From: Actinokineospora bangkokensis
GTDB taxonomy: Bacteria > Actinomycetota > Actinomycetes > Mycobacteriales > Pseudonocardiaceae
Direction: 5' to 3'
Length of the DNA stretch: 64,000 nt
NCBI RefSeq assembly: GCF_001940455.1
Contig: NZ_MKQR01000015.1
Span: 1-64,000, forward strand
The notes below the pieces were generated by a model. It made no database searches. It saw only the letters and a list, made by a program, of their open reading frames with translations, and was not told the DNA's origin. Shown here one piece after another: positions 1-64,000 of the stretch. How positions within the stretch are numbered: the first letter of the stretch is position 1; each line of letters opens with the position of its first letter. The position numbers and the translations under genes are program-made.

Positions 1-747
1 GGGGTCGAGCACGGCGGTGGGCACCGGCGGGGCGAACGGCCCGGCCAGCTCGGCCTCGGCGGCGATGGCCAGCAGCAGGGCCGGGTTGCCCGCCCCGAAG
101 CGCACCAACCGCTCCAGCAGCTCCGGCTCGGCCCCGCCCGCCAGCTCCGCGACCGCGGCGACGTCGAGCGGTGGCAGCTCCACCAGCACCGGCGGCACCG
201 CCGTGCCGCCGAGCTGCCCGGCCACCCTGGCCTGCGCGGCGCGCGCGGCGGGCTGGTGGCCCAGCAGCGGGGTCTCGCCGCCGCCGGTGGTCACCGCGAC
301 CAGCACCCGGCCGGAGCGCAGCCTGCGCACCAGGTGCCCGAAGGCGCGCAACGACTCGTCGTCGACGTGCTCGGCGTCGTCGAGCACCACCGCGACCGGG
401 GTGCGCCGCTGGGCCTCCAGCAGCGCCGCGAGCAGCCGGTCGCCCGCGGCGGGCGCGGTGGCGGGCAGGTCGTCGTCGACGCCGAGGCCGCGCAGCACCT
501 GCCGGGCGGCCTCCCCGGGCAGCTCGCGCTCGTCGGGGTGGCCGGGCACCCAGACCCCGACGACGTCCGGCGCGGAGCCCAGCGCCCAGCGCAGCAGCGA
601 GGTGCGCCCGGACCCGGCCTGGCCGCGCACCCGCAGCACCCGCGGCGCCCCGCCGCGCACCGCGGCCAGGCAGGCGAGCAGCACCGCCACCTGCGGTCCG
701 CGCCCGACCGGTGCCCCGCCCCGGTCCGGGTCGGACGGGCTGCCCAT
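1..747 (-). CDS. AAA/P-loop ATPase, LuxR (LAL/MalT-like) regulator N-terminus, partial
   Basis: The gene starts at ATG 747 behind a G-rich stretch and runs off the left edge, so only 249 codons are visible. A P-loop reads GQAGSGRTS near residues 42-50. The usual Walker A lysine is arginine here, which is odd and could weaken nucleotide binding. A Walker B strand (VAVVLDDAEHVD) follows near residues 118-129, then the region typical of STAND/AAA_16 ATPases at the front of large LuxR-type regulators. The HTH that would confirm this lies outside the window. What is seen: a nucleotide-binding domain. What is inferred: a MalT/LAL-type transcriptional regulator. A different STAND protein is possible. 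Confidence 0.7.
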   Translation of the reverse strand, partial: MGSPSDPDRGGAPVGRGPQVAVLLACLAAVRGGAPRVLRVRGQAGSGRTSLLRWALGSAPDVVGVWVPGHPDERELPGEAARQVLRGLGVDDDLPATAPAAGDRLLAALLEAQRRTPVAVVLDDAEHVDDESLRAFGHLVRRLRSGRVLVAVTTGGGETPLLGHQPAARAAQARVAGQLGGTAVPPVLVELPPLDVAAVAELAGGAEPELLERLVRFGAGNPALLLAIAAEAELAGPFAPPVPTAVLDP

Positions 748-1085
748 GCGCGTGCCCCCCGATGCCTGCCGGTCCTGCCGAGCGACCAGCTGGACCGCCC
801 CGTGCACTCCACACCCCCCCGGGTGGCGCAGGCCAGGCGGCACGACCGGAGATCAACCCAACGGGTGACACGCGCCAGGGTACGGGGGGTGGCGGGCGCC
901 CGCCGTGCCCCTCCACCTTGGACCCGCGCGGGGTGAGGGACCCTCACCGGGTTCCACAGAGGACCCGAGCAGGCCCCGACCCGCGGCCGGGTCCGACGGG
1001 GGTCCCACCGCGCGTCCAGTGACCTGCGCGAAAGAACTTTCACGTCCACTGAGGACGGTCGGGCGCGGCGCGGCGGCGGGCCGGG
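748..1085. other. 338-bp intergenic region
   Basis: No convincing gene; the open frames here are GC-driven shadows. It holds the promoter side of the leftward ATPase gene, a perfect palindrome at 932-948, and a small inverted repeat (GAAAG-aa-CTTTC) at 1030-1041. The leftward TetR gene ends at its right border. Confidence 0.5.
932..948. promoter_or_regulatory. 17-bp perfect palindrome, candidate operator
   Basis: GGTGAGGG-A-CCCTCACC has 8-bp perfect arms with one central base. It lies about 185 bp upstream of the leftward P-loop regulator start. Operator function is inferred from symmetry only; no T-run follows, so a terminator is less likely. Confidence 0.35.
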
Positions 1086-1667
1086 TCAGCCGCGCAGCGC
1101 CGGGTCCGGGGTGACGAACAGCCCATCGACGATCACCTTGATCAGCCGCTGGGTGGGGTGGTCGCGCCTGGTCTCCCGGGGGCCGGTCTCCATCGCGCCC
1201 TCGACCATCTCGAACACCAGCTCCAGGTCACCGGGCTCGACGTCGGCGCGCACCTCGCCCGCGGCCTGCGCGCGCCGGAAGGCCGGGCCGAGCACGTCCA
1301 TCAGCGCCCGGACCAACCGGTGCTGCTCACCGGTGGGCAGGTCGCGGAACACCGTGACCAGCGAGCGGCGGGCGACCTGCTCGGTGAGGATCGCCGCCAG
1401 CAGCTCGCGGAAGGTGATCTCGGACCTGGCCAGCTCGTCGAGCGCGCACAGGTGGAAGTGGGCCACGGCGTAGGCGAGGGTGCGGCGGTCGGCGAAGTGC
1501 CGGTAGACGGTGGCGCGGCCCAGGCCCGCCCGCCGGGCGACCTCCTCCAGCGTCACCTCGACACCGGGGGTGCGGTACGCCTCGTCGGCCGCGCGCAGGA
1601 TCGCCTCCCGGTTGCGGCGGGCGTCGACCCGCCGGGGTCGCGGCGCCGGGGACCCGATCCCACGCAT
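1086..1667 (-). CDS. TetR family transcriptional regulator
   Basis: This 193-residue protein has a typical TetR N-terminal helix-turn-helix: ILRAADEAY, then LEEVARRAGLGRATVYRHFADR near residues 39-60. A helical ligand domain follows. It is transcribed away from the GMC oxidoreductase gene that starts about 108 bp on the other side, and an inverted repeat (CTACC-N4-GGTAG, 1679-1692) sits between them. Local repression of itself and the oxidoreductase is the simplest reading. The ligand is unknown. Confidence 0.88.
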   Translation of the reverse strand: MRGIGSPAPRPRRVDARRNREAILRAADEAYRTPGVEVTLEEVARRAGLGRATVYRHFADRRTLAYAVAHFHLCALDELARSEITFRELLAAILTEQVARRSLVTVFRDLPTGEQHRLVRALMDVLGPAFRRAQAAGEVRADVEPGDLELVFEMVEGAMETGPRETRRDHPTQRLIKVIVDGLFVTPDPALRG

Positions 1668-1678
1668 GCCCCAGGACC

Positions 1679-1692
1679 CTACCGGCGGGTAG
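1679..1692. promoter_or_regulatory. Candidate TetR operator between TetR and GMC oxidoreductase genes
   Basis: CTACC-GGCG-GGTAG is an inverted repeat 12 bp upstream of the TetR start; a further half-site (CTACCG) occurs near 1733-1738. Binding is inferred from symmetry and from its position between divergent genes. Confidence 0.4.
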
Positions 1693-1774
1693 TGAGATGG
1701 ACAACGAGTTCCTTCTCTCGGATGCCCTGCCTACCGTGCGTGACGAACCAGCACCCACCGGGAGGTCACCGACG

Positions 1775-3349
1775 ATGCCCACGGTCAACCGCCGCTCCGT
1801 CCTGCGCGGCGCCGCCGCCGCCACCGGCCTGACCCTGGTGGGAGCGGGCACCGGCATCGCGGCCAACCGCGTCCGCACCACCCGCGAGGAGCACCGGGTC
1901 GTGATCATCGGCTCCGGCTTCGGCGGCGGCGTCTCGGCGCTGCGCCTGACCCAGGCCGGGGTGCCCGTGCTGGTCCTCGAACGCGGCCTGCGCTGGCCGA
2001 GCGGGCCCAACGCCGAGACGTTCCCGCACGCCACCTCGCCGGACAAGCGGCTGTTCTGGTTGGGGTCGGCGCCGTCGCTTCCGTTCCTGCCGGACGTGCC
2101 CTTCGAGCGCTACACCGGGCTGCTGGAGCGCGTGGCGGGCAAGGGCATGGACATCATGTGCGCGGCGGGCGTCGGCGGCGGGTCGCTGGTGTACCAGGGC
2201 ATGACCCTCCAGCCCGCGAAGGAGGTCTTCAACTCCTGCTTCCCCGAGCAGCTGGACTGGGACCTGATGAACCGGGTGCACTACCCGAGGGTCGCGCGGG
2301 TGTTGGGGTTGCAGACCGCGCCGGACGAGCTGATCGCCAGCAAGACCTACAAGGCGTCGCGCATCTTCGCCAGGAACGCCCAGCGCGCGGGGTTCTCCGT
2401 CGAGAAGATCCCCATGCCGATCGACTGGAGCTTCGCGCTGCGCGAGCTGACCGGCGAGCTCAAGCCCTCCTACACCAACGGCGACTGCGCGATGGGCGTC
2501 AACAACGGCGGCAAGCACTCCGTCGACGTCACCTACATCGCCGCGGCCGAGGCCACCGGGCTGTGCACGGTCGCGACCCTGCACAAGGTCACCGACGTGG
2601 CGAAGCTGCCCGACGGCCGCTGGGAGGTGCGCGTCGACCGGCTCACCACCGGCGGCGCGGTGGTCGAGCAGAAGGTGATCACCGCGGGGACCCTGGTCAT
2701 GGCGGCGGGCCAGGCGGGCACCACCAAGCTGCTCATGCGCGCCGCGGCCAAGGGCGCCATCCCGGACCTCCCGGACGGCCTGGGCACCAACTGGGGCTCC
2801 AACGGCGACCGCATCTACACCTGGACCACCCTGGCCGAGGACTTCGGCGCCCCGCAGGGCGGCCCGGTGGTCTACGGCAGCAAGGAGTGGGACGACCCGG
2901 CCACCGCCAACACCGTCATCCAGGCGTCGCTGCCCCCGCTGCCGAACCTGCGCACGACGATGCTCGTCGGCTACGGCGTCAGCGCGGGCCGGGGCAGGTT
3001 CACCTACGACGCGCGCACCGACGACGCCGTGCTCCAGTGGGACACCAAGGCCGACGCGCCGCTGAGCAAGCGCATCCACGAGCGCATCACCGCCGTCGCG
3101 GGCCCGCTGTCGACGCTCATCGACACCACCGGCATCGCCCCCAACACCTGGCACCCGCTGGGCGGGGCGAGCATGGGCATCGTCTGCGACCTGGAGGGGC
3201 GGGTGCGCGGGCACCGCGGCCTGTACGTGCTCGACGGCGCGCTCATGCCGGGCACCAGCGCCGCCTGCAACCCGTCGATGACGATCGCCGCGGTGGCCGA
3301 GCGGGCGCTGGACGAGATCGTGCGCAAGGACGTCGGCACGGTGATCTGA
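1775..3349 (+). CDS. GMC oxidoreductase, cholesterol-oxidase-like, Tat-exported
   Basis: ATG 1775 is preferred over the upstream in-frame ATG 1697 because GGGAGG lies just before it and the protein then opens with a twin-arginine signal (NRRSVLRG followed by an Ala/Leu-rich stretch). The FAD-binding Rossmann motif GSGFGGGVSALRL follows. The C-terminus carries WHPLGGASMG and YVLDGALMPG with NPSMTIAAVAER, matching the His and Asn catalytic positions of flavin cholesterol oxidases. About 524 residues is normal for that family. An exported sterol or alcohol oxidase is likely; the exact substrate is not shown by sequence. The divergent TetR gene is its probable regulator. Confidence 0.85.
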   Translation: MPTVNRRSVLRGAAAATGLTLVGAGTGIAANRVRTTREEHRVVIIGSGFGGGVSALRLTQAGVPVLVLERGLRWPSGPNAETFPHATSPDKRLFWLGSAPSLPFLPDVPFERYTGLLERVAGKGMDIMCAAGVGGGSLVYQGMTLQPAKEVFNSCFPEQLDWDLMNRVHYPRVARVLGLQTAPDELIASKTYKASRIFARNAQRAGFSVEKIPMPIDWSFALRELTGELKPSYTNGDCAMGVNNGGKHSVDVTYIAAAEATGLCTVATLHKVTDVAKLPDGRWEVRVDRLTTGGAVVEQKVITAGTLVMAAGQAGTTKLLMRAAAKGAIPDLPDGLGTNWGSNGDRIYTWTTLAEDFGAPQGGPVVYGSKEWDDPATANTVIQASLPPLPNLRTTMLVGYGVSAGRGRFTYDARTDDAVLQWDTKADAPLSKRIHERITAVAGPLSTLIDTTGIAPNTWHPLGGASMGIVCDLEGRVRGHRGLYVLDGALMPGTSAACNPSMTIAAVAERALDEIVRKDVGTVI

Positions 3350-3393
3350 CCACCCCGCTGACCACCCCGCGCGGCCGGGGTGAGAATCGGCGG

Positions 3394-4269
3394 GTGACAC
3401 CGACCGCGATCCTCGGCGCGGGCGCCATCGGCATGGCGCTCGCCGCGCACCTCGACTCCACCGGGCACCCCGTCACCCTCGTCGGCGGGCGCCCGCGGAC
3501 CTCGATCACCCTGACCACGCCGACGACGACCAGCACCCACCCGGTCGCCCACGAGCCGGTGCCGACCGGGCCCGCGGAGCTGGTCGTCGTCGCGGTCAAG
3601 GCGCACCAGACCCCGGAGCTGGCCGGGGCGCTGCGGGTGCTGTGCGCCGAGGGCACCACCGTGCTGGTCGCGCAGAACGGCGTCGAGCACCGCGAGCGCC
3701 TGGCCCCCTTCACCGGGCCCGCCGCGATCGTCCCCGCGATCGCCTACCTCAACGCCGAGCGCACCGCCGTCGACCGCACCTCGGTCCGCTCCACCCCCGG
3801 GCCGGACCTGCTGCTGCCCGACGACGACGCCGCGCGCGCCGTGGCGGGGCGGTTCGCCGGCGCGGACCTGCGGGTCGCGACCACCTCGGACTTCACCACC
3901 GCGCTCTGGACGAAGCTGCTGCTCAACGTCACCGGCAACCCCATCACCGCGCTCACCGGCAGGCGGGCGGAGGTGCTGCGCGACGAGCACGTCGGCGCCG
4001 TGGCCGAGGCGCTGCTGACCGAGGCGGTGGCGGTGGGCCGGGCCGAGGGCGCCGACCTGCCCGACGACGCCGTGGCGGGCGCGCTGGCCTGGTTGCGCGG
4101 GCTGGCCGACGGCGCGACCAGCAGCATGCTCCAGGACCGGGAGGCGGGGTCGCCGCTGGAGAACGACGCGCTGACCGGGGCGGTCCTGCGCGCCGCCGAC
4201 CGGCACGGCCTGCCCGTCCCCACCCACCGCACGGTGAACGCCCTGCTCGGCGTGGTCAACCGGACGTGA
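3394..4269 (+). CDS. Ketopantoate reductase (ApbA/PanE) family oxidoreductase
   Basis: GTG 3394 begins a 291-residue protein with N-terminal NAD(P) motif GAGAIG. The family landmarks VAVKAHQT (active-site Lys), QNGVEH and WTKLLLN follow, and the C-terminal domain signature SSMLQDREAG...END is present. This family reduces 2-dehydropantoate to pantoate with NADPH in coenzyme A synthesis, but many actinobacterial paralogues act on other 2-keto acids. No pan genes are nearby, so the pantoate role is not assigned. It lies 44 bp after the GMC gene on the same strand and could be co-transcribed with it. Confidence 0.85.
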   Translation: MTPTAILGAGAIGMALAAHLDSTGHPVTLVGGRPRTSITLTTPTTTSTHPVAHEPVPTGPAELVVVAVKAHQTPELAGALRVLCAEGTTVLVAQNGVEHRERLAPFTGPAAIVPAIAYLNAERTAVDRTSVRSTPGPDLLLPDDDAARAVAGRFAGADLRVATTSDFTTALWTKLLLNVTGNPITALTGRRAEVLRDEHVGAVAEALLTEAVAVGRAEGADLPDDAVAGALAWLRGLADGATSSMLQDREAGSPLENDALTGAVLRAADRHGLPVPTHRTVNALLGVVNRT

Positions 4270-4273
4270 TGTA

Positions 4274-4303
4274 GACAGCTGCAACTGGACAGTCCAAGCT
4301 GTC
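4274..4303. promoter_or_regulatory. Nested inverted repeats upstream of MFS gene
   Basis: GACAGCT (4274-4280) and AGCTGTC (4297-4303) form an inverted repeat, with a second palindrome TGGAC-A-GTCCA (4286-4296) inside. The site is 19 bp upstream of the exporter start, a usual place for a repressor operator. The protein that binds is unknown. Confidence 0.4.
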
Positions 4304-4321
4304 GAACCTACCGTGGGGGGC

Positions 4322-5689
4322 ATGGCGCGGACGGGGATGCGGGTGCGGCAGCGGTTCGACCGGCGGCTGATCGCGCCGATGGTGCTCGGCTCGGCGCTCA
4401 ACCCGGTCAACTCCTCGATGCTGGCCGTGGCCCTGGTGCCCATCGGCATCGCCTTCGGCGCTCCCCCGTCGGAGACGGCGTGGCTGGTCACCGGCCTCTA
4501 CCTGGCCACCGCGGTCGGGCAGCCGGTGATCGGCAGGCTCGTCGACGCCTTCGGCCCGCGCCCGCTCTACCTGCTCGGCACCGGGCTGGTCGGGGTCGCC
4601 GGGGTGCTGGGGGTCCTCGCGCCGCGGTTGTGGGTGCTCGTGCTGGCCAGGGTGCTGCTGGGCTTCGGCACGTCGGCGGCGTTCCCGGCGTCGATGTCGC
4701 TGCTGCGCACCGAGGCCGAGCGCACCGGGATGGCCAGCCCGGCCGGGGTGCTGGCCACCCTGTCGGCGTCCAGCCAGGTGATCTCGGCGATCGGGCCGAC
4801 GCTGGGCGGGTTCCTCATCGGGGTGGGCGGCTGGCACCTGATCTTCGCGATCAACGTGCCGCTGTCGCTGGCGTGCCTGGCGCTGGGGTGGCTGTGGCTG
4901 CCCAGGACCCACCGCGGCGGGCACCACGGGATCGACGTGACGGGGATGGCGCTGTTCGCCGCGGCGCTGACGTCGCTCATGCTGTTCCTGATGCTGCCCG
5001 GGCTGACGACGCTCCCCTTGGCGGTGGTGGCGGTCGGCCTGGCCGCCCTGTTCGCCCGGCGGGAGTTGGGGATGGCCAGCCCGTTCCTGGACCTGCGGGT
5101 GCTCGCGGGCAACCGCCCACTGCTGCTGACCTACCTGCGCCAGGTCCTCTCCTACATCACGGCTTACGCCTACCTGTACGGGTTCACGCAGTGGTTGGAG
5201 CACGGGAGGGGGCTGTCGCCGCAGGGCGCCGGGCTGGCGATGCTGCCGATGTCGGGCGCGGCGATCCTCGCCACGGCCGTCACCGGGCGCAGCGCCAGGG
5301 TGCGCGGGAAGCTGGTGGTGGGCGGGGTGGTGCAGGTGTTGGCCTGCTTGGGCTTGCTGGTCGTGGACGGGAGCAGTCCGGTGTGGGTGCTCGCGGGGAT
5401 CGGCGTCCTGGTGGGCATCCCGCAGGGGCTCAACGGGTTGGCGAACCAGAACGCGCTCTACGCCCAGGCCGACGCCGAGCGGATGGGGGCCTCCGCCGGG
5501 CTGCTCCGGACGTGCACGTACCTGGGCGCCCTGGTGTCCGCGGCCGTCACAGCCGCCTTCTTCCACAACGGGGCGGGCACCGCGGGCCTGCACGGGATGT
5601 CCTGGTTGCTGCTGGGCGTCGCCGGGCTCCTGGTCGTGGTGTCCCTGGCCGACCGCTCGCTGCGCCGGGTGGGCGCCCCGACCGCGTGA
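4322..5689 (+). CDS. MFS transporter, DHA2-like multidrug exporter
   Basis: ATG 4322 or the in-frame GTG 4313 starts a protein of about 455 residues made almost wholly of hydrophobic helices. The segment AWLVTGLYLATAVGQPVIGR then VDAFGPRPLYL is the loop 2-3 signature of drug/proton antiporters. NSSMLAVAL replaces the usual LDxTIVNVAL of DHA2 members. The six G of 4315-4320 abut the ATG, so either start is possible. It is probably a proton-driven efflux pump at the membrane; the substrate is unknown. An inverted-repeat operator precedes it and a TetR gene follows. Confidence 0.85.
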   Translation: MARTGMRVRQRFDRRLIAPMVLGSALNPVNSSMLAVALVPIGIAFGAPPSETAWLVTGLYLATAVGQPVIGRLVDAFGPRPLYLLGTGLVGVAGVLGVLAPRLWVLVLARVLLGFGTSAAFPASMSLLRTEAERTGMASPAGVLATLSASSQVISAIGPTLGGFLIGVGGWHLIFAINVPLSLACLALGWLWLPRTHRGGHHGIDVTGMALFAAALTSLMLFLMLPGLTTLPLAVVAVGLAALFARRELGMASPFLDLRVLAGNRPLLLTYLRQVLSYITAYAYLYGFTQWLEHGRGLSPQGAGLAMLPMSGAAILATAVTGRSARVRGKLVVGGVVQVLACLGLLVVDGSSPVWVLAGIGVLVGIPQGLNGLANQNALYAQADAERMGASAGLLRTCTYLGALVSAAVTAAFFHNGAGTAGLHGMSWLLLGVAGLLVVVSLADRSLRRVGAPTA

Positions 5690-5714
5690 TCGACGGGCGG
5701 GTCGACCGGCGGGG

Positions 5715-5749
5715 TTGACAGGGCGAAGTGTGAGTGGTTTATTACTCCC
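5715..5749 (+). promoter_or_regulatory. Promoter for the TetR gene at 5750, apparently leaderless
   Basis: TTGACA (5715-5720) is followed after 17 bp by TTTATT (5738-5743), and the ATG is only 7 bases downstream. The transcript should therefore start at or near the initiation codon. The operator at 5726-5747 covers the spacer and -10 element, which fits repression by steric block. Confidence 0.5.
5726..5747. promoter_or_regulatory. TetR operator copy 1
   Basis: A 22-bp site begins AAGTGTGAGTG and ends ACTC, with inverted GAGT...ACTC ends. It matches a second site at 6331-6352 in 18 of 22 positions. The two copies lie in front of the TetR gene and of the next gene, the pattern expected for an autoregulated repressor and its target. 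Confidence 0.6.
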
Positions 5750-6313
5750 ATGGCCACGAGCAAGGAGCGGGTGCTCTCGACAGCCGACGAGCGGCGCAAG
5801 ACCGTGCTGCGCACCGCGATCCACGCGTTCGCGGCCAAGGGGTACTACGGGACGACCACCACCGAGGTCGCCAAGGAGGCCGGGATCTCCCAGGCCTACC
5901 TGTACCGGCTGTTCCCCGACAAGGAGGCGCTGTTCGTCGCCGTGATCGAGCACTGCTCGCAGGTGATGGCGCGGTGCATGTCCGACGGCGCGGCGGCGGC
6001 GAGGTCCACCGACCCCGAGGAGGTCCTGGCGGCGATGGGCGACGCGTACGCGCGGCTGATCGTCGACCGGGACCTGCTCATGGTGCTCAGGCAGGCCGAG
6101 TGCGCCGCCAGCGTCCCGGCCATCGGCGACGCGGTCCGGGCCCACCTCGCCAAGCAGGTCGAGTACGCCCGCGCCGTGTCCGGGGCGAGCCCCGAGCAGG
6201 TGCAGCGGTTCTTCGCGACCGGGCAGCTGTGCAACCTCTACACCGCCATCGGCGCCGAGCAGGTCGACGCGCCGTGGGCCCGCACCCTGGGCCTGAACCT
6301 GCGCCACTACTGA
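5750..6313 (+). CDS. TetR family transcriptional regulator
   Basis: The 187-residue protein has an N-terminal HTH (TEVAKEAGISQAYLYRLFPDK) preceded by the usual first helix (RTAIHAFAAKGYYGTT), then a ligand-binding helical domain. Its promoter carries a 22-bp operator that recurs before the downstream epimerase gene. It therefore most likely represses itself and that gene. Whether it also controls the upstream MFS exporter is uncertain, because the exporter has a different palindrome. Confidence 0.9.
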   Translation: MATSKERVLSTADERRKTVLRTAIHAFAAKGYYGTTTTEVAKEAGISQAYLYRLFPDKEALFVAVIEHCSQVMARCMSDGAAAARSTDPEEVLAAMGDAYARLIVDRDLLMVLRQAECAASVPAIGDAVRAHLAKQVEYARAVSGASPEQVQRFFATGQLCNLYTAIGAEQVDAPWARTLGLNLRHY

Positions 6314-6330
6314 GGCGCTTTTCCGTCCGC

Positions 6331-6352
6331 AAGTGTGAGTGATTGACCACTC
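6331..6352. promoter_or_regulatory. TetR operator copy 2
   Basis: AAGTGTGAGTG...CCACTC repeats the site upstream of the TetR gene. Here the inverted arms GAGTG (6337-6341) and CACTC (6348-6352) are perfect. It ends 19 bp before the GTG start of the epimerase gene. Confidence 0.6.
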
Positions 6353-6371
6353 TTACCCTGGAGGTACCGCT

Positions 6372-7286
6372 GTGCACGCTGTCATCGGAACCGGCCCCGC
6401 CGGACTGGCCCTGGTCGACGAGCTCCGCGCCCGCGGCCGCGAGGTCGTCGCGCTCAACCGGGCGGGCGAGGCCGCCGTGCCCGAGGGGGTCGAGGTGCGG
6501 GCGGCGGACGTGACCGACGTGGCCGCCATGCGCGCCCTGGGCCGCGAGGCCGAGGTGGTCTACAACTGCGCCCACGCCCCGTACCACCAGTGGGACGAGC
6601 TGCTCCCCCGGATGCAGGAGGGCTTCCTGGCCGCGGGCGAGAACGCCCGCCTGGTCGTGACGGACACGCTCTACATGTACGGCCCCACCGGCGGGCGACC
6701 CATGACGGAGCAGACCCCGCACGCGGCGACCACCCGCAAGGGCAGGATCCGCGCGGCCATCGCCGCCCGCTACCTCGACGCGCACGACGCGGGGGTCGCG
6801 GAGGTGGCCATCGCCCGCGCCGCCGACTTCTACGGCCCCCGCGTCACCAACTCCGCCCTCGGCGCCGCGGTGTTCCTCCCGGTGCTGCACGGGCAGCCCG
6901 CCTTCGCCCTGGGGGACATCGACCTGCCGCACGCCTACTCCCACATCGAGGACGTCGCCAGGACCCTGGCCACGCTCGGGGACCAGGAGCGGGCCCTGGG
7001 CCGCGCCTGGCACGTCCCGACGGTCTCGGAGTTCTCCACCCGGCAGGTGCACGCGCTCATCGCGGACCTGGTGGGCCACCCGGTCGAGGCGAACGTCCTC
7101 CCCGGACCGACGACGCAGGCCTGGGGCCCGTTCGACGCGGGCTTCATGTCCGAGTACGCGGAACTGTTCTACCAGTACCTCGAACCGCAGGTCGTCGACT
7201 GCACGGCCGTGGCCGAGGCGTTCGACCTCACCCCCGTCCCCTTCGTCGACGGCCTCAAGCAGACCCTCGACTGGTACCGCGCGTGA
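6372..7286 (+). CDS. NAD-dependent epimerase/dehydratase family protein (extended SDR)
   Basis: GTG 6372 is chosen because GGAGG lies 7 bases upstream; the longer frame would place the operator inside the gene. The 304-residue protein opens with an atypical nucleotide motif GTGPAGLAL in place of GxxGxxG. It contains VVTDTLYMYGP and a later SHIEDVARTLATLG, features of atypical extended SDRs acting on small carbonyl compounds or sugars. The usual YxxxK catalytic pair is not obvious, so enzymatic activity needs care. Control by the adjacent TetR protein is inferred from the shared operator. Confidence 0.8.
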   Translation: MHAVIGTGPAGLALVDELRARGREVVALNRAGEAAVPEGVEVRAADVTDVAAMRALGREAEVVYNCAHAPYHQWDELLPRMQEGFLAAGENARLVVTDTLYMYGPTGGRPMTEQTPHAATTRKGRIRAAIAARYLDAHDAGVAEVAIARAADFYGPRVTNSALGAAVFLPVLHGQPAFALGDIDLPHAYSHIEDVARTLATLGDQERALGRAWHVPTVSEFSTRQVHALIADLVGHPVEANVLPGPTTQAWGPFDAGFMSEYAELFYQYLEPQVVDCTAVAEAFDLTPVPFVDGLKQTLDWYRA

Positions 7287-7311
7287 GGTTGTCCCGCAAA
7301 CCCGCCCCTTT

Positions 7312-7343
7312 GTCCCCACCCGGCAGCGTCCCCACCCGGCAGC
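7312..7343. repeat. Two perfect tandem copies of a 16-bp unit
   Basis: GTCCCCACCCGGCAGC occurs at 7312-7327 and again at 7328-7343, followed by a partial third unit (GTCCCC). It lies in the 105-bp gap between two convergent genes. No function is visible. Confidence 0.8.
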
Positions 7344-7391
7344 GTCCCCGACCTGCCACCACGGCCGTGACACCGGGGCGGGCGACGGGAC

Positions 7392-7820
7392 CTACGGGTG
7401 CATGCGCGCGCCTTTGAGGACCTTGTCGGCGGCGTTGCGGGGGGCGTGCAGGCCGATGCCGACCAGGTCGAGGTGGGCGCGGGGGACGGCGCGGACGGCG
7501 GCGCGGTTGGCCTGGTCGTCGCCGGTGGCGAAGAGGTCGGCGGTGAACACGGTGATCAGCAGGCCCCGGTCGACCGCGCGCCGGTGGGCGGTGGTGATGA
7601 CCTCCTTCGTCCCCTGCAGCACGAGGACGGGTTGGCCGAGCATGGGCAGGTACTCGGTGCCGTCGGCGTCCTCGTAGGGGTCCCCGACGCGGTCGGGGTG
7701 GGCGGCGGTGAGCCCGCTGACCAGGAACGCGGTGACGTTCAACTCCTGCCAGGGCAGCAGGTCGTCGCGCAGCAGGACCGCGAACTTGGTGGCGGGGCGG
7801 GTGTCTGTCTGGGGTTCCAC
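7392..7820 (-). CDS. DUF2000 family protein
   Basis: The 142-residue protein has the DUF2000 pattern: KFAVLLRDDLLPWQELNVTAFLVSG near the N-terminus, a central block with QGTKEVITTAHRRA, then HLDLVGIGLHAPRNAADKVLKG at the end. The family is cytoplasmic, resembles peptidyl-tRNA hydrolase 2 in fold, and has no firmly known role. It is divergent from an AraC regulator with about 50 bp between the starts, so control by that regulator is likely. A second DUF2000 gene occurs at 33676-34098 beside an amino-acid dehydrogenase. Confidence 0.85.
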   Translation of the reverse strand: MEPQTDTRPATKFAVLLRDDLLPWQELNVTAFLVSGLTAAHPDRVGDPYEDADGTEYLPMLGQPVLVLQGTKEVITTAHRRAVDRGLLITVFTADLFATGDDQANRAAVRAVPRAHLDLVGIGLHAPRNAADKVLKGARMHP

Positions 7821-7870
7821 GGTGGCCAGCGTGGCCCGGACGCGGGGGTCCGGTCTTGTACAGTCTTAGC

Positions 7871-8659
7871 GTGCCCGAGCGGAGCGAGGTCGCTGCCTGG
7901 CGGCCGGACCTGCCCGGGGTGCGGGAGGTGCTGCACGCCCGATTCGCCGAGCACGCCTACCCCGCGCACACCCACGACGCCTGGACCGTGCTGATCATTG
8001 ACTCCGGCGCGGTGCGCTACGACCTGGACCACCACGAGCACGGCGCGCTGACCTCGCACGTGACCCTGCTGCCCCCGCACGTGCCGCACGACGGGCGCAA
8101 CGCCACCGCGGAGGGGTTCGGCAAGCGCGTGCTGTACCTGGAGACCGACGTGCTCGACCCCGGGCTGGCCGGGGCGGCGGTCGACTCCCCCGCCCTGGCC
8201 GACCGGGTGCTGCGCGCCCGGCTCGACCAGCTGCACCGGGTGCTGGCCCCGGGCCGGGGCGGGCTGGAGGCCGAGAGCAGGCTGGCCCTCATCCGCGAGC
8301 GCCTGGGCCTGCACCTGGACCGGCGGGCCACCCCGGCCCCCGCCCACCGGGACCCGGGGCTGGCCCGCAGGCTGCGCGACCTGCTCGACGCGAACACCGT
8401 GCCGGGGGTGGCCCTCGCGGACGCCTCGGCCGCCCTGCACGCGCACCCGGTGCACCTGGTGCGGGCGTTCAGCGCCGAGTTCGGGCTCCCGCCGCACCGC
8501 TACCTCACCGGGCGGCGGGTCGACCTGGCGCGGCGGCTGCTGCTCGACGGGGTGCGCCCGGCCGAGGTGGCCGCCGCGGCGGGCTTCTACGACCAGTCGC
8601 ACCTGACCCGCCACTTCAAGCGGATGCTCGGCGTGCCCCCGTCGCGGTTCCGGGGATGA
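7871..8659 (+). CDS. AraC family transcriptional regulator
   Basis: GTG 7871 starts a 262-residue protein. The N-terminal part is a cupin sensor (HAYPAHTHDAWTVLIIDSGAV...LLPPHVPHDG). The C-terminal part holds the two AraC helix-turn-helix units, ending GFYDQSHLTRHFKRMLGVPPSRFRG. It is divergent from the DUF2000 gene and its last 44 bp overlap the end of the convergent reductase gene. Activation of the DUF2000 gene is inferred from gene order; the inducer is unknown. Confidence 0.9.
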   Translation: MPERSEVAAWRPDLPGVREVLHARFAEHAYPAHTHDAWTVLIIDSGAVRYDLDHHEHGALTSHVTLLPPHVPHDGRNATAEGFGKRVLYLETDVLDPGLAGAAVDSPALADRVLRARLDQLHRVLAPGRGGLEAESRLALIRERLGLHLDRRATPAPAHRDPGLARRLRDLLDANTVPGVALADASAALHAHPVHLVRAFSAEFGLPPHRYLTGRRVDLARRLLLDGVRPAEVAAAAGFYDQSHLTRHFKRMLGVPPSRFRG

Positions 8660-9659
8660 CGCGCTCGGCGCGCAGCCGGTCGAACAGCCCGGCGAACATC
8701 GCCTCGGTGTCGACGAACTCGGTGAACCCGAGCCTGCGCGCGCGGGAGCCGTCGGCCAGGAAGTCGTAGTCCCAGGAGAACACCGCGTCCGCGAACGCCC
8801 AGCTGGACACGTCGGCGTAGGGGGTGGGCCGCAGCCCGTGCGCGGCGACGATCCGGTCCCACACCGGCTCCTTGTCCGACATCACGTCGGCCAGCGACAT
8901 CGGCAGCGGGTCGCCCAGGGGCACCTCGAACTCCGCGGCGATGCGCGGCCACAGCCTGCTCCACCGGAACAGGTCGCCGTTGGCCACGTTGAACGCCTGG
9001 TCGGCGCACTCCGGGGTGGTGGCGGCCCACACCGTCGCGTGGGCGAGCAGGCCCGCGTCGGTGACCTCCAGCAGGCTGTCGTAGGCGCCGGGCTTGCCGG
9101 GGAAGCGCAGCGGCACCCCCAGCTCCTTGCTGATCGTGGCGTACACGGCGAGCGCGGCGACGAGGTTCATGGGGTTGCCCAGGGCGGTGGAGCACACCAC
9201 CGACGGCCGCATCGCCGACCACGTCCACGCCCCGCTGCGCGACTCCAGGAACGCCTGCTGGTCGAGGTTGAACTCCGGCGGCATGTGCCCGGCGTCGTCC
9301 TCCCGCGCGGGCGTGCGGAACGGGCCCAGGTGCGCCCCGTAGACCTTGTAGCCCTGCATCAGGCTGACGTGGCGCAGCGCGGGCGACTCCACCGCCTCGA
9401 CGGTGTTGACCAGCATGGCCAGGTTGGGCGCCACCAGCTCCCGCCACGTCGGCCGGTCCTGGTAGGCGGCGTGGAAGACGTGCGTGGCCCCGGTGCCGCC
9501 GAGGGCGTCGCGCGCCGCGGCGGCGTCGAGCAGGTCGACGGTGATGTCGGCCCTGGTCCTGGCGACGGTGATGACGTCCCAGTCCGGCAGGGACCGCAGG
9601 TGGGCGACGAGCCCGGCGCCGATCACGCCGTGGGCACCGGTGACGAGTGCGGTTCTCAT
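8616..9659 (-). CDS. PRISE-like (progesterone 5-beta-reductase family) SDR
   Basis: ATG 9659 starts a 347-residue NAD(P)-dependent reductase with ALVTGAHGVIGAGL at the N-terminus. The blocks LMQGYKVYGAHLGPF and WSAMRPSVVCSTALGNPMN are characteristic of the iridoid synthase/progesterone 5-beta-reductase group (atypical SDRs). The longer upstream frame is a shadow of the divergent regulator. The family reduces activated C=C bonds of enones. The MmyB-type regulator gene at 9762 diverges from it with 102 bp between starts and is its likely controller. The 3' end overlaps the AraC gene by 44 bp. Confidence 0.82.
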   Translation of the reverse strand: MRTALVTGAHGVIGAGLVAHLRSLPDWDVITVARTRADITVDLLDAAAARDALGGTGATHVFHAAYQDRPTWRELVAPNLAMLVNTVEAVESPALRHVSLMQGYKVYGAHLGPFRTPAREDDAGHMPPEFNLDQQAFLESRSGAWTWSAMRPSVVCSTALGNPMNLVAALAVYATISKELGVPLRFPGKPGAYDSLLEVTDAGLLAHATVWAATTPECADQAFNVANGDLFRWSRLWPRIAAEFEVPLGDPLPMSLADVMSDKEPVWDRIVAAHGLRPTPYADVSSWAFADAVFSWDYDFLADGSRARRLGFTEFVDTEAMFAGLFDRLRAERVIPGTATGARRASA

Positions 9660-9761
9660 GCCCCCGACGCTGCCCGCCCGCGCGACCGCCAACCAGCCCC
9701 GGCCGTGCCTACCACCCGCAGGGTCAGGCTGACCGCCGCCCCGGTGGGGCACACTGGGCCC

Positions 9762-10547
9762 ATGACCGAACTCGGCGACTTCCTGCGCTCCCGGCGCTCG
9801 CGCCTGGACCCCGCCGACCTGTCGCTGCCCTCGCACGGCACCCGCCGCGTCCCCGGCCTGCGCCGCGAGGAACTGGCCCTGGCCGCGGGCGTCAGCCCCG
9901 CCTACTACACCCGCCTGGAGCAGGGCCACAGCGCCAACGCCTCCCCCGGCGTCCTCGACGCCCTCGCCCGGGCCCTGCGCCTCGACCCCGACGAGCGCAC
10001 CCACCTGCACGACCTGGCCCGCCCCCGCACCCCGGTCACCGCCCCCCTCCGCCCCGACCTGGCCGCCCTCGTCGACGCCACCGCGCACCCCGTCCTGGCC
10101 TTGAACCGCCGCACCGACGTGGTCGCCTGGAACCCGTCGGCGCACGCCCTCTACGCCCCGCACCTGCCCTTCGACTCCACCCCCAACCTGCTGCGCCTGC
10201 TGTTCCTCGACCCGCGCGTGCGCGCCCTGCACCAGGAGTGGCCCACCGAGGCCCGACGCGCCGTGGCCTCCCTGCGCATGGTCGCGGGCCGCTGGCCCGA
10301 CACCCCCGACCTGGCCCACCTCATCGGCGACCTGGTCATCCACAGCCCCGAGTTCGCCGACCTCTGGTCCGACCGGCCCGTGCACCAGTGCACCCACGGG
10401 GTGAAGCTCCTGCGCCACCCGGTGGGCGACCTCACCCTCACCTTCTCCATCCTCGAAACCAGCGACGACACCGGCCACCGCCTGATGTTCCTCACCCCGG
10501 ACAAGGCCTCGGAGGCAGCCGTGCGCGCCCTCACCCCCACCACCTAG
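9762..10547 (+). CDS. XRE/MmyB-type helix-turn-helix regulator
   Basis: The 261-residue protein has an N-terminal XRE helix-turn-helix (GLRREELALAAGVSPAYYTRLEQGHSANAS) and a C-terminal MmyB-like sensor domain. That domain reads VLALNRRTDVVAWNPSAHALY...LLRLLFLDPRVR near residues 105-150. This class binds small hydrophobic ligands and usually controls an adjacent dehydrogenase. It diverges from the PRISE-like reductase. Two more proteins of the same class occur in the window, also next to short-chain dehydrogenases. Confidence 0.88.
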   Translation: MTELGDFLRSRRSRLDPADLSLPSHGTRRVPGLRREELALAAGVSPAYYTRLEQGHSANASPGVLDALARALRLDPDERTHLHDLARPRTPVTAPLRPDLAALVDATAHPVLALNRRTDVVAWNPSAHALYAPHLPFDSTPNLLRLLFLDPRVRALHQEWPTEARRAVASLRMVAGRWPDTPDLAHLIGDLVIHSPEFADLWSDRPVHQCTHGVKLLRHPVGDLTLTFSILETSDDTGHRLMFLTPDKASEAAVRALTPTT

Positions 10548-10685
10548 CCACCCCCCCACTCTGACCAAAAACCCCCACCCCACCCCCATGAAGCCGAACC
10601 GGGACAGCACCCTGCCCGGCCTGGTGGTCCCGTTCTGCGGGAAAGGGCGACCACCCCCACAAGCCGAGCCCGGGCAGCAGGCTCT

Positions 10686-10832
10686 GCCCGGTTGGGTGGA
10701 TTCGCTTGGTCGGGGGAGGCGATCATGTGCTACCCAACGGGACGGGCGGGCGTCTTTTCAGCCCGCCTTTTCCCCGCCCGCAGCACATGATCGCCGTAGG
10801 GGCCCCGACCAAGCGGATCCACCCAACCGGGC
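10686..10832. repeat. 147-bp long inverted-repeat element (MITE- or REP-like)
   Basis: The left arm (10686-10731) starts GCCCGGTTGGGTGGATTCGC. The right arm (10782-10832) is its reverse complement apart from one substitution and a 5-base gap. The 50-base centre holds a smaller hairpin. The end motif recurs at 10867-10883 (inverted) and at 57005-57027, 46 kb away. No transposase gene is present. A non-autonomous element or a dispersed terminator module are both possible. Confidence 0.7.
10745..10771 (+). terminator. Candidate intrinsic terminator
   Basis: GGCGGGC (10745-10751), a 9-base loop, GCCCGCC (10761-10767), then TTTT. It lies downstream of the rightward MmyB-type regulator and in the centre of the long inverted repeat, so the surrounding arms would extend the stem. 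Confidence 0.5.
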
Positions 10833-10866
10833 CACCCACCCAACCCCCCGATCCACCCACGCACCT

Positions 10867-10883
10867 AAGCGAACCCACCCAAC
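10867..10883 (-). repeat. Dispersed repeat end motif, inverted copy
   Basis: Read on the minus strand this is GTTGGGTGGGTTCGCTT, matching the left arm of the element at 10686 in 16 of 17 positions. Confidence 0.55.
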
Positions 10884-10905
10884 ACCGACAACCCACCCAG
10901 CCAGC

Positions 10906-11460
10906 TCAGTGCTCGCGGTCCCAAGGGCCCGCGACCCCGTCGGGGAGCAGACCCAACACCCCCGTCAGCCTCGCCACGGTGACGTAATGTCCAACCAGGA
11001 CGATGACCGTGACGAGGTCCTGGTCGGAGAGAACACCACGAACGCGCGCGAGCAGCGCATCGGTCACCGGCCGCCCGGCCACGCACGCGTCCACGAGCTC
11101 CAGCGCCACAGCGAACCCGGCAGGCAGCGCCGCACCACCGACCGCCACATCCCCCGTGGTCTCGATGGCGCGCACCTGGTCCTCAGTCCAACCGCACGCG
11201 TACGCCTGATCAAGGTGCTGGGCGCGTTCGTAAGCGCTGCCGGTGAGCGCGGCCACGCGCAGGATGATCCCCTCCCGCCACTGGGCGTCCAGGTGCGCCG
11301 CGCGCAGCGCGTTGGCGGTGTCAGGCAGCGCGCGGGCGAGGCGCTCGTCGAGCAGCACCAAGGTCCGGGTGAGGTGGGACGGGAACCGCTCGTGCTGCGC
11401 ACGCCGCCAACCGCGCAGGTCCTCGGGCTCAGGCAGCGGGATCCGCGCCACGCCGGGCAT
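10906..11460 (-). CDS. Carboxymuconolactone decarboxylase (CMD) family protein
   Basis: The ATG at 11460 overlaps the stop of the upstream hydrolase gene by one base (TGATG), so the two are translationally coupled. The 184-residue helical protein contains LRVAALTGSAYERAQHLDQA then YACGWTEDQVRAIE, the CMD/AhpD signature. A single cysteine sits where AhpD has CxxC, so it fits CMD better than a peroxidase. With the alpha/beta hydrolase it resembles the pcaD/pcaC pair of the beta-ketoadipate pathway, but no other pca genes are close. A different small-molecule pathway is possible. Confidence 0.75.
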   Translation of the reverse strand: MPGVARIPLPEPEDLRGWRRAQHERFPSHLTRTLVLLDERLARALPDTANALRAAHLDAQWREGIILRVAALTGSAYERAQHLDQAYACGWTEDQVRAIETTGDVAVGGAALPAGFAVALELVDACVAGRPVTDALLARVRGVLSDQDLVTVIVLVGHYVTVARLTGVLGLLPDGVAGPWDREH

Positions 11461-12254
11461 CACGCCACCGCCGCACTGGCGAGGAAGGCGGCGAGGTGGG
11501 CGTGGACGACGGCAGGCTTCTCCAGCGGGGACAGGTGCGCGGCGCCGGGGACCACGCGCAGCTGCGCCCCCGGGATGCCGTCGCGCAGTTCCCGGGCGGC
11601 GGACAGGGGTGAGCTGGAGTCGTGCTCGCCGACCACCACCAGGGTCGGGCAGGTGATGGCGGGCAGGTCGGACGCGCGGTCGAACCCGGCGATCATGTCC
11701 CACACCGCGGCGTGCACCAGGGGGTCGCTGGTCAGCAGGGTCTTGACCGCCCGGTCGACCAGGTCGGGCCTGCGGCGGCGGGTGTCGGCGGTGAACCAGT
11801 GCCCCAGCAGCCCGTCGAGGACCGCGGGCATCCCCTCGGCGCGGGCGGTCGCCGCGCGGGCCCGCATCGCGGCCCGGCCCGCGTCGGAGAACCGCGCGGC
11901 GGTGTCGAGCAGGGTCAGCGACGCCACCAGCTCGGGTGCGGCGACCGCGACGAGCTGCGCCAGCATCCCGCCCAGCGAGAGCCCCACCAGGTGCACCGGG
12001 CCGCCGAGCCCCCGCAGCACGTCGAGCACGACCCGGGCGACCGCGTCCCCGGCCCAGTCCCCCGGGTCGGCCGGGGTGGCGCCGTGGCCGGGCAGGTCGA
12101 ACGCGACGACGTCGTGGTCCTGCCCCAGCGCGGCGACCTGGTGGTCCCAGTAGGTCAGGTCCAGCCCCGCCGAGTGCACCAGCACCACCGGCGTTCCCCC
12201 GCGGGGTCCGGTGCGGATGGTGTTCACCGCGCGCCGCGTGCTCGTCTCGATCAT
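11460..12254 (-). CDS. Alpha/beta hydrolase, 3-oxoadipate enol-lactonase-like
   Basis: ATG 12254 has a strong GGGAGGA ribosome site 5 bases upstream. The 264-residue protein shows VHSAGLDLTYWDHQVAAL, VVAFDLPGHGAT, the nucleophile elbow GLSLGG and the C-terminal catalytic Asp and His regions (VVVGEHD, PGAAHLSPLEKP). These resemble PcaD enol-lactonases. It is coupled to the CMD-family gene downstream and divergent from a LysR gene. The lactonase reading is inferred from the partner; a generic esterase is the alternative. Confidence 0.8.
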   Translation of the reverse strand: MIETSTRRAVNTIRTGPRGGTPVVLVHSAGLDLTYWDHQVAALGQDHDVVAFDLPGHGATPADPGDWAGDAVARVVLDVLRGLGGPVHLVGLSLGGMLAQLVAVAAPELVASLTLLDTAARFSDAGRAAMRARAATARAEGMPAVLDGLLGHWFTADTRRRRPDLVDRAVKTLLTSDPLVHAAVWDMIAGFDRASDLPAITCPTLVVVGEHDSSSPLSAARELRDGIPGAQLRVVPGAAHLSPLEKPAVVHAHLAAFLASAAVA

Positions 12255-12365
12255 CGGTTCCTCCCTCGTGCCGTCCTGCACCACCAGGGTCGCGCCGACC
12301 GGTTAATGTTGTCCAACGATGAATTACGATGGGACTGATGCGTCCTGTTGATGACGGGGGGCCAC

Positions 12366-13262
12366 GTGGAGTTGCGGTCGCTGGAGTACTTCGTCGCCGT
12401 GGCGGAGGTGGGCAGCTTCACCGGCGCGGCGGCGCGGCTGCACCTGGTGCAGTCGACGCTGTCGGTGGCCGTGCGCGGCCTGGAGCACGAGCTGGGGGTG
12501 CCGCTGTTCGAGCGCAGCACCCGGCGGGTGGAGCTGACCGCCGCGGGTCGGGAGCTGCTGGGCCCGGCGCGGGCGGCGCTGCGGGCGGCGGAGGCGGTGC
12601 GCGACACCGCCGCGGGCCTGGCCGACGGCACGTCGGGAACGCTGCGCATCGGGATCATGCACTCCCTGCCCGGCTTCGACCTGGCCGGGCTGATCACCGC
12701 CTTCCACCGCGAGCGCCCGCTCGTGCGCCTCGCGCCGGTCACCCACCCGGACGGCTCGACCGGGTTGGCCGGGGCGGTCGCCGACCACCGGCTCGACCTG
12801 GCCTTCGCGGCGGTCGGCGGGGCCCGCGGCGGGCAGCACCCCGACCTCGACGTGGTCGACCTGGCCAGCGAGCCCATCCAGCTGCTCTGCCCGCCCGGTC
12901 ACCCCCTCGCGGGCCGGTCCCGGGTGCGCCTGGCGGAGCTGGCGGGTGAGCGGTTCATCGACGTCCCGGCGGCGTGGGGCAGCCGGATGAGCGTGGACCG
13001 GCACTGCGCCGCGCACGGCCTGCACCGCGAGGTCGCCGTGGAGGTCGGTGACGTCGCCACCGTCGTCGAGCTGGTCCGCGCGGGGCTGGGCGTGGCGCTG
13101 CTCGCCCCGACCTCCGCACCGCGGTCGGTCCGCGCGGAGCTGATCACCGTGGCGCCGCACCCGGTGTTCACCGTCTCGATGCTCACCGCCCGCGACCGCC
13201 CCCTGCCCGCCACCGCCCGCCGCTTCATCGCCTTGGCGCACCAGCACCTCGCACCGCGCTGA
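12366..13262 (+). CDS. LysR family transcriptional regulator
   Basis: GTG 12366 follows GGGGG by 4 bases and gives the usual LysR opening (VELRSLEYFVAVAEVGSFTG). ATG 12351 is an in-frame alternative. The N-terminal winged helix has AAARLHLVQSTLSVAVRGLE. The C-terminal co-inducer domain runs from about residue 90 to 298. It diverges from the hydrolase/CMD pair. The intergenic region has a direct repeat (ATCGT-N5-ATCGT on the minus strand, near 12316-12330) suitable for LysR binding. It probably activates the divergent operon in response to a pathway intermediate. Confidence 0.9.
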   Translation: MELRSLEYFVAVAEVGSFTGAAARLHLVQSTLSVAVRGLEHELGVPLFERSTRRVELTAAGRELLGPARAALRAAEAVRDTAAGLADGTSGTLRIGIMHSLPGFDLAGLITAFHRERPLVRLAPVTHPDGSTGLAGAVADHRLDLAFAAVGGARGGQHPDLDVVDLASEPIQLLCPPGHPLAGRSRVRLAELAGERFIDVPAAWGSRMSVDRHCAAHGLHREVAVEVGDVATVVELVRAGLGVALLAPTSAPRSVRAELITVAPHPVFTVSMLTARDRPLPATARRFIALAHQHLAPR

Positions 13263-13301
13263 CCGCGGTGGGCGCCCAGCCCGGGAGAACCCGCCTTGAG
13301 G

Positions 13302-13655
13302 TCAGGCCGGACCTCCTGCGGCGTGCAGGTCGTCGCGGTGCTCTTCGGCCCAGCGGGCCAACGCGAGCAGCGGTCCACCCGCGAACGACGAGCCGACCGC
13401 GGTCAACTCGTACCGCCCGCGGGGGCTCGACCGCACGACGAGCCCGTGCGCCCGCAGGCGTTCGAGGGACTGGTGCACCACCTTGTCGCTGACCCCGCCG
13501 ATCCTGGCGATGAGGTCGCCGCGACGGGCTGGGCCCGACCGCAGCACGGTCAGGACGACCGCGTCCCAGGTGTGGCGGATCAGGTCCGCGCCGAGGCGCA
13601 CGTGGCAGTCCGCTCCCAGCGGCTCGGTGGCGCTCACCCCAGCAGTATGCGCCAC
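13302..13655 (-). CDS. HxlR (DUF24) family regulator
   Basis: The 117-residue winged-helix protein has the HxlR core: a conserved early Cys (ADCHV, residue 17), LGADLIRHTWDAVVLTVLRSGP and VSDKVVHQSLERLRAHGLVVR. Redox-sensing members of this family (YodB, HypR, QorR) use this Cys to sense quinones or disulfide stress. GTG 13655 or GTG 13637 may be the start; the latter gives a leaderless transcript behind a CATACT -10. A perfect palindrome lies directly upstream. Control of the divergent NmrA-type reductase is likely. Confidence 0.85.
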   Translation of the reverse strand: MAHTAGVSATEPLGADCHVRLGADLIRHTWDAVVLTVLRSGPARRGDLIARIGGVSDKVVHQSLERLRAHGLVVRSSPRGRYELTAVGSSFAGGPLLALARWAEEHRDDLHAAGGPA

Positions 13656-13656
13656 C

Positions 13657-13680
13657 GCTTCCTACCCTTTGGTAGGAAGC
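13657..13680. promoter_or_regulatory. HxlR operator palindrome
   Basis: GCTTCCTACC-cttt-GGTAGGAAGC has perfect 10-bp arms. A further half-site CCTACC-like run lies near 13685-13691. It sits between the HxlR and NmrA-type genes, over the expected -35 of the HxlR promoter. HxlR-family sites commonly have this symmetric CTACC/GGTAG type of form. Confidence 0.7.
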
Positions 13681-13745
13681 AGCGCCCTACCGTCGCAAGC
13701 ACAGGCCGGGCAGCGCCCGGCTCCCAGCGAGGTGGAGGAACGAAG

Positions 13746-14684
13746 ATGACCCCGACGCGACGACACGACGACGACCGCCCCATCGCGGTCCTGGGGGCCA
13801 CCGGCCAGCAAGGCGGCGCCGTCGTCTCCGCCCTGCTGGCCGAGGGCGTCGCGGTCCGCGCTGTGGTGCGCGACCCGCACGCCCCGGCGGCCCTCGCCCT
13901 GTCGGCACGCGGCGCGCGGACCGTCGTCGCGGACCAGTCCGATCCGGACTCCCTGCTGGCGGCGTTCACCGGCGCCCGAGGGGTGTTCAGCGTGCAGCCC
14001 AGCTCGGGGCAAGCCGGGAGCGGCATGACCGACCGCGATGAGGTCGCCTACGGCACCGGGGTCGTCGACGCCGCGGTACGCGCCGGTGTGCCGCACGTGG
14101 TCTACAGCTCAGCGAACGCCGTCAGCGGCGCGCCCACCGGGGTCGGGCACTTCGACACCAAGGCCGCGGTCGAGGACCACGTCCGGCGCGCGCCCATCTG
14201 GACTACCATCCTCCGGCCCGCCGCGTTCATGGAGATCCTGCTGCTGCCGGGAACCTCCCTCGGCGGCGGCACCCTCACCTTCCTCAACCGCGCCGACCAG
14301 CGCGTGCAGCTCGTCGCCGTCGCCGACATCGGGCGAGTGGCCGCCGCCGCCTTCGCCGACGCCGCCGGGTTCGCCGGGCGCACGATCGAGCTGGCCGGGG
14401 ACGCCGCGTCGGGCGAGCAGGTGGCCGCCGCCCTGTCCGAGGCGGCCGGGCGCCCCGTCGACTACGCCCGCCTCCCCGATGACGTGCTCGACGCGGACCC
14501 GCTGCTGGGCAAGCTCGCCGCCCTCATCGACGACGGCGCGTTGGCCGGTCGAGCCGACCTCGACGCGCTGCGGGCGGAGTTCCCCTTCCTGCTCGACCTG
14601 AGGTCGTGGCTCGCAGGCCCGGGAGCACCCCTGCTTCACCAAGCCCTCCGGACCACCGCGGGAAACCCCGTCGCGCTGCGCTGA
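13746..14684 (+). CDS. NmrA/QOR2-type NAD(P)H oxidoreductase
   Basis: ATG 13746 follows GGAGG. The 312-residue protein begins with a Rossmann motif (VLGATGQQGGAVVSALLAEG) and has HVVYSSANAV and LRPAAFMEI as in NmrA-like and quinone oxidoreductase 2 proteins. The family binds NAD(P); some members reduce quinones and others only sense the cofactor. The divergent HxlR regulator and the palindrome between them match known quinone-response pairs, so a quinone or electrophile detoxification role is inferred. Confidence 0.82.
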   Translation: MTPTRRHDDDRPIAVLGATGQQGGAVVSALLAEGVAVRAVVRDPHAPAALALSARGARTVVADQSDPDSLLAAFTGARGVFSVQPSSGQAGSGMTDRDEVAYGTGVVDAAVRAGVPHVVYSSANAVSGAPTGVGHFDTKAAVEDHVRRAPIWTTILRPAAFMEILLLPGTSLGGGTLTFLNRADQRVQLVAVADIGRVAAAAFADAAGFAGRTIELAGDAASGEQVAAALSEAAGRPVDYARLPDDVLDADPLLGKLAALIDDGALAGRADLDALRAEFPFLLDLRSWLAGPGAPLLHQALRTTAGNPVALR

Positions 14685-14745
14685 TCCCCTCGGTCCTGCC
14701 GCGCAGCCCGCTCGGGGGACACGGCTTGCGGGCGGGGCCGGGCGG

Positions 14746-15624
14746 TCAGCCGGGCGCTCGGGTCGGCAGGTCCTCCTGGTCCGCCGCCCAGGACGCCAGC
14801 ACGGTCAACGCGTCCGCGGTCGGCGTGCCCGCGGGTGCGGTGTAGACGGTGAGGAGCAGGTCGGGTCCGGCGGGCAGCTCCATCGACTCGACGTCCAGGT
14901 CGAGGCGGCCGACCACCGGGTGGTGCAACCGCTTGCGGCCGGAGCGCTGGAGCCGCACGTCCTGGGTGGCCCACCGCCTGCGGAACAGCTCGCTGCGGGT
15001 CGACAGCTCACCGATGAGGGCGATCAGCTCGTCGTCGTGGGGGTTGCGGCCCGCTTCCCGGCGCAGCTTCGCCGCCACGTCGCGGGTGACCTTCTCGTAG
15101 TCGACGAAGAACGTGCTCGCCGCGTCGGGGTCGAGGTAGACGAACCGCGCGGTGTTGGCGGGGCGGCGCGGGTCGGCCAGCACCGGTGAGTGGAGCGCGC
15201 GGGCGAGCCGGTTCGTGGCCAGCACGTCGTAGCGGCCGTTGCAGATCCACGCGGGCGCGCCGGTGATGGCGTCGAGCACCTGCTGGAGGGCCGGGCGCAG
15301 CCTGCCCGCGCCCCGCGGGCGGCGCGGGGCGGGCGTCCTGGAGTGCCGCGCGAGGTCGAACAGGTGGTCGCGCTCGGCCTCGTCGAGCTGCAACGCCGAC
15401 GCCAGCGCGTGGAGCACGCCGTCTGAGGCGCCCGCGAGGCTGCCGCGCTCCATGCGCACGTAGTAGTCCACCGACACCCCCGCCAGGAGCGCGACCTCCT
15501 CGCGCCGCAGGCCCTTGACGCGGCGGTTGCCGCCGTAGGCGGGCAATCCGGCCCGCTCGGGCGAGATCCGGGCGCGACGTGAGCTGAGGAACGCCTTGAT
15601 CTCCACGCGCAGGTCGATGGCCAC
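14746..15624 (-). CDS. XRE/MmyB-type helix-turn-helix regulator
   Basis: The 292-residue protein has an N-terminal HTH (VKGLRREEVALLAGVSVDYYVRMERG) and an MmyB-like ligand domain (GAPAWICNGRYDVLATNRLARAL, then RFVYLDPDA and RSELFRRRWA). It lies 74 bp downstream of an SDR gene on the same strand. A 20-bp motif upstream of it recurs inverted upstream of the SDR, implying control of both genes. Confidence 0.88.
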   Translation of the reverse strand: MAIDLRVEIKAFLSSRRARISPERAGLPAYGGNRRVKGLRREEVALLAGVSVDYYVRMERGSLAGASDGVLHALASALQLDEAERDHLFDLARHSRTPAPRRPRGAGRLRPALQQVLDAITGAPAWICNGRYDVLATNRLARALHSPVLADPRRPANTARFVYLDPDAASTFFVDYEKVTRDVAAKLRREAGRNPHDDELIALIGELSTRSELFRRRWATQDVRLQRSGRKRLHHPVVGRLDLDVESMELPAGPDLLLTVYTAPAGTPTADALTVLASWAADQEDLPTRAPG

Positions 15625-15654
15625 CCCGCCACCCTAGGCCGCGCCCGCAGGCGG

Positions 15655-15674
15655 AGGGAGGCCCTGCCAGTACC
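15655..15674. promoter_or_regulatory. 20-bp shared motif, copy 1 (MmyB-type regulator promoter)
   Basis: Read on the minus strand this is GGTACTGGCAGGGCCTCCCT. It differs at one base from the site at 16590-16609 upstream of the SDR gene. It lies 31 bp before the regulator start, where a repressor or autoregulator would bind. Confidence 0.55.
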
Positions 15675-15698
15675 CCCGCCGGGATCGGGAGACACGGC

Positions 15699-16502
15699 CT
15701 AGGTGCCCGTGGCGGTGGTGGCGATGCCGCCGTCGACGGGGATGACCGCGCCCGTCAGGTAGGCCCCGGCCCGGCAGGCGAGGAACACCGCGACGCCCGC
15801 CATGTCGTCGTCGCGGCCGAGCCTGCGCAGGGGTGCCTTCGCCGCGATCCTGTCCCCGACGGCGTCGAGCGTGGCCGCCATCATCTGCGACGGGAACGGC
15901 CCCGGGGCCACGGCGTTGACCGTGACGTGCTGCGGGCCCAGCTCCCGCGCGAGCACCCTGGTGAGCTGGTGGAGCGCCGCCTTGCTGGCCGCGTAGGAGT
16001 AGTTGGGCGACTCGGCCACGTGGATGGCGGCGATGCTGCCGATGTTGACCACGCGGGCCGGGTCGTCGGCGGTGCCCGCCCGGCGCAGTGCCGGGAGCAG
16101 CGCCTGCACCAACCGGAACGGGGCCTTGAGGTTGAGGTCCAGCACCACTTCCCAGGCCTCCGCCGGGAACGCCTCCAGCGGCTCGCGCCACATCGCACCC
16201 GCGTTGTTGACGAGGACGTCCAGCCGCTCCGACTCCGCCAGCACCAGCTCGGCGAGGCGCAGGCACTCGTCGCTCGTGGACAGGTCAGCGGGGATCGCCC
16301 GGACGTCCCCGAACTCCGACAGCCCGCGCTCCGCCTCCGCGCACGCGTCCGCCGAGCGCGAGCTGATGATGACGCGCGCACCAGCCTGGAGGAGTCCGCG
16401 CGCGATCATCAACCCGATCCCCTTGGTGCCACCGGTGACGAGCGCGCGCTTGCCGCTCAGGTCGAACAGATCCGCGTGAGCGGTGAACTGATTGTCTGCC
16501 AT
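15699..16502 (-). CDS. Short-chain dehydrogenase/reductase (classical SDR)
   Basis: ATG 16502 (MADNQF) with GAGGAAG upstream is preferred to a longer frame. The 267-residue enzyme has TGGTKGIG for NAD(P), NNAG, the catalytic Ser in NIGSIA and YSYAASKAA (YxxxK). It closes with GAVIPVDGG, all typical of classical SDRs such as 3-oxoacyl-ACP or gluconate 5-dehydrogenase types. The substrate is unknown. Regulation by the neighbouring MmyB-type protein is inferred from a shared promoter motif. Confidence 0.9.
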   Translation of the reverse strand: MADNQFTAHADLFDLSGKRALVTGGTKGIGLMIARGLLQAGARVIISSRSADACAEAERGLSEFGDVRAIPADLSTSDECLRLAELVLAESERLDVLVNNAGAMWREPLEAFPAEAWEVVLDLNLKAPFRLVQALLPALRRAGTADDPARVVNIGSIAAIHVAESPNYSYAASKAALHQLTRVLARELGPQHVTVNAVAPGPFPSQMMAATLDAVGDRIAAKAPLRRLGRDDDMAGVAVFLACRAGAYLTGAVIPVDGGIATTATGT

Positions 16503-16576
16503 GGGTCTTCCTCTCATCCTCCGCACAACCGGAGGCGACCCAGCCAGGCTGACAGCCCTCCGCGGCACCGAGGAGA

Positions 16577-16609
16577 CCCTGGCGATACAGGTACTGCCAG
16601 GGCCTCCCT
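16577..16609. promoter_or_regulatory. SDR promoter: inverted repeat and shared motif copy 2
   Basis: CCCTGGC (16577-16583) and GCCAGGG (16596-16602) form an inverted repeat. Overlapping it at 16590-16609 is GGTACTGCCAGGGCCTCCCT, the inverted 19/20 copy of the regulator-promoter motif at 15655-15674. Confidence 0.55.
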
Positions 16610-16622
16610 GCGCCCCGCCCGG

Positions 16623-17504
16623 TCAAGCGAGCTGCCGCTTCACCTCCGCGAGGAGGTCCACCGCCCGGCGCCACGGCGTGCTCGGGGCGAGCGCGACCAG
16701 GGTGACACCTGCCTCGCGCAACGCGGACAAGCGCTCAGCGACCTGGTCGGGCGAACCGAGGACGAGGACCCGCTCGGCCCGGTCGCGGTCGAGGCCGTAG
16801 CGGGCGGCCAGGCTCGCGGCCAACCGGTCGGTCTCGGCGCGGTCGGGGCGCTCGGTCAGACCGCCGTGCAGGACCATCCCGATGGCGGGGCGGGGCCGGT
16901 CGCCGGCGAGGTCGGTGAGGCGGGCGATCCGCTCGGGCACGTCCGACGGGGCCAGCATGGCCCCGAGCCACCCGTCAGCGGCGCGGGCCGCGCGGCGCAG
17001 GGCCGCGTCGGACCCCCCGCCGACCCACACCGGCGGCACCGGGGCGGGCGGGGCCAACGCGACGTCCACCCCGTCGACCGGCACGGGCTCACCCCGCAGG
17101 AACGGGCCCAGCGCGTCCAGGAACGCGTCGGTGCGCGCGGCCCGCTCCCGCCACGGCGTCCCCGCGATCGCCCACTCGTCGGGCCCCGCGACGCGCCCGC
17201 CGAGCCCGACGCCGAGCCGCAGCCTCCCCTCCGGCACCACGGCGGCGAGGGTGGCGATGTGCTTGGCCGCCCACACCGGGTGCCGCAGCGAGGGCAGGTA
17301 CACCCCGGTGCCAACGACGACCCTGCTGGTCGCCCCGGCAGCCGCGGCCAGCGCGATCGGGGCGTCGAACTGGCCCGCGTCGGTGACCAGGTGGTCACCG
17401 ACCCACACCGAGTCCAACCCCGCGCCCTCGGCGTGCCGAGCCGCGGCGACGACCCCCGTCCCGTCCTCGGGCGCGGGCAGGAAAACACCGATGTCGAATG
17501 GCAT
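16623..17504 (-). CDS. LLM-class (luciferase-like) F420-dependent oxidoreductase
   Basis: ATG 17504 (MPFDIGVFLP) is preferred over an upstream TTG. The 293-residue protein carries AARHAEGAGLDSVWVGDHLV, VVVGTGVYLPSLRHP and GRLRLGVGLGG, with PPVWVGGGSDAALRRAAR later. This is the pattern of F420- or FMN-dependent TIM-barrel monooxygenases and reductases of the bacterial luciferase superfamily. Actinobacterial members mostly use F420. The substrate is unknown. A perfect 8-bp-arm palindrome immediately precedes it. Confidence 0.87.
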   Translation of the reverse strand: MPFDIGVFLPAPEDGTGVVAAARHAEGAGLDSVWVGDHLVTDAGQFDAPIALAAAAGATSRVVVGTGVYLPSLRHPVWAAKHIATLAAVVPEGRLRLGVGLGGRVAGPDEWAIAGTPWRERAARTDAFLDALGPFLRGEPVPVDGVDVALAPPAPVPPVWVGGGSDAALRRAARAADGWLGAMLAPSDVPERIARLTDLAGDRPRPAIGMVLHGGLTERPDRAETDRLAASLAARYGLDRDRAERVLVLGSPDQVAERLSALREAGVTLVALAPSTPWRRAVDLLAEVKRQLA

Positions 17505-17518
17505 GCGCCCACCCTGCA

Positions 17519-17538
17519 ACCTCCAGCGGGCTGGAGGT
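17519..17538. promoter_or_regulatory. Candidate operator of the LLM oxidoreductase gene
   Basis: ACCTCCAG-cggg-CTGGAGGT, perfect 8-bp arms, 14 bp upstream of the ATG at 17504. The form resembles sites bound by MerR-type activators, but no such gene is nearby. Confidence 0.45.
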
Positions 17539-17595
17539 CAACCGCCGCGGGCGCGGCGTGGGCGACCACCGGCAGTGGCCGCCCACGCCGGTGGG

Positions 17596-18996
17596 TCAGC
17601 CCAGGAGGCGCAGGACGCCCTGGGGGATCTGGTTGGCCTGCGCCAGCATCGACTGCGCCGCTGCGAGCAGGATGTTGTTCTTCGTGAAGGAGACCATCTC
17701 GAAGGCCGTGTTGACGTCCCGGACCCGGGAGTCGGACGCGGTCAGGTTCTCGACGGCGTGGTCCGCGCCGCGCGTGACCGACTCCAGGCGGTTCTGGAAG
17801 GCGCCGAGGTTGGACAGCTGGTCGGTGGTGGCCTTGATCGCGACGTCGATCCTGGCGATGGCGGCGTCGGGGGCCGCCGGGCGCGCGACGAGCTTGGGCA
17901 CCTCCGCGGCGAGGGTCCTGGCGGCCTGCTCGGGGGTGACCCCGGCGCTGGTGGCCATCTCGCCCAGCTCGGCGTCACCGAGGGCCTTGGCCACCGCCTC
18001 GGGGGTCAGCTCGGCGCCGGGGCCGTCCTCGGCCCAGGTCTGCACGACGGGGGCGGTGTCGGGGTCGGTGAGCAGGGCCTCCAGGACGTCGGCGAGGCCC
18101 AGCTGGGCGTCGGCCAGCTCGGCGGTCCGCTCGTCGGTCTCCCAGTAGCCGACCAGCTCGACCTGCTCGATCTCCACCTCCGCGGCGCCGCCCGCGTCCG
18201 CGACCACCTCGCGGAACTCGGCCAGGTCCGAGCGCTGCGCGGCGAGGCCCGCCAGCGCGGTGTCGATGCGCGCCACGGCGTCCGCGGCGGCCTCGGTGCT
18301 GGTGACGTCCACCTTCTCCGGCTCGACGGGCGCGATGGGGGCGATCTCGCCGGGCTTGAGGTCCGGCACCGACACCTCCCCCGCGAACAGGTGCGCCGCC
18401 CCGACCGCGAAGATGTTCGCCGCGATCGCCTCGTTGGTGTCGGCCCCCACGTGCACCCGCAACGTCCAACTGGCGGTGGCGTTCTGCAACGACGCCGGGG
18501 TGTCGATCCGGACCGGGGTCGTCCCCTTCTCCCCGGCGGGCCCGCCCTGCGCGGCGGCGCCTGCCGCCAGCATCCTCGCCGTGGCGAAGTCGGCTTGCTC
18601 ACCGATCCGGTCGACCTCGTCCATGAGCTGGTCGACCTCAACCTGGATCGCTGACCGGTCCTCCTCGGAGCAGGTCCCGTTCGCGCTCTGGATCGACAGC
18701 ACGCGCATCCGCTGCAAGACGGTGGTCACCTCGTTCAACCACCCCTCGGTGGTCTGGATGAACGAGATGGCATCCGAGGCGTTGCGGCTGGCCTGGGCCA
18801 ACCCCCGCGCCTGCGTCCGCAGCTTCTCCGACACCGCCTCCCCGGCCTCGTCGTCCCCCGCGCGGTTGACCCGCGCCCCACCGCTCAACCGCCGCGCGGA
18901 CACGGTCAGCTCGCCGGTCTGCTTGATCGCCTCGTTGCCGCGCAGCAGCCCGCGCCGCGCCGCGTTGAGGGCGTCCATGTTCTGGTTGATGATCAC
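17596..18996 (-). CDS. fliC: Flagellin
   Basis: GTG 18996 is chosen because GGAGG lies 8 bases upstream and the protein then begins VIINQNMDALNAARR like classical flagellins. Both conserved ends are present. The N-terminal D0/D1 has RLSGGARVNRAGDDEAGEAV and SRNASDAISFIQTTEGWLNE. The C-terminal D1/D0 has NLGAFQNRLESVTRGADHAVENLTASDSRVRDV and ends QANQIPQGVLRLLG. The 466 residues include an acidic, Ala-rich variable domain (about 150-390) that is exposed on filaments. No other flagellar gene is in the window. The divergent glycosyltransferase locus suggests the filament is glycosylated. Confidence 0.95.
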   Translation of the reverse strand: MIINQNMDALNAARRGLLRGNEAIKQTGELTVSARRLSGGARVNRAGDDEAGEAVSEKLRTQARGLAQASRNASDAISFIQTTEGWLNEVTTVLQRMRVLSIQSANGTCSEEDRSAIQVEVDQLMDEVDRIGEQADFATARMLAAGAAAQGGPAGEKGTTPVRIDTPASLQNATASWTLRVHVGADTNEAIAANIFAVGAAHLFAGEVSVPDLKPGEIAPIAPVEPEKVDVTSTEAAADAVARIDTALAGLAAQRSDLAEFREVVADAGGAAEVEIEQVELVGYWETDERTAELADAQLGLADVLEALLTDPDTAPVVQTWAEDGPGAELTPEAVAKALGDAELGEMATSAGVTPEQAARTLAAEVPKLVARPAAPDAAIARIDVAIKATTDQLSNLGAFQNRLESVTRGADHAVENLTASDSRVRDVNTAFEMVSFTKNNILLAAAQSMLAQANQIPQGVLRLLG

Positions 18997-19509
18997 GTCA
19001 AGCGCCTCCGTCACCCAAGATCACGACACGGCGATCCTGCCCGCCGCCCCCGCGCCGGACAAGGAATCCCCTGCGGCGCAACACCTCCGGCGCCGCACCC
19101 GGCACGCGGGCGAGGGCGGTCGATCCGGCTCCCGCCGCACGGCGTTCGACCACCGCCGGTCCGACCAAATCCTGCCCATCCCGCCACCGCGGGTGCCGCA
19201 GCGCGATGATCACCCTTCTGGCTTAACCGGACCGGCACCCCATCTGGATCCACTGAGGACACCGCTCCCGCGGGCACGCGCGGTACCCGGATCGACCGCC
19301 GGGCGCGGGGCGGTCACCCGGATGACGTACCCGCGCTGTCACGAACCGGGTGCCCGGCGGCGCGGGCGCGCCGACCCGCCGGGAGATGCCCAGGTCACGT
19401 CGGTCGTCAAGATCCCGGGCGGGTGCCGCCCCCGCCGCGGGCGCGTGCACAATACGCAGGGGGTCGAGGCGGTGCGGGCCGAGCGCGCCGCCGGACGGAA
19501 GGGGCCGGT
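18997..19509. other. 513-bp divergent intergenic region, flagellin and glycosylation locus
   Basis: No supported gene. It should hold the promoters of the leftward flagellin gene and the rightward membrane-protein gene. An inverted repeat CCGGTCCG/CGGACCGG (19156-19163 and 19227-19234) is visible. No clear sigma-28 (TAAA-N15-GCCGATAA) motif was found by eye before the flagellin gene. A weak CAATAC element near 19449 could serve the rightward gene. Confidence 0.5.
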
Positions 19510-20310
19510 GTGTCCTGGCACGATGAACTGCGTTGGCTCGACGACGAGCTCGCCGCCGGTCGGATCTCGGCCGAGGAGTACCGGGCGCGCCGGGCGCGGC
19601 TCACCCCGCCCGGCGCCGCGGCGGGGCAGGCGGTGGGCGGTCCGCAGGAGGTGCCGGGGGTGCCGCCGCAGGTCTCGGCGCGCGGGTACGACGCGGCCCA
19701 CCAGGGGCCGGAGGTGTTCTCCGACAAGGGCGCCGGGATCGGCTCGCGGGTCGGGGTCATCGCGCTCGTGGTGGTGCTCGTCGGGCTCGCGGTGGGCGCG
19801 TGGTTGCTGTTCCGGCCGATGGACGGCCCGGACCCGGCCGCCGGGCCGCAGCAGGCCGGGGTGCTGGCCGAGCTGCCCGGCCAGGCGCAGGACATGGCGG
19901 ACATCGCGACCTTCGACCAGGTCGCGGAGGTCGACTACCTCACCGAGCAGGAGATCCAGGTCTACCGCGACAACGGGGCGGGCGGGTCCCGGATCGCCCT
20001 GTCCACCGACGACGGCGTGCGGGTCGTGGTGCTGGTGGTCGACGTGCGCGACGCCGCGGCCGCGGTGGGGGCGCGCGACGGGCTGGAGGCGTTGCAGCGG
20101 GACTTCGGGCTGACCCAGGTGACCGGACCGCCGGGCGTGGTCGTCTCGGCCAACCAGGGTGCGACCGGCGGTCCGCTGACCCGCGGCCACTACGCGGCGG
20201 GCAACCGCGTGGTCCGCGTCCAGGCCCAGGGCCAGGACGGCGCCGCGGCCCAGCGCGTGTTCGACTCGGTGCTCGCCGCGCAGCAGCAGAGGTTGCCCGC
20301 CGATGGCTGA
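19510..20310 (+). CDS. Single-pass membrane protein of unknown function
   Basis: GTG 19510 starts a 266-residue protein. The N-terminal motif VSWHDELRWLDDELAAGRIS and EEYRARRARL resembles short cytoplasmic SHOCT-like modules. A Gly/Pro-rich linker, one transmembrane helix (VGVIALVVVLVGLAVGAWLLF, about residues 80-100) and an external domain of about 160 residues follow. I do not recognise that domain. The gene overlaps the start of the large glycosyltransferase gene by 8 bases, so both are one transcription unit. It may anchor or assist the surface glycosylation machinery, but that is inference. Confidence 0.75.
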   Translation: MSWHDELRWLDDELAAGRISAEEYRARRARLTPPGAAAGQAVGGPQEVPGVPPQVSARGYDAAHQGPEVFSDKGAGIGSRVGVIALVVVLVGLAVGAWLLFRPMDGPDPAAGPQQAGVLAELPGQAQDMADIATFDQVAEVDYLTEQEIQVYRDNGAGGSRIALSTDDGVRVVVLVVDVRDAAAAVGARDGLEALQRDFGLTQVTGPPGVVVSANQGATGGPLTRGHYAAGNRVVRVQAQGQDGAAAQRVFDSVLAAQQQRLPADG

Positions 20311-23300
20311 CCCCCGGGTCGGCGCCGGGACGATCGTCGCGCGCAACTACCTCCCCGCCGCCAAGGTGCTGGCGGGGTCGTTCCGCCGGACGCACCCCGG
20401 CACCGGGTTCACCGTGCTGGTGGTCGACGCCGACCCCGCGGAGCTGGGCGGGCTGGCCGACGAGGTGCCGGGGGTGCGCTTCCTGGGCCCGGCGGACACC
20501 GCGCTCGACCCCGCCGAGTTCGGGCGGATGGCGCTGGCGTACACGGTCACCGAGCTGTCCACTGCGGTCAAGCCGTGGTTGCTACGCGCGCTGCTCGACG
20601 AGCACGACGTGGCGGTCTACCTCGACCCGGACATCGAGGTGTTCGCGCCGTTCGCCGCCGAGGCGGCCGCGCTGGCCGTCGAGCACGGGATCGTGCTGAC
20701 CCCGCACGTGCTCGACCCCATGCCGCGCGACGGGCTGCGCCCCAGCGAGGCCGACATCATGGCCTCGGGGGTGTTCAACCTCGGGTTCATCGCGGTCGGC
20801 GGGCAGGCCGCGCCGTTCCTGCGGTTCTGGGCCGACCGGCTGCGCCAGGACGCGATCTCCTCGGTGGCCGAGCAGCTGTTCACCGACCAGCGCTGGGTGG
20901 ACAACGTGCCCGCCCTCTTCGGCCACGTCGCGGTCACCGACCCGGGGTGGAACGTCGCCTACTGGAACGTCTACCAGCGCCCGCTGGCGCGCGCGGCGGA
21001 CGGCTCGCTGACCGCGGCGGGCAGGCCGCTGCGCTTCGCCCACTACTCCGGCCACCGGCCGGAGGTGCCGTGGCTGGTCTCCACGCACTTCGCCGACCGG
21101 CCCCGGGTGCTGCTGGCCGACCAGCCGGTGCTGGCCGACCTGCTGGCGGGCTACCGGTCCCAGCTCATCGGCGCGGGCTACCGCGAGGCGCTGGCGGACG
21201 TGCCCTACCGCTGGGACACACTGCCGGACGGCGCCGCGGTGACCCCGCCGCTGCGCAGGCTCTACCGCGCGGCGTGGATCGAGGCCGAGCGCGCGGGCAC
21301 GCCACTGCCGCCCAACCCGCTGGCCCCCGGCGCCGCGGGGGACCCGGCCCAGGACCTGATCGCCTGGGCGTGCACCCCGGCGACCGCGGACCAGGCGCGG
21401 GCGGGCCTGTCGCGGTGGGCGGTGGTGGTGTGGGACGCCCGGCCCGACCTCCAGCAGGCCTTCCCGCACCCGCTGCACGCCGACGCCGCCGCGTTCCGCC
21501 GGTGGTGCCAGACCTCCGGGGTCGACGAGGGGATGCTGCCCGCGGGCGCGGTCGAGGACCGGCCCGCGCGCGGCCCGGTCGACCCGGTGCCCGACCTGGG
21601 CGTGAACGTCCTGGGCTACCTGACCGCCGAGCTCGGCGTCGGTGAGCTGGGCCGCCTGGTGCACGAGGCCGTGGTGGCGGGCGGGCTCCCGGTGGCCACG
21701 GCGGTCGAGGAGACCACCGTGGTCAGCCGCACCGAGCACCCGCTGCCCGAGGGCGCCACCCCGGGCGAGGCGCGCTACGGCGTGAGCGTGCTCGTGGTCA
21801 ACGCCGACATGACCGCCCACACCCTGGGCGCCCACCCGGACCTGGCCCGCGACCGGTACGTCATCGGCGTGTGGTCCTGGGAGCTGGACACCTTCCCGCC
21901 CGCCATGCGCGGCGCGTTCGACCACGTCGACGAGGTGTGGACGCCCAGCGACTTCTGCACCCGCGCGATCGCGGAGCACTCCCCCGTCCCGGTGCGCACG
22001 GTGCCCGTCCCGGTCCGCGACCCGCTGCGCGGCCCCCGCGCCCCGCGCCCCACGGGGCCGACGCGGTTCCTGTTCGCCTTCGACCACATGAGCGTGTTCG
22101 CCAGGAAGAACCCGCTGGCCGCGATCACCGCGTTCCGCTCGGCCTTCCCCGACCGCGACGACGTCCGGCTGGTGGTCAAGACGATCAACGGCGACCTGCG
22201 CCCCGGCGACCGGGAGCGGCTGCGCTTCGCCGCCGCGGCCGACGACCGGGTCGAGCTGGTCGAGGGGTACCTCAGCGCCGAAGAGGTCGCCGGGCTGTTC
22301 GCCGCCGCGCACGCCTACGTGTCCCCGCACCGCAGCGAGGGGTTCGGGTTCACCGTGGCCGAGGCGATGGCGCACGGGCTGGCCGTGGTGGCCACCGACT
22401 ACGGCGGCACGGCGGAGTTCCTGACCCCCGACACCGGCTGGCCGGTCCCCCACCGGCTGGTGCCGGTCGGGCCGGGCAGCGAGCCCTACCCGGCCGAGGC
22501 GTGCTGGGCCGACCCGCTCCCCGACGCGCTGGCCGCGGCGCTCCGCGAGATCGCCGACGACCCCGGGGCCGCCGCGCGCAAGGGCGCCGCGGCCCGCGAG
22601 CACGTCCTGGCCACCCGGTCCCCGCAGGCCACCGCCGAGTGGGTGCGGGCAGCGGTCGAGGCCGCGCACGCCACCTGGCTGGCCCGCCGGGCCCCGGACG
22701 AGGAGGTCGTCGAGACGATGCCGGAGCAGGACCCGGCCACCGGGACCCCGGCCGAGGAGGCCCCGGCCGCCGACCCGCTGGACCCGCTGCGGCGCAGCCG
22801 CGAGGCGCTGCGCTGGCGCGCCGACCCGGCCGTGGACAGCAGGCTGCCGATGGCCGCCGCGCTGCGCCGGGGCGTCCTGCGCGCCCTCGACCACTACGAC
22901 CACCACCAGCGGCAGGTGCTCGGCGCCCTGCTCGACGGGGTCGACGACAGCGCGGGCAGGCTCGTCGAGGGCCAGCGCGCGCTGCTCGACCGGGTGCGGC
23001 GGCTGGAGGCCGCCCACGCCGAGCAGCGGGAGCTGGACCTGGCCGCCCGGCTGGACCGCCTGGAGCGGCTGGCCGCGACCCTGGCCCAGCGGGGTGACGC
23101 GCAGCGCGCCGCCGTCGAGGGCGTGGTGCGCGAGGTCGCCGCCCGGCCCGACGGCGCCGAGGTGGACCGGCGGGTCGACGCGCGCGCCGCCGAGCTGGGG
23201 CAGCGGTTGGCCGAGCTGGAGCACCGGCTCGTCGGGATGATGCACGAGCGGGTCGGGTGGATGACCGCCATCGAGGCCGAGACCGCCGCGCTGCGCGCCG

Positions 23301-24172
23301 AGCTGCCGCGGCTGCGCACCGGCCTGCTGCGCCACCACGACCTCGTCGACCCCGGCGCGGGCGGCACCGAGGTGGTCATGACCGACGTGGGCCCGCTGCG
23401 GCTGCCCGCCGAGGACACCGTGGTGCTGCCCTGGCTGCGCGAGTACGGCACCTGGGAGGCCGAGGAGTCGCGGTTGCTGGACGTGCTGCTGCCCGCGGGC
23501 GGCACGCTGGTCGACATCGGCGCGCACGTCGGCTACTTCACCGTGCGCGGGCTGCGCCGGGTGGGGGCGGCGGGCCGCGTGGTGGCCGTCGAGCCGTGGG
23601 AGCGGGCGCGCGAGCTGCTGCGGCGCAACGTCGCGGCCAACACCACCCCGGACGTCGCCGCGGCGCTGACCGTGGTCGCGGGCGCGGCGTGGGACGCCGA
23701 CGGGCCGCTGCGGCTGGCGCTGTCGGCGGAGGGCAACACCGGCGACAACCGGATCGACCCCGGCGGCGGTGTCGAGGTGCCGGGGGTGCGGTTGGCGACC
23801 GTGCTGGGCGCGGGGCCGGTGCACGTGGTCAAGTCCGACGCCCAGGGCCGCGACCACCGCGCGCTGGCCGGGCTGGGCGAGGTGCTGCGGGCGAGCAGGC
23901 CGCACGTGCTGACCGAGTTCGACCCGGTGGCGGTCGAGGAAGCCGGGTCCGACCCGGTGGCCGTCCTGGCCACCTACCGCGGGTGGGGCTACGCCGTGGT
24001 GCCGGTCACCGAGGACGTGGTCGCCGCCGCCGAGGCAGGCCTGCCGGTCCCCGGGGACACAGAGGGCACTGCGGGCGCCGCAGGCGCCGCGGGCTCGGAC
24101 GAAGCCCTGGTCGGCCGGGTCCGGGACAGCGGTGCCGGGTTTGCGACACTGTGGTTGCGCCCGCGGCCGTGA
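20303..24172 (+). CDS. Trifunctional glycosyltransferase / glycosyltransferase / FkbM methyltransferase
   Basis: The 1289-residue protein has at least three parts. Residues 1-300 form a GT-A-like domain (TIVARNYLPAAKVLAGS, VAVYLDPDIEVFAPF, SGVFNLGFIAV). Residues about 430-790 form a GT4-type GT-B domain with FDHMSVFARKNP and SPHRSEGFGFTVAEAMAHG. Residues about 840-1030 are charged and coiled-coil-like. The C-terminal 230 residues are an FkbM-type SAM methyltransferase (VDIGAHVGYFTVRGL, VVAVEPWERA, KSDAQGRD). The fusion would build and O-methylate a glycan. Position opposite the flagellin gene and before two acyltransferases suggests flagellin glycosylation. Cell-wall or exopolysaccharide synthesis is the alternative. 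Confidence 0.88.
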   Translation: MADPRVGAGTIVARNYLPAAKVLAGSFRRTHPGTGFTVLVVDADPAELGGLADEVPGVRFLGPADTALDPAEFGRMALAYTVTELSTAVKPWLLRALLDEHDVAVYLDPDIEVFAPFAAEAAALAVEHGIVLTPHVLDPMPRDGLRPSEADIMASGVFNLGFIAVGGQAAPFLRFWADRLRQDAISSVAEQLFTDQRWVDNVPALFGHVAVTDPGWNVAYWNVYQRPLARAADGSLTAAGRPLRFAHYSGHRPEVPWLVSTHFADRPRVLLADQPVLADLLAGYRSQLIGAGYREALADVPYRWDTLPDGAAVTPPLRRLYRAAWIEAERAGTPLPPNPLAPGAAGDPAQDLIAWACTPATADQARAGLSRWAVVVWDARPDLQQAFPHPLHADAAAFRRWCQTSGVDEGMLPAGAVEDRPARGPVDPVPDLGVNVLGYLTAELGVGELGRLVHEAVVAGGLPVATAVEETTVVSRTEHPLPEGATPGEARYGVSVLVVNADMTAHTLGAHPDLARDRYVIGVWSWELDTFPPAMRGAFDHVDEVWTPSDFCTRAIAEHSPVPVRTVPVPVRDPLRGPRAPRPTGPTRFLFAFDHMSVFARKNPLAAITAFRSAFPDRDDVRLVVKTINGDLRPGDRERLRFAAAADDRVELVEGYLSAEEVAGLFAAAHAYVSPHRSEGFGFTVAEAMAHGLAVVATDYGGTAEFLTPDTGWPVPHRLVPVGPGSEPYPAEACWADPLPDALAAALREIADDPGAAARKGAAAREHVLATRSPQATAEWVRAAVEAAHATWLARRAPDEEVVETMPEQDPATGTPAEEAPAADPLDPLRRSREALRWRADPAVDSRLPMAAALRRGVLRALDHYDHHQRQVLGALLDGVDDSAGRLVEGQRALLDRVRRLEAAHAEQRELDLAARLDRLERLAATLAQRGDAQRAAVEGVVREVAARPDGAEVDRRVDARAAELGQRLAELEHRLVGMMHERVGWMTAIEAETAALRAELPRLRTGLLRHHDLVDPGAGGTEVVMTDVGPLRLPAEDTVVLPWLREYGTWEAEESRLLDVLLPAGGTLVDIGAHVGYFTVRGLRRVGAAGRVVAVEPWERARELLRRNVAANTTPDVAAALTVVAGAAWDADGPLRLALSAEGNTGDNRIDPGGGVEVPGVRLATVLGAGPVHVVKSDAQGRDHRALAGLGEVLRASRPHVLTEFDPVAVEEAGSDPVAVLATYRGWGYAVVPVTEDVVAAAEAGLPVPGDTEGTAGAAGAAGSDEALVGRVRDSGAGFATLWLRPRP

Positions 24173-24216
24173 GGACCGGTGGGGACGGTGGCGCGGGTCG
24201 TGCGACGGGAGGTCAC

Positions 24217-25335
24217 ATGCGGGACCAACCGGCGACCCTGCGCGGCCAAGGGGAGGACGCTCCTCCGGGCGCGGTCGAGCGGCAGGCGCCCCCGCGCACG
24301 CGGCGGATCGACGGGCTCGACCTGCTGCGCGTGCTGGCCTGCTGCCTGGTCTTCTACACCCACGTCTCGACCTGGTACCGGTTCAAGAAGGACCCCCTGC
24401 CGCTCACCGGGGTGCTGGACTCGGCGGTGGTCGGCCCCCTGCACCTGAACAAGGACTTCGCCTTCCTGGGCGTGTCGCTGTTCTTCCTGATCAGCGGGTT
24501 CGTCATCGCGCACGTGGCGACCAGGGAGGGGGCCGCGGAGTTCGCCGTCAAGCGGGCGCTGCGCGTGTTCCCGCCGCTGTTCGCCGCGGTGCTGCTGGCC
24601 TGGGTGTTCGTGCTGCTGGGCTGGCTGTCGGTGCCCGGGGGCGAGGACGTCGGCTTCGGCGACCTGGTGGCGAACCTGTTCCTGGTCAACTTCTTCGCGC
24701 CGCAGCTGGTGACCCTGGTGGGCGTCGCCTGGACGCTGATCATCCAGCTCGGCGTCTACGCGATGGTCCTCGCCCTGCTCGCGGTGTTCCGGCGGATGCC
24801 GTGGCTGGCGATCGCCGTCCAGGTCACCGCCTGCATGGTGCTGCTGTCGGTGCTGTCGAACCTGCGGGGCCCGGTCGCCGCGTCGCTGGCGAACATCGGC
24901 GCGTTCGGCTGCGCGATCGTGCTCGGCCAGGTCATCTGGCTGGTGTGGTCGCGCCGAGCGCCGCTGTGGGCGGGCGTCCTGCTCGGCGCGCTGTGCTGGC
25001 TGGTGGTCAACACCGCCGAGGCCGGCGGCTACGGGCAGTCCGGCGACTCCTACCTGCTGACGATGACGCTCGCCGCGCTGGTCGTCTCGCTCGTGGTGGC
25101 CGCGGGCGGCCGGGTCAAGCGGGTGCGCGCGGTGGCGTTCCTGTCCGAGCGCAGCTACTCGATCTACCTGGTGCACCAGACGACCGCCTTCGCCGTGCTC
25201 GCCGGGCTGGCCGCGCACACCTGGTCGTCGGTGGCCGTGGCGGTGGCCGTCGCGGTGACCCTGGCCGTCGCCGAGGTCGTCCACCGGTTCGTCGAGCGGC
25301 CGTCGGCCCGGCTGGCCGCCAGGACGACCCGGTGA
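24217..25335 (+). CDS. OafA-type acyltransferase (acyltransferase 3)
   Basis: ATG 24217 follows GGGAGG. The 372-residue protein opens with the family signature RRIDGLDLLRVLACCLVFYTHVS. It has about ten hydrophobic helices, GVSLFFLISGFVIA and SERSYSIYLVH near the end. Such membrane enzymes move acetyl or other acyl groups from the cytoplasm onto surface sugars. It starts 44 bp after the glycosyltransferase fusion and overlaps the next acyltransferase by 4 bases (GTGA), so the glycan made here is probably acylated. Confidence 0.88.
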   Translation: MRDQPATLRGQGEDAPPGAVERQAPPRTRRIDGLDLLRVLACCLVFYTHVSTWYRFKKDPLPLTGVLDSAVVGPLHLNKDFAFLGVSLFFLISGFVIAHVATREGAAEFAVKRALRVFPPLFAAVLLAWVFVLLGWLSVPGGEDVGFGDLVANLFLVNFFAPQLVTLVGVAWTLIIQLGVYAMVLALLAVFRRMPWLAIAVQVTACMVLLSVLSNLRGPVAASLANIGAFGCAIVLGQVIWLVWSRRAPLWAGVLLGALCWLVVNTAEAGGYGQSGDSYLLTMTLAALVVSLVVAAGGRVKRVRAVAFLSERSYSIYLVHQTTAFAVLAGLAAHTWSSVAVAVAVAVTLAVAEVVHRFVERPSARLAARTTR

Positions 25336-26528
25336 CCGCACCCGCGCCGCGGGGCGCGCTGGTGCACGCCGCCCCGGTCCAGGGCAAGTCCCGGGTGGCG
25401 TTCCTGGACATCGGCCGCGGGATCGCCGCGCTGCTGGTCGTCTACACCCACATCTACAACGTGTTCATCCACGACTTCCGCGGCCAGCGCACCCCCGTCA
25501 CCGACGCCCTGGACGCGGCCTTCACCGTCCCGTTCAAGCTCGACGAGCAGGGCATCGGCGGGGTGGCGGTGCCCATGTTCTTCCTCATCAGCGGCTTCGT
25601 CGTCACCCCGATCGCGCTGCGGCTGGGAGCCCGCCGCTTCGCCGTCAACCGCCTGCTGCGCCTCTACCCGGTGCTGGTGTTCGTGGTGGCGGTGGCCGCG
25701 GTGCTGATCTCGCTGGGCCTGTCGCTGCTGTCGACCAAGCCCCAGCCGGTGACCCCGTGGACGCTGCTGTCCAACGCCTCGCTCTGGAACTTCATCGACC
25801 GCCCCTTCGGCTCCTGGGTGGCCGTGGCGTGGACGCTCGCCGTCGAGGTCCTGTTCTACGCCACCCTGCTGGCCGTGCTGCCGCTGCTGCGCACCCGGGT
25901 GTGGCTGGCCATCACCGTGCAGCTGTGGCTCGTGGCGATGCTGCTGATCACCCACCGCGCCTTCGGCGAGGAGTACCGCGCCCTCGTCATCAACATGACC
26001 TACACCCTGATCCCGCTCATGGGGCAGGTGGTCTGGGCGGCCTGCCAGAGGCACATCCCCGCCTGGCTGGCAGGCACCTTCATCACCGCCGCCTGGCTCC
26101 TGTTCGTCTGGGCGAGCCACCTGTCCGTCGACCCCGAGTACGTCCCCCGCGCCTTCCCCATCGCCGTCGCCCTGCTGCTGTTCCTCCTGGGCGTCTTCGC
26201 CGAACCCCACCTGCGCCAACGCCCCTTCTGGACCGCCCTGTCCGACCGCACCTACTCCATCTACCTCCTCCACGGCGTCGTGGCGTTCCCGGTGATGCAC
26301 TGGCTCATCGACGACCTCCCCCTGTGGCTGACCGTCCTGACCGCCGTCACCGCCACCTTCGCCGCCGCCGAACTGACCTTCCGCCTCGTGGAACGCCCCA
26401 GCCACAACCTCGCCCGCCGCCTGTCCCGCTCGCGGCGCACCCCCACCTCGCCGAGTGTTCGGCCGAGCCAAGACCCGGAGCAGACCACGCGCCTGACACC
26501 CGTGCGCGACTCCGCCCCACCCACCTGA
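25332..26528 (+). CDS. OafA-type acyltransferase (acyltransferase 3), second copy
   Basis: GTG 25332 overlaps the preceding stop by 4 bases. The 398-residue integral membrane protein has RVAFLDIGRGIAALLVVYTHI, GVAVPMFFLISGFVV and SDRTYSIYLLHG, the same landmarks as its neighbour. The two sequences are clearly diverged, suggesting different acyl donors or sugar positions. A polar, Pro/Thr-rich tail of about 45 residues ends the protein. It closes the putative glycan-modification operon; the next gene is on the other strand. Confidence 0.88.
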   Translation: MTAPAPRGALVHAAPVQGKSRVAFLDIGRGIAALLVVYTHIYNVFIHDFRGQRTPVTDALDAAFTVPFKLDEQGIGGVAVPMFFLISGFVVTPIALRLGARRFAVNRLLRLYPVLVFVVAVAAVLISLGLSLLSTKPQPVTPWTLLSNASLWNFIDRPFGSWVAVAWTLAVEVLFYATLLAVLPLLRTRVWLAITVQLWLVAMLLITHRAFGEEYRALVINMTYTLIPLMGQVVWAACQRHIPAWLAGTFITAAWLLFVWASHLSVDPEYVPRAFPIAVALLLFLLGVFAEPHLRQRPFWTALSDRTYSIYLLHGVVAFPVMHWLIDDLPLWLTVLTAVTATFAAAELTFRLVERPSHNLARRLSRSRRTPTSPSVRPSQDPEQTTRLTPVRDSAPPT

Positions 26529-26615
26529 CACCACGGGTGCAACAGCACGGGCGCCATCGTTCCGCAGGATGGTTCGCATCGCAGGGAAGTCACTCGGTCT
26601 TGACCCAGTTCTCCT

Positions 26616-28496
26616 TCAGCGGCTCACCCCAGCGTCGTAGGCGTCCGCTTGGATCTCGTACAGGTCGCGGTAGTGGCCGGGTTCGGCCATCAGGGTGACA
26701 TGGGTCCCCACCTGCGCCAGCCTGCCCTCGTGCATGACCAGGATGAGGTCGACCGTGCGGATGTTGGCCAGCCGGTGGGTGATCAGCACCGTGATCTTGT
26801 CACGCCCACCCAGGTCGCGCAGGGCGGCGAAGACGGCGTGCTCTGCCCGGGCATCGAGCGCGGCGGTCGGTTCGTCGGCGATCACCAGGGGTGCGTCGCG
26901 GTACAGGCCGCGGGCCACGGACAGGCGTTGCCACTGCCCACCGGAGAGGTCGTGCCCCGTGGCGAAGAGTCGGGACAGCAACGTCTCCCACCCGTTCGGC
27001 AGGGTTTGCGCGACCCGGTCAGCCCCCGAGTCACGAGCCGCGGCAGCGAAGTGGGCGTCCTCGGGATCGGCGCGCCCGATCCTGCCGACCCGGATGTTGT
27101 CCGCCGCCGATGATGGCCAGCGCAGGGGTGCCTGCATGACCATCGCCACCCTGTCGTTCAGGGCGTCCTCGTCCACCGAGGCGATGTCGACCCCGTTCCA
27201 GCGCACCGCGCCGCCGGTGGGCAGGTAGAGCCCGCTGATCAGCTTCGAGAGGGTCGTCTTGCCGGACCCGTTCTCCCCCACCAGGGCCACGACCTGTCCC
27301 CTGCGCAGGGTCGCCGAGACCGCGCGGACCGCGGGCTCCACCGCGTCCGGGTAGCTGAAGGTGACCTCGTCGAGGACGACCTCCTCGGGGTCCGGCGCCT
27401 CGACCGAGCCCGGCGCGCGGCGGTGGGCCGCTGCCCGCTCAAGGCAGCTGCGGAACACGTGGAGCGTGAGGCTGACCTGGTACAGGTTGTTCGCCTCCTG
27501 CACAGCCTGCGTCGCCCCGCCCGAGGCCGCTCGCATGGCCACGACGGCGGCACCCGCCACGGCGAGCGGCAGGACGCCGTGGGACACCAGCAGGAACAGG
27601 GCCAGGTACGCCGCCCCGGTCCCGATGCCGGACAACGCCCGACCGGCCAACAGCAGGGCCTCCCGCCGGTTGCTGGTCCGCACCGCCTCCGCGGTCAACC
27701 GCGCCGCGATCCGCCGGTGCTCGTCGAGCAGCAGACCGCGCGCCCCGCAGGCCCTGATCTCCGCCGCGGCCTCGCGGTCGGTGGTCAGGGCGGCGGTGAT
27801 GCCGATCCTCTTGCGGTGCGAGACCACGCGGACGTACGACGCGAAGGCCACCCGCGCCGACCGAGCCGACGCCCACGCTCGTGGGACCGCCGACAACAGC
27901 ACCAGGGGTGCCAGCAGCGGGTGCAGCACGGCGGCGGTCACCACCGACGCCGCCGAGGTCACCGCGGAACCGAGGATCTCGCCCGCGTCGGTGACCGCCG
28001 CCTTGAACTCGTCCGGCGCCTCGGTGCAGGCGCGCCCCAGCAGATCGGTGAACTCAGCGTCGTCGAAAGCCGCCGACTGGACCGCCAGCGCGGCCGCTGC
28101 CAACCGGTCGCGTGCCCGCGCCTCGACCAGGGGCGCCAGTGCGCCGGTGATCGCGGACACCACGCTGTCGAGCAGGCCGCGCAGCGCGAAGGCCACGACG
28201 ACGGCGATCAGCGCGGGCAGCGCGGCCACCAGCGGCGTACCGCCGTCGAGCAGACCGGTGAACGCGTCCGCGGTGGCCAGCAGGCCGAACGCGGTGACCG
28301 CGCCACTGGCGAGCCGCGCCGAACCCGCGGCGAGGGTCAAGGGCCGGGACGCCGCCCACGCCTCCCGCGCGATGAAGGTGAGGGTGGCGGGCAGGTCGCG
28401 CACGAGGGCGCGCAGGCCTGCGTCCGCCGCCGAGGCGTAGCCGGTCGCCCAGTCCGGGACGACCACCTCGTCCACCCCGATGAAGGGGCGGGTCAC
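26616..28496 (-). CDS. Lasso peptide ABC exporter (D protein)
   Basis: GTG 28496 overlaps the stop of the B2 protease gene by 4 bases (GTGA). The longer open frame upstream is a shadow of B2 and B1. The 626-residue half-transporter has an N-terminal membrane domain of about 350 residues. The ATPase domain has Walker A GENGSGKTT, signature LSGGQWQRLSVARG, Walker B LVIADEPTAALD and switch His in LITHRL. All motifs are intact, so a homodimer is expected. As last gene of the lasso operon it should export the mature peptide and give self-immunity. Confidence 0.9.
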   Translation of the reverse strand: MTRPFIGVDEVVVPDWATGYASAADAGLRALVRDLPATLTFIAREAWAASRPLTLAAGSARLASGAVTAFGLLATADAFTGLLDGGTPLVAALPALIAVVVAFALRGLLDSVVSAITGALAPLVEARARDRLAAAALAVQSAAFDDAEFTDLLGRACTEAPDEFKAAVTDAGEILGSAVTSAASVVTAAVLHPLLAPLVLLSAVPRAWASARSARVAFASYVRVVSHRKRIGITAALTTDREAAAEIRACGARGLLLDEHRRIAARLTAEAVRTSNRREALLLAGRALSGIGTGAAYLALFLLVSHGVLPLAVAGAAVVAMRAASGGATQAVQEANNLYQVSLTLHVFRSCLERAAAHRRAPGSVEAPDPEEVVLDEVTFSYPDAVEPAVRAVSATLRRGQVVALVGENGSGKTTLSKLISGLYLPTGGAVRWNGVDIASVDEDALNDRVAMVMQAPLRWPSSAADNIRVGRIGRADPEDAHFAAAARDSGADRVAQTLPNGWETLLSRLFATGHDLSGGQWQRLSVARGLYRDAPLVIADEPTAALDARAEHAVFAALRDLGGRDKITVLITHRLANIRTVDLILVMHEGRLAQVGTHVTLMAEPGHYRDLYEIQADAYDAGVSR

Positions 28497-28906
28497 CTCG
28501 GCCCCACCACCATGATCGGCGTGTAGGCGCAGAGGTGCGGGGCCTCGCCGATCGGGACCCCGTCCACCGACACCCAGGCGTGGGCGGTGAAGGGCTCGGT
28601 GCGCACACCGGTCTGCCATGTCGGCCACGCGCCCCGCGCCCGGCAGAGCAGAGCGGTCGCCACTGACCTCTGCAGGCACTGCTGACCGGCGCAGCGCCTG
28701 CTCACCGTGACGACCGCCGTCCTCGCCCTCAGCGCCTCGGCGGCGGTGGCGCGACGCGCCCCCGCACTGGCGAACCGGAGCGCCTGGCGCAGTCGTGCAG
28801 GTGGGAGCGCGACGAGCGCCCTGGCCACCGCCACTGCGAGCACCGCGACCACGCGCTGCCGAGGAGGCACCGTTGACGCCCTCTCCAAGGACACGGGCGT
28901 GGTCAT
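28493..28906 (-). CDS. Lasso peptide leader protease (B2, transglutaminase-like)
   Basis: The 137-residue protein matches actinobacterial lasso B2 enzymes. It has a variable helical N-terminus, then CAGQQCLQRSVATALLCR with the catalytic Cys (Cys77), and TAHAWVSVDGVPIGE with the catalytic His (His109) and an acid at Asp115 or Glu121. It cuts the leader from the precursor before ring closure and works only with the separate PqqD-like B1 protein encoded just upstream. Both neighbours overlap it by 4 bases. Confidence 0.92.
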   Translation of the reverse strand: MTTPVSLERASTVPPRQRVVAVLAVAVARALVALPPARLRQALRFASAGARRATAAEALRARTAVVTVSRRCAGQQCLQRSVATALLCRARGAWPTWQTGVRTEPFTAHAWVSVDGVPIGEAPHLCAYTPIMVVGPR

Positions 28907-29157
28907 GGCGCCAGCAACCCGGCGTTGCGCAGCGCCGTAACGAACGCGGCCGCGTCCGCGCGCACCCGGTCGGTGTCCGCCGGGTGGTCAGCGAGCAGCG
29001 CGTCGACCGCGACGTCGAGGCTTCGGCCCGCGAGCACGTGTGCGGCGATCGCCGCGCCGGTCTCGTTGACCTGCCAGTACCGGCCACGCCGCTCGTCGAG
29101 CAGCACCATGCCGTGCGGGGTCTTGGCCGCGGAGACCCCCTGCCGGAAAGCGGTCAT
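28903..29157 (-). CDS. Lasso peptide leader-binding protein (B1, PqqD-like RRE)
   Basis: ATG 29157 overlaps the cyclase stop by 4 bases (ATGA). The 84-residue protein has the PqqD/RRE fold pattern: VLLDERRGRYWQVNETGAAIAAH, then a helical C-terminus. In split lasso systems B1 binds the leader motif YxxPxL and presents the precursor to B2. The precursor here carries exactly that motif. Confidence 0.92.
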   Translation of the reverse strand: MTAFRQGVSAAKTPHGMVLLDERRGRYWQVNETGAAIAAHVLAGRSLDVAVDALLADHPADTDRVRADAAAFVTALRNAGLLAP

Positions 29158-30971
29158 CGTGTTCCTCCCGTCTTCAGCGGTGCGTGGTCCGTTGTCGTCC
29201 TCAACCAGGCCTCGCACGCCAAGGTCGTCAGCAGGTCCTGCAACCGCACCGCGTCCACGTGCAGGTCGACCAGTTCCGCGCGGAACTCCGCGGCATCGAT
29301 CAGACCGATCCTGGCCAGGACCATGTCCTCGCACTCCGCGACGATCCGGTCCCGGTTGGTCCGCATCCCGGCGAACAGGTCGGCGCTGAACTCGGCCTTG
29401 GTCCCGCGGTCGAGGATGTCGTCGGGCACGGTGCCGCGCATGGCCGCCGCGAGCACCGGCTTGTAGGCGTTCGCGTCGACCCGGTCCGCGAAGCGCACCG
29501 CCAGAGCCGCTTCCAGGACCCGGTCGTCGAGGAACGGTGCGTGCCAGCGGACACCCCGATCCGCGGCCACGCCATCGAGGTCACCGATGGTGCGCCCGGT
29601 CTGCTCCGCCACCGAGAGCACCGCGTGCTGCGCCCGCCACCGCGACGACGGCTCCGCGTCCTCCACGGACGCGCGCGCCAGCAGGTCGCGCACGGTGCGG
29701 ACCGCGTGCCCGGTGGACCACCAGGGCAGCCGGACGAGCTCTCCCCAGCCGTCCCTGCTCTGCGACCACGGCCGGGTACCACCCACCACCTCGGCCATGT
29801 GCCGCAGCCACGTGGCGTGCCCGCGGTTGTCGACGAGCGACGCCGCCGCGGCGACAAGCGGCTGCCGACGCACGGCCCGGTTGCCGCGGAAGACCCCCAG
29901 GTACCGCCACGGTGCCGTGCGCAGCGTGCTGTGGTCGACCGCGGGGGGCACGGTGAACAGCTCGTCCCCTCCGTAGCCGCTGAGGTGGTCGGTGATCCCG
30001 CGGCCGGCGAGCGCACCCAGCTGGTGCCCGATCACCGCCCTGGCCCGGATCCAGGGGAAGGGTGCCTCCCGGCTCGGCCCGGGAGCCAGCGCGTCGGTGA
30101 AGTTGTCCGGCACATCCGGCCGTTCGAAGACCAGGTGCCGCGCCCCGGGGAGCTCGGCGGCCGCCCTGCCCGCCCACAGCGGGTCGTCGGCGGTCGGGTC
30201 GGCGGCCGCGTAGCGGGTGGTCAACAGGCTGTCCACCCGTGGTGCGGCCAGGAAGGCCAGGCTCGTCGAGTCCATGCCGCCGGACAGGTCGGTGCTCACC
30301 CGGGTCCCCGGGGACGTCCGCGCCCGCACGGCGTCGGCCAGCGCGCCGAACACCCGTGGCGCCGCCACCGCCATCGGGGTGTCAGCCGCGGGCACCTGCC
30401 ACCAGCGCCGCACCCTGGCGGCGCCGTCGGGTGCGATGTCGAGGTGGCTGTCGCCCGGGACCTCCGAGACCCCCTTCCACAGCGGCGTGCGGTGCAGCGG
30501 CCACGGGGGCGCAGGCAGGAGCAGGTGCAGCGCCACCGAGTCCGGGTCGAGCCCCGCTCCCAGGAGGTCGGCCAGCGGACGGGCGCGGTCCGCGGCCACG
30601 GTGGCACCGTCGACGACGGCGTGGAAGACCCGGCGCACACCGACGACGCTGCCCTGGGCCCGGGTCCGGCCGTGGATGCTGGCCAGCAGGTGCACGCAAC
30701 CGGGGATGGTGGCGGCCCAGCGGTCCAGGTCCGCGGGTGCGGTGATCCGCCGGGCCGCGTCGGCCACCTCGGCCGGGGTGGTGGAGGTGCTGCCGAGCAC
30801 GACGACGCGTGTGCCGCCCACCGCTGCGCGCACCAGGTCGCCCGGTCGCCACCGACCCACCAGCCACGGTCTGCCCGAGGCGTGGTGGATCGTGGTCGCC
30901 GCCGGATCGGCCACCCGCTCCGCGACAGCGGCCCCCGCCGCGTTGTCGGAGAAGAGGAGGAAACCGCACAC
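29154..30971 (-). CDS. Lasso peptide macrolactam synthetase (C, asparagine-synthetase-like)
   Basis: GTG 30971 starts a 605-residue protein 16 bases after the precursor gene. The N-terminal half resembles the glutaminase domain (it keeps MCGF at the start). The synthetase half has the ATP-pyrophosphatase motif STDLSGGMDSTSLAF, DHLSGYGGDELF and HAPFLDDRVLEAAL. The enzyme adenylates the Asp side chain of the core and joins it to the new N-terminus to form the ring. Size and motifs are normal for actinobacterial lasso cyclases. Confidence 0.93.
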   Translation of the reverse strand: MCGFLLFSDNAAGAAVAERVADPAATTIHHASGRPWLVGRWRPGDLVRAAVGGTRVVVLGSTSTTPAEVADAARRITAPADLDRWAATIPGCVHLLASIHGRTRAQGSVVGVRRVFHAVVDGATVAADRARPLADLLGAGLDPDSVALHLLLPAPPWPLHRTPLWKGVSEVPGDSHLDIAPDGAARVRRWWQVPAADTPMAVAAPRVFGALADAVRARTSPGTRVSTDLSGGMDSTSLAFLAAPRVDSLLTTRYAAADPTADDPLWAGRAAAELPGARHLVFERPDVPDNFTDALAPGPSREAPFPWIRARAVIGHQLGALAGRGITDHLSGYGGDELFTVPPAVDHSTLRTAPWRYLGVFRGNRAVRRQPLVAAAASLVDNRGHATWLRHMAEVVGGTRPWSQSRDGWGELVRLPWWSTGHAVRTVRDLLARASVEDAEPSSRWRAQHAVLSVAEQTGRTIGDLDGVAADRGVRWHAPFLDDRVLEAALAVRFADRVDANAYKPVLAAAMRGTVPDDILDRGTKAEFSADLFAGMRTNRDRIVAECEDMVLARIGLIDAAEFRAELVDLHVDAVRLQDLLTTLACEAWLRTTTDHAPLKTGGTR

Positions 30972-30987
30972 GCGCGTCGTCCCCCGG

Positions 30988-31152
30988 CTAGTTCTTGTCG
31001 GCCCTGGGCAAGCGGGCGGGCTTCTGCGGGTTGTTCGAGTTGAAGTCGCGGTTGGCGAAGTCGTTCGAGGCCCCGGACCTGCCCAGGGTCATGGCGGCGA
31101 ACCCACCCGCCTCGGCGAGCATCGGGGGCTCGTAGGAGCTGGTGCTTTCCAT
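30988..31152 (-). CDS. Lasso peptide precursor (A)
   Basis: ATG 31152 has GGAGAAGG upstream. The 54-residue peptide carries the RRE-binding motif Y7-x2-P10-x-L12, then G16/G17 and Thr22 as penultimate leader residue. Cleavage after Leu23 gives a core beginning Gly24-Arg-Ser-Gly-Ala-Ser-Asn-Asp31. Gly1 and Asp8 can close an 8-residue macrolactam. The core then has a 23-residue loop and tail rich in Asn, Pro, Lys and Arg (Phe32, Phe37, Pro42, Pro45, Pro49) with no Cys, which makes it a class II peptide. A 31-residue core is longer than most known lasso peptides. Confidence 0.9.
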   Translation of the reverse strand: MESTSSYEPPMLAEAGGFAAMTLGRSGASNDFANRDFNSNNPQKPARLPRADKN

Positions 31153-31204
31153 GCCTTCTCCTTGTTCGGTGTAGGTGGAGTGACCCGACGAGCGTCGCGA
31201 CCGG

Positions 31205-31233
31205 TCGTGGTTTCCGCGTGGTGCGCGCGTGGT
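31205..31233. promoter_or_regulatory. Candidate SARP binding site, three heptamer direct repeats
   Basis: TCGTGGT (31205-31211), GCGTGGT (31216-31222) and GCGTGGT (31227-31233) are separated by exactly 4 bases each, an 11-bp period. SARP regulators bind direct heptamers with this spacing. The array lies between the leftward lasso precursor gene and the rightward SARP gene, so it could serve either or both promoters. Confidence 0.6.
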
Positions 31234-31241
31234 CAGCGCTC

Positions 31242-31264
31242 GGACACCGGAAACCGCGGTGTCC
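31242..31264. promoter_or_regulatory. Inverted repeat in the lasso/SARP divergent promoter
   Basis: GGACACCG (31242-31249), 7-base spacer, CGGTGTCC (31257-31264). Perfect 8-bp arms just beyond the heptamer repeats. It may be a second operator for an unlinked repressor; no T-run follows. Confidence 0.4.
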
Positions 31265-31338
31265 CCGGGAACGTTCTGCGATGGCGTCGACCGGGCGGCC
31301 GTGCCGTCCGGCAGCACGAGTCGGGGATGGGAGGACGT

Positions 31339-32148
31339 GTGGCCGTCGCGGTGCGGGTACTCGGCGATCTGGTGGTCATGGCGCACGGCGAGGAGATCGT
31401 CGTCACGGCCGCCAAGCAACGCGGGCTGCTGCGGATCCTGGCTCTGCACCGCGGTGGTGCGCTGGCCACTGACGAGTTGGTGGCTCTGCTCTGGGACGGC
31501 AACCCACCCAAATCCGCCAGGACGACGCTGCGCGGTTATGTGCGTCGCTTGCGCGCCGCGGTCGCGGAACCGATCGTGGAAAGCGTCGCGGCCGGTTACC
31601 GCATTGCCGCATCCGCTTCGGTCGACCTGACCGAGTTCCACGCGAAAGTCGCCGCTGCGCGCCACTGCACGCACCCTCGACGGGAACTGGAGCTCTTGCG
31701 AGAAGCCGTCGTCCTGTGGCGCGGCGATCCCCTGCAGGGGTTGACCGGCGACTGGGCCGAGACCTTCTCCAGCGAATTGGAGCAGGATCGGTTGCACGCC
31801 GTGGAACGCCTCCTGCGCCTGGAACTGCAAGTCGGCGATCCCGGTGTCATCGCGGACACCGCCCGCAAGGTCCTGCGCCACCACCCGTTCCGGGAGCAGC
31901 TCTGGCACACGCTGCTCTCCGCACTCCACGCCACGAACCGCACAGCGGAAGCCCTGGCCGCCTACGCGGAGTTCCGCATCACCCTCGCCCACAACCTCGG
32001 CATCGATCCCTCCCCCGCACTACGTCGCCTGCACCAACACCTCCTCGACAACACCCTGGTCACGCCTGCTGCGAGATCAGGGCCTCCGACGCGGCGGTCG
32101 AGGCCTCCGCGAACACCTGCTCGACCGCGCCGCAGACCACGGTGCTGA
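31339..32148 (+). CDS. SARP-type (AfsR/DnrI) transcriptional regulator
   Basis: GTG 31339 lies 4 bases after GGAGG; ATG 31327 is an in-frame alternative. The 269-residue protein has a winged-helix OmpR-type DNA-binding domain (KQRGLLRILALHRGGALATDELVALLW, RGYVRRLRAAV) and a bacterial transcriptional activator domain (ELELLREAVVLWRGDPLQGLTG to ALAAYAEFRITLAHNLGIDPSPALRRLHQHLL). It is divergent from the lasso operon and probably activates it. The last 28 codons are Arg/Pro-rich and look non-conserved, so the natural domain end is near 32060. Confidence 0.9.
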   Translation: MAVAVRVLGDLVVMAHGEEIVVTAAKQRGLLRILALHRGGALATDELVALLWDGNPPKSARTTLRGYVRRLRAAVAEPIVESVAAGYRIAASASVDLTEFHAKVAAARHCTHPRRELELLREAVVLWRGDPLQGLTGDWAETFSSELEQDRLHAVERLLRLELQVGDPGVIADTARKVLRHHPFREQLWHTLLSALHATNRTAEALAAYAEFRITLAHNLGIDPSPALRRLHQHLLDNTLVTPAARSGPPTRRSRPPRTPARPRRRPRC

Positions 32149-32296
32149 CAGCTCCGTCGGCCGTGATCGAGTTGATGCCCTCGGTGGATCCGGTCCAACG
32201 ACCCGAGGAGCAGCCCTCGCGCGGTGACGACTCATGCGGGAGGGTGCAGCAAGGCTGCGGAGATCGCGGTGCGAGCACGGGTGAGGGGTGCGCGGA

Positions 32297-32632
32297 GTGG
32301 ATCGTGAGGACGTGGTCCGGGAGCTCGTGGCGGAGGGACGTGACGACTGGGTGCCTGTGCTCGGCCTGTTCCACCTGGCGAGGCAGGTCGTGGAAACCGG
32401 CGGCGGCACTGTTGCCGACGTGGTCACCGACGTGGTTCGGGCGTTGGTCGACCGTGGGCTCATGACCATCGGCGTCCTCGGTGACGACGGGCACGACCCT
32501 TGGCCGGGCGACAGTTCCACCGTGGTGGCCCGGTTCACCGGGGAGATGGCCGCGTGCGGCTGGGAGCCGGACACCGGTTCGCTGTGGCTGGCGAACACCG
32601 AGCGGGGTGATGTGATGGCCGAGGGCCTGTGA
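32297..32632 (+). CDS. Small hypothetical protein
   Basis: GTG 32297 (or GTG 32288) starts a protein of about 111 residues with normal GC3 coding bias. It has an acidic N-terminal helix (REDVVRELVAEGRDDWVPVLGLFHLARQVVE), then TVVARFTGEMAACGWEPDTGSLWLANTERGD. I do not recognise the family with certainty; similar short proteins of unknown function occur across actinobacteria. It converges on the dehydrogenase gene with 3 bases between the stops. Confidence 0.65.
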   Translation: MDREDVVRELVAEGRDDWVPVLGLFHLARQVVETGGGTVADVVTDVVRALVDRGLMTIGVLGDDGHDPWPGDSSTVVARFTGEMAACGWEPDTGSLWLANTERGDVMAEGL

Positions 32633-32635
32633 CCC

Positions 32636-33679
32636 TCAGGCGGCAGGGCGGTTCAGGCGCGCGTCGACCAGGGCTTGGGCTGCGCGGAGGGGGGTGGTGT
32701 CGCGGGCGGCGGCGTCATCGAGCAGGGCGGTGAGGTGGGGGCCGATGGCTTTGACGCGGTCGTGGGATTCGGTGGCGGTGCGACCGTGCAGTTCGCGGGC
32801 GGTGGCCGCGATGATGCCGCCCGCGCTGACGACGGTGTCCGGGGCCCAGAGGATGTTGCGGGCGTGAAGCAGGTCGGCGGTGGAGTCGTGGTCGAGTTGG
32901 TTGTTGGCGGCGCCCGCGATGGCGCGGCAGCGCAGTTCCCCGACCGTGGCCGGGGTGAGGATGCCGCCGGTGGCGCAGGGGATGAGGACGTCGACGTCGG
33001 CGCGGACGGCGTGGGCGGGGGTTGTCCAGCGGGCCCCCCAGCGGGCCGCCAGCGCCCGGCGACGGGGGTCGAGGTCGGTGGCGGTGAGGGTGGCGCCGCG
33101 TCGGGCCAGCCAGTCCCCGACGAGGGTGCCGACGTGGCCGAGGCCGATGAGGGAGAAGGTCAGGGTGGCGAGGTCGGTGCCGGGCCAGCGGTGCCCGCAC
33201 ACGGCTTCCAGGGCGGCGGTGACGCCCAGTGCCGTGGGGACGGCCGAGTCGCCGCTGCCGCCGTCCGTCTCGGGGCGGCACAGGACGTGGGGGGTGCGGG
33301 TGTGCAAGCGGGCCATGTCGTCGGGGCTGGTGCCGATGTCCGGGCCGGTGACGTAGGTGCCGCCGAGGCCGTTGACGACGTCGGCGATGTCGTCGAGCAG
33401 GTCGGCCCTGGCGGGGCCGGTCCAGTCGGCGGAGGTGGTGCCGTCGAGTACGACGACGGTCTTGCCGCCGCCGTGGTCGAGCCCGGCCAGGGCCGCCTTC
33501 CGGGTCATGGCTGCCGAGAGCCGCAGGACGTCGTCGAGGCCGTCGCGCCAGGTCGGGTAGGGCGTGACGCGGCACCCGCCCAGCGCGGGGCCGAGCCGGG
33601 TGGAGTCGACGCTGACCATGATCGTCTGCCGGGAGCGCGGGCCTCGTTCGACCACGACCCGCTCCGGGGTCGGGGTCAC
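32636..33679 (-). CDS. Leu/Phe/Val-type amino acid dehydrogenase
   Basis: GTG 33679 overlaps the upstream DUF2000 stop by 4 bases (GTGA). The much longer open frame to the right is a shadow. The 347-residue protein has the catalytic block MTRKAALAGLDHGGGKTVVV, the second TGPDIGTSPDDM block, and the NAD domain GLGHVGTLVGDWLARRGATL, ending with GAANNQLDH. This family reversibly deaminates branched-chain or aromatic amino acids to 2-oxo acids with NAD. The divergent Lrp regulator fits amino-acid control. Which amino acid is used is not decided by sequence. Confidence 0.9.
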   Translation of the reverse strand: MTPTPERVVVERGPRSRQTIMVSVDSTRLGPALGGCRVTPYPTWRDGLDDVLRLSAAMTRKAALAGLDHGGGKTVVVLDGTTSADWTGPARADLLDDIADVVNGLGGTYVTGPDIGTSPDDMARLHTRTPHVLCRPETDGGSGDSAVPTALGVTAALEAVCGHRWPGTDLATLTFSLIGLGHVGTLVGDWLARRGATLTATDLDPRRRALAARWGARWTTPAHAVRADVDVLIPCATGGILTPATVGELRCRAIAGAANNQLDHDSTADLLHARNILWAPDTVVSAGGIIAATARELHGRTATESHDRVKAIGPHLTALLDDAAARDTTPLRAAQALVDARLNRPAA

Positions 33680-34098
33680 GCGCCCGCTCCCAGCAGCCGC
33701 AGGCGGCGGGTCAGCGGGGAGATGAGGGCGCGGGGGCCGAACAGGGCGACGGCCACCTGCCTCAGGTGCTCGCCCGGGGTCTGCGCGAGCACGTTCAGGT
33801 AGTCGTCGTGGTCGCGGGCCTGGCGGGCGGTGTCGTTGAAGCCGACCACGGTCACCTCGTCCTGTTCCCGTGCTCGGCGGTGGAGCTCTTCGAGTTCGGC
33901 CGGGGTGGCGGTGAGCACCGGGACCGGGTGGGGGTTGAGCGCCGCGTGCACACCGCCGGAGGCGTCCTCGCCCTCCGCGCCGAGCAGGTGCGAGGTCCGG
34001 GCGCCCAGGCTCAGGCCGACGACCACGGCCGCGTTCACCGCCTCGCCCGGTGCCAGGTCGGATCGGACGACCAACACCATCTTGGTCGGCAATGCCAT
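33676..34098 (-). CDS. DUF2000 family protein
   Basis: ATG 34098 follows GGAGGAG. The 140-residue protein begins MALPTKMVLVVRSDLAPGEAVNAAVVVGLSLG and contains VPVLTATPAELEELHRRAREQD, as in DUF2000 (PTH2-like fold). It is translationally coupled to the amino-acid dehydrogenase and divergent from an Lrp gene. The context ties this uncharacterised family to amino-acid metabolism. It is only distantly similar to the other DUF2000 protein at 7392-7820. Confidence 0.8.
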   Translation of the reverse strand: MALPTKMVLVVRSDLAPGEAVNAAVVVGLSLGARTSHLLGAEGEDASGGVHAALNPHPVPVLTATPAELEELHRRAREQDEVTVVGFNDTARQARDHDDYLNVLAQTPGEHLRQVAVALFGPRALISPLTRRLRLLGAGA

Positions 34099-34204
34099 CT
34101 TTTCTCCTCCGGTTGACTGGTGATCGACCGTCAGAGTAGGCATTCAGCCAGCCCAGAAGCTCTCCACCGATCGTTTGACCGGAACTGGTGGCAGACTGAC
34201 CGCC

Positions 34205-34666
34205 GTGGACGAACTTGATGCGGCGATCATCGACCTGGTCCAGACAGATGCGCGGCAGTCCAACCGCGAGCTGGCCCGACGACTGGGCATCGCGCCATCG
34301 ACCTGCCTCGAACGGGTGCGGGCCCTGACCCGCCGGGGGGTGATCCGCGGGTACCACGCCGAGATCGACCTCGTGGCCCTCAACCGGGGTGTCCAGGCGT
34401 TCATCGCCGTGCAGGTGCGGCCGTTGAACAGGCAGGTCATCGACGCGTTCAAGGAGGCGGTCGGCGGGATGCCCGAGGTGCTGGCGGTCTTCGTCCTGGC
34501 GGGGGGCGACGACTTCCAGCTGCACGTCGCCGTCCAGGACCTCGACCACCTGCACTCGTTCCTCGTGGACCGGCTCAGCGGGCGCCGCGAGGTGGTCGGC
34601 TTCCGCAGTTCGGTGATCTACGAGCGCGTCCACAACCCGGTCCTCGCCCCGCTGCCCGCGCCGTGA
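34205..34666 (+). CDS. Lrp/AsnC family transcriptional regulator
   Basis: GTG 34205 gives the normal Lrp opening VDELDAAIIDLVQTDARQSNRELARRLGIAPSTCLERV, with the HTH at about residues 20-40. The C-terminal RAM ligand domain follows (VQAFIAVQVRP...VFVLAGGDDFQLHVAVQDLDHLHSFL). Total 153 residues, the family norm. It is divergent from the DUF2000/dehydrogenase operon and most likely senses the amino acid that enzyme acts on. Confidence 0.92.
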   Translation: MDELDAAIIDLVQTDARQSNRELARRLGIAPSTCLERVRALTRRGVIRGYHAEIDLVALNRGVQAFIAVQVRPLNRQVIDAFKEAVGGMPEVLAVFVLAGGDDFQLHVAVQDLDHLHSFLVDRLSGRREVVGFRSSVIYERVHNPVLAPLPAP

Positions 34667-34674
34667 GGACGGGG

Positions 34675-35859
34675 TCAGGCGGGGGTGAGTTCGAGGGGGA
34701 GGTGTTCGAGGCGGTGGATGATGTTGTTGGGGGACCACCGCGGCGGTCCTGCGGGGGCGAGGGTCGCCACTCGGGCGACGAGGGCGGCCAGGAACGCCTC
34801 GGTCTCCAGGCGGGCGAGGCCTTGGCCCGCGCAGCCGTGCTTGCCCTGGCCGAAGGCCAGGTGGCGGGAGGCGTTGCGGTGGATGGTGAAGGTGTCCGGG
34901 TCCTCCCAGACCAGGGGGTCCCGGTTGGCTGAGGCGTAGAGGACGAGGACGCGGGTGCCCGCGGGCAGGGCGGTGCCCGCCAGTTCGGTGTCGTGCGCGA
35001 CCTTGCGGGAGAAGGCGCGGAGCGGGGAGGCGAAGCGGAGGACCTCGTTGACCGCGTTGGGGATGAGGGTGGGGTCCTGCCTGAGGTGCTGCCACTGGGC
35101 GGGGTGGGTGGCGAAGAGGTGGAGGGCGCCCGCGATGCCGCTGAGGGTGGTGTCGAGGGAGGGGGCGAGGTAGTCGATCATCAGGGCGGGGCACTCGGCG
35201 TGGGTGAGCGTGCCGTTGTCGGCGGCGGTCAGCAGGTCGGCGCCCATGCTGCCGGGGAGGGCGGTGCGGTGCCTGACGACGTCGCGGGCGAAGCGCATCA
35301 TGGCCAGGCCTGCGGGGATCGCCTTGACCGCTTGGCCGTTGGCGGGGCCCAGGGCGTCGAAGGTCGCCGCGCCCCAGGTGAGCAGGTGCTCCCGGCCCTC
35401 CTGGGGCCAGCCCACGAGGTCGGGGACGACCGACAGGGGGAGCGCGGCGGCGAGTTCGGCGCCGTCGACGGTGCGGCGGGCCACCGCGGCGGCGACGATC
35501 TCGTCCGCGCGGCGCCGGATGTCGTCGGTCAGGTCGCGCAGGGCCCGGGGGGTGAGCCGGTGGGCGACGAGGGCTCGGCGGCGGGTGTGGTCCTCGCCGT
35601 CGCTGGTGAGCGTCGTGCCGCGGGACAGGCGGTTGATGACGGGGTTGAGCCCGACGCCGTCGCCGGAGACGAAGGTCTTGTGGTCGAGCAGCGCGGCCCG
35701 GCACTCGGCGTAGCGGGGCAGGGCGTAGGCGTTGTGCTTGGGCAGCCGCACGACCGGGCCGAGTTCGCGCAGCGCCGCGTAGTGCGGGTAGGGGTCGAGG
35801 ATGGCTCGCGGGGAGTAGATGTCCGGCCGGTAGACGGGGACATCGGGTCGTCGGGGCAT
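34675..35859 (-). CDS. Cytochrome P450
   Basis: The 394-residue soluble P450 has the I-helix acid-alcohol pair in APSLDTT (Asp236-Thr237), the ExxR motif in NEVLR (272-275), and the heme loop FGQGKHGCAGQ with Cys343 as ligand. The SLDTT I-helix is a variant of AGxDTT. It is the last gene of a five-gene leftward operon with an extradiol dioxygenase, FAH hydrolase, acyl-CoA synthetase and flavin monooxygenase. A role in hydroxylating or demethylating an aromatic or alkyl-aromatic substrate is inferred. Redox partners are not encoded nearby. Confidence 0.93.
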   Translation of the reverse strand: MPRRPDVPVYRPDIYSPRAILDPYPHYAALRELGPVVRLPKHNAYALPRYAECRAALLDHKTFVSGDGVGLNPVINRLSRGTTLTSDGEDHTRRRALVAHRLTPRALRDLTDDIRRRADEIVAAAVARRTVDGAELAAALPLSVVPDLVGWPQEGREHLLTWGAATFDALGPANGQAVKAIPAGLAMMRFARDVVRHRTALPGSMGADLLTAADNGTLTHAECPALMIDYLAPSLDTTLSGIAGALHLFATHPAQWQHLRQDPTLIPNAVNEVLRFASPLRAFSRKVAHDTELAGTALPAGTRVLVLYASANRDPLVWEDPDTFTIHRNASRHLAFGQGKHGCAGQGLARLETEAFLAALVARVATLAPAGPPRWSPNNIIHRLEHLPLELTPA

Positions 35860-35871
35860 GGTGCTCCTCGG

Positions 35872-37353
35872 TCAGCGGCGCGCGGTGGACCGCGGCAGGG
35901 CTCGGTGGAGCCGGGTGGTGCTTCGGCCCGCGGCCAGGACTGTCCCGTCTGGACGGACGAGGGCGGCTCCGGACCCGAGCCACCGGCGCAGCTCGCGCGA
36001 CTCGCCGGTGGTGACCACGACGGCACCGCGCTCCTGGAAAGCGGCGCGTTCGGCCTCGGACGGGGTGGTGGCGGTCACGACGGCGAACGAACCGCCCGCG
36101 ACGTCGTCGAAGCGGCGGCCGTCGTCGAGCAGGGCGTTGGGGCACAACCGCCCCGCGGCGGACCGGGGCAGGCGCGGCCGCAGGACGAGGTCCGACCGGC
36201 GCAGGGCGGGCGTCGCGCTGTCGAGGGTGCGGCCGCTGAGCAGGGGTGCGGCGATCCGGCGGATCAGGTCGCCGAGGCGGCCGCCCTCGGTCATGGCCTT
36301 GCCGATGAGCACCGCGCGCCGGATCATCGAGCGGGCGTGCGGCTTGCGCTCGGTCTCGTAGGAGTCGAGCGCGGACTCGGGCAGGGTGCCGCCGAGGACG
36401 CCCGCGAGCTTCCAGGCCAGGTTCACCGCGTCGCGCAGCCCGGCGCCCATCCCCTGGCCGATGAACGGCGGGGTGAGGTGGGCGGCGTCGCCGAGCAGGA
36501 ACACCCTGCGGTCGCGCCACCGGTCGGCCAGGCGCGCGCGGAAGGTGTACTCGGCCACCCGGACGACCTCCAGGTCGGCCGCGGGGACGGCCCCGGTCCA
36601 CGGCGCGATCAGCGGGTGCAGGCGGTCCACCGCGCGGAAGTCGTCCCCGGTCTCGCCGGGCAGCAGGCGGAACTCCCAGCGGTAGCGGGTCTTGCCGATG
36701 CGCATGTAGGTCGCCGCGCGGTCGAGGTCGCACACCTGGTGCACGCCCTCCCACTCGTCGAGGTCGGCGGTGGTGGCGATGTCCACCACGAGCCAGCGCT
36801 GCTCGAACCGCAGGTCCGCCATCCGCGCGCCGATCGCCGCCCTCGTGGGGCTGTTGGCGCCGTCGCAGCCCAGGACGTAGTCGGCGTGGACCGTCGCCCG
36901 CTCGCCGGTGGCGCGGTCGGTCACCTCGACCTGGGCGCCCCCGGCGTCCTGGGTGATGCCGGTGACCTCGGTGCCGCCGCGCAGGGTGACGGTGGCCAGG
37001 TCCGCCAGGGCCGCGCGCAGCAGGTGCTCCAGGTCGGGCTGGTCGAACATGCTGGCCTGGGGGTGGCCGTGCCTGCCGCCGTCCGGTGAGCGGGGGAACT
37101 CGGCCAGCACCCGCAGGTCCGGGTCGAGCAGCCGCAGCCCGCGGCAGGGCCAGGAGATCGCCGCGAACCGCTCGGCCAGGCCCAGCCTGCCGAGGATGCG
37201 CAGGACCTCGTCGTCCAGGTGCACCGCGCGGGGTTGCGGGTACACCGAGTCCCACCGGTCGAGGACCAGGCACTCGACGCCGAAGCCGCCGAGCAGGGCC
37301 GCGGCGGTGAGGCCGGTGGGGCCAGCGCCGACGATGACGACCGGCACCCTCAC
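35872..37353 (-). CDS. FAD-dependent aromatic hydroxylase (MhpA-like)
   Basis: GTG 37353 follows GGGGAGG. The 493-residue flavoprotein has the ADP motif VVIVGAGPTGLTAAALL, the DG motif VLGCDGANSPTR and the second FAD motif RVFLLGDAAHLTPPFIGQGMGAGLRDAVNLAWKL, with a thioredoxin-like C-terminal region. It resembles 3-(3-hydroxyphenyl)propionate hydroxylase and related phenol hydroxylases, which add the second hydroxyl before ring cleavage. The neighbouring extradiol dioxygenase would use the resulting catechol. Twelve bases separate it from the P450 gene. Confidence 0.9.
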   Translation of the reverse strand: MRVPVVIVGAGPTGLTAAALLGGFGVECLVLDRWDSVYPQPRAVHLDDEVLRILGRLGLAERFAAISWPCRGLRLLDPDLRVLAEFPRSPDGGRHGHPQASMFDQPDLEHLLRAALADLATVTLRGGTEVTGITQDAGGAQVEVTDRATGERATVHADYVLGCDGANSPTRAAIGARMADLRFEQRWLVVDIATTADLDEWEGVHQVCDLDRAATYMRIGKTRYRWEFRLLPGETGDDFRAVDRLHPLIAPWTGAVPAADLEVVRVAEYTFRARLADRWRDRRVFLLGDAAHLTPPFIGQGMGAGLRDAVNLAWKLAGVLGGTLPESALDSYETERKPHARSMIRRAVLIGKAMTEGGRLGDLIRRIAAPLLSGRTLDSATPALRRSDLVLRPRLPRSAAGRLCPNALLDDGRRFDDVAGGSFAVVTATTPSEAERAAFQERGAVVVTTGESRELRRWLGSGAALVRPDGTVLAAGRSTTRLHRALPRSTARR

Positions 37354-37405
37354 CGCGGCCTCCCCGGGGCCGGGGGCGGCGCTGTCGCTGTGCTCATGGC
37401 GGTCC

Positions 37406-39292
37406 TCACGGCTGGTCTGCGGGGTGGGTGACCTCGACGCGCACGGGCACGGCGAAGCGGCCCAGGGCGGCGGTCACGGCCGCCTCGTCCGCCTCCGGTG
37501 CCAGGCGGGCGGTGGCGACCACCGCGCCGTCCTCGACCACGGCGTCCATGGTGACCCCGCCGAGCGGGTCGAGCACCTCGGCCAGCGCGCGCCGGGTGGC
37601 GTCGGCGCGCAGGGCGAGCTTGTAGGGCTTGCCGATGTCGGTGATGGGCAGCGCGTCGAGCACCGTGACGGCCTTGGGCGCCGCGGCGCGCTCGGGCACC
37701 CGGTCGCCGGCCCAGGCCACCAGGTCGGCGCCGGTCGCCGCGGCGCCGGGCACGAGGGTCACGTAGGCGACGGGGACCTCACCGGCGTGCTCGTCGGGCC
37801 TGCCGACCGCGCTCGCCGCGGTGACCTCGGGGTGGGCCAGCAGGGCGTCCTCGATGGTCGCCGGGTCGATGTTGTGGCCGCCGCGGATGATGAGGTCCTT
37901 GGCGCGGCCGGTCAGGTGCACGAACCCGTCGGCGTCGAGGCGGGCCAGGTCGCCGGTGTCCAGCCAGCCCCCGTCCAGCGTGCCGAGGCCGTCGAGCACG
38001 GGCCCCGCCCCGTCGCGCCCGACGACGTACCCGGGGAACACGGTGGGTCCGCTGATGGCCAGCACGCCGGTCTCGCCGGGCGGCAGGTCCTCCCCCGTCA
38101 CCGGGTGGACGACCTTCACCCGCTGGTACGGCAGGCGCTGGCCGACGGCCCCGGCGCGCGGGGCGTCGGGGAAGCTGCGGGCGCTGGCGCACGTGGCCTC
38201 GGTGAGCCCGTAGCCCTCGACCAGGGTGACGCCGGTGTGGGCCTGGAAGCCCTCGCGCACCGCGGCGGGCAGCGGCGAGGCGCCGACCATGGCGTAGCGC
38301 AGGCAGGAGATGTCGGCGTCGACCGGGCAGTGGGTGAGCACCGCGTACACCGTGGGCACCGCGCTCATCGCGGCGATCCGGTGGTGCTCGACGATCTTCC
38401 AGAACTCCCCGTACAGCGCGGGCTCGCGGTAGCCGAGCGGCCCGGCCCACACCGCGTGCTGGCCCTTGAACAGGGGCGCGAGCAGGGTGACCACCAGGGC
38501 GTTGACGTGGAACAGCGGCAGCGCGGCGAACACGGTGGCGGTGTCGTCGAGCAACGAGTTGACGGCGATCATCCACGCGTCGCTGACCTCGTTGGCGTGG
38601 GTGTGCGCGGCCAGCTTCGGCGTCCCGGTGGTGCCGCCGGTGTGGAACAGCGAAGCCAGGTCCCCGGCCGCGGGTGGTGCGCCGTCGAAGCCGTCCGCGC
38701 CGTGGTCGGCGGCGAGGTCGTGCAGGTAGCCGACGCGCACGCCGTCGAGGGCGGGCAGCGCCGGGGGTTCGCCGGTGGCGCCGGTGGGGCGCAGCACGAG
38801 CAGGACGTCCAGCTCGTCGGCGAGCGCGCGGGCGGTCTCCCACACCTCGGGGGCGAGTTCCGGCCCGGCGGTGACGAGGACGCGGGCCCCGGACAGGCGG
38901 AGCAGTTGGGTGAGGTGGGCGCGGGACAGGCCCGCGTTGAGCGGGGCGGCGATCCCCGCCAGCTGCGCCCCCAGGGTCGCCGGGACCAGCTCGGCGCAGT
39001 TCGGCGACATGAGGGCGACGGCGTCGGTGCGGCCGATCCCCGAGGCGCGCAGCAGGTTCGCGCAGCGGTGGACCTCGGCGAGCAGGTCCGCGAACGTCCG
39101 GCCCTCGGGTTCGCGCCACCGGGCCGCGCTGGGCAGCACGGTGGTGGCCGGGCGGTCCGGCCACGCCCGCGCGGCGCGCCGGAGCAGCGCGTAGGTCGAC
39201 TCCGGCAGGCCGCGGTCGGCCAGCGGGACGGCCTCGATCGCGGCCAGGTCGTCCGGGCCCGCGCACCGGGGCCACAGCAGCTCGTCGCTCAT
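37406..39292 (-). CDS. Acyl-CoA synthetase (AMP-dependent)
   Basis: The 628-residue adenylate-forming enzyme has the phosphate loop SLFHTGGTTGTPK, VEGYGLTEAT, GWLDTGDLARLDADGFVHLTGRAKDLIIRGG, and the C-terminal catalytic Lys in ITDIGKPYKL. It overlaps the FAH-family gene by 4 bases (ATGA). In this operon it would activate an aromatic or ring-cleavage carboxylic acid with coenzyme A. An extra C-terminal stretch of about 60 residues after GKPYK is slightly longer than usual. Confidence 0.92.
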   Translation of the reverse strand: MSDELLWPRCAGPDDLAAIEAVPLADRGLPESTYALLRRAARAWPDRPATTVLPSAARWREPEGRTFADLLAEVHRCANLLRASGIGRTDAVALMSPNCAELVPATLGAQLAGIAAPLNAGLSRAHLTQLLRLSGARVLVTAGPELAPEVWETARALADELDVLLVLRPTGATGEPPALPALDGVRVGYLHDLAADHGADGFDGAPPAAGDLASLFHTGGTTGTPKLAAHTHANEVSDAWMIAVNSLLDDTATVFAALPLFHVNALVVTLLAPLFKGQHAVWAGPLGYREPALYGEFWKIVEHHRIAAMSAVPTVYAVLTHCPVDADISCLRYAMVGASPLPAAVREGFQAHTGVTLVEGYGLTEATCASARSFPDAPRAGAVGQRLPYQRVKVVHPVTGEDLPPGETGVLAISGPTVFPGYVVGRDGAGPVLDGLGTLDGGWLDTGDLARLDADGFVHLTGRAKDLIIRGGHNIDPATIEDALLAHPEVTAASAVGRPDEHAGEVPVAYVTLVPGAAATGADLVAWAGDRVPERAAAPKAVTVLDALPITDIGKPYKLALRADATRRALAEVLDPLGGVTMDAVVEDGAVVATARLAPEADEAAVTAALGRFAVPVRVEVTHPADQP

Positions 39293-40224
39293 CGCTTGCG
39301 CCTCACGACCGTGCGCTGGGTGCCCAGGTCGATGGCGCCGTCATCGGTGGCCACGGTCGCCTCGATGACGTCGCCGTCGGCCAGGTACCTGGGGTTCTTC
39401 GCCTGGCGCTGGAAGAACAGCTTCCACTTCAGCGCCGGGGGCAGCAGCGCGCCGATCTTCTCCACCACCTTGGGCGGCGCGGACAGCGCCGTGCCCGCCG
39501 GTGTCCCGGTGAGGACCAGGTCGCCGGGGTCGAGGCGCTGGAACCGAGACAGCGCCTGCAACGCCTCCAGGGGCTGGTAGACCATGTCCGCCCCGACGAC
39601 GGAGTCCTGGCGGGGCGCGCCGTTGACCGACAGCCGCAGCCGCAGGTCGGTGAACCGGTCGAACTCGTCGTCCTCCAGCAGCACCAGCGCGGGGCCGACC
39701 GGGGTGAAGGTCGGGTAGGACTTGGCCTCGTAGAACTGGGTCTTGGGCAGCTGGACGTCGCGGGCGGAGACGTCGTCGGTGACGACCAGGCCCGCCACGT
39801 ACCCGCGCGCGGTGGTGACCTCGGTGCCCACGGGGATCTCCCGGCCGATCACCAGGCCGATCTCGACCTCGTAGTCGAGCAGGTCCACGTGCGGCGGGGT
39901 GACCACGTCGTCGAACGGGCCGCTGATCGACCCGGAGGTCTTGCGGAAGAAGGTCAGCGGCACGGTCCTCGGGTCCATGCCCGAGTCGGTGACGTGCGAG
40001 GCGAAGTTGGTCATCTGGGCGACCACGCGGCAGGGCGCGGTGACCGGGGAGACCAGGACGAGGTCCGCCACGCGGTCGGTGGGCGGGGCCGCCGCGGCGG
40101 CGGCGATGGCCGCCCGGTCGGCCAGCAGCGCGCCGGTGGTCGCGGCCCGGGTGTCGATCTTCGTCGCGTCCGCGCCCGCGGCGGCGTACCACGCGTCCGC
40201 GGTGCGCAGGATCGTCGTGCTCAC
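39289..40224 (-). CDS. Fumarylacetoacetate hydrolase (FAH) family protein
   Basis: The 311-residue protein has the FAH core: YEVEIGLVIGREIPVG (metal-binding Glu residues), VVTDDVSARDVQ, KSYPTFTPVGPALV, and LDPGDLVLTGTPAGTAL near the end. The family hydrolyses C-C bonds of 2,4-dioxo acids or isomerises and decarboxylates meta-cleavage products. Position after the extradiol dioxygenase supports action on a ring-fission product. It is 24 bp from the dioxygenase gene and coupled to the acyl-CoA synthetase. Confidence 0.9.
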   Translation of the reverse strand: MSTTILRTADAWYAAAGADATKIDTRAATTGALLADRAAIAAAAAAPPTDRVADLVLVSPVTAPCRVVAQMTNFASHVTDSGMDPRTVPLTFFRKTSGSISGPFDDVVTPPHVDLLDYEVEIGLVIGREIPVGTEVTTARGYVAGLVVTDDVSARDVQLPKTQFYEAKSYPTFTPVGPALVLLEDDEFDRFTDLRLRLSVNGAPRQDSVVGADMVYQPLEALQALSRFQRLDPGDLVLTGTPAGTALSAPPKVVEKIGALLPPALKWKLFFQRQAKNPRYLADGDVIEATVATDDGAIDLGTQRTVVRRKR

Positions 40225-40248
40225 AGGGGGTCCTCCGGGGTCGTCTGG

Positions 40249-41382
40249 TCAGGTGCGGGCGACTTTGAGCAGGCCGAGCAGGCGTTGAGCGTCGAACTCG
40301 TTGTCCTCGCGCAGCGCGGAGAACACCGCGCGCAACTCCCGCAGCGACTGGCGGCCGGGCCGGACGCCGAGGAAGTCCGCGGTGGCGGGCGGGCCCCACT
40401 GGGCCAGGCCGGACGCGCTCATCGGCGCCCAGCCCGGGTCCAGGGTGCTGTCGAACAGGTCGCCGTCGCTGAAGTGCTCCACCAGGAACCCGTCCGGGTC
40501 GCGCCAGTAGTCGAACAGCTGGCTGCCCTGGATGTGGCGCCCGATGCCCCAGGAGCGGCGGTGGCCGCGCTCGCGCAGGTGCTCCCCGCCCGCGGCCATC
40601 GCGTCGAGGTCCGCGACCTGGTAGGCCGAGTGCACGTACCGGTTGGCCGGGCCCAGGGTCAGCGCGACGGTGTGGTGGTCGGCGGGCGTGGTGCCGCGGT
40701 CGCAGCGGATGAAGCTCATGACGGGACCGCGGTCGCGGTTCCCCGCGTGGTAGAGGAAGTCGCTGACGATCATCCCGAGGTTGTGCAGGTACCAGTCGAG
40801 GGTCTGGCGGTACTTCGTCGTCTGGAGCACCACGTGCCCGAGCCGCTGGATGAGCGCGGGCGCCCGGGGCGGTCGCAGCGTGGCGTTGGCCCGTGGCGCG
40901 CCGTGGCCGACGTTGTGCACCAGGGGTTCCTGCGGGGGGAGCGCGGGCAAGTCGTCGGTGTCGGAGACGACCCGGACGTGCAGGCCGCTGGGGTCTTCGA
41001 GGTCGACGACGACGCCGCCCAGCGCTTCCGGCAGCGCCGCCACCGGCCGTCCGGTGGCCTCGGCCAGCCTGAGCACGTCGGCGCGGGCGGCCGCCCGGAA
41101 GGCGGGGCCCAGGAACCGCGAGCGGGCGCCCCGGCGGATGAGCACGCACGGCGCCCCCGGGTCGGTGCCGCGCAGGTGCAGTTCCCGCCCGGTGCTCAGC
41201 ACCGGGGTGAACCCGAAGTCCCGCGCGAAGGCCTCCGCGCGCCGCAGGTCCGGCTTCTCGAACTCCAGCCACGCCAGGTCGTGCGCCTTGACCACCGGGT
41301 TCGCCGCCCGGCCGGGGTGCTCCCCCGCCAGCGCGCCGCGCTCGCTGTGCAGACCGGTGTGCGGGTCGTGCCCGACAGCCAC
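40249..41382 (-). CDS. Extradiol ring-cleavage dioxygenase (type I, VOC family)
   Basis: GTG 41382 with GAGGGGAG upstream is preferred over a longer frame crossing the operator. The 377-residue protein has two VOC domains. The C-terminal one keeps the iron ligands: His183 (QRLGHVVLQ), His251 (YVHSAYQVADLD) and Glu302 (DPDGFLVEHFSDGD). This matches catechol 2,3-dioxygenase-type enzymes that cut next to the diol. It is the first gene of the five-gene operon and faces a TetR gene across two palindromes. Confidence 0.9.
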   Translation of the reverse strand: MAVGHDPHTGLHSERGALAGEHPGRAANPVVKAHDLAWLEFEKPDLRRAEAFARDFGFTPVLSTGRELHLRGTDPGAPCVLIRRGARSRFLGPAFRAAARADVLRLAEATGRPVAALPEALGGVVVDLEDPSGLHVRVVSDTDDLPALPPQEPLVHNVGHGAPRANATLRPPRAPALIQRLGHVVLQTTKYRQTLDWYLHNLGMIVSDFLYHAGNRDRGPVMSFIRCDRGTTPADHHTVALTLGPANRYVHSAYQVADLDAMAAGGEHLRERGHRRSWGIGRHIQGSQLFDYWRDPDGFLVEHFSDGDLFDSTLDPGWAPMSASGLAQWGPPATADFLGVRPGRQSLRELRAVFSALREDNEFDAQRLLGLLKVART

Positions 41383-41403
41383 GGCGGCTCCCCTCGTCGA
41401 CGT

Positions 41404-41420
41404 TGATGACGAAATCATCA
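41404..41420. promoter_or_regulatory. Palindrome upstream of the dioxygenase operon
   Basis: TGATGA-cgaaa-TCATCA, perfect 6-bp arms, 22 bp upstream of the dioxygenase GTG. It lies in the divergent region with the TetR gene and is a second candidate operator. Confidence 0.45.
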
Positions 41421-41449
41421 GTCACGAGCGGTTCGTCAGTCAAGGGTTT

Positions 41450-41465
41450 CTGACGACTTCGTCAG
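41450..41465. promoter_or_regulatory. TetR operator
   Basis: CTGACGA-ct-TCGTCAG, perfect 7-bp arms, 51 bp upstream of the TetR start. A further half-site (TCGTCAG) lies at 41433-41439. Placed between the repressor and the aromatic operon, it is the likely binding site of that repressor. Confidence 0.6.
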
Positions 41466-41516
41466 CGGTGACGGCGGGGGTACGATGCGCGCCGACGGCG
41501 GCGGACGGGAGCAGCG

Positions 41517-42173
41517 ATGGCCGAGCAGGCCCCGAGCAGGGTGGCGCGGCGCAAGGCGCGCACCCGCACGGCGCTCGTCCGGGCGGCCCAGGCGCTCATC
41601 GCCGAGGGCAACACGGCGGTGTCGGTGCTGGAGATCACCCAGGCCGCCGACGTCGGGCTGGGCTCGTTCTACAACCACTTCGGCACCAAGGAGCAGCTCT
41701 ACCAGGCCGCGGTCGAGGACGCGCTGGACCTGCTCGGCGCCCTGCTCGACGGGCTGACCACCGACCTCGACGACCCGGCCCAGGTCTTCGCGCAGAGCTT
41801 CCGCGTGCTCGGGCGGCTGCACCGCCGCAACCCCGAGCTGAGCAAGGTGCTGCTGCACTACGGGTTCGACCTGTTCACCGCCGACAGCGGCCTGGCCCCC
41901 CGCGCCCGCCGCGACATCGAGGCCGCGGCGCGGGCGGGCCGCTTCACCACCACCGACGCCGACGTGGCCATGGTGACGGTGGCGGGCGCGGCGCTCGGCC
42001 TCGGCCAACTGCTGCACCGCAGGCCCGACCGCGACGACGCCGAGACCACCGACCAGGTCACCGAGGACCTGCTGCGCATGCTCGGCCTCTCCCCCGCCGA
42101 GGCGCACGACATCTGCACCCGCCCCCTCCCCGACCTCGACACCGCCGCCACCTGGCCGGAAGCGACGCCCTAG
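41517..42173 (+). CDS. TetR family transcriptional regulator
   Basis: The 218-residue protein has the TetR HTH SVLEITQAADVGLGSFYNHFGTKEQLY at about residues 37-63 and a helical ligand domain. It is divergent from the aromatic-degradation operon with 134 bp between the starts. Repression of that operon until a pathway compound or CoA ester binds is the likely role. Confidence 0.9.
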   Translation: MAEQAPSRVARRKARTRTALVRAAQALIAEGNTAVSVLEITQAADVGLGSFYNHFGTKEQLYQAAVEDALDLLGALLDGLTTDLDDPAQVFAQSFRVLGRLHRRNPELSKVLLHYGFDLFTADSGLAPRARRDIEAAARAGRFTTTDADVAMVTVAGAALGLGQLLHRRPDRDDAETTDQVTEDLLRMLGLSPAEAHDICTRPLPDLDTAATWPEATP

Positions 42174-42251
42174 GACCAGCGGGCGCTTGCCGCCGGGGAC
42201 GCCCCCGGGCGGCGCGACCGGGTGCCGCCGACCGCGCCGCGGGCCCTCCGC

Positions 42252-43439
42252 TCAGGTGCGAGCGGCCGCGATGGGCGGGAGGGGGCGTTCGGTCCGGGCG
42301 ACCTGGGAGACCTTCGCGATAATGGGGGCGAACAGCCGCGAGGTCATCACCTTGTCCACGACCTCGCGCAGGGCCAGCCCGACCCGGGTGCGGGGGTAGG
42401 CGAAGGGGATGACCCAGTCGGGGACCTTCTGGACGTCGTCGACGAGCGGGCGCATCCACTCCTCGTAGGCGGCCAGCCCGTCCTCGACCGAGCCGGTGGA
42501 CAGCGACGCGGCGAGGACGTAGCCGCCGACGAGGGCGAGGGACGAGCCGCCGCCGCCCATCGGGGTGACGCACCACGCCGCGTCGCCCGCCAGGCAGACC
42601 CGGCCGCGGTGCCAGGTGCTCATCGTGATCTGGGTCAGGTGGTCGACGTAGACGTCGTCGGACCGGTCGAAGCCGTCGAGGACGCGCCGGGCCTCCCAGC
42701 CCGCGTCGGCGAACCGGGCGCGGAAGTGGGCGAGGGCGGCGGCGCGGTCGAGCCCGGAGACGTCCTCGGAGCGGGCCTGGGCGAGCATGGCGCGGGTGGT
42801 GCCGTGGTTGTCCGGGCGGAGGTGGACCTGCCTGCCGCCCACGGCGTTGTACCAGCGCCACCGGCTGTCGTCGGTGCTGGTGCGCGGGATCGTGCCGAAG
42901 GCCATGGCGATGCCCAGCACCCGGCGCCCGACCAGGTCGCCGAAGAGGCGGTCGCGGGTGGCCGAGCGGACGCCCTCGGCGATGACCAGCAGGTCGGCGC
43001 GCAGGACCCGGCCGGACCGCGTCGTCACCTCGACCTCGTCCTGGCCGTCGACCACCTCCGCGATCGGGTCGCCGTAGCCGACCTCCACGCCCTCGGGCAG
43101 GTGGTCGAGGATGGTGCGGGCGAAGTCGCCGCGCAGCACCTCCAGCTCCGCGGTGGCGCCGTCCGGGCCGTCGGTGGGCAGCTCGGCGCGCACCCGGCCG
43201 GAGGCGTCGACGAAGACCGTGGCGGTCTCGGTGGTGTTCTGCGCCTTGACCGCCGCCGTGAGGCCCATGCGGTCGAGCACCTCGTGGGCCACCCCGCGCA
43301 CGTCGACGTTCTGCCCGCCGTCGCGGAAGGCGCCAGCGCGCTCCAGCACGGTCACCTCCCAGCCGGTGCGCCGCAACCAGAACGCCGCCGAGAGCCCGGC
43401 GATGCTCGCACCGGAGACCACCGCACGCCGTGCCGTCAT
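42252..43439 (-). CDS. FAD-dependent monooxygenase (PHBH/TetX-like)
   Basis: ATG 43439 starts a 395-residue flavoprotein with VVSGASIAGLSAAFWLRRTGWEV (FAD ADP-binding), VIAEGVRSATRDRLFGDL, and GRVCLAGDAAWCVTPMGGGGSSLALVGGYVL (second FAD motif). The pattern fits class A monooxygenases such as TetX and antibiotic- or phenol-hydroxylating enzymes. The divergent MarR gene and the palindrome between them suggest inducible detoxification or catabolism. The substrate is unknown. Confidence 0.9.
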   Translation of the reverse strand: MTARRAVVSGASIAGLSAAFWLRRTGWEVTVLERAGAFRDGGQNVDVRGVAHEVLDRMGLTAAVKAQNTTETATVFVDASGRVRAELPTDGPDGATAELEVLRGDFARTILDHLPEGVEVGYGDPIAEVVDGQDEVEVTTRSGRVLRADLLVIAEGVRSATRDRLFGDLVGRRVLGIAMAFGTIPRTSTDDSRWRWYNAVGGRQVHLRPDNHGTTRAMLAQARSEDVSGLDRAAALAHFRARFADAGWEARRVLDGFDRSDDVYVDHLTQITMSTWHRGRVCLAGDAAWCVTPMGGGGSSLALVGGYVLAASLSTGSVEDGLAAYEEWMRPLVDDVQKVPDWVIPFAYPRTRVGLALREVVDKVMTSRLFAPIIAKVSQVARTERPLPPIAAART

Positions 43440-43476
43440 CAGACCTCCCCGATCGGGGTGGCGGACCACCCGAGTA

Positions 43477-43493
43477 AGCTTTGCAGCAAAGCT
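43477..43493. promoter_or_regulatory. MarR operator palindrome
   Basis: AGCTTTGC-A-GCAAAGCT is a perfect palindrome with 8-bp arms, 38 bp before the flavin monooxygenase start and 23 bp before the MarR start. AT-richer than its surroundings, as MarR sites usually are. Confidence 0.65.
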
Positions 43494-43515
43494 ACTACGC
43501 ACCAAAGGGGTCTGC

Positions 43516-44025
43516 ATGGCGGACGTCGACCCGCTCACGACGCGCTGGTCACCGGACCAGGTGGAGGTGATGCACCGCCTGCGCGACTGGGCGGTCGGCT
43601 TCGCCCAGCTCAACCACCACCTCGGGGAGTGGGTGGGGTTGCCGGTCTCCGACGCCAACGCCCTGGGCCAGATCATCTGGGCGGCCGAGACCGGCGACCC
43701 GCTGTCCCCGGCCCGGCTGGCCCGCCACCTGGGCATGACCACCGGCGCCACCACGATCCTGCTCAACCGCCTCGAAGGCGCGGGCCACATCCACCGCAGC
43801 CGCGAGAGCGCCGACCGCCGCCGCGTCACCCTGCGCCCCGACCCCGCCGCCCGCGAGAAGGCCCAGCGCTTCCTCGCCTTCGCGGGCGTCGAGATCGCCA
43901 CCACCCTGCACACCGCCGACCCGGCCGAGCTGCGCGCCGCCACCGCCTTCCTGCGCAAGCTGACGGCGGCCATCTCCGAGGCCAACCAGCGGCTCGACCG
44001 GGAAGGCCCACCCTCCCCCACCTGA
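43516..44025 (+). CDS. MarR family transcriptional regulator
   Basis: The 169-residue protein has the MarR winged helix: LSPARLARHLGMTTGATTILLNRLEGAGHIHRSRESADRRRVTLR at about residues 63-110, including the conserved DRR wing. N- and C-terminal helices form the dimer. It diverges from the flavin monooxygenase and most likely represses it and itself through the palindrome at 43477-43493. Confidence 0.9.
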   Translation: MADVDPLTTRWSPDQVEVMHRLRDWAVGFAQLNHHLGEWVGLPVSDANALGQIIWAAETGDPLSPARLARHLGMTTGATTILLNRLEGAGHIHRSRESADRRRVTLRPDPAAREKAQRFLAFAGVEIATTLHTADPAELRAATAFLRKLTAAISEANQRLDREGPPSPT

Positions 44026-44132
44026 CCAGGACCAGCAGGTGCCGCGCGCTGGTGGTGTCCGAGCGGTGGGCGGGGTGGGGTGGGGCGTGCCACCATCTAG
44101 GCCGACATGGCCCAGGCACCGGGGAGGGTGAC

Positions 44133-44594
44133 GTGCGGATCACCCGGGAGGTGCGCGCCCCGCGGGCGGTCGTGTACCGGCTTCTGGTGGACGGGGACGC
44201 GGTGTGCCGCTGGCGGGTGCCGGAGGGCATGACGGGGCGGGTGCACGAGTTCGACGCCCGGCCGGGTGGGCGGTTCCGGTTGTCGCTGACCTACGACTCG
44301 CCCGCCGGGCAGGGCAAGACGTCCGGTGCCACGGACACCTACGGCGGTCACTTCGCCGAGCTGGTGGACGGGGAGCGGGTCGTGGAGGTGATCGCGTTCG
44401 AGAGCGCGGACGTGGCGTTGTCCGGTGAGCTGCGGATGACCACCGAGGTGAGCGACGCGCCGGGCGGGTGCGTGGTCGCGGTGTCGTTCGAGGGGCTGCC
44501 GGGCGCGATCTCGGCGGAGGACAACGCCACGGGTACCCGGATGGCGCTGGACAAGCTCGCGGCGCTGGCGGAGGGGGACGCCGCGGGCCGGTAG
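44133..44594 (+). CDS. SRPBCC (AHSA1-like) protein
   Basis: GTG 44133 follows GGGGAGG. The 153-residue protein has the START/AHSA1 pattern: ITREVRAPRAVVYRLLVDGDAV...WRVPEGMTGRVHEFDARPGGRFRLSLTY, HFAELVDGERVVEVIAFES, and a C-terminal helix with TRMALDKLAALA. Such small cytoplasmic proteins bind hydrophobic ligands; some act as cyclases or Hsp90 activators. It starts a rightward run with a PP2C phosphatase and two ABC transporter genes, 9 bp ahead of the phosphatase gene. Confidence 0.83.
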   Translation: MRITREVRAPRAVVYRLLVDGDAVCRWRVPEGMTGRVHEFDARPGGRFRLSLTYDSPAGQGKTSGATDTYGGHFAELVDGERVVEVIAFESADVALSGELRMTTEVSDAPGGCVVAVSFEGLPGAISAEDNATGTRMALDKLAALAEGDAAGR

Positions 44595-44603
44595 GTTCGG
44601 CAC

Positions 44604-45287
44604 GTGGTCAGCGCAGCGGTGGGGACGGCGGTCGGGAACCGGTACCGGGACAACTACGACACCGCGCACCTGCGCAGGCGGCCCCTGCTCGCGGTGGTCA
44701 GCGACGGGATGGGTGCCGGGCCGGGCAGCGCGTTCGCCAGCCGCACCGCCGTCCAGCTGGTCGCGGCGGCCCGGGACGTCGACGGGGTGGTCGCGGCGGT
44801 GGCGGAGGCGCACGCCAAGGCGCACGCGTTCGGTGAGCGGGGCGGGTTCCTGTCGGGGTGCACGCTCACCGCGCTGGTCGAGTCGGGCGGCGCGCACTGG
44901 GTGGTGCAGGTGGGTGACTCGCGCCTGTACCGGTTGCGCGGGGGCCTGTTGGAGCTGTTGACCGTCGATCACACGATGGCGTGGTTGGGCGCGGTGCACG
45001 GTTGGTACGCCCACGACTCCGCGGAGGCCGAGCGCGCCCGCTACCACCTGACCCGCTACGTCGGGCACCCCGCGCACCCGGCCCCGGACGTCCTGCGCCT
45101 CGACCTGGTCCGGGGTGACGTGCTGCTGCTGTGCACCGACGGGGTGGCCGAGCAGGTCGACTACCACGACCTGCACCGGGTGCTCGGTTCCGGTGGCGAG
45201 CCCCGGTCCCAGGTGGACGCCCTGCTCGCCGCGGCGTCGGCGGCGGGCGGTCGGGACAACGCCACGGCCGTCGTCGTGCACGCCTGA
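44604..45287 (+). CDS. PP2C-type serine/threonine phosphatase
   Basis: GTG 44604 starts a 227-residue protein with the metal-binding motifs of PP2C enzymes: VVSDGMGAGPGS near residue 32, VVQVGDSRLYRLRGG near 99, LLCTDGVAEQV near 173 and GGRDNATAVVV at the end. It lacks membrane segments, so it is cytoplasmic. It lies 3 bp before the ABC transporter pair, suggesting the exporter or its regulator is controlled by Ser/Thr phosphorylation. No kinase gene is in the window. Confidence 0.88.
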   Translation: MVSAAVGTAVGNRYRDNYDTAHLRRRPLLAVVSDGMGAGPGSAFASRTAVQLVAAARDVDGVVAAVAEAHAKAHAFGERGGFLSGCTLTALVESGGAHWVVQVGDSRLYRLRGGLLELLTVDHTMAWLGAVHGWYAHDSAEAERARYHLTRYVGHPAHPAPDVLRLDLVRGDVLLLCTDGVAEQVDYHDLHRVLGSGGEPRSQVDALLAAASAAGGRDNATAVVVHA

Positions 45288-45290
45288 GCG

Positions 45291-46976
45291 ATGGCCTACG
45301 CACCCCCCACCCCGCGCGACCACCGCTCCCCCGCCCGGTTCCTGCTCTGGCTGGTGCGCTCGCAGTGGCCGCGGGTGCTGCTCGGCGCCGCGCTGGGCAG
45401 CTCGTGGATGGTCGCGCTGGCCGTGCCCCCGTACCTGCTGTCGCGGGCGATCGACGACGGCCTGGTCCCCGGCGACACCGGGGCGCTGGTGGGGTGGGCC
45501 GCGGCGCTGCTGGGCACCGGCGTCCTCACCGCCGCCCTGGGCATCTCCCGCCACCGCACGATGACCCGCATCCGCATGGACGCCTCCTTCCGCACCGTGC
45601 GGGCCGCCGTCCACCACTGCGCCCACCTCGGCGCCACCCTGCCGACCCGCGTCGCGGCGGGTGAGGTGGTCGCCATCGGCATCAGCGACGTGCAGGTCAT
45701 CGCCCAGTCCCTCACCGTCACCGGGCCGGGGGTGGGGGCGGTGGTGGCGTACCTGGTGGTCGCGCTGGTGCTGCTGTCCACCTCGCCGCTGCTGGCGCTG
45801 GTGGTGCTGGCGGGCGTGCCGCTGCTGGCGCTGGCGGTCGGGCCGCTGCTGCGCCGCATCGAGCGCGCGGGCGCCCGCTACCGGGAGGACCAGGGCGCCC
45901 TGACGAACCGGCTGGTGGACGTGCTCAGCGGGCTGCGGGTGCTCAACGGGTTGGGCGGCAAGGACTTCCACCTGCGCCGCTACCGCGAGATGTCGCGGGG
46001 GCTGGTGGAGCGGGGGTACGCGGTGGGCGGTCCGGCGAGCTGGGTGACCGCGCTCGCGACGGGTCTGCCCGCCCTGTTCCTCGCCGCGGTGGTGTGGCTG
46101 GCCGCGCGCATGGCCGCCCAGGGGCAGATCTCCGCGGGCGATCTGGTGGCGGTGCACGGCTACGTGGCCGTGCTGGTGGTGCCGGTGGCGTTCTTCATCG
46201 AGGGCACCGGCGACCTGGCGCGCGCCCTGGTCGCCGCCGCCCGGGTCACCCGCCTGCTGGGCATCGCCCCGAACCACGTCGACGCCCCGGGCGCCCGCCC
46301 CGCCCCGCCGGAGGGCACCCTGGCCGATCCCACCACCGGGGCGGTGATCCACCCGGGTGTGCTGACCGCCGTGGCGTCCACGTCACCGGCGGGCGCCATC
46401 GCCCTGGTGGACCGCTTGGGCCGCTTCGCCGACACCCAGGCCACCTGGTCGGGCACCCGGGTGGACAGCATCTCCTCGGCCGAACTCCGGGACCGGGTCC
46501 TGGTGGCCGACAACGACGCCGCGTTCTTCCCCGGAACCCTGCGGGCCACCCTCATCGCCCGCACCCCCGCCGACGACGCCGCCCTCCTGTCCGCGCTGCG
46601 CGCGGCGGCGGCCGAGGACGTCCTCGACTCCCTCGCCCACGGCCTCGACACCCACCTGCCCCCGGGCGCCACCACCCTCTCCGGCGGCCAGCGCCAACGC
46701 CTCCGCCTGGCCCGCGCCCTGCACGCCGACCCGGACGTCCTGCTCGCCGTCGACCCCACGTCCGCGGTGGACGCCACCACGGAGTCCCGCATCGCCCACC
46801 GCCTGCGCGCGGCCCGCCGGGGCCGCACCACCGTCGTCACCACCACGTCCCCGCTCGTCCTCACCCAGGCCGACCACGTGGTCTTCCTGGACGACGACCG
46901 GGCCACACCCCCGACGCCGCACGCGGACCTCCTGCGCACCAACCCCGCCTACCGCGCCCTGGTCACCCGCTCATGA
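45291..46976 (+). CDS. ABC exporter half-subunit with degenerate Walker A and B
   Basis: The 561-residue half-transporter has a normal six-helix membrane domain (residues 15-320) but an unusual ATPase domain. Where Walker A should be (about 360-372) the sequence reads VASTSPAGAIALVDRL, with no GxxGxGKS. The signature LSGGQRQRLRLARAL (463-477) is intact. Walker B reads VLLAVDPTSAVD, where the conserved Asp is Val and the catalytic Glu is Asp. The frame is continuous, so this is not a frameshift. It overlaps the next subunit by 4 bases (ATGA) and must act as a heterodimer. Confidence 0.88.
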   Translation: MAYAPPTPRDHRSPARFLLWLVRSQWPRVLLGAALGSSWMVALAVPPYLLSRAIDDGLVPGDTGALVGWAAALLGTGVLTAALGISRHRTMTRIRMDASFRTVRAAVHHCAHLGATLPTRVAAGEVVAIGISDVQVIAQSLTVTGPGVGAVVAYLVVALVLLSTSPLLALVVLAGVPLLALAVGPLLRRIERAGARYREDQGALTNRLVDVLSGLRVLNGLGGKDFHLRRYREMSRGLVERGYAVGGPASWVTALATGLPALFLAAVVWLAARMAAQGQISAGDLVAVHGYVAVLVVPVAFFIEGTGDLARALVAAARVTRLLGIAPNHVDAPGARPAPPEGTLADPTTGAVIHPGVLTAVASTSPAGAIALVDRLGRFADTQATWSGTRVDSISSAELRDRVLVADNDAAFFPGTLRATLIARTPADDAALLSALRAAAAEDVLDSLAHGLDTHLPPGATTLSGGQRQRLRLARALHADPDVLLAVDPTSAVDATTESRIAHRLRAARRGRTTVVTTTSPLVLTQADHVVFLDDDRATPPTPHADLLRTNPAYRALVTRS

Positions 46977-48718
46977 GCGCACCGCGCAACACCTTGCCCG
47001 TCGCGACGACCGCCGACGTCCGCCGAGCGGCGCTGGGCGACCTGCGCGCCGACCGCCGGGCGGTGTCCACGATGCTCGGGTTCACCGCCCTCGCGGCGGG
47101 CGCGGGCCTGGTCGGGCCGTGGCTGCTCGGCAGGATCGTGGACGCGGCGGCGCGCGGGGCCGGGGTCGGCACCATCGACCTGCTGGTCGTCGGCATCGTC
47201 CTCGCGACCGTGGTGCAGACGGTGCTCGGCAGGGCCGCGATCGCGGTCGGGTACCGGTTCGGGGAGCGGACGGCGGGACGGGTCCGGGAGCGGTTCCTCG
47301 GACGGGCGCTGCGGCTGCCCGCGGCGGTCGTGGAGCGGGTGGACCCGGGGGACCTCATCGCCCGCGGGAGCACGGACGCCACGGCCGTGGCGACGGCGCT
47401 GCGCCGGGCGGTGCCGGAGGTGCTGGTCGCGTCCGTGCAGGCGGTGTTCCTGATCGTCGCCGTGCTGGTGCTGGACCCGGTGCTGGGGGCTTGCGGGCTG
47501 CTGTGCCTGGCGGGCACCGGGTTCGCGCTCCGGTGGTACCTGCGGCGCGCGCGGGCCGCCTACCTCGCGGAGGCCGCCACCGGGGCCGGGCTGGCGGACG
47601 TGATCACCAGCACCGCGCACGGGGCGCGGACGGTCGAGGCGCTCGGGTTGGAGCGGGAGCGCGCCGAGGCGGTCGAGGGCGCGATCGAGCGGTCGCGGGC
47701 GGCGCGGTTGCGGACGCTGTGGCTGCGGACGGTGCTGTTCCCGTCCGCGGAGGTGTCCTCCGCGCTGCCGGTGGTGGGGGTGCTGCTCGGCGGTTCGCTG
47801 GTGGTGGGCGGCGGGGTCGTGAGCTTGGGCGTCGTGGTGTCGGCCGCGCTGTACCTGCGGCAGCTCGTGGGGCCGTTGGACACGATCACGCTGTGGGTGG
47901 AGCAGGTGCAGGGCGCTGTCGCCTCCTACGCGCGGGTCGAGGGGCTGACGGTGGTTCCCGAGCCGGGCCCGACCAGCGCCGCGGAGCCGGTCGACGACCG
48001 GATCGTGGTGCGCGGTGTGCACTTCGCCTACGACGAGGGCCGCGATGTGCTGCGCGGCGTCGACCTCGTCGTGCGCCCCGGCGAACGGCTCGCGCTGGTG
48101 GGGGCGAGCGGCGCGGGCAAGTCGACGCTGGGCCGGTTGCTGGCGGGGGTCGACCGGCCCCGGGCGGGCAGCGTGGAGGTGGGCGGGGTGCCCGTGGCGG
48201 ACCTGCCGCCGGACCGGTTGCGGGCTCAGGTCGTGCTCGTCACCCAGGACCACCACGTCTTCCGCGACTCCGTGCGCGACAACCTGCTGATCGCCGAACC
48301 CACCGCCACCGACGACGACCTGCGCCGGGCGCTGGCGGCGGTGGGCGCGGACTGGGTGGCCGAGCTGCCGCGCGGCCTGGACTCGGTGGCGGGCGTGGAC
48401 GTCGCCCCCGACGGCGCGCGGGCGCAGCAGCTCGCCCTCGCCCGGGTGGTGCTCGCCGACCCGCACACCCTGGTGCTCGACGAGGCGACCGCGCTGCTCG
48501 ACCCCACGACCGCCCGCGCCACCGAGCGCTCGCTGGGCGCGGTGCTCGCGGGCCGCACGGTCGTGGCCATCGCCCACCGCCTCGACACCGCCCGCGACGC
48601 CGACCGGGTGGCCGTGCTGGAGGCGGGCGAACTGGTGGAGCTGGGCACCCACGACGAGCTGCTGCGCCTGGACGGCCGCTACAGCGCCCTGTGGCGCTCC
48701 TGGCACCCGCGGGCCTGA
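46973..48718 (+). CDS. ABC exporter half-subunit with degenerate signature motif
   Basis: The 581-residue half-transporter has a membrane domain and an ATPase domain with intact Walker A (GASGAGKSTLGRLLAG, about residue 378), Q-loop (VTQDHH), Walker B (TLVLDEATALLD) and switch His (AIAHRLD). The signature LSGGQ is replaced by VAPDGARAQQLALARV. Together with the previous subunit only one complete ATP site can form: this Walker A/B with the partner's LSGGQ. The substrate is unknown. Confidence 0.9.
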   Translation: MSAPRNTLPVATTADVRRAALGDLRADRRAVSTMLGFTALAAGAGLVGPWLLGRIVDAAARGAGVGTIDLLVVGIVLATVVQTVLGRAAIAVGYRFGERTAGRVRERFLGRALRLPAAVVERVDPGDLIARGSTDATAVATALRRAVPEVLVASVQAVFLIVAVLVLDPVLGACGLLCLAGTGFALRWYLRRARAAYLAEAATGAGLADVITSTAHGARTVEALGLERERAEAVEGAIERSRAARLRTLWLRTVLFPSAEVSSALPVVGVLLGGSLVVGGGVVSLGVVVSAALYLRQLVGPLDTITLWVEQVQGAVASYARVEGLTVVPEPGPTSAAEPVDDRIVVRGVHFAYDEGRDVLRGVDLVVRPGERLALVGASGAGKSTLGRLLAGVDRPRAGSVEVGGVPVADLPPDRLRAQVVLVTQDHHVFRDSVRDNLLIAEPTATDDDLRRALAAVGADWVAELPRGLDSVAGVDVAPDGARAQQLALARVVLADPHTLVLDEATALLDPTTARATERSLGAVLAGRTVVAIAHRLDTARDADRVAVLEAGELVELGTHDELLRLDGRYSALWRSWHPRA

Positions 48719-48756
48719 AACCCGCTCGCGGCGCCCGCCACCGGCGGTGTACACCC

Positions 48757-49473
48757 GTGGCCGTGTACAGCGACGACGACGTGGCCGCCCTCTACGACCT
48801 GCTCAACACCTGGGGCGCCGACGACGACTTCTTCCTGTCCGCGATCGCCGGTGCCGAGCGCGTGCTGGACGTCGGCTGCGGCACCGGACGCGTGTTGATC
48901 CGGGCGAAGGAGGCAGGTCACCCGGGCAGGCTCGTGGGCCTGGACCCGGACCGCGCGGCGCTCGCCAGGGCCCGCCGGTGCGAGGGTGTCGACTGGGTCG
49001 AGGGTCGGGCCACCGACGCCACCGGCGAGTTCGACGTCGCGATCATGACCGGCAACGCCTTCCAGTGCCTGACGACGGACGCGGACCTGCGCGACGCCCT
49101 GACCGCCATCCGCCGGGTCCTGGTCCCGGGCGGGGTGTTCGCCTTCAGCACGCGGCACCCGCAGGCCCGCGCCTGGGAGGACTGGCCGCGGCGCGCCACC
49201 CGCGTCACCGACCACCGCGGCGTGCCCGTCGTCGTCACCCACGCGGTCGACCCGCGGGGCGACGGGGTGGTCGGGCTGACCGAGACGACCGCGGCGCGGA
49301 CGGGCGAGGTCCTGCGCGTCGACCACTGCGACCTGCGCTTCCTGGAGCCGGAGCGGATCGAGGAGCACCTGGTCGCCGCCGGTTTCACGGCCACGCTGCA
49401 CGGCGACTGGCAGCGCGGCCCGCTGACCGCGGCCAGCACGGACGTCGTCGCCGTGGCCGTCACCGCGAGCTGA
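48757..49473 (+). CDS. SAM-dependent methyltransferase
   Basis: GTG 48757 or GTG 48763 starts a protein of about 238 residues. Motif I is VLDVGCGTGRVLI, followed by LVGLDPDRAALARA and DVAIMTGNAFQCL, then IRRVLVPGGVFAFSTRHP, the usual class I methyltransferase order. The substrate is not shown. It lies 38 bp after the ABC exporter on the same strand and its last 14 bases overlap the convergent HAF-repeat gene. Confidence 0.88.
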   Translation: MAVYSDDDVAALYDLLNTWGADDDFFLSAIAGAERVLDVGCGTGRVLIRAKEAGHPGRLVGLDPDRAALARARRCEGVDWVEGRATDATGEFDVAIMTGNAFQCLTTDADLRDALTAIRRVLVPGGVFAFSTRHPQARAWEDWPRRATRVTDHRGVPVVVTHAVDPRGDGVVGLTETTAARTGEVLRVDHCDLRFLEPERIEEHLVAAGFTATLHGDWQRGPLTAASTDVVAVAVTAS

Positions 49474-50524
49474 CCAGGCGCCGCCCGCGGCCCGGCCCCT
49501 CGTCGGCGGCCACGAGCCAGCGGGCCGTCGGCGCCAGCGCCACCCAGGCGAGGTAGTGGTGCTCACCGGTCGACGGGTACTCGACCGGGTCGCCGTGGCG
49601 GGGCCACAGGCGCGCGTCCTCGCCCGCCGCCGCGGCGGCGACCTCGACACCGGCCACGTCGCCGCGCGCGTTGATGCTGTGGGCGACGCTGCCGGTGCGG
49701 TTGCGCGGGGTGAGGTCGACCAGGTCGCCCGCGCGCCAGCGGAAGGCGTGGATGAGGCCGTCCGCGGTGGTGGAGGTGCCCGCCACCTCGCCCGCGTCGT
49801 TGAGGTGCGGCCCGAACCCGGCGCCCGCGGTGCGGGTCCTGGTGACCCGGCCGCCGAGGGTGCCCAGGTCGGTGAGCCTGCCGCCGCGCCACAGCGCGGC
49901 CCGGTGGTGGTGGCCGTCGGGCAGGTCGAACAGCACGTCGCCGTGGGCGTTGACGCAGACCGGCTCGGGTGGCGGGCCGCCGCGCGGGGCGAGCACCGGC
50001 AGGCCGGGGCCCCAGCCGCCGAAGTGCACGCGGGTGCCGCCCGGCCCGCGCACGGCCAGGTCGCCGCGCGGGCCGATCACCGCGTGCGCGCCGGGGCCGA
50101 CGCACCGCCAGCGGCCCGCGCGCCAGGTCCACACCGCCTGCTCGCCGCCGCGCACGCCCAGGACGGCGGCGGTGCCGGTGTCGGCGATGCCCAGGCCCGC
50201 GCTGCGCTCGGCCCCCGGTGGGACCAGCGGCCGGGCCCGGCCGCCGGTCCAGAGCACCGCCGCGCCCACCGCCGCGTCCGTGCCGATGACCTCGTCGTGG
50301 GCGTTGCAGCCGACCGGCGTGCCGCGGCCGAGCACCACCGGGTCGCCGTCGCGCCACACCACGGCCTGCGGGTGCCGGGCGCGCGGCCCGCGCACGTGCC
50401 CGACGACCAGGCCGGACCGGGTGATGCCGAGGGGCGCGCTGGTGCTGCCGGGCAGCGGGGTGGGCAGGGCGCGCAGGACGGGCGGGGCGGGGGCGAGCAG
50501 CGCTGGGGCGACCGGCACGGGCAC
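49460..50524 (-). CDS. HAF-repeat (beta-propeller-like) protein
   Basis: GTG 50524 starts a 354-residue protein built of repeated units of the form G-VVG-HAFxWxxGxxxDLGTLGG. Clear copies include LTDLGTLGGRVTR, HLNDAGEVAGTSTTADGLIHAFRW, and SINARGDVAGVEVAAAA. HAF repeats usually form extracellular beta structures, but no signal peptide is evident here (the N-terminus is Pro/Ala-rich). The function is unknown. It is convergent with the methyltransferase gene. Confidence 0.75.
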   Translation of the reverse strand: MPVPVAPALLAPAPPVLRALPTPLPGSTSAPLGITRSGLVVGHVRGPRARHPQAVVWRDGDPVVLGRGTPVGCNAHDEVIGTDAAVGAAVLWTGGRARPLVPPGAERSAGLGIADTGTAAVLGVRGGEQAVWTWRAGRWRCVGPGAHAVIGPRGDLAVRGPGGTRVHFGGWGPGLPVLAPRGGPPPEPVCVNAHGDVLFDLPDGHHHRAALWRGGRLTDLGTLGGRVTRTRTAGAGFGPHLNDAGEVAGTSTTADGLIHAFRWRAGDLVDLTPRNRTGSVAHSINARGDVAGVEVAAAAAGEDARLWPRHGDPVEYPSTGEHHYLAWVALAPTARWLVAADEGPGRGRRLVSSR

Positions 50525-50688
50525 TCCCCTGGGTTGACGACGAGTACCCCAATAATGCCGCTATTTGAAGTGGAGCGGTACCCGGAAGTGGGGTTTCCCC
50601 CGTCCGGCGGACACGGGGGCGACATCACGTGGGCAGCGGCGCGGCGCACGGGCCATCATGGCTGTGGGGTCGACAACCGGGAGGCGTG

Positions 50689-51705
50689 ATGGCGTGGGGT
50701 CGGGTGGCCGGGCTGCTGGCGGTAACGGCGGGCTCCGCCGCCGCCTCGCGCGCGGCGCGGGCGGTGCGGGCGCGGCGGGCCGAGGTGGCGGCCGTGCGGC
50801 CCGAGCTGCGGACGCGGCGGGTGCTGCCGCCGCTGTCGGTCACCAACCGGTCGGTGCTGCGGTTCATGCGCAGTCGGCCCACCCAGACCTACCCGCTCCC
50901 CGCCGACGTGCGCACCCGCGTGCTGGAGTCCGACCTGACCGGGTCGGTGCTCTACGAGCGCCACGACCGCACGCGGCCGAGCCCGGCGGTGCTGTGGATC
51001 CACGGCGGCGGCACGATCATGGGCAGCCCGGCGATGAGCGAGCCGTGGTGCGCGGCGGTGGCCGACGACCTCGACGCGCTCGTGCTCAGCTCGCGCTACC
51101 GGCTCGCCCCCGAGCACCCGTTCCCCGCCGGTTTCGACGACTGCTTCGCGGCACTGGAGTGGCTGCACGCCAACGCCGCCGACCTGGGCGTCGACCCGAC
51201 CCGCATCGCCGTGGGCGGCGACAGCGCGGGCGGCGGGCTGGCCGCCTCGGTGGCCCAGCGCGCCCACGACACCGGGGTGCCGGTGGCCTTCCAGTGCCTG
51301 GTCTACCCCATGGTCGACGACCGCACGGTGCTGCACCGCGAGCAGGGCGGCCGCGGCGCGTTCGTCTGGCGCCCCGCCTCCAACCGCTTCGCCTGGGAGT
51401 CCTACCTCGGCCATGAGGTCCGCGAGCACGAGGACCGCCCCTACGCCGCCGCGGCCCGCCGCAGCGACCTCACCGGCCTGCCCCCGGCCTGGATCGGCGT
51501 CGGCGACCTCGACCTGTTCTACGGCGAGGACATCGACTACGCCCACCGCCTCCGCGCCTCCGACGTCCCCTGCGACCTGCACATCGAACCCGGCATGTAC
51601 CACGGCGCCGACCTCTACATGGCCACCACCGACCCCATGCGCGCCTTCCGCGCCCGCGCCATGACCGCCCTGCGCACCGCCCTCACCGGCGCCAAGACCA
51701 GCTAG
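50689..51705 (+). CDS. Alpha/beta hydrolase, HSL-type esterase
   Basis: ATG 50689 follows GGGAGG. The 338-residue enzyme begins with a hydrophobic, possibly membrane-anchoring stretch (MAWGRVAGLLAVTAGSAAAS). It then has the hormone-sensitive-lipase oxyanion motif WIHGGGTIMGSPA, the nucleophile motif GGDSAGGG, Asp in GVGDLDLFYGED and His in PGMYHGAD. It is likely an ester hydrolase. It precedes the Baeyer-Villiger monooxygenase on the same strand, a pairing that would hydrolyse the esters or lactones made from ketones. Confidence 0.88.
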   Translation: MAWGRVAGLLAVTAGSAAASRAARAVRARRAEVAAVRPELRTRRVLPPLSVTNRSVLRFMRSRPTQTYPLPADVRTRVLESDLTGSVLYERHDRTRPSPAVLWIHGGGTIMGSPAMSEPWCAAVADDLDALVLSSRYRLAPEHPFPAGFDDCFAALEWLHANAADLGVDPTRIAVGGDSAGGGLAASVAQRAHDTGVPVAFQCLVYPMVDDRTVLHREQGGRGAFVWRPASNRFAWESYLGHEVREHEDRPYAAAARRSDLTGLPPAWIGVGDLDLFYGEDIDYAHRLRASDVPCDLHIEPGMYHGADLYMATTDPMRAFRARAMTALRTALTGAKTS

Positions 51706-51744
51706 CGGCGCTCCCACCGCACGAGTCGGGCACGCGGCACTCCA

Positions 51745-51775
51745 GGAACCTAAGTCAGTTGATTGACTTAGTTCC
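51745..51775. promoter_or_regulatory. Operator palindrome before the BVMO gene
   Basis: CTAAGTCA (51750-51757), 6-base spacer, TGACTTAG (51764-51771); GGAA and TTCC flank the arms. AT-rich against a GC-rich background and about 90 bp before the monooxygenase start. Probably bound by an unlinked TetR- or MarR-type repressor. Confidence 0.6.
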
Positions 51776-51865
51776 GGGTGGTCGGTTTGACTGGTGCCAG
51801 CCCGTGATCGCCCGGCCACCCTCCGGCGCGCACGGGGACGGTGGACGGCGAGAGGCGGGCTGGGC

Positions 51866-53647
51866 GTGGTGGAGACACCGGCGGGGTTGGACCTGGAGGC
51901 GCTGCGGGCGCGGTACCGGGCGGAGCGGGAGCGGCGGTTGCGCCCCGACGGCAGTGCCCAGTACCAGGGGGTGAGCGGCCGGTTCGCGGGGTTCGCGGCC
52001 GACCCGCACGCCGAGGACGCCACGCGGGAGCCCAAGGTCGACTCGGTGGACGTGCTGGTCGTCGGCGGTGGGTTCGGGGGCTTGTTGGCGGGTGCGCGGT
52101 TGCGGCAGGCCGGGGTGGGGTCCATCCGGCTGGTCGACGAGGGGGCCGACTTCGGGGGGACCTGGTACTGGAACCGGTACCCGGGCATCCACTGCGACAT
52201 CGAGTCCTACGTCTACCTCCCGCTGCTGGACGAACTGGGGTACGTGCCGGAGTGGAAGTACGCGCCCGGGGAGGAGATCCGGCAGCACGCGCGGGCGATC
52301 GGGCGGCACTTCGACCTCTACCGGGACGCGCTCTTCCAGACGCGGGTCACCGGGCTGCGGTGGGTGGACGGGGCGTGGGCGGTGTCCACCGACCGGGGCG
52401 ACCGGGTGCGGGCGGAGAACGTGGTGGTCTCCACCGGGACCCTCAGCACGCCGAAGCTGCCCGGCATCCCCGGGATCGAGGACTTCCAGGGGCACGTGTT
52501 CCACACCTCCCGCTGGGACTACGCCTACACCGGCGGGGACGCGAGCGGCGGGATGACGGGGCTGCGCGGGCGCAGGGTCGGGCTGATCGGCACCGGCGCC
52601 ACCGCCGTCCAGGTCGTGCCGCACCTGGCCGAGGACGCCGAGCACCTGCTCGTGTTCCAGCGCACGCCCTCCACAGTGGACGTCCGGGACAACCGCCGGA
52701 CGGACCCCGGCTGGGCGCGCTCGCTCAAGCCCGGCTGGGCGCGCGAGCGGCGGGAGAACTTCCTGCGCACGGTGAGCGGGGTGGGCGACGGCGAGGACCT
52801 GGTGCGGGACGGGTGGACGCGCAGCGCGCTGCTGCTGCAGAACCTGGTGCCCAGCGACGCCTTCGACGAGCTGGACCCGGCCGAGCGCGACCGGCTCGGG
52901 GAGATCGCGGACTTCCGGCAGATGGAGCACATCCGCGACCGGGTGGACTCGGTCGTCGACGACCCGCGCACCGCGGAGCTGCTCAAGCCCTGGTACCGCT
53001 ACCTGTGCAAGCGGCCGACGTTCAGCGACCACTACCTGCAGGCGTTCAACCGCCCGAACGTCACCCTCGTCGACACCGCCGACCACGGCGGCGTGGAGCG
53101 GGTGACGGAGAGGTCCGTGGTCGTCGCGGGCGTGGAGTACGAAGTGGACTGCCTCATCCTCAGCACCGGCTTCCAGGTCGGCGTCTCCGGTGTCCTGTCG
53201 GGCACGCTGCCGGTGCACGGGCGGGACGGGCGCACGCTGTTCGAGCACTGGGCGACGGGCCCGCGCACCCTGCATGGCTTCTACACCCACGGCTTCCCGA
53301 ACCTGTTCCTGCTCGGGCCGTTGCAGAACGCGGCGTCGGTCAACTACACGCACATCCTCGACGAGCAGGCCACGCACATCGCGGAGGTCGTCAAGCGGGC
53401 CAGGGCGGAGGGCGTGCGGGTCGTCGAGCCCACCCCCGCCAGCCAGGAGAGCTGGGCCTGCGAGGTCCAGGCGAAATCGCACGACCTGCACCGGTTCCAC
53501 TCCGAGTGCACCCCGGGCTACTACAACAACGAGGGCATGCCGCGCCCGCGCCTGAGCACCTACGGCGACGGCCCCGTCGCCTTCCACGAGGTGCTGCGGC
53601 GGTGGCGGGCGGGCGACATGGCCGAGGTGCTGGGCGGCGGGCGGTGA
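51866..53647 (+). CDS. Baeyer-Villiger monooxygenase (flavin-containing)
   Basis: GTG 51866 (or 51869) is preferred over a longer frame. The protein of 593 residues has two Rossmann motifs (VVGGGFGGLLAGARLRQAG and GLIGTGATAVQVVPHLA) flanking the BVMO fingerprint FQGHVFHTSRWDY. It also has DFGGTWYWNRYPGIHCD near the first motif, as in cyclohexanone and steroid monooxygenases. The enzyme inserts oxygen next to a carbonyl with NADPH and O2. It overlaps the beta-propeller gene by 4 bases (GTGA). Confidence 0.93.
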   Translation: MVETPAGLDLEALRARYRAERERRLRPDGSAQYQGVSGRFAGFAADPHAEDATREPKVDSVDVLVVGGGFGGLLAGARLRQAGVGSIRLVDEGADFGGTWYWNRYPGIHCDIESYVYLPLLDELGYVPEWKYAPGEEIRQHARAIGRHFDLYRDALFQTRVTGLRWVDGAWAVSTDRGDRVRAENVVVSTGTLSTPKLPGIPGIEDFQGHVFHTSRWDYAYTGGDASGGMTGLRGRRVGLIGTGATAVQVVPHLAEDAEHLLVFQRTPSTVDVRDNRRTDPGWARSLKPGWARERRENFLRTVSGVGDGEDLVRDGWTRSALLLQNLVPSDAFDELDPAERDRLGEIADFRQMEHIRDRVDSVVDDPRTAELLKPWYRYLCKRPTFSDHYLQAFNRPNVTLVDTADHGGVERVTERSVVVAGVEYEVDCLILSTGFQVGVSGVLSGTLPVHGRDGRTLFEHWATGPRTLHGFYTHGFPNLFLLGPLQNAASVNYTHILDEQATHIAEVVKRARAEGVRVVEPTPASQESWACEVQAKSHDLHRFHSECTPGYYNNEGMPRPRLSTYGDGPVAFHEVLRRWRAGDMAEVLGGGR

Positions 53648-55206
53648 GCCGGTTCGGCCCCGCCGAGCCCACGAGCACCCGCTGGGACGTGCGCAGGCTC
53701 AACCGCCCCAACCTGCTCTGGGGCTCCAACGGCGTGTCCTTCGGCCCGGACGGCAGGCTGTACGTGGCCGAGTACCTGGGCGCGCGCATCTGCGCGGTGG
53801 ACACCGCCACCGGCGACGTCGAGGTCGTCGAGCCGGTGGAGGGGCCCGTGCGGTCGCCGGACGACCTGGCCTTCGGGGCCGACGGGTCGATGTACATCAC
53901 CGACCTGGTGCCGGGCGTCGTCTGGCGCCGCTCCCCCGCGGGCGAGTACACCGTGGTGTCCGACGAGGTGGCGGTGCCCAACGGCATCACCTGCGTCGGG
54001 GACCGGCTGTTCGTCAACGAGATGCGCCCCGGCGGGCGGGTGCTGGAGCTGACCGGCGGCACGAGCACCGTGCTGGCCGACGACCTGGCCATGGGCAACG
54101 CCATGCAGCTCGGCCCGGACGGCTGGCTGTACTACCCGCACATGCTCACCGGCACCGTCCACCGCGTCCCACCGGACGGCGGCGCGGCGGAACTGGTGGT
54201 CGCCGACGTGCTGGAGCCCGTCGCCGTCCGCTTCGACCGGGGCGGGGTGCTGCACGTGCTCTCCCGCGGCGGCGCCGGGGTGGTGACCAGGGTCGACCTG
54301 TTCGGCACCGGCGGGCGCGCCCTGGTGACCAGCGGGATCGCCGGGTTGGACAACGGCGCGTTCGACGCGGAGAACCGCCTGTTCGTCTCCAGCTTCGCCA
54401 GCGGCGGCATCACCGAGCTGCACCCGGACGGGCGCACGCGGACAGTGGTGGAGCCCGGCTTCGACGGCCCGTACGGCGTCGTGGTGGACCTGGGCGGGCG
54501 GGTGCGGGTGGCCGACCACTACCGGGTCGCGGCGCCGGACGGCGCCGACGGGGTCAGCACCGAGGCGCTGTTGGTCTTCTCCCACGGGATCGCGGTGTCG
54601 CCCTCGGGCACCCTGCACCTGACCTCGCAGTTCGGGGACGTGCGCGACCACGACCCGGCCACCGGGCGTACCGAGGTGCGCGCGGCGGGGCTCGACCGCC
54701 CGACCGGGGTGGCCGTGCGGGCCGACGGCGCGCTGGTGGTGGCCGAGACCGGCGCCGGGCGGGTGCTGGTGGTCGACGCCGGGGTGTCGGTGCTGGTCGA
54801 GGGCCTGACCGCGCCCGTGGACGTGGCGGTGGACGGCGACCGCTGCTGGGTCAGCGACGAGTCGGCGGGGGCGGTGTACGAGGTCGTCGACGGCGTGGCC
54901 GTGCTGCTGGCGGACGGGCTCGGCGCGCCGCAGGGCATCGCTGTGCTCGGCGGGGACCTGCTGGTGGTCGACACCTCCGGCAAGCGGTTGCTGGCCGTGG
55001 ACACCGCCACCGGCGAGGTGCGCGTCGACGCGGAGGACCTGCCGGTGGGCCTGCCCGCGGGCGTCGTGCGCGGCGACACGGGGCTGCGCTGCCACGGGAT
55101 GCCGGGGATGGCGCCGCAGTTCGCGGGCCTGGCGACCGGGCCGGACGGCGCCGTGCTCCTGTCCGCCAACGGCGAGGGCACCGTCCTGCGCCTCACCCCC
55201 AGGTGA
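53644..55206 (+). CDS. SMP-30/gluconolactonase-like beta-propeller protein
   Basis: GTG 53644 overlaps the monooxygenase stop. The 520-residue protein is a chain of propeller blades (GVSFGPDGRLYVAEYLGARICAVD, DDLAFGADGSMYITDLVPGVVW, GVAVRADGALVVAETGAGRVLVVD). It looks like about two six-bladed propellers in tandem, longer than a single SMP-30 domain of about 300 residues. Coupling to a Baeyer-Villiger enzyme suggests lactone hydrolysis. No signal peptide is visible, so cytoplasmic action is assumed. Confidence 0.82.
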   Translation: MSRFGPAEPTSTRWDVRRLNRPNLLWGSNGVSFGPDGRLYVAEYLGARICAVDTATGDVEVVEPVEGPVRSPDDLAFGADGSMYITDLVPGVVWRRSPAGEYTVVSDEVAVPNGITCVGDRLFVNEMRPGGRVLELTGGTSTVLADDLAMGNAMQLGPDGWLYYPHMLTGTVHRVPPDGGAAELVVADVLEPVAVRFDRGGVLHVLSRGGAGVVTRVDLFGTGGRALVTSGIAGLDNGAFDAENRLFVSSFASGGITELHPDGRTRTVVEPGFDGPYGVVVDLGGRVRVADHYRVAAPDGADGVSTEALLVFSHGIAVSPSGTLHLTSQFGDVRDHDPATGRTEVRAAGLDRPTGVAVRADGALVVAETGAGRVLVVDAGVSVLVEGLTAPVDVAVDGDRCWVSDESAGAVYEVVDGVAVLLADGLGAPQGIAVLGGDLLVVDTSGKRLLAVDTATGEVRVDAEDLPVGLPAGVVRGDTGLRCHGMPGMAPQFAGLATGPDGAVLLSANGEGTVLRLTPR

Positions 55207-55251
55207 CCGCGCCCGCGCCGCGCCCGTCCGGGGCGCGGCGCGGGCTCGGCG

Positions 55252-56022
55252 TCACAGCGCGTGCAGGCCGCCGTCGACCGAGAGCGTCACGCCCGTGACG
55301 TAGGAGGACCGGTCGCTGAGCAGCCACGCGGCGGCGTGCGCGACCTCCTCGGGGGTGCCCGCGCGCCCCAGCGGGGTCCTGGCCCGCACGTCGTCGAGGA
55401 CGCCGGGGGTGCTCGCCTCCCACTCCAGCAGCATCTCGGTCAGGATGGGCCCGGGGGCCACGCCGTTGACCCGGATGCCCTCGGCCGCGTAGGTCAGCGC
55501 GGCGGACTCGGTGAGGCTGTTGACACCCCGCTTCATCGCCCCGTACGCGGGCAGCACCGGGTTGCCGACGAGGCTGCCGATGCTGGAGGTGTTGACGATC
55601 GCGCCCGAGCCCGACGTGGCCCGGATCGCCTTCACCTCGGCCACCATCGCCAGCCACTGGCCGCGCAGGTTCACCGCGTACACCCGGTCGAACTCGGCCG
55701 GGTCGAGGCCGTCCATGGGCCCCGGCGGCTGACCGGTGGCACCGTTGTTGAACGCGCCGTCGAGCTTGCCGAACCGGTCGGTGGTGGCCAGCACAGCGGC
55801 GGCGACGCTGTCCTGGTCGGCCAGGTCGCAGACAGCGGTGTGCGCTTGCCCGCCCGCGGCGGTGATGTCCTCGGCGACGGCCTTGAGCTGGTCCTCCGAG
55901 CGCGCGGCCAGCACGACCTGGGCGCCCTCGGCGGCGAACAGCCTGGCGGCCGCCGCACCGATCCCCCGGCCCGCGCCGGTCACCAGGATCGTCTTGCCGG
56001 TCAACAGGTTCTCGTGTTCCAT
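55252..56022 (-). CDS. Short-chain dehydrogenase/reductase (classical SDR)
   Basis: ATG 56022 starts a 256-residue enzyme with VTGAGRGIGAAAARLF, the FNNGA variant of NNAG, catalytic Ser in NTSSIGSL and YGAMKRGV (YxxxK). The C-terminus is GVTLSVDGGLHAL. It is divergent from a MmyB-type regulator with 85 bp between starts. It faces the BVMO/propeller genes tail to tail and might supply the ketone for that pathway, but this is inference. Confidence 0.9.
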   Translation of the reverse strand: MEHENLLTGKTILVTGAGRGIGAAAARLFAAEGAQVVLAARSEDQLKAVAEDITAAGGQAHTAVCDLADQDSVAAAVLATTDRFGKLDGAFNNGATGQPPGPMDGLDPAEFDRVYAVNLRGQWLAMVAEVKAIRATSGSGAIVNTSSIGSLVGNPVLPAYGAMKRGVNSLTESAALTYAAEGIRVNGVAPGPILTEMLLEWEASTPGVLDDVRARTPLGRAGTPEEVAHAAAWLLSDRSSYVTGVTLSVDGGLHAL

Positions 56023-56057
56023 GTCTCCACGCTGCGCCCCCGCGCCCACCGCAACCA

Positions 56058-56072
56058 GGTACGCGCTGTACC
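56058..56072. promoter_or_regulatory. Palindrome between SDR and MmyB-type regulator
   Basis: GGTAC-gcgct-GTACC, perfect 5-bp arms, in the 85-bp divergent region. GGTAC is also the first part of the motif shared by the MmyB/SDR pair at 15.7-16.6 kb. Confidence 0.45.
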
Positions 56073-56107
56073 CGGATGAGCCCGACCGGCCAGCGCATAC
56101 TGGGGGT

Positions 56108-56944
56108 GTGGACGCACCCGAGCTCGGCAGGTTCCTGCGCAGCCGCCGCGAGGCGATCTCCCCCGCGGACGTCGGCCTGCCCGCGGGCACCCGCAGGCGC
56201 ACCCCCGGACTGCGCCGCGAGGAGGTGGCCCGGTTGGCGTTCATCTCCACCGAGCACTACACCCGGCTGGAGCAGGCGCGCGGCAGCGGCCCCTCCCGCG
56301 AGGTGGTGGCGGCCCTGGCCCGCGCCCTGCGCCTGTCGGACACCGAGCGCGAACACCTGCACCGGCTGGCGGGCGTGGCGGCCACCCCCGCGTCCGCGCC
56401 GAACCGGGAGGTGCGCCAGTCGATCCGCGACCTGGTCGACCGGCTGCCGGGGGCGGCGGTGATCGTGCTCTCCGCGCTGTCGGAGGTCATCGCCTGGAAC
56501 GACCTCGCCGCCGCCCTGCTCACCGACTTCTCGGCGCTCACCCGCCGCGAGCGCAACCTGCTGGTGCGCACCTTCCTCGACGAGGGCATCGCCTGGACGA
56601 CCGACACCGAGGAGTTCGGCCGGGCCGCGGCGCGCGACCTGCGCACCCGGGCCGCCCGCTACCCCGACGACCCCGAGACCGCGGCGCTGGTGCGGGAGCT
56701 GCGGGCGGGCAGCGCGGAGTTCGAGCGGCTGTGGGCGGAGAACTCGGTCGAGGTCCGGCCCGCGATGGTGAAGACGGTGCTCAACGACCGGGTGGGGCCG
56801 CTGCGCCTCAACTGCGACGTGCTCGACATCGCCGACCGGGACCAGCGGGTGGTCGTCTACACGGCGGAGCCGGGGTCGCGGGAGGCGGAGGCGTTGGAGC
56901 TGCTGTCGGTGCTGGGCACGCAGCGGATGGACACGCGCGGGTGA
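56108..56944 (+). CDS. XRE/MmyB-type helix-turn-helix regulator
   Basis: GTG 56108 follows GGGGG. The 278-residue protein has an N-terminal HTH (PGLRREEVARLAFISTEHYTRLEQARG) and an MmyB-like ligand domain (AAVIVLSALSEVIAWNDLAAAL, NLLVRTFLDEG, SAEFERLWAENSVEVR). It diverges from an SDR gene as in two other places in this window. Local control of that dehydrogenase is inferred. Confidence 0.88.
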   Translation: MDAPELGRFLRSRREAISPADVGLPAGTRRRTPGLRREEVARLAFISTEHYTRLEQARGSGPSREVVAALARALRLSDTEREHLHRLAGVAATPASAPNREVRQSIRDLVDRLPGAAVIVLSALSEVIAWNDLAAALLTDFSALTRRERNLLVRTFLDEGIAWTTDTEEFGRAAARDLRTRAARYPDDPETAALVRELRAGSAEFERLWAENSVEVRPAMVKTVLNDRVGPLRLNCDVLDIADRDQRVVVYTAEPGSREAEALELLSVLGTQRMDTRG

Positions 56945-57004
56945 TCAGCGTGCTGCTCTGCCTCCGCCGCGCGGGGCTCTGAACAAGCGGGGGCTCGGGT
57001 GGGT

Positions 57005-57027
57005 GGCCCGGTTGGGTGAATCCGCTT
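57005..57027 (+). repeat. Dispersed repeat end motif, distant copy
   Basis: From 57006 this reads GCCCGGTTGGGTGAATCCGC, matching the end arm of the inverted-repeat element at 10686-10832 in all but one position over 22 bases. It lies in the 102-bp gap between the convergent MmyB-type and GH3 genes, again in an intergenic, gene-end position. Confidence 0.6.
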
Positions 57028-57046
57028 CTTTGTTGGGGCTGGGAGG

Positions 57047-59209
57047 TCAGGGGGTTAGGCGGGAGACGGCGGTGGCGATGGCTTGGTCCAGGGCGGTGGT
57101 GGGGAGCAGGCGGGTGAGGCGGCTGAGGGGCATGCCGCCTGCCAGTTCTCGCAGGGGCATGCCTGACAGGGGGCCGCCGTTGCTGGTCAAGGGGGCCAGG
57201 GCTTCTTCCAGGAGGCGGGCGCCTTCAGGGTGGGCGAACCACTGGGCGATGGTGGAATCGGCGGTCAGGGGGATGCGGGAACCGTCGCCGGGCACGGGGA
57301 CCGTGGTGGTGGTGCGGAGGTCTCGGGAGGAGGCGCCGACCGCGACGTGGTAGTCGCCGCCTTCGATGGCCCACTGGGTGAGGGTGGGGTCCCAGAAGGC
57401 GAGGTCGCGGCGGGGGACGTGGAGCAGGACCTCGACCGTCTGGGCCCGGGCCAGTTCGACGACCTCGAAGGCCTTCAGCTCTCGGGGGGCGCGGCGCACG
57501 CGGGAGGTGGGGAGGCTGAGGTAGAGCTGGACGACCTCGTGGCCGGCGCGGTCGCCGGTGTTGGTGATGGGGACGCGGACGTCGATGCCGTTCTCGTCGG
57601 CTGTGGCGGTGGCTTGGCCGTAGGTGAAGGTGGTGTAGGACAGGCCGAAGCCGAAGGGGTAGGCCACGTCCTGCTCGCGGGCGTCGAAGCCGCGGTAGCC
57701 GACGTGGATGCCTTCTCCGTAGCGCACGTGGCCCGCTTCGCCCGGGAAGTCCAAGTAGGACGGGTGGTCCGCGAGGCGGTGCGGGATCGTCTCCGCGAGC
57801 CTGCCGGACGGGTTCACGGTGCCGAACAGGACGTCGGCGGTGGCGGAACCGCCCGCTTGGCCGAGCAGCCAGGCTTCGACGAGCGCGGGCACGGTGGTGT
57901 CCCAGGGGGTGCGCAGCACGCCGCCGTTGGACAGCACGACGACCGTGCGCGGGTTGGCTGCGACGACGTGCTCCAGCAGCTCCAGGTGGGTGGCGGGCAG
58001 GTCGATGTCGGTGCGGTCGGCGCCCTCGGTCTCCTGGTCGGTGCCGACGAACAGGACCGCGACGTCGGCCGCGGCGGCGACCCGGGCCGCCTCCGCCACC
58101 GAGGCGCCCTCGCCGTAGCCGGGGGCGAAGGTGACCGGCGCGCTCGTGGCGGCGGTGATGGCCGCCAGCGCGTCGTCCAGCCGGGTCGGGGTGATCAGGG
58201 AGCTGCCGCCGCCCTGGTAGCGGGGGGTGCGGGCGAACTCCCCGATGACGGCGATCGACTGGCCCGCGGTGGCCAGCGGCAGCAGGCCGCCCTCGTTCTT
58301 GAGCAGCACGATCGCCCGCCCGGCGATCTCCCGGGCGAGGGCGTGGTGGGCGTCGGCGTCGAAGGTCTCGCCCGGGTCGGCGGGGGCGGCCCGCTCCGCG
58401 AGCGCGCGCACCCGCTGCGCCGAGGTGGCCAGCAGCTCGGGGTCGAGGTCGCCGTCCGCCACCGCGCGCACCAGGTCCGCGTCGCCGCGCGGGTCGGGTC
58501 CGGGCATGGTGAGGTCGAGGCCCGCGGCGACCGAGGCCACCCGGTCGACCACCGCGCCCCAGTCGGACACGACGAGCCCGTCGAAGCCCCACTCGCCGCG
58601 CAGCACGTCGGTCAGCAGCCAGCGGTTGTTCGCCGCGTGCACCCCGTTGACCCGGTTGTAGGAGCACATCACCGTCCACGGCCGGGCCGTGCGCACCACG
58701 CGCTCGAAGCCGCTGAGGTACAGCTCCCGCAGCGTGCGCTCGTCCACGTCCGCGCTGATGGTCATGCGGTCGGTCTCCTGGCTGTTGACCGCGAAGTGCT
58801 TCAGCGAGGCCCCGACGCCCTCGCCCTGCACCCCCAGCACCCACTCGGCGGCCAGCGCGCCGGTGAGCAGCGGGTCCTCGGAGAAGTACTCGAAGTTGCG
58901 GCCGTTGAGCGGGCTGCGCTTGAGGTTGATCCCCGGGCCGAGCAGCACCCCGACGCCCAGCGCCCGCGCCTCCGCGCCCAGCGCCGCGCCCATCCGCCGC
59001 AGCAGAGACCGGTCCCAGGTCGAGGCGGTGGCCACCGCGGGCGGGAAGCAGGTGGCGGCGCTGCCGGTGAGCAGGCTGGCGCCCCCCGCCTGCTTGCGCA
59101 CCCCGTGCGGGCCGTCGGTGAGCACGACCGCGGGGACGTCGCCCACCGCCGCCGTCGCCCAGAAGCCGCTGCCGCTGGTCAGCTCCGCGTCCTCGACCGG
59201 ACCCACCAC
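57047..59209 (-). CDS. GH3 family beta-glucosidase
   Basis: GTG 59209 or GTG 59206 starts a 720-residue enzyme. The N-terminal barrel has TSGSGFWATA, INLKRSPLNGRNFEYFSEDP, KHFAVNSQE and the nucleophile in GLVVSDWGA (Asp216). The second domain has IVLLKNEGGLLPL and GTDQETEGADR, followed by a fibronectin-III-like domain (NTGDRAGHEVVQLYL). No signal peptide is seen, so it likely acts on imported oligosaccharides or glycosides. The extra C-terminal 90 residues are unusual but seen in related actinobacterial enzymes. A divergent TetR gene probably regulates it. Confidence 0.92.
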   Translation of the reverse strand: MVGPVEDAELTSGSGFWATAAVGDVPAVVLTDGPHGVRKQAGGASLLTGSAATCFPPAVATASTWDRSLLRRMGAALGAEARALGVGVLLGPGINLKRSPLNGRNFEYFSEDPLLTGALAAEWVLGVQGEGVGASLKHFAVNSQETDRMTISADVDERTLRELYLSGFERVVRTARPWTVMCSYNRVNGVHAANNRWLLTDVLRGEWGFDGLVVSDWGAVVDRVASVAAGLDLTMPGPDPRGDADLVRAVADGDLDPELLATSAQRVRALAERAAPADPGETFDADAHHALAREIAGRAIVLLKNEGGLLPLATAGQSIAVIGEFARTPRYQGGGSSLITPTRLDDALAAITAATSAPVTFAPGYGEGASVAEAARVAAAADVAVLFVGTDQETEGADRTDIDLPATHLELLEHVVAANPRTVVVLSNGGVLRTPWDTTVPALVEAWLLGQAGGSATADVLFGTVNPSGRLAETIPHRLADHPSYLDFPGEAGHVRYGEGIHVGYRGFDAREQDVAYPFGFGLSYTTFTYGQATATADENGIDVRVPITNTGDRAGHEVVQLYLSLPTSRVRRAPRELKAFEVVELARAQTVEVLLHVPRRDLAFWDPTLTQWAIEGGDYHVAVGASSRDLRTTTTVPVPGDGSRIPLTADSTIAQWFAHPEGARLLEEALAPLTSNGGPLSGMPLRELAGGMPLSRLTRLLPTTALDQAIATAVSRLTP

Positions 59210-59221
59210 CGCCCACCACCC

Positions 59222-59243
59222 TTACCTAGTACCTAGTAGGTAA
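59222..59243. promoter_or_regulatory. TetR operator between GH3 and TetR genes
   Basis: TTACCTA (59222-59228) and TAGGTAA (59237-59243) form perfect 7-bp arms around GTACCTAG, which repeats the half-site. The AT-rich site lies 12 bp upstream of the GH3 start and 57 bp before the TetR start. Confidence 0.6.
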
Positions 59244-59299
59244 TCAGCAGCGCTAAGGTATCCCCGCCAGGGCACCTCGGCAACCGACGGGAGGGTGGC

Positions 59300-59905
59300 G
59301 TGGCGGCGGCACCGACCGGGCGCAGGCGCGACCGCACCAGGCTGCCCGCGGCCGAGCGGCGCGCGCAGATCCTCGCCGTGGCCACCCGGCTGATCGGTGA
59401 GCGCGGCTACTGGGCCCTGTCGCTGCAGGACGTCGCCGACGAGTGCGGGCTGACCGTGCCGGGGCTGCTGCACCACGTGCCGTCGAAGGACGCGCTGCTC
59501 GTCGCCGTGCTGGGCCACCGCGACGAGCGCGACGCCGAGTCGCTGGCCCGCGAGCTGGGCGGGCCGGTGGCCGACGCCGACCTGGAGCGGGTGTGCGCGG
59601 CGCTGGTGCGGCGCAACGCCACCCAGCCCGAGATCGTCCGCCTGTTCGCCGTGCTGGAGGTCGAGTCGCTGACCCCCGGCCACCCCGCGCACGACTACTT
59701 CCGGCACCGCCAGCGCGAGACGCTGCGGGTGCTGGCGTCGCTGGCGCGCGGGCACCCCGACCCGGCGCGGCTGGCGCTGCAGGTGGTCTCGGCGATGGAC
59801 GGCCTGCAGGTCCAGTGGCTGCGCGACCCCGGCGACGGCCCGCGCTGCGACCTGGTCGCGGAGTGGGACGCGCTGGCCGCCCGCCTGTTCGCGGATCGGA
59901 CGTGA
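59300..59905 (+). CDS. TetR family transcriptional regulator
   Basis: GTG 59300 follows GGGAGG. The 201-residue protein has the HTH SLQDVADECGLTVPGLLHHVPSKDALL near residues 41-67 and a helical C-terminal domain. It is divergent from the GH3 beta-glucosidase gene with a perfect inverted repeat between them, a common actinobacterial arrangement for glycoside-inducible enzymes. Confidence 0.9.
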   Translation: MAAAPTGRRRDRTRLPAAERRAQILAVATRLIGERGYWALSLQDVADECGLTVPGLLHHVPSKDALLVAVLGHRDERDAESLARELGGPVADADLERVCAALVRRNATQPEIVRLFAVLEVESLTPGHPAHDYFRHRQRETLRVLASLARGHPDPARLALQVVSAMDGLQVQWLRDPGDGPRCDLVAEWDALAARLFADRT

Positions 59906-59943
59906 GCTCGGTTCACCCCGGGTCGCTGGGTAAGTTGGGGGGC

Positions 59944-61284
59944 ATGAGCGACGGCGCCGGTGCGGGCGAGGACCACGACGACCCGGTGTCCAGGCTGCGC
60001 GAGCTGGTGCGCGTGCCCACCGTGAGCCACCCCGACCACCGCGACGAGGCGGCGTTCGACCGGTTCCTCGACCTGCTCGCCCGGCTCTTCCCGCTGCTGC
60101 ACTCGGCGCTGGAGCTGACCAGGGTCGGCGGGCACGGGCTGCTGTTCCGCTGGGCGGGCACCGGCGGCGGCGACCCGGTGGTGCTCATGGCGCACACCGA
60201 CGTCGTCCCGGTCGCGGGCCGCTGGACGCACCCGCCGTTCGACGCCCACACCGAGGACGGCTGGGTCTGGGGCCGCGGCACCCTCGACGACAAGGGCCCG
60301 CTCGGCGCGATCTGCGAGGCGGTCGAGGCGCTGCTGGCCGACGGGTTCACCCCCGCCCGCGACGTGTGGCTGAGCTTCGGCTGCGACGAGGAGGTCTTCG
60401 GCAGCGGCGCGGAGGCCGCGGTGGCGGAGCTCTCGGCGCGCGGCGTGCGGCCCTGGTTCGTCCTCGACGAGGGCGGCGCCGTCGCCGCCGAGGCGCTGCC
60501 CGGCCTGTCCCGGCCGCTGGCGGTGATCGGGGTGACGGAGAAGGGCACCACCTCGCTGAGGCTGACGGCCACCGGCAAGGGCGGGCACGCCTCCACCCCG
60601 GCCCGCAACGGCCCCACCGCCCGCATCGCCAGGGCGATCTCGCGGCTGGAGCGCACCCCGCTGCCGCCGCGGCTGCCGGAGGTGACGCTGCGCCTGTTCG
60701 GCGACCTCGCCCCGCTGGTGGCGCCCCCGCTGCGCCCGGTGCTGGCCGCGGCGTCGCGGCTGCCGCGCCTGGTGACCAGGGCGCTGATCGCCGCGGGCCC
60801 GGAGACGACCGCCCTGGCCCGCACCACGATCGCCGTCACGACCCTGTCCGGCAGCCCGGCGATCAACGTCGTTGCCGCCACCGCCACCGCCGGGCTCAAC
60901 ATCCGGGTGATGCCCGGCGACACCGTGGCCGAGGTCGTCGCCCACGTCCGCCGCGTCGTCGGCCCGGGGATCGAGGTGGAGGTCCTCCAGGCCAACGAGG
61001 CCTCCCCCGTCTCCCCCCACCGCGGCGACCCGGCGTTCGACCTGCTGGGCCGCGCGATCACCGCCGTGTTCCCGGACGCCACCCCGATGCCCTACGTGAT
61101 GATGGCCGCCACCGACTCCCGCCACTTCACGACCCTGTGCGACCGGGTCTACCGGTTCGCGCCCCTGCGCATGTCCAAGGCCCAGCGCGAATCCATCCAC
61201 GCCGCCGACGAGCGCGTCGAGACCTCCGCCTACCTCGACGGCATCCGCTGGTTCCGCCTGCTGCTCACCACCCTGCCCGCCTAG
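59944..61284 (+). CDS. M20 family metallopeptidase
   Basis: ATG 59944 starts a 446-residue protein with the M20 zinc-site motifs: VVLMAHTDVVPV, GRGTLDDKGPLGA, GCDEEVFGS, FVLDEGGA and a final SIHAADERVETSAYLDGI. The region KGGHASTP belongs to the lid/dimerisation domain. It resembles carboxypeptidase S and PM20D1-like N-acyl amino acid hydrolases. It sits 38 bp after the TetR gene on the same strand; a functional link to that gene is not evident. Confidence 0.9.
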   Translation: MSDGAGAGEDHDDPVSRLRELVRVPTVSHPDHRDEAAFDRFLDLLARLFPLLHSALELTRVGGHGLLFRWAGTGGGDPVVLMAHTDVVPVAGRWTHPPFDAHTEDGWVWGRGTLDDKGPLGAICEAVEALLADGFTPARDVWLSFGCDEEVFGSGAEAAVAELSARGVRPWFVLDEGGAVAAEALPGLSRPLAVIGVTEKGTTSLRLTATGKGGHASTPARNGPTARIARAISRLERTPLPPRLPEVTLRLFGDLAPLVAPPLRPVLAAASRLPRLVTRALIAAGPETTALARTTIAVTTLSGSPAINVVAATATAGLNIRVMPGDTVAEVVAHVRRVVGPGIEVEVLQANEASPVSPHRGDPAFDLLGRAITAVFPDATPMPYVMMAATDSRHFTTLCDRVYRFAPLRMSKAQRESIHAADERVETSAYLDGIRWFRLLLTTLPA

Positions 61285-61317
61285 CGGGTCGTCGGGCGTG
61301 GGACCAGCGCCCGCCGG

Positions 61318-62703
61318 TCAGTCCTCCTCCCGCTCGGCGGGCAGCTCGCCGGAGCGGACGGCGGCGGCGAGGTCCTCGTGGTCGGCCTCGGTGCGGTCGG
61401 CGTAGGCGACCGCGTAGCCCGCCACCGCGTCGTCGAGGTCCTTGCCGCAGTAGCCGTCGAGGACGCGCGGGTCCATGGAGCGGGTGTGCGCGCGGGCGAG
61501 CAGGGCGCCGGAGAGGCGGCCGTAGTCGTCGAGGTGGCCCGCGCCGAGGGTGGTGGCGTCGATCTCGCCCTTGCGGTTGCGGAACTGGCGGACGATGTAG
61601 TGCCGGTCGCGCACGGTCGTCCAGCCGAGCAGGATGTCGGTCTCGGCCTGCACCAGGCGGGCGCCGTGCACGATCCGCTTGCCCTCGTGCTTGGCGGGCC
61701 CGTGCCCGAGCGCCGCGGCCACCGCCGAGCCCGGCGCCTCCTTCACCTGGAGCACCAGCGCCTCGTCGCCGTTGCCGCGCAGCAGCACCAGGTAGTTGCG
61801 GAAGCCGACGCTGCCGGTGCCCACCACGCGGTGCGCCACGTCCGACACCGCGTAGCGGGCCAGCAGGTTGCGCCGCGACTCGCGCAGCGACTCGGCGTAC
61901 TCCGGCAGCGCCGCCACCACGTCGTCGGCCACGTCCGGCGGCACCGCGGCCAGCACCGGCGGGTCGGGGACGAACCGCAGCCGGGCGTCCTGGTCCGGGC
62001 GCGCCCACCGGGCCACCACCCGGGAACTGGTGTTGCGGCCCGCCTTGCGCGCCGCCTCCTCGAAGTCGTCGATGAGCGCGTGCGCGCGGGCGCCGTGCAG
62101 CACCGACTCGTCGCCCAGGGCGCCCCACGACTCCAGGAACGGCTGCTCGGCGAGGGTCTTCATCGTCTTGCGGTAGGAGCGCACCACGTCCTCGGCGGCG
62201 TCGCGGCACGCCTTCTCCCCCACCCCACCCTCGCGGCCCGCGAGCACCAGGCTCGTCGCCAACCGCTTGAGGTCCCACTCCCACGGGCCGGTGGTGGTCT
62301 CGTCGAAGTCGTTGATGTCCATGACCACCCGGCCCTCGGGCGTGCCGAACAGCCCGAAGTTGGCCGCGTGCGCGTCGCCGCAGATCTGCCCCTCGACCCC
62401 GGTGCGCGCGCCCGCCGCCAGGTCCTCGGCCATCAGCCCGGCCGACCCGCGGAAGAACGCGAACGGCGAGGCCACCATCCGCCCGACGCGCAGCGGCACG
62501 AGGTCGGGGTGGCGCCCGGCGTTGCTCGCCCGCACGAACCCCACCGCCGAGGGCCGGTCCGCGGCCGTGGAGACCACGCCCTGCTCGGCGTGCGGCACCA
62601 CCTCCCGCAGCGAGCGGCCGTGCGCCTCGGCGGCCTCGGGGTCCTGCCAGGTCGCCAGGGCCTCGCGGACGTGCCTGCGCGTCTTGTCACCCATGGCGCG
62701 CAT
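61318..62703 (-). CDS. DUF2252 family protein
   Basis: ATG 62703 or ATG 62694 starts a protein of about 461 residues. It has the DUF2252 landmarks: FVRASNAGRHPDLVPLRVGRM, SPFAFFRGSAGLMAEDLA, ICGDAHAANFGLFGTPEG, VMDINDFDETTTGPWEWDLKRLATSL and YCGKDLDDAV. The GDAHxxNFG and DxNDFDE motifs resemble the catalytic core of aminoglycoside-phosphotransferase-like kinases, so a small-molecule kinase is possible. No biochemical function is firmly known. Confidence 0.9.
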   Translation of the reverse strand: MRAMGDKTRRHVREALATWQDPEAAEAHGRSLREVVPHAEQGVVSTAADRPSAVGFVRASNAGRHPDLVPLRVGRMVASPFAFFRGSAGLMAEDLAAGARTGVEGQICGDAHAANFGLFGTPEGRVVMDINDFDETTTGPWEWDLKRLATSLVLAGREGGVGEKACRDAAEDVVRSYRKTMKTLAEQPFLESWGALGDESVLHGARAHALIDDFEEAARKAGRNTSSRVVARWARPDQDARLRFVPDPPVLAAVPPDVADDVVAALPEYAESLRESRRNLLARYAVSDVAHRVVGTGSVGFRNYLVLLRGNGDEALVLQVKEAPGSAVAAALGHGPAKHEGKRIVHGARLVQAETDILLGWTTVRDRHYIVRQFRNRKGEIDATTLGAGHLDDYGRLSGALLARAHTRSMDPRVLDGYCGKDLDDAVAGYAVAYADRTEADHEDLAAAVRSGELPAEREED

Positions 62704-62814
62704 TGTGGACCCACCGGGGCGCCCGGCGGCAAGGGGTCACCAGGTGAGGACGGACACCGAGAACAAACGGAACACAACGGCTCCGCGGAGCCCGGCACGC
62801 ACCCGTCGGGTGGG

Positions 62815-64000
62815 TCAGACCAGGTGCAGGCGGCGGGCCATGTCCGAGGTGAAGACGCCCTCGGGGTCGGCCTCCGCGCGGGTCTTCTGCCACTCCCCCA
62901 GGCGGGGGTACATCCGGTGGATGGTGTCGGGGGTGGTGATGGCGTCCTTGGCGAAGTACAGGCGCCCACCCGCGTCCAGGACCATCTCGTCCAGGGTCGC
63001 GCAGAAGCCCTGGAGGCCGGGGCTGACGGGGAAGTCGAGGCTGAGCATGAAGCCGGGGTGCGGCCAGGACAGCGGGGCGGGGTTGCTCTCGCCCATGCGC
63101 TTGAAGACGTTGAGGAACGACCAGTGGCCGGAGGCGACGATGGTGCGGACGATCTCGGCGAGCTTGGCCTCGGCGCCGTAGGGGGCGGAGAACTGGTACT
63201 GGATGAAGCCGCGGCGGCCGTAGGCGCGGTTCCACTCCCCCAGCAGGTCGAGCGGGTGGTAGAACTGCGTGAGGTTCTGCACCCGGCCGCGGGCGTGCTT
63301 GGGGTAGATCCGGTGCGACAGCTCGGCGGCGGTGCGGATGGTGAGCTTGTTGACCATGCCGTTCGGGAAGACGTCCGGCACGGTGAACAGCTGCGGGGCG
63401 TCGAACCGCAGCGGGTCCCTGCGCAGCTTCGGGGGCAGTTCGTCGCGCTTGGCGAGGCTGCCGCGGGTGAAGCCCGCCCGGCCCAGGTGGGGGCCGGTGG
63501 TGATGGTGTCGAGGACCGACATCGAGTAGTCGTAGCCGTCGTCGGAGCCGTTGGTGAGCAGCTCCATCGTCTCGTCGAGGCTGCTGGTGCGGTCGTTGTC
63601 GGCGATGAAGTAGGCCGTCTCGGTCTTCTTCATCCGCACCTTGGCCCGCAGCACGACCCCGGTGAGGCCGATTCCGCCCACGGTGGCCCAGAACAGCGGG
63701 CTCTCCGGGGTGAGGGTGCGCACCTCGCCGTCGGCGGTGAGCAGGTCCAGCGACACCACGTGGTTGCCGAAGCTGCCCGCGGTGTGGTGGTTCTTGCCGT
63801 GGATGTCGCACCCGATGGCCCCGCCCACGGTGACCTGGCGGGTGCCGGGCAGCACCGGGATCCACAGGCCGTGGCGGAGCACCGCGCGCAGCAGGGCGTC
63901 CAGGCTCACCCCGGCGTCGACGTCGGCGATGCCGGAGTCCGGGTCGATGGAGTGGATCCGGTCGAACGGGGTCATGTCGATGACGGTGCCGCCCGCGTTC
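62815..64000 (-). CDS. dprE1: Decaprenylphosphoryl-beta-D-ribose oxidase DprE1, partial
   Basis: The 5' end lies beyond the window; about 395 C-terminal codons are visible. The sequence follows mycobacterial DprE1 closely: [33 protein letters not shown] (FAD site), [42 protein letters not shown] with the catalytic Lys, and a conserved C-terminus DMARRLHLV. With DprE2 it epimerises DPR to DPA, the arabinose donor for arabinogalactan, near the plasma membrane. The residue equivalent to M. tuberculosis Cys387 is Ser here (codon 63040-63042). Confidence 0.94.

What the first reader, a model, noticed from the sequence alone, without database searches (positions are those of the whole stretch)
30988..31152. 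Lasso peptide precursor with an exceptionally long 31-residue core
The sequence shows a 54-residue precursor with the YxxPxL leader motif, penultimate Thr22 and predicted core Gly24 to Asn54. Asp at core position 8 gives an 8-residue ring, leaving a 23-residue loop and tail rich in Pro, Asn, Lys and Arg. Known lasso cores are mostly 15-24 residues; only a few, such as pandonodin, are much longer. There is no Cys to staple the tail. A long basic tail could be trimmed, or could bind a target. I do not recognise this core sequence.
Basis: partly seen in the sequence, partly recalled or inferred. Interest (0 to 1): 0.82.

Follow-up and report, generated by a model that had tools for sequence, protein, structure and literature searches.

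The report
Lasso peptide gene with long tail
This is a complete gene cluster for a new lasso peptide (a small peptide knotted through its own ring) whose predicted product carries an unusually long, cysteine-free, positively charged tail; it looks real, but whether the tail is kept or trimmed off is not known.

Summary
On the minus strand, 30988-31152 encodes a 54-aa lasso precursor: curated leader match (NF033521, 26.5 bits, cutoff 19), Thr at -2, Gly1, Asp8, 31-aa core, no Cys. The cluster is complete: lasA-lasC-lasB1-lasB2-ABC transporter, with a divergent SARP-type regulator. No relative of the core was found in 15 other genus genomes, 395 others of a phylum sample, or, beyond leader-type and chance-like matches among those inspected, in 389 family genomes. 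Long is right, unique is not: 5 of 135 precursors beside related cyclases have predicted cores of 28 aa or more, and pandonodin (33 aa) is published. The cyclase sits in a clade whose seven other members have 17-18-aa cores with two tail cysteines and a longer lasA-lasC spacer, with a strong hairpin in six of seven. In the window cysteines and hairpin are gone and the frame runs 14 residues further, to 16 bases before lasC. All 31 core codons end in G or C. Best reading: an 8-residue ring plugged near Phe14 with a long basic tail; trimming to 15-18 residues is the main rival.

The parts
31084..31152 (-). lasA leader, 23 aa, YxxPxL motif and Thr at -2
   Evidence: sequence; NF033521 26.5 bits over cutoff 19
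30991..31083 (-). lasA predicted core, 31 aa, Gly1-Asp8 ring, no Cys
   Evidence: sequence; third-position GC 31 of 31 codons
30991..31032 (-). C-terminal extension, core residues 18-31 (NPQKPARLPRADKN), beyond the 17-18-aa length of the nearest LasC clade
   Evidence: comparison with L003-L009; third-position GC 14 of 14
30988..30990 (-). lasA stop codon TAG
31158..31163 (-). AAGGAG, probable ribosome-binding site of lasA
   Evidence: sequence
30972..30987 (-). 16-base lasA-lasC spacer with GGGGGA before the GTG start of lasC; no strong hairpin
29154..30971 (-). lasC, asparagine-synthetase-like macrolactam cyclase, 605 aa
   Evidence: PF00733 121 bits; NF033561 232 bits, below its cutoff of 300; SGG and HAPFLD motifs present, 59 of 61 near-invariant columns kept
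28903..29157 (-). lasB1, PqqD-like leader-binding protein
   Evidence: NF033530 92.1 bits over cutoff 70; PF05402
28493..28906 (-). lasB2, transglutaminase-like leader peptidase
   Evidence: NF033537 116.9 bits over cutoff 33; PF13471
26616..28490 (-). lasD, ABC transporter (start codon uncertain)
   Evidence: PF00005 102 bits; full-length matches to MsbA-type models below their cutoffs
31327..32148 (+). divergent SARP-type regulator (BTAD plus Trans_reg_C domains)
   Evidence: PF03704 121 bits, PF00486 29.7 bits

Best explanation
A complete lasso peptide cluster. B1 binds the leader, B2 cuts after Leu23, and LasC joins the amino group of Gly1 to the side chain of Asp8, giving an 8-residue ring (GRSGASND). 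I infer that the chain is held near Phe14, the position that holds Trp or Leu in one core type of the nearest clade, so that about 17 residues (Asn15-Asn31; basic, Pro- and Asn-rich, no Cys) hang below the plug as a free tail, and that the ABC transporter exports the product. In origin the precursor appears to derive from a 17-18-residue, two-cysteine (class IV type) core that lost its cysteines and the hairpin-bearing lasA-lasC spacer and gained about 14 coding residues. Shown: gene content, frame, clade position of LasC, absence of Cys and of a strong hairpin. Inferred: threading, plug, retention of the tail, direction of change, any target.
For: Leader, B1 and B2 pass curated cutoffs. LasC keeps 59 of 61 columns near-invariant in 29 relatives, with SGG and HAPFLD motifs. 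The LasC tree puts the window with L003-L006, support 99/94, inside a clade of eight (99/96) whose seven other members have 17-18-aa cores with two tail Cys. The three best LasC matches of the class sample (L207-L209) also have 19-21-aa cores with two tail Cys. Aromatic residues at core 9 and 14 and Gly at 4 are shared with GGGGRGYDYSRQCWIIC-type cores. The tail keeps coding-type composition: third-position GC 16 of 16 for residues 16-31, log10 likelihood ratio about 2 for coding over uniform GC; in the other family precursor with a 31-aa core (L095) 4 of the last 11 codons end in A or T. Added tail residues are well tolerated by some lasso systems (PMC13352647, passages).
Against: No relative of the core was found, so no conservation test of the tail is possible. 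Similarity of the first 17 residues to the sister cores is weak: shuffle p about 0.03 for one core type and 0.12 for the other, and 13 of 31 and 14 of 29 other cores with Gly1 and an acid at 8 reach the same score (some of these are the sister cores of the other type). A different lasso family (GSASGSSDASGQSFN type) resembles residues 1-15 better, though its LasC lies elsewhere in the tree. The window LasC is on a long branch (0.82; the seven other tips of the clade 0.03-0.27) and, in a looser leave-one-out count, departs from 5 of 80 conserved columns against 0-4 of 77-81 for the seven clade members, which could mean relaxed constraint. Added tail residues usually lower yield (PMC13352647, passage).
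Confidence: 0.5

Rival explanations
1. The C-terminal part is a follower-like extension that proteases remove after threading; the mature lasso peptide is about 15-18 residues (GRSGASNDFANRDFN to ...SNN).
For: The nearest clade ends at 17-18 residues; the GSASGSSDASGQSFN-type cores end at 14-16 residues, many with an aromatic at position 14 or 15; carboxypeptidase trimming of tails down to the plug is reported in expression (PMC13352647, passages), and albusnodin was seen without its last Cys (PMC9266682, passages).
Against: No protease other than B2 was found among the cluster genes tested by profile; the tail holds three prolines, which slow many exopeptidases (recalled); third-position GC argues that the tail has been kept as coding sequence.
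Confidence: 0.28
2. A large-loop lasso: the chain threads further down, near Arg24-Arg27, leaving a loop of about 16-19 residues and a short tail, as in achromonodin-1.
For: Achromonodin-1 is reported with a 20-aa loop and 30 aa in total (PMC13352647, passage); Arg, Leu and Lys near the end could plug (inference).
Against: No aromatic residue lies after Phe14; the nearest LasC relatives have short cores.
Confidence: 0.1
3. Recent accident: loss of the old stop codon and hairpin spacer let translation run into the spacer; the product is poorly made or not functional.
For: Spacer only 16 bases and without a strong stem, whereas 6 of 7 clade relatives have a stem score of at least 34; long LasC branch and 5 of 80 departures; only 1 of 16 genus genomes, the window's own, has the precursor at E 0.01.
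Against: Third-position GC 16 of 16 in residues 16-31 (chance about 0.001-0.01 at uniform 66-75% GC); leader, B1 and B2 over curated cutoffs and LasC motifs present; spacers of 13-17 bases also occur beside cores of 13-16 aa in L064, L071 and L080.
Confidence: 0.1
4. Not a lasso precursor; chance ORF.
For: None found.
Against: Leader model over cutoff, ribosome-binding site, operon position and codon composition.
Confidence: 0.02

Closest known systems
Class IV lasso peptides of the LP2006 and felipeptin kind (that the relatives' cores are of this kind is recalled; no sequences of these were seen in a paper)
   Same: LasC falls in one clade with clusters that have GRPSWGFEADWSCVMVC- and GGGGRGYEYNKQCLIFC-type cores
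   Different: Window core is 31 aa instead of 17-18, has no Cys, one precursor instead of two as in L003-L006, and no hairpin spacer before lasC
Pandonodin
   Same: Very long core (33 aa) and long tail (18 aa) (PMC13352647, passage)
   Different: Pandonodin is class IV, with a tail-tail disulfide (same passage), from Pandoraea norimbergensis (PMC7549694, passage); the window core has no Cys
Achromonodin-1
   Same: Class II, no disulfide, 30 aa in total (PMC13352647, passage)
   Different: Record loop of 20 aa; the window has no aromatic residue late in the core
Albusnodin and ikarugamycin family cyclases (NF033561)
   Same: Best NCBIfam model for LasC, 232 bits
   Different: Below the curated cutoff of 300; no acetyltransferase gene within the las operon
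GSxSGSxDANGQxY-type lasso family of the same bacterial family (24 of 390 genomes at E 0.001)
   Same: Residues 1-15 look alike: Asp8 and an aromatic at 14
   Different: LasC in a separate clade (five clusters tested), cores 14-16 aa, different leader

Membership tests
Lasso peptide cluster | Leader with YxxPxL and Thr at -2 | tested here: met
   NF033521 26.5 bits, cutoff 19; sequence
Lasso peptide cluster | Small residue at core 1 and Asp or Glu at 7-9 | tested here: met
   Gly1 and Asp8
Lasso peptide cluster | B1, B2 and C genes, open and with their motifs | tested here: met
Lasso peptide cluster | Bulky plug residue in the tail | tested here: inconclusive
   Phe14 is a candidate by position only
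Lasso peptide cluster | Threaded product | not testable with these tools
   needs mass spectrometry and NMR
Class IV lasso (LP2006, felipeptin, pandonodin) | Two Cys in the tail | tested here: not met
   No Cys in the core
Class IV lasso (LP2006, felipeptin, pandonodin) | Cyclase in one clade with those of two-Cys-tail cores | tested here: met
   LasC tree, support 99/96 and 99/94; that these are LP2006 and felipeptin types is recalled
Class II lasso | No disulfide possible | tested here: met
   No Cys in the core
NF033561 albusnodin/ikarugamycin cyclase | Score over curated cutoff | tested here: not met
   232.4 against 300 bits
GSxSGSxDANGQxY-type lasso family | LasC of that clade | tested here: not met
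   L165-L168 and L176 form a separate clade

The most novel reading that the evidence does not exclude
A two-part lasso peptide: a threaded head of about 15-17 residues and a retained, basic, proline-containing arm (NPQKPARLPRADKN) that acts as a second binding module, which arose when a Cys-stapled class IV lineage swapped its tail disulfide and its lasA-lasC hairpin for a coding extension. The KPARLPR stretch recalls proline-rich ribosome-binding peptides, but that is memory only; a search of the PDB with 20 tail residues found nothing at E 10.
Probability: 0.13. Interest if true: 0.7.

Novelty: new variant of a known kind. Interest (0 to 1): 0.42.

Why it matters
If the 31-mer is made intact it would be among the longest lasso peptides known, the record total quoted in a 2026 review being 33 aa (PMC13352647, passage), without a disulfide to hold the tail, and from a cyclase whose near relatives sit beside Cys-containing 17-18-mers. 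The pair (window LasC against L003-L006 LasC) would make testable what lets a lasso cyclase accept long tails, useful for fusing cargo to lasso peptides. It also suggests that lasso precursors can lengthen by taking over the lasA-lasC spacer.

Tried and rejected
Relatives of the core: genus, 1 of 16 genomes at E 0.01, the window's own; phylum sample, 1 of 396 at E 0.02, its own; genome contigs, 0 confirmed of 416 pattern matches; plasmids, none. Of these I read the 29 loci L032-L060 (no motif ORF was found for several) and 12 larger contexts: the lasso-type matches cover leader and ring start (leader plus residues 1-15 for the GSASGSSDASGQSFN type); matches over the tail in L169, L172 and L175 look like chance matches in low-complexity frames. 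A genome-contig scan with LasC also confirmed none of 49 pattern matches, so no relative carries an organism name.

Frameshift as cause of the tail: not needed; the other frames show no lasso-like sequence and the in-frame codons keep third-position GC. A stop-loss origin can be neither shown nor excluded without a sister strain.

Homology of the core to its LasC clade: weak. Resemblance to the GSASGSSDASGQSFN type is better (shuffle p 0.015 for the best score, 0.005 for the mean; 0 of 34 other cores reach the best score) but was noticed after the fact, and the LasC tree does not support it. Neither is used as proof.

Proline-rich ribosome-binding tail: recalled resemblance only; PDB sequence search empty.

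Hairpin literature: one search; I read none of its papers for this. Papers on pandonodin, felipeptins and the 2017 lasso survey are not held.

Structure prediction was not run: a 31-residue threaded core without relatives would give no useful model (judgement).

Counts: one search listed 134 LasC places in 99 of 390 genomes; 134 upstream regions were scanned, 100 gave 107 precursors (94 distinct cores), 34 gave none with my leader profile and cutoffs. The class sample gave 28 further places, 26 with 28 precursors, 2 with none. The core start of L123 is uncertain. The first hairpin control (1 of 48) used only spacers of 40-250 bases from the first 60 table rows; it was replaced by a matched one.

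Found wrong on checking: two of the ten proteins (24279-25332, 25367-26525) were given in a wrong frame and returned nothing; in the right frames they are acyltransferases. The output was cut; one search replaced it.

Full report
Observation. The minus strand at 30988-31152 encodes a 54-residue precursor, leader MESTSSYEPPMLAEAGGFAAMTL and core GRSGASNDFANRDFNSNNPQKPARLPRADKN. The curated lasso leader model NF033521 matches residues 7-26 at 26.5 bits against a cutoff of 19. Thr22 is at -2, Gly24 is core 1, Asp31 is core 8, and there is no Cys. AAGGAG at 31158-31163 precedes the ATG. The finding's numbers are right; it did not state the strand.

Surroundings. On the same strand follow lasC (29154-30971), lasB1 (28903-29157; NF033530, 92.1 bits over 70), lasB2 (28493-28906; NF033537, 116.9 bits over 33) and an ABC transporter (26616 to about 28490). 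LasC matches NF033561 (albusnodin/ikarugamycin cyclases) at 232 bits, below that model's cutoff of 300. It has SGG and HAPFLD motifs and keeps 59 of 61 columns near-invariant in 29 relatives; in a looser leave-one-out count it departs from 5 of 80 conserved columns, against 0-4 of 77-81 for the seven members of its clade. A divergent regulator with BTAD and Trans_reg_C domains starts at 31327; a SARP gene is mentioned for actinobacterial lasso clusters in PMC5974421 (passages). The las operon itself holds no tailoring gene. Beyond lasD, on the plus strand and convergent, lie two membrane acyltransferases (PF01757; 24217-25335 and 25332-26528), directly after a glycosyltransferase/FkbM gene; I found no relatives of them in five lasso contexts of 14 kb (L202-L206), so I count them as neighbours, though acylation of the product is not excluded. 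The genome has one LasC match at E 1e-60 or better.

How rare is the length? LasC relatives were found in 99 of 390 family genomes, at 134 places. The 134 upstream regions were scanned with a leader profile built from 30 segments: 100 regions gave 107 precursors, median core 17 aa, 104 of 107 at most 21 aa; the three longer ones are the window (31), L095 (31) and L123 (30, core start uncertain); 34 regions gave none. In a class sample (22 of 394 genomes with a LasC match at E 1e-80) 28 more places gave 28 precursors, with cores up to 41 aa (L224) and 30 aa (L222). Together 5 of 135 have cores of at least 28 aa. These are predictions. In print, a 2026 review gives pandonodin (33 aa, 18-aa tail) and achromonodin-1 (30 aa, 20-aa loop) as the records for tail and loop (PMC13352647, passages only). 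So the core is a marked outlier among its relatives and close to the published records, but not without company.

Is the tail coding sequence? All 31 core codons end in G or C, while first and second positions have 15 and 16 of 31. For residues 16-31 it is 16 of 16; at uniform GC of 66-75% this has a chance of about 0.001-0.01, and a simple likelihood ratio favours coding about 100 to 1. By contrast 4 of the last 11 codons of the other family precursor with a 31-aa core (L095) end in A or T. The test is small and there is no relative with which to test selection.

Where it comes from. A maximum-likelihood tree of 37 LasC proteins (30 from the best family places, 7 from contexts of leader matches) places the window with L003-L006 (support 99/94), inside a clade of eight with L007-L009 (99/96); the window branch is long (0.82, the other seven tips 0.03-0.27). 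The other seven members have cores of 17-18 aa with two Cys in the tail, such as GGGGRGYDYSRQCWIIC and GRPSWGFEADWSCVMVC, and so do the three best LasC matches of the class sample, L207-L209, at 19-21 aa (not in the tree). From memory these look like felipeptins and LP2006, class IV lasso peptides; a review names both as class IV (PMC9266682, passages), but I saw no sequences in print. The window lacks both Cys. Ungapped, its first 17 residues share Gly1, Gly4, Asp8 and aromatic residues at 9 and 14 with the first type, but this is weak by shuffling (p about 0.03) and not specific (13 of 31 other cores with Gly1 and an acid at 8 score as high, some of them sister cores). Residues 1-15 resemble another lasso family of the same bacterial family better (GSASGSSDASGQSFN; p 0.015 for the best score, 0.005 for the mean, 0 of 34 other cores reach the best score), though that was noticed afterwards and its cyclase is in a separate clade. 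Both comparisons put the usual end of the peptide at 14-18 residues.

The spacer. In the clade, the spacer between the nearest precursor found and lasC is 93-847 bases, with best stem scores 42, 28, 41, 41, 44, 34 and 38 for L003-L009 (6 of 7 at least 34, 5 of 7 at least 36), and 47, 34 and 41 for L207-L209. Shuffles of the same seven spacers reach 34 in 0, 1, 0, 0, 4, 4 and 5 of 200. Over the family set 34 of 99 spacers of at least 40 bases reach 36, against 1 of 495 shuffled copies; ten pieces of the window lasC reach at most 25. In the window the spacer is 16 bases, and the best stem in lasA plus spacer scores 17. So the frame runs to just before lasC and no such hairpin is there. Short spacers (13-17 bases) also occur in L064, L071 and L080 with cores of 13-16 aa, and about two thirds of the family spacers have no such hairpin, so a short or plain spacer does not by itself go with a long core. 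The order of events (Cys loss, hairpin loss, extension) is inference.

How it most likely works. Shown: a complete and apparently intact cluster, a coding 31-residue core, no Cys. From established lasso biology: B1 binds the leader, B2 cuts it off, LasC closes the Gly1-Asp8 ring around the chain, and D exports. Inferred: a plug near Phe14 and a free basic tail of about 17 residues. Added tail residues usually lower yield but are well tolerated in some systems (PMC13352647, passages), so a full-length product is plausible; trimming by host carboxypeptidases is the main rival.

Verdict. A real, new lasso peptide cluster with an unusual Cys-free long tail, in a lineage that otherwise has short two-Cys cores: a new variant of a known kind. 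A function for the tail is unproven.

Noticed in passing
window 24217-26528, plus strand: Two membrane acyltransferases (PF01757, 93.0 and 99.5 bits) convergent with lasD and directly after a glycosyltransferase/FkbM gene; probably glycan modification, but they are the only possible tailoring enzymes seen beside the lasso operon. No relatives in L202-L206.
   Followed up: partly
L165-L168, L177-L201: A lasso family with 14-16-aa cores of the type GSxSGSxDANGQxY/F, matched in 24 of 390 family genomes; in L165-L168 matches to B1 and B2 lie in one open frame and LasC forms its own clade. I did not recognise it.
   Followed up: partly
L224 upstream of lasC: Predicted 41-aa lasso core rich in Gly (GRWGWGHDYFHRR...FIV), longer than the records quoted; L227 with a similar start has 19 aa.
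   Followed up: no
L222 and L218 upstream of lasC: Predicted cores of 30 and 25 aa made mostly of Gly, Tyr, His and Arg (GYYGGHRR...), unlike usual lasso cores.
   Followed up: no
lasA-lasC spacers of the relatives, e.g. L003, L005-L007, L207: Strong GC-rich hairpins between lasA and lasC in 34 of 99 spacers of at least 40 bases against 1 of 495 shuffled copies; possibly set the ratio of precursor to enzyme.
   Followed up: partly
L003-L006 upstream of lasC: Two different precursors (17 and 18 aa cores, each with two Cys) in tandem before one lasC.
   Followed up: no
window 32636-39292: Beyond the regulator: Glu/Leu/Phe/Val dehydrogenase, DUF2000, AsnC regulator, P450, FAD monooxygenase and AMP-binding ligase; may be part of another biosynthetic cluster.
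   Followed up: no
window 20303-24172: 1289-aa protein with glycosyltransferase domains and a C-terminal FkbM methyltransferase domain.
   Followed up: no
window 30988-31152: Only solved-structure sequence near the precursor is the MS-271 lasso precursor (8itg_B, E 0.0075), over leader and first core residues.
   Followed up: no
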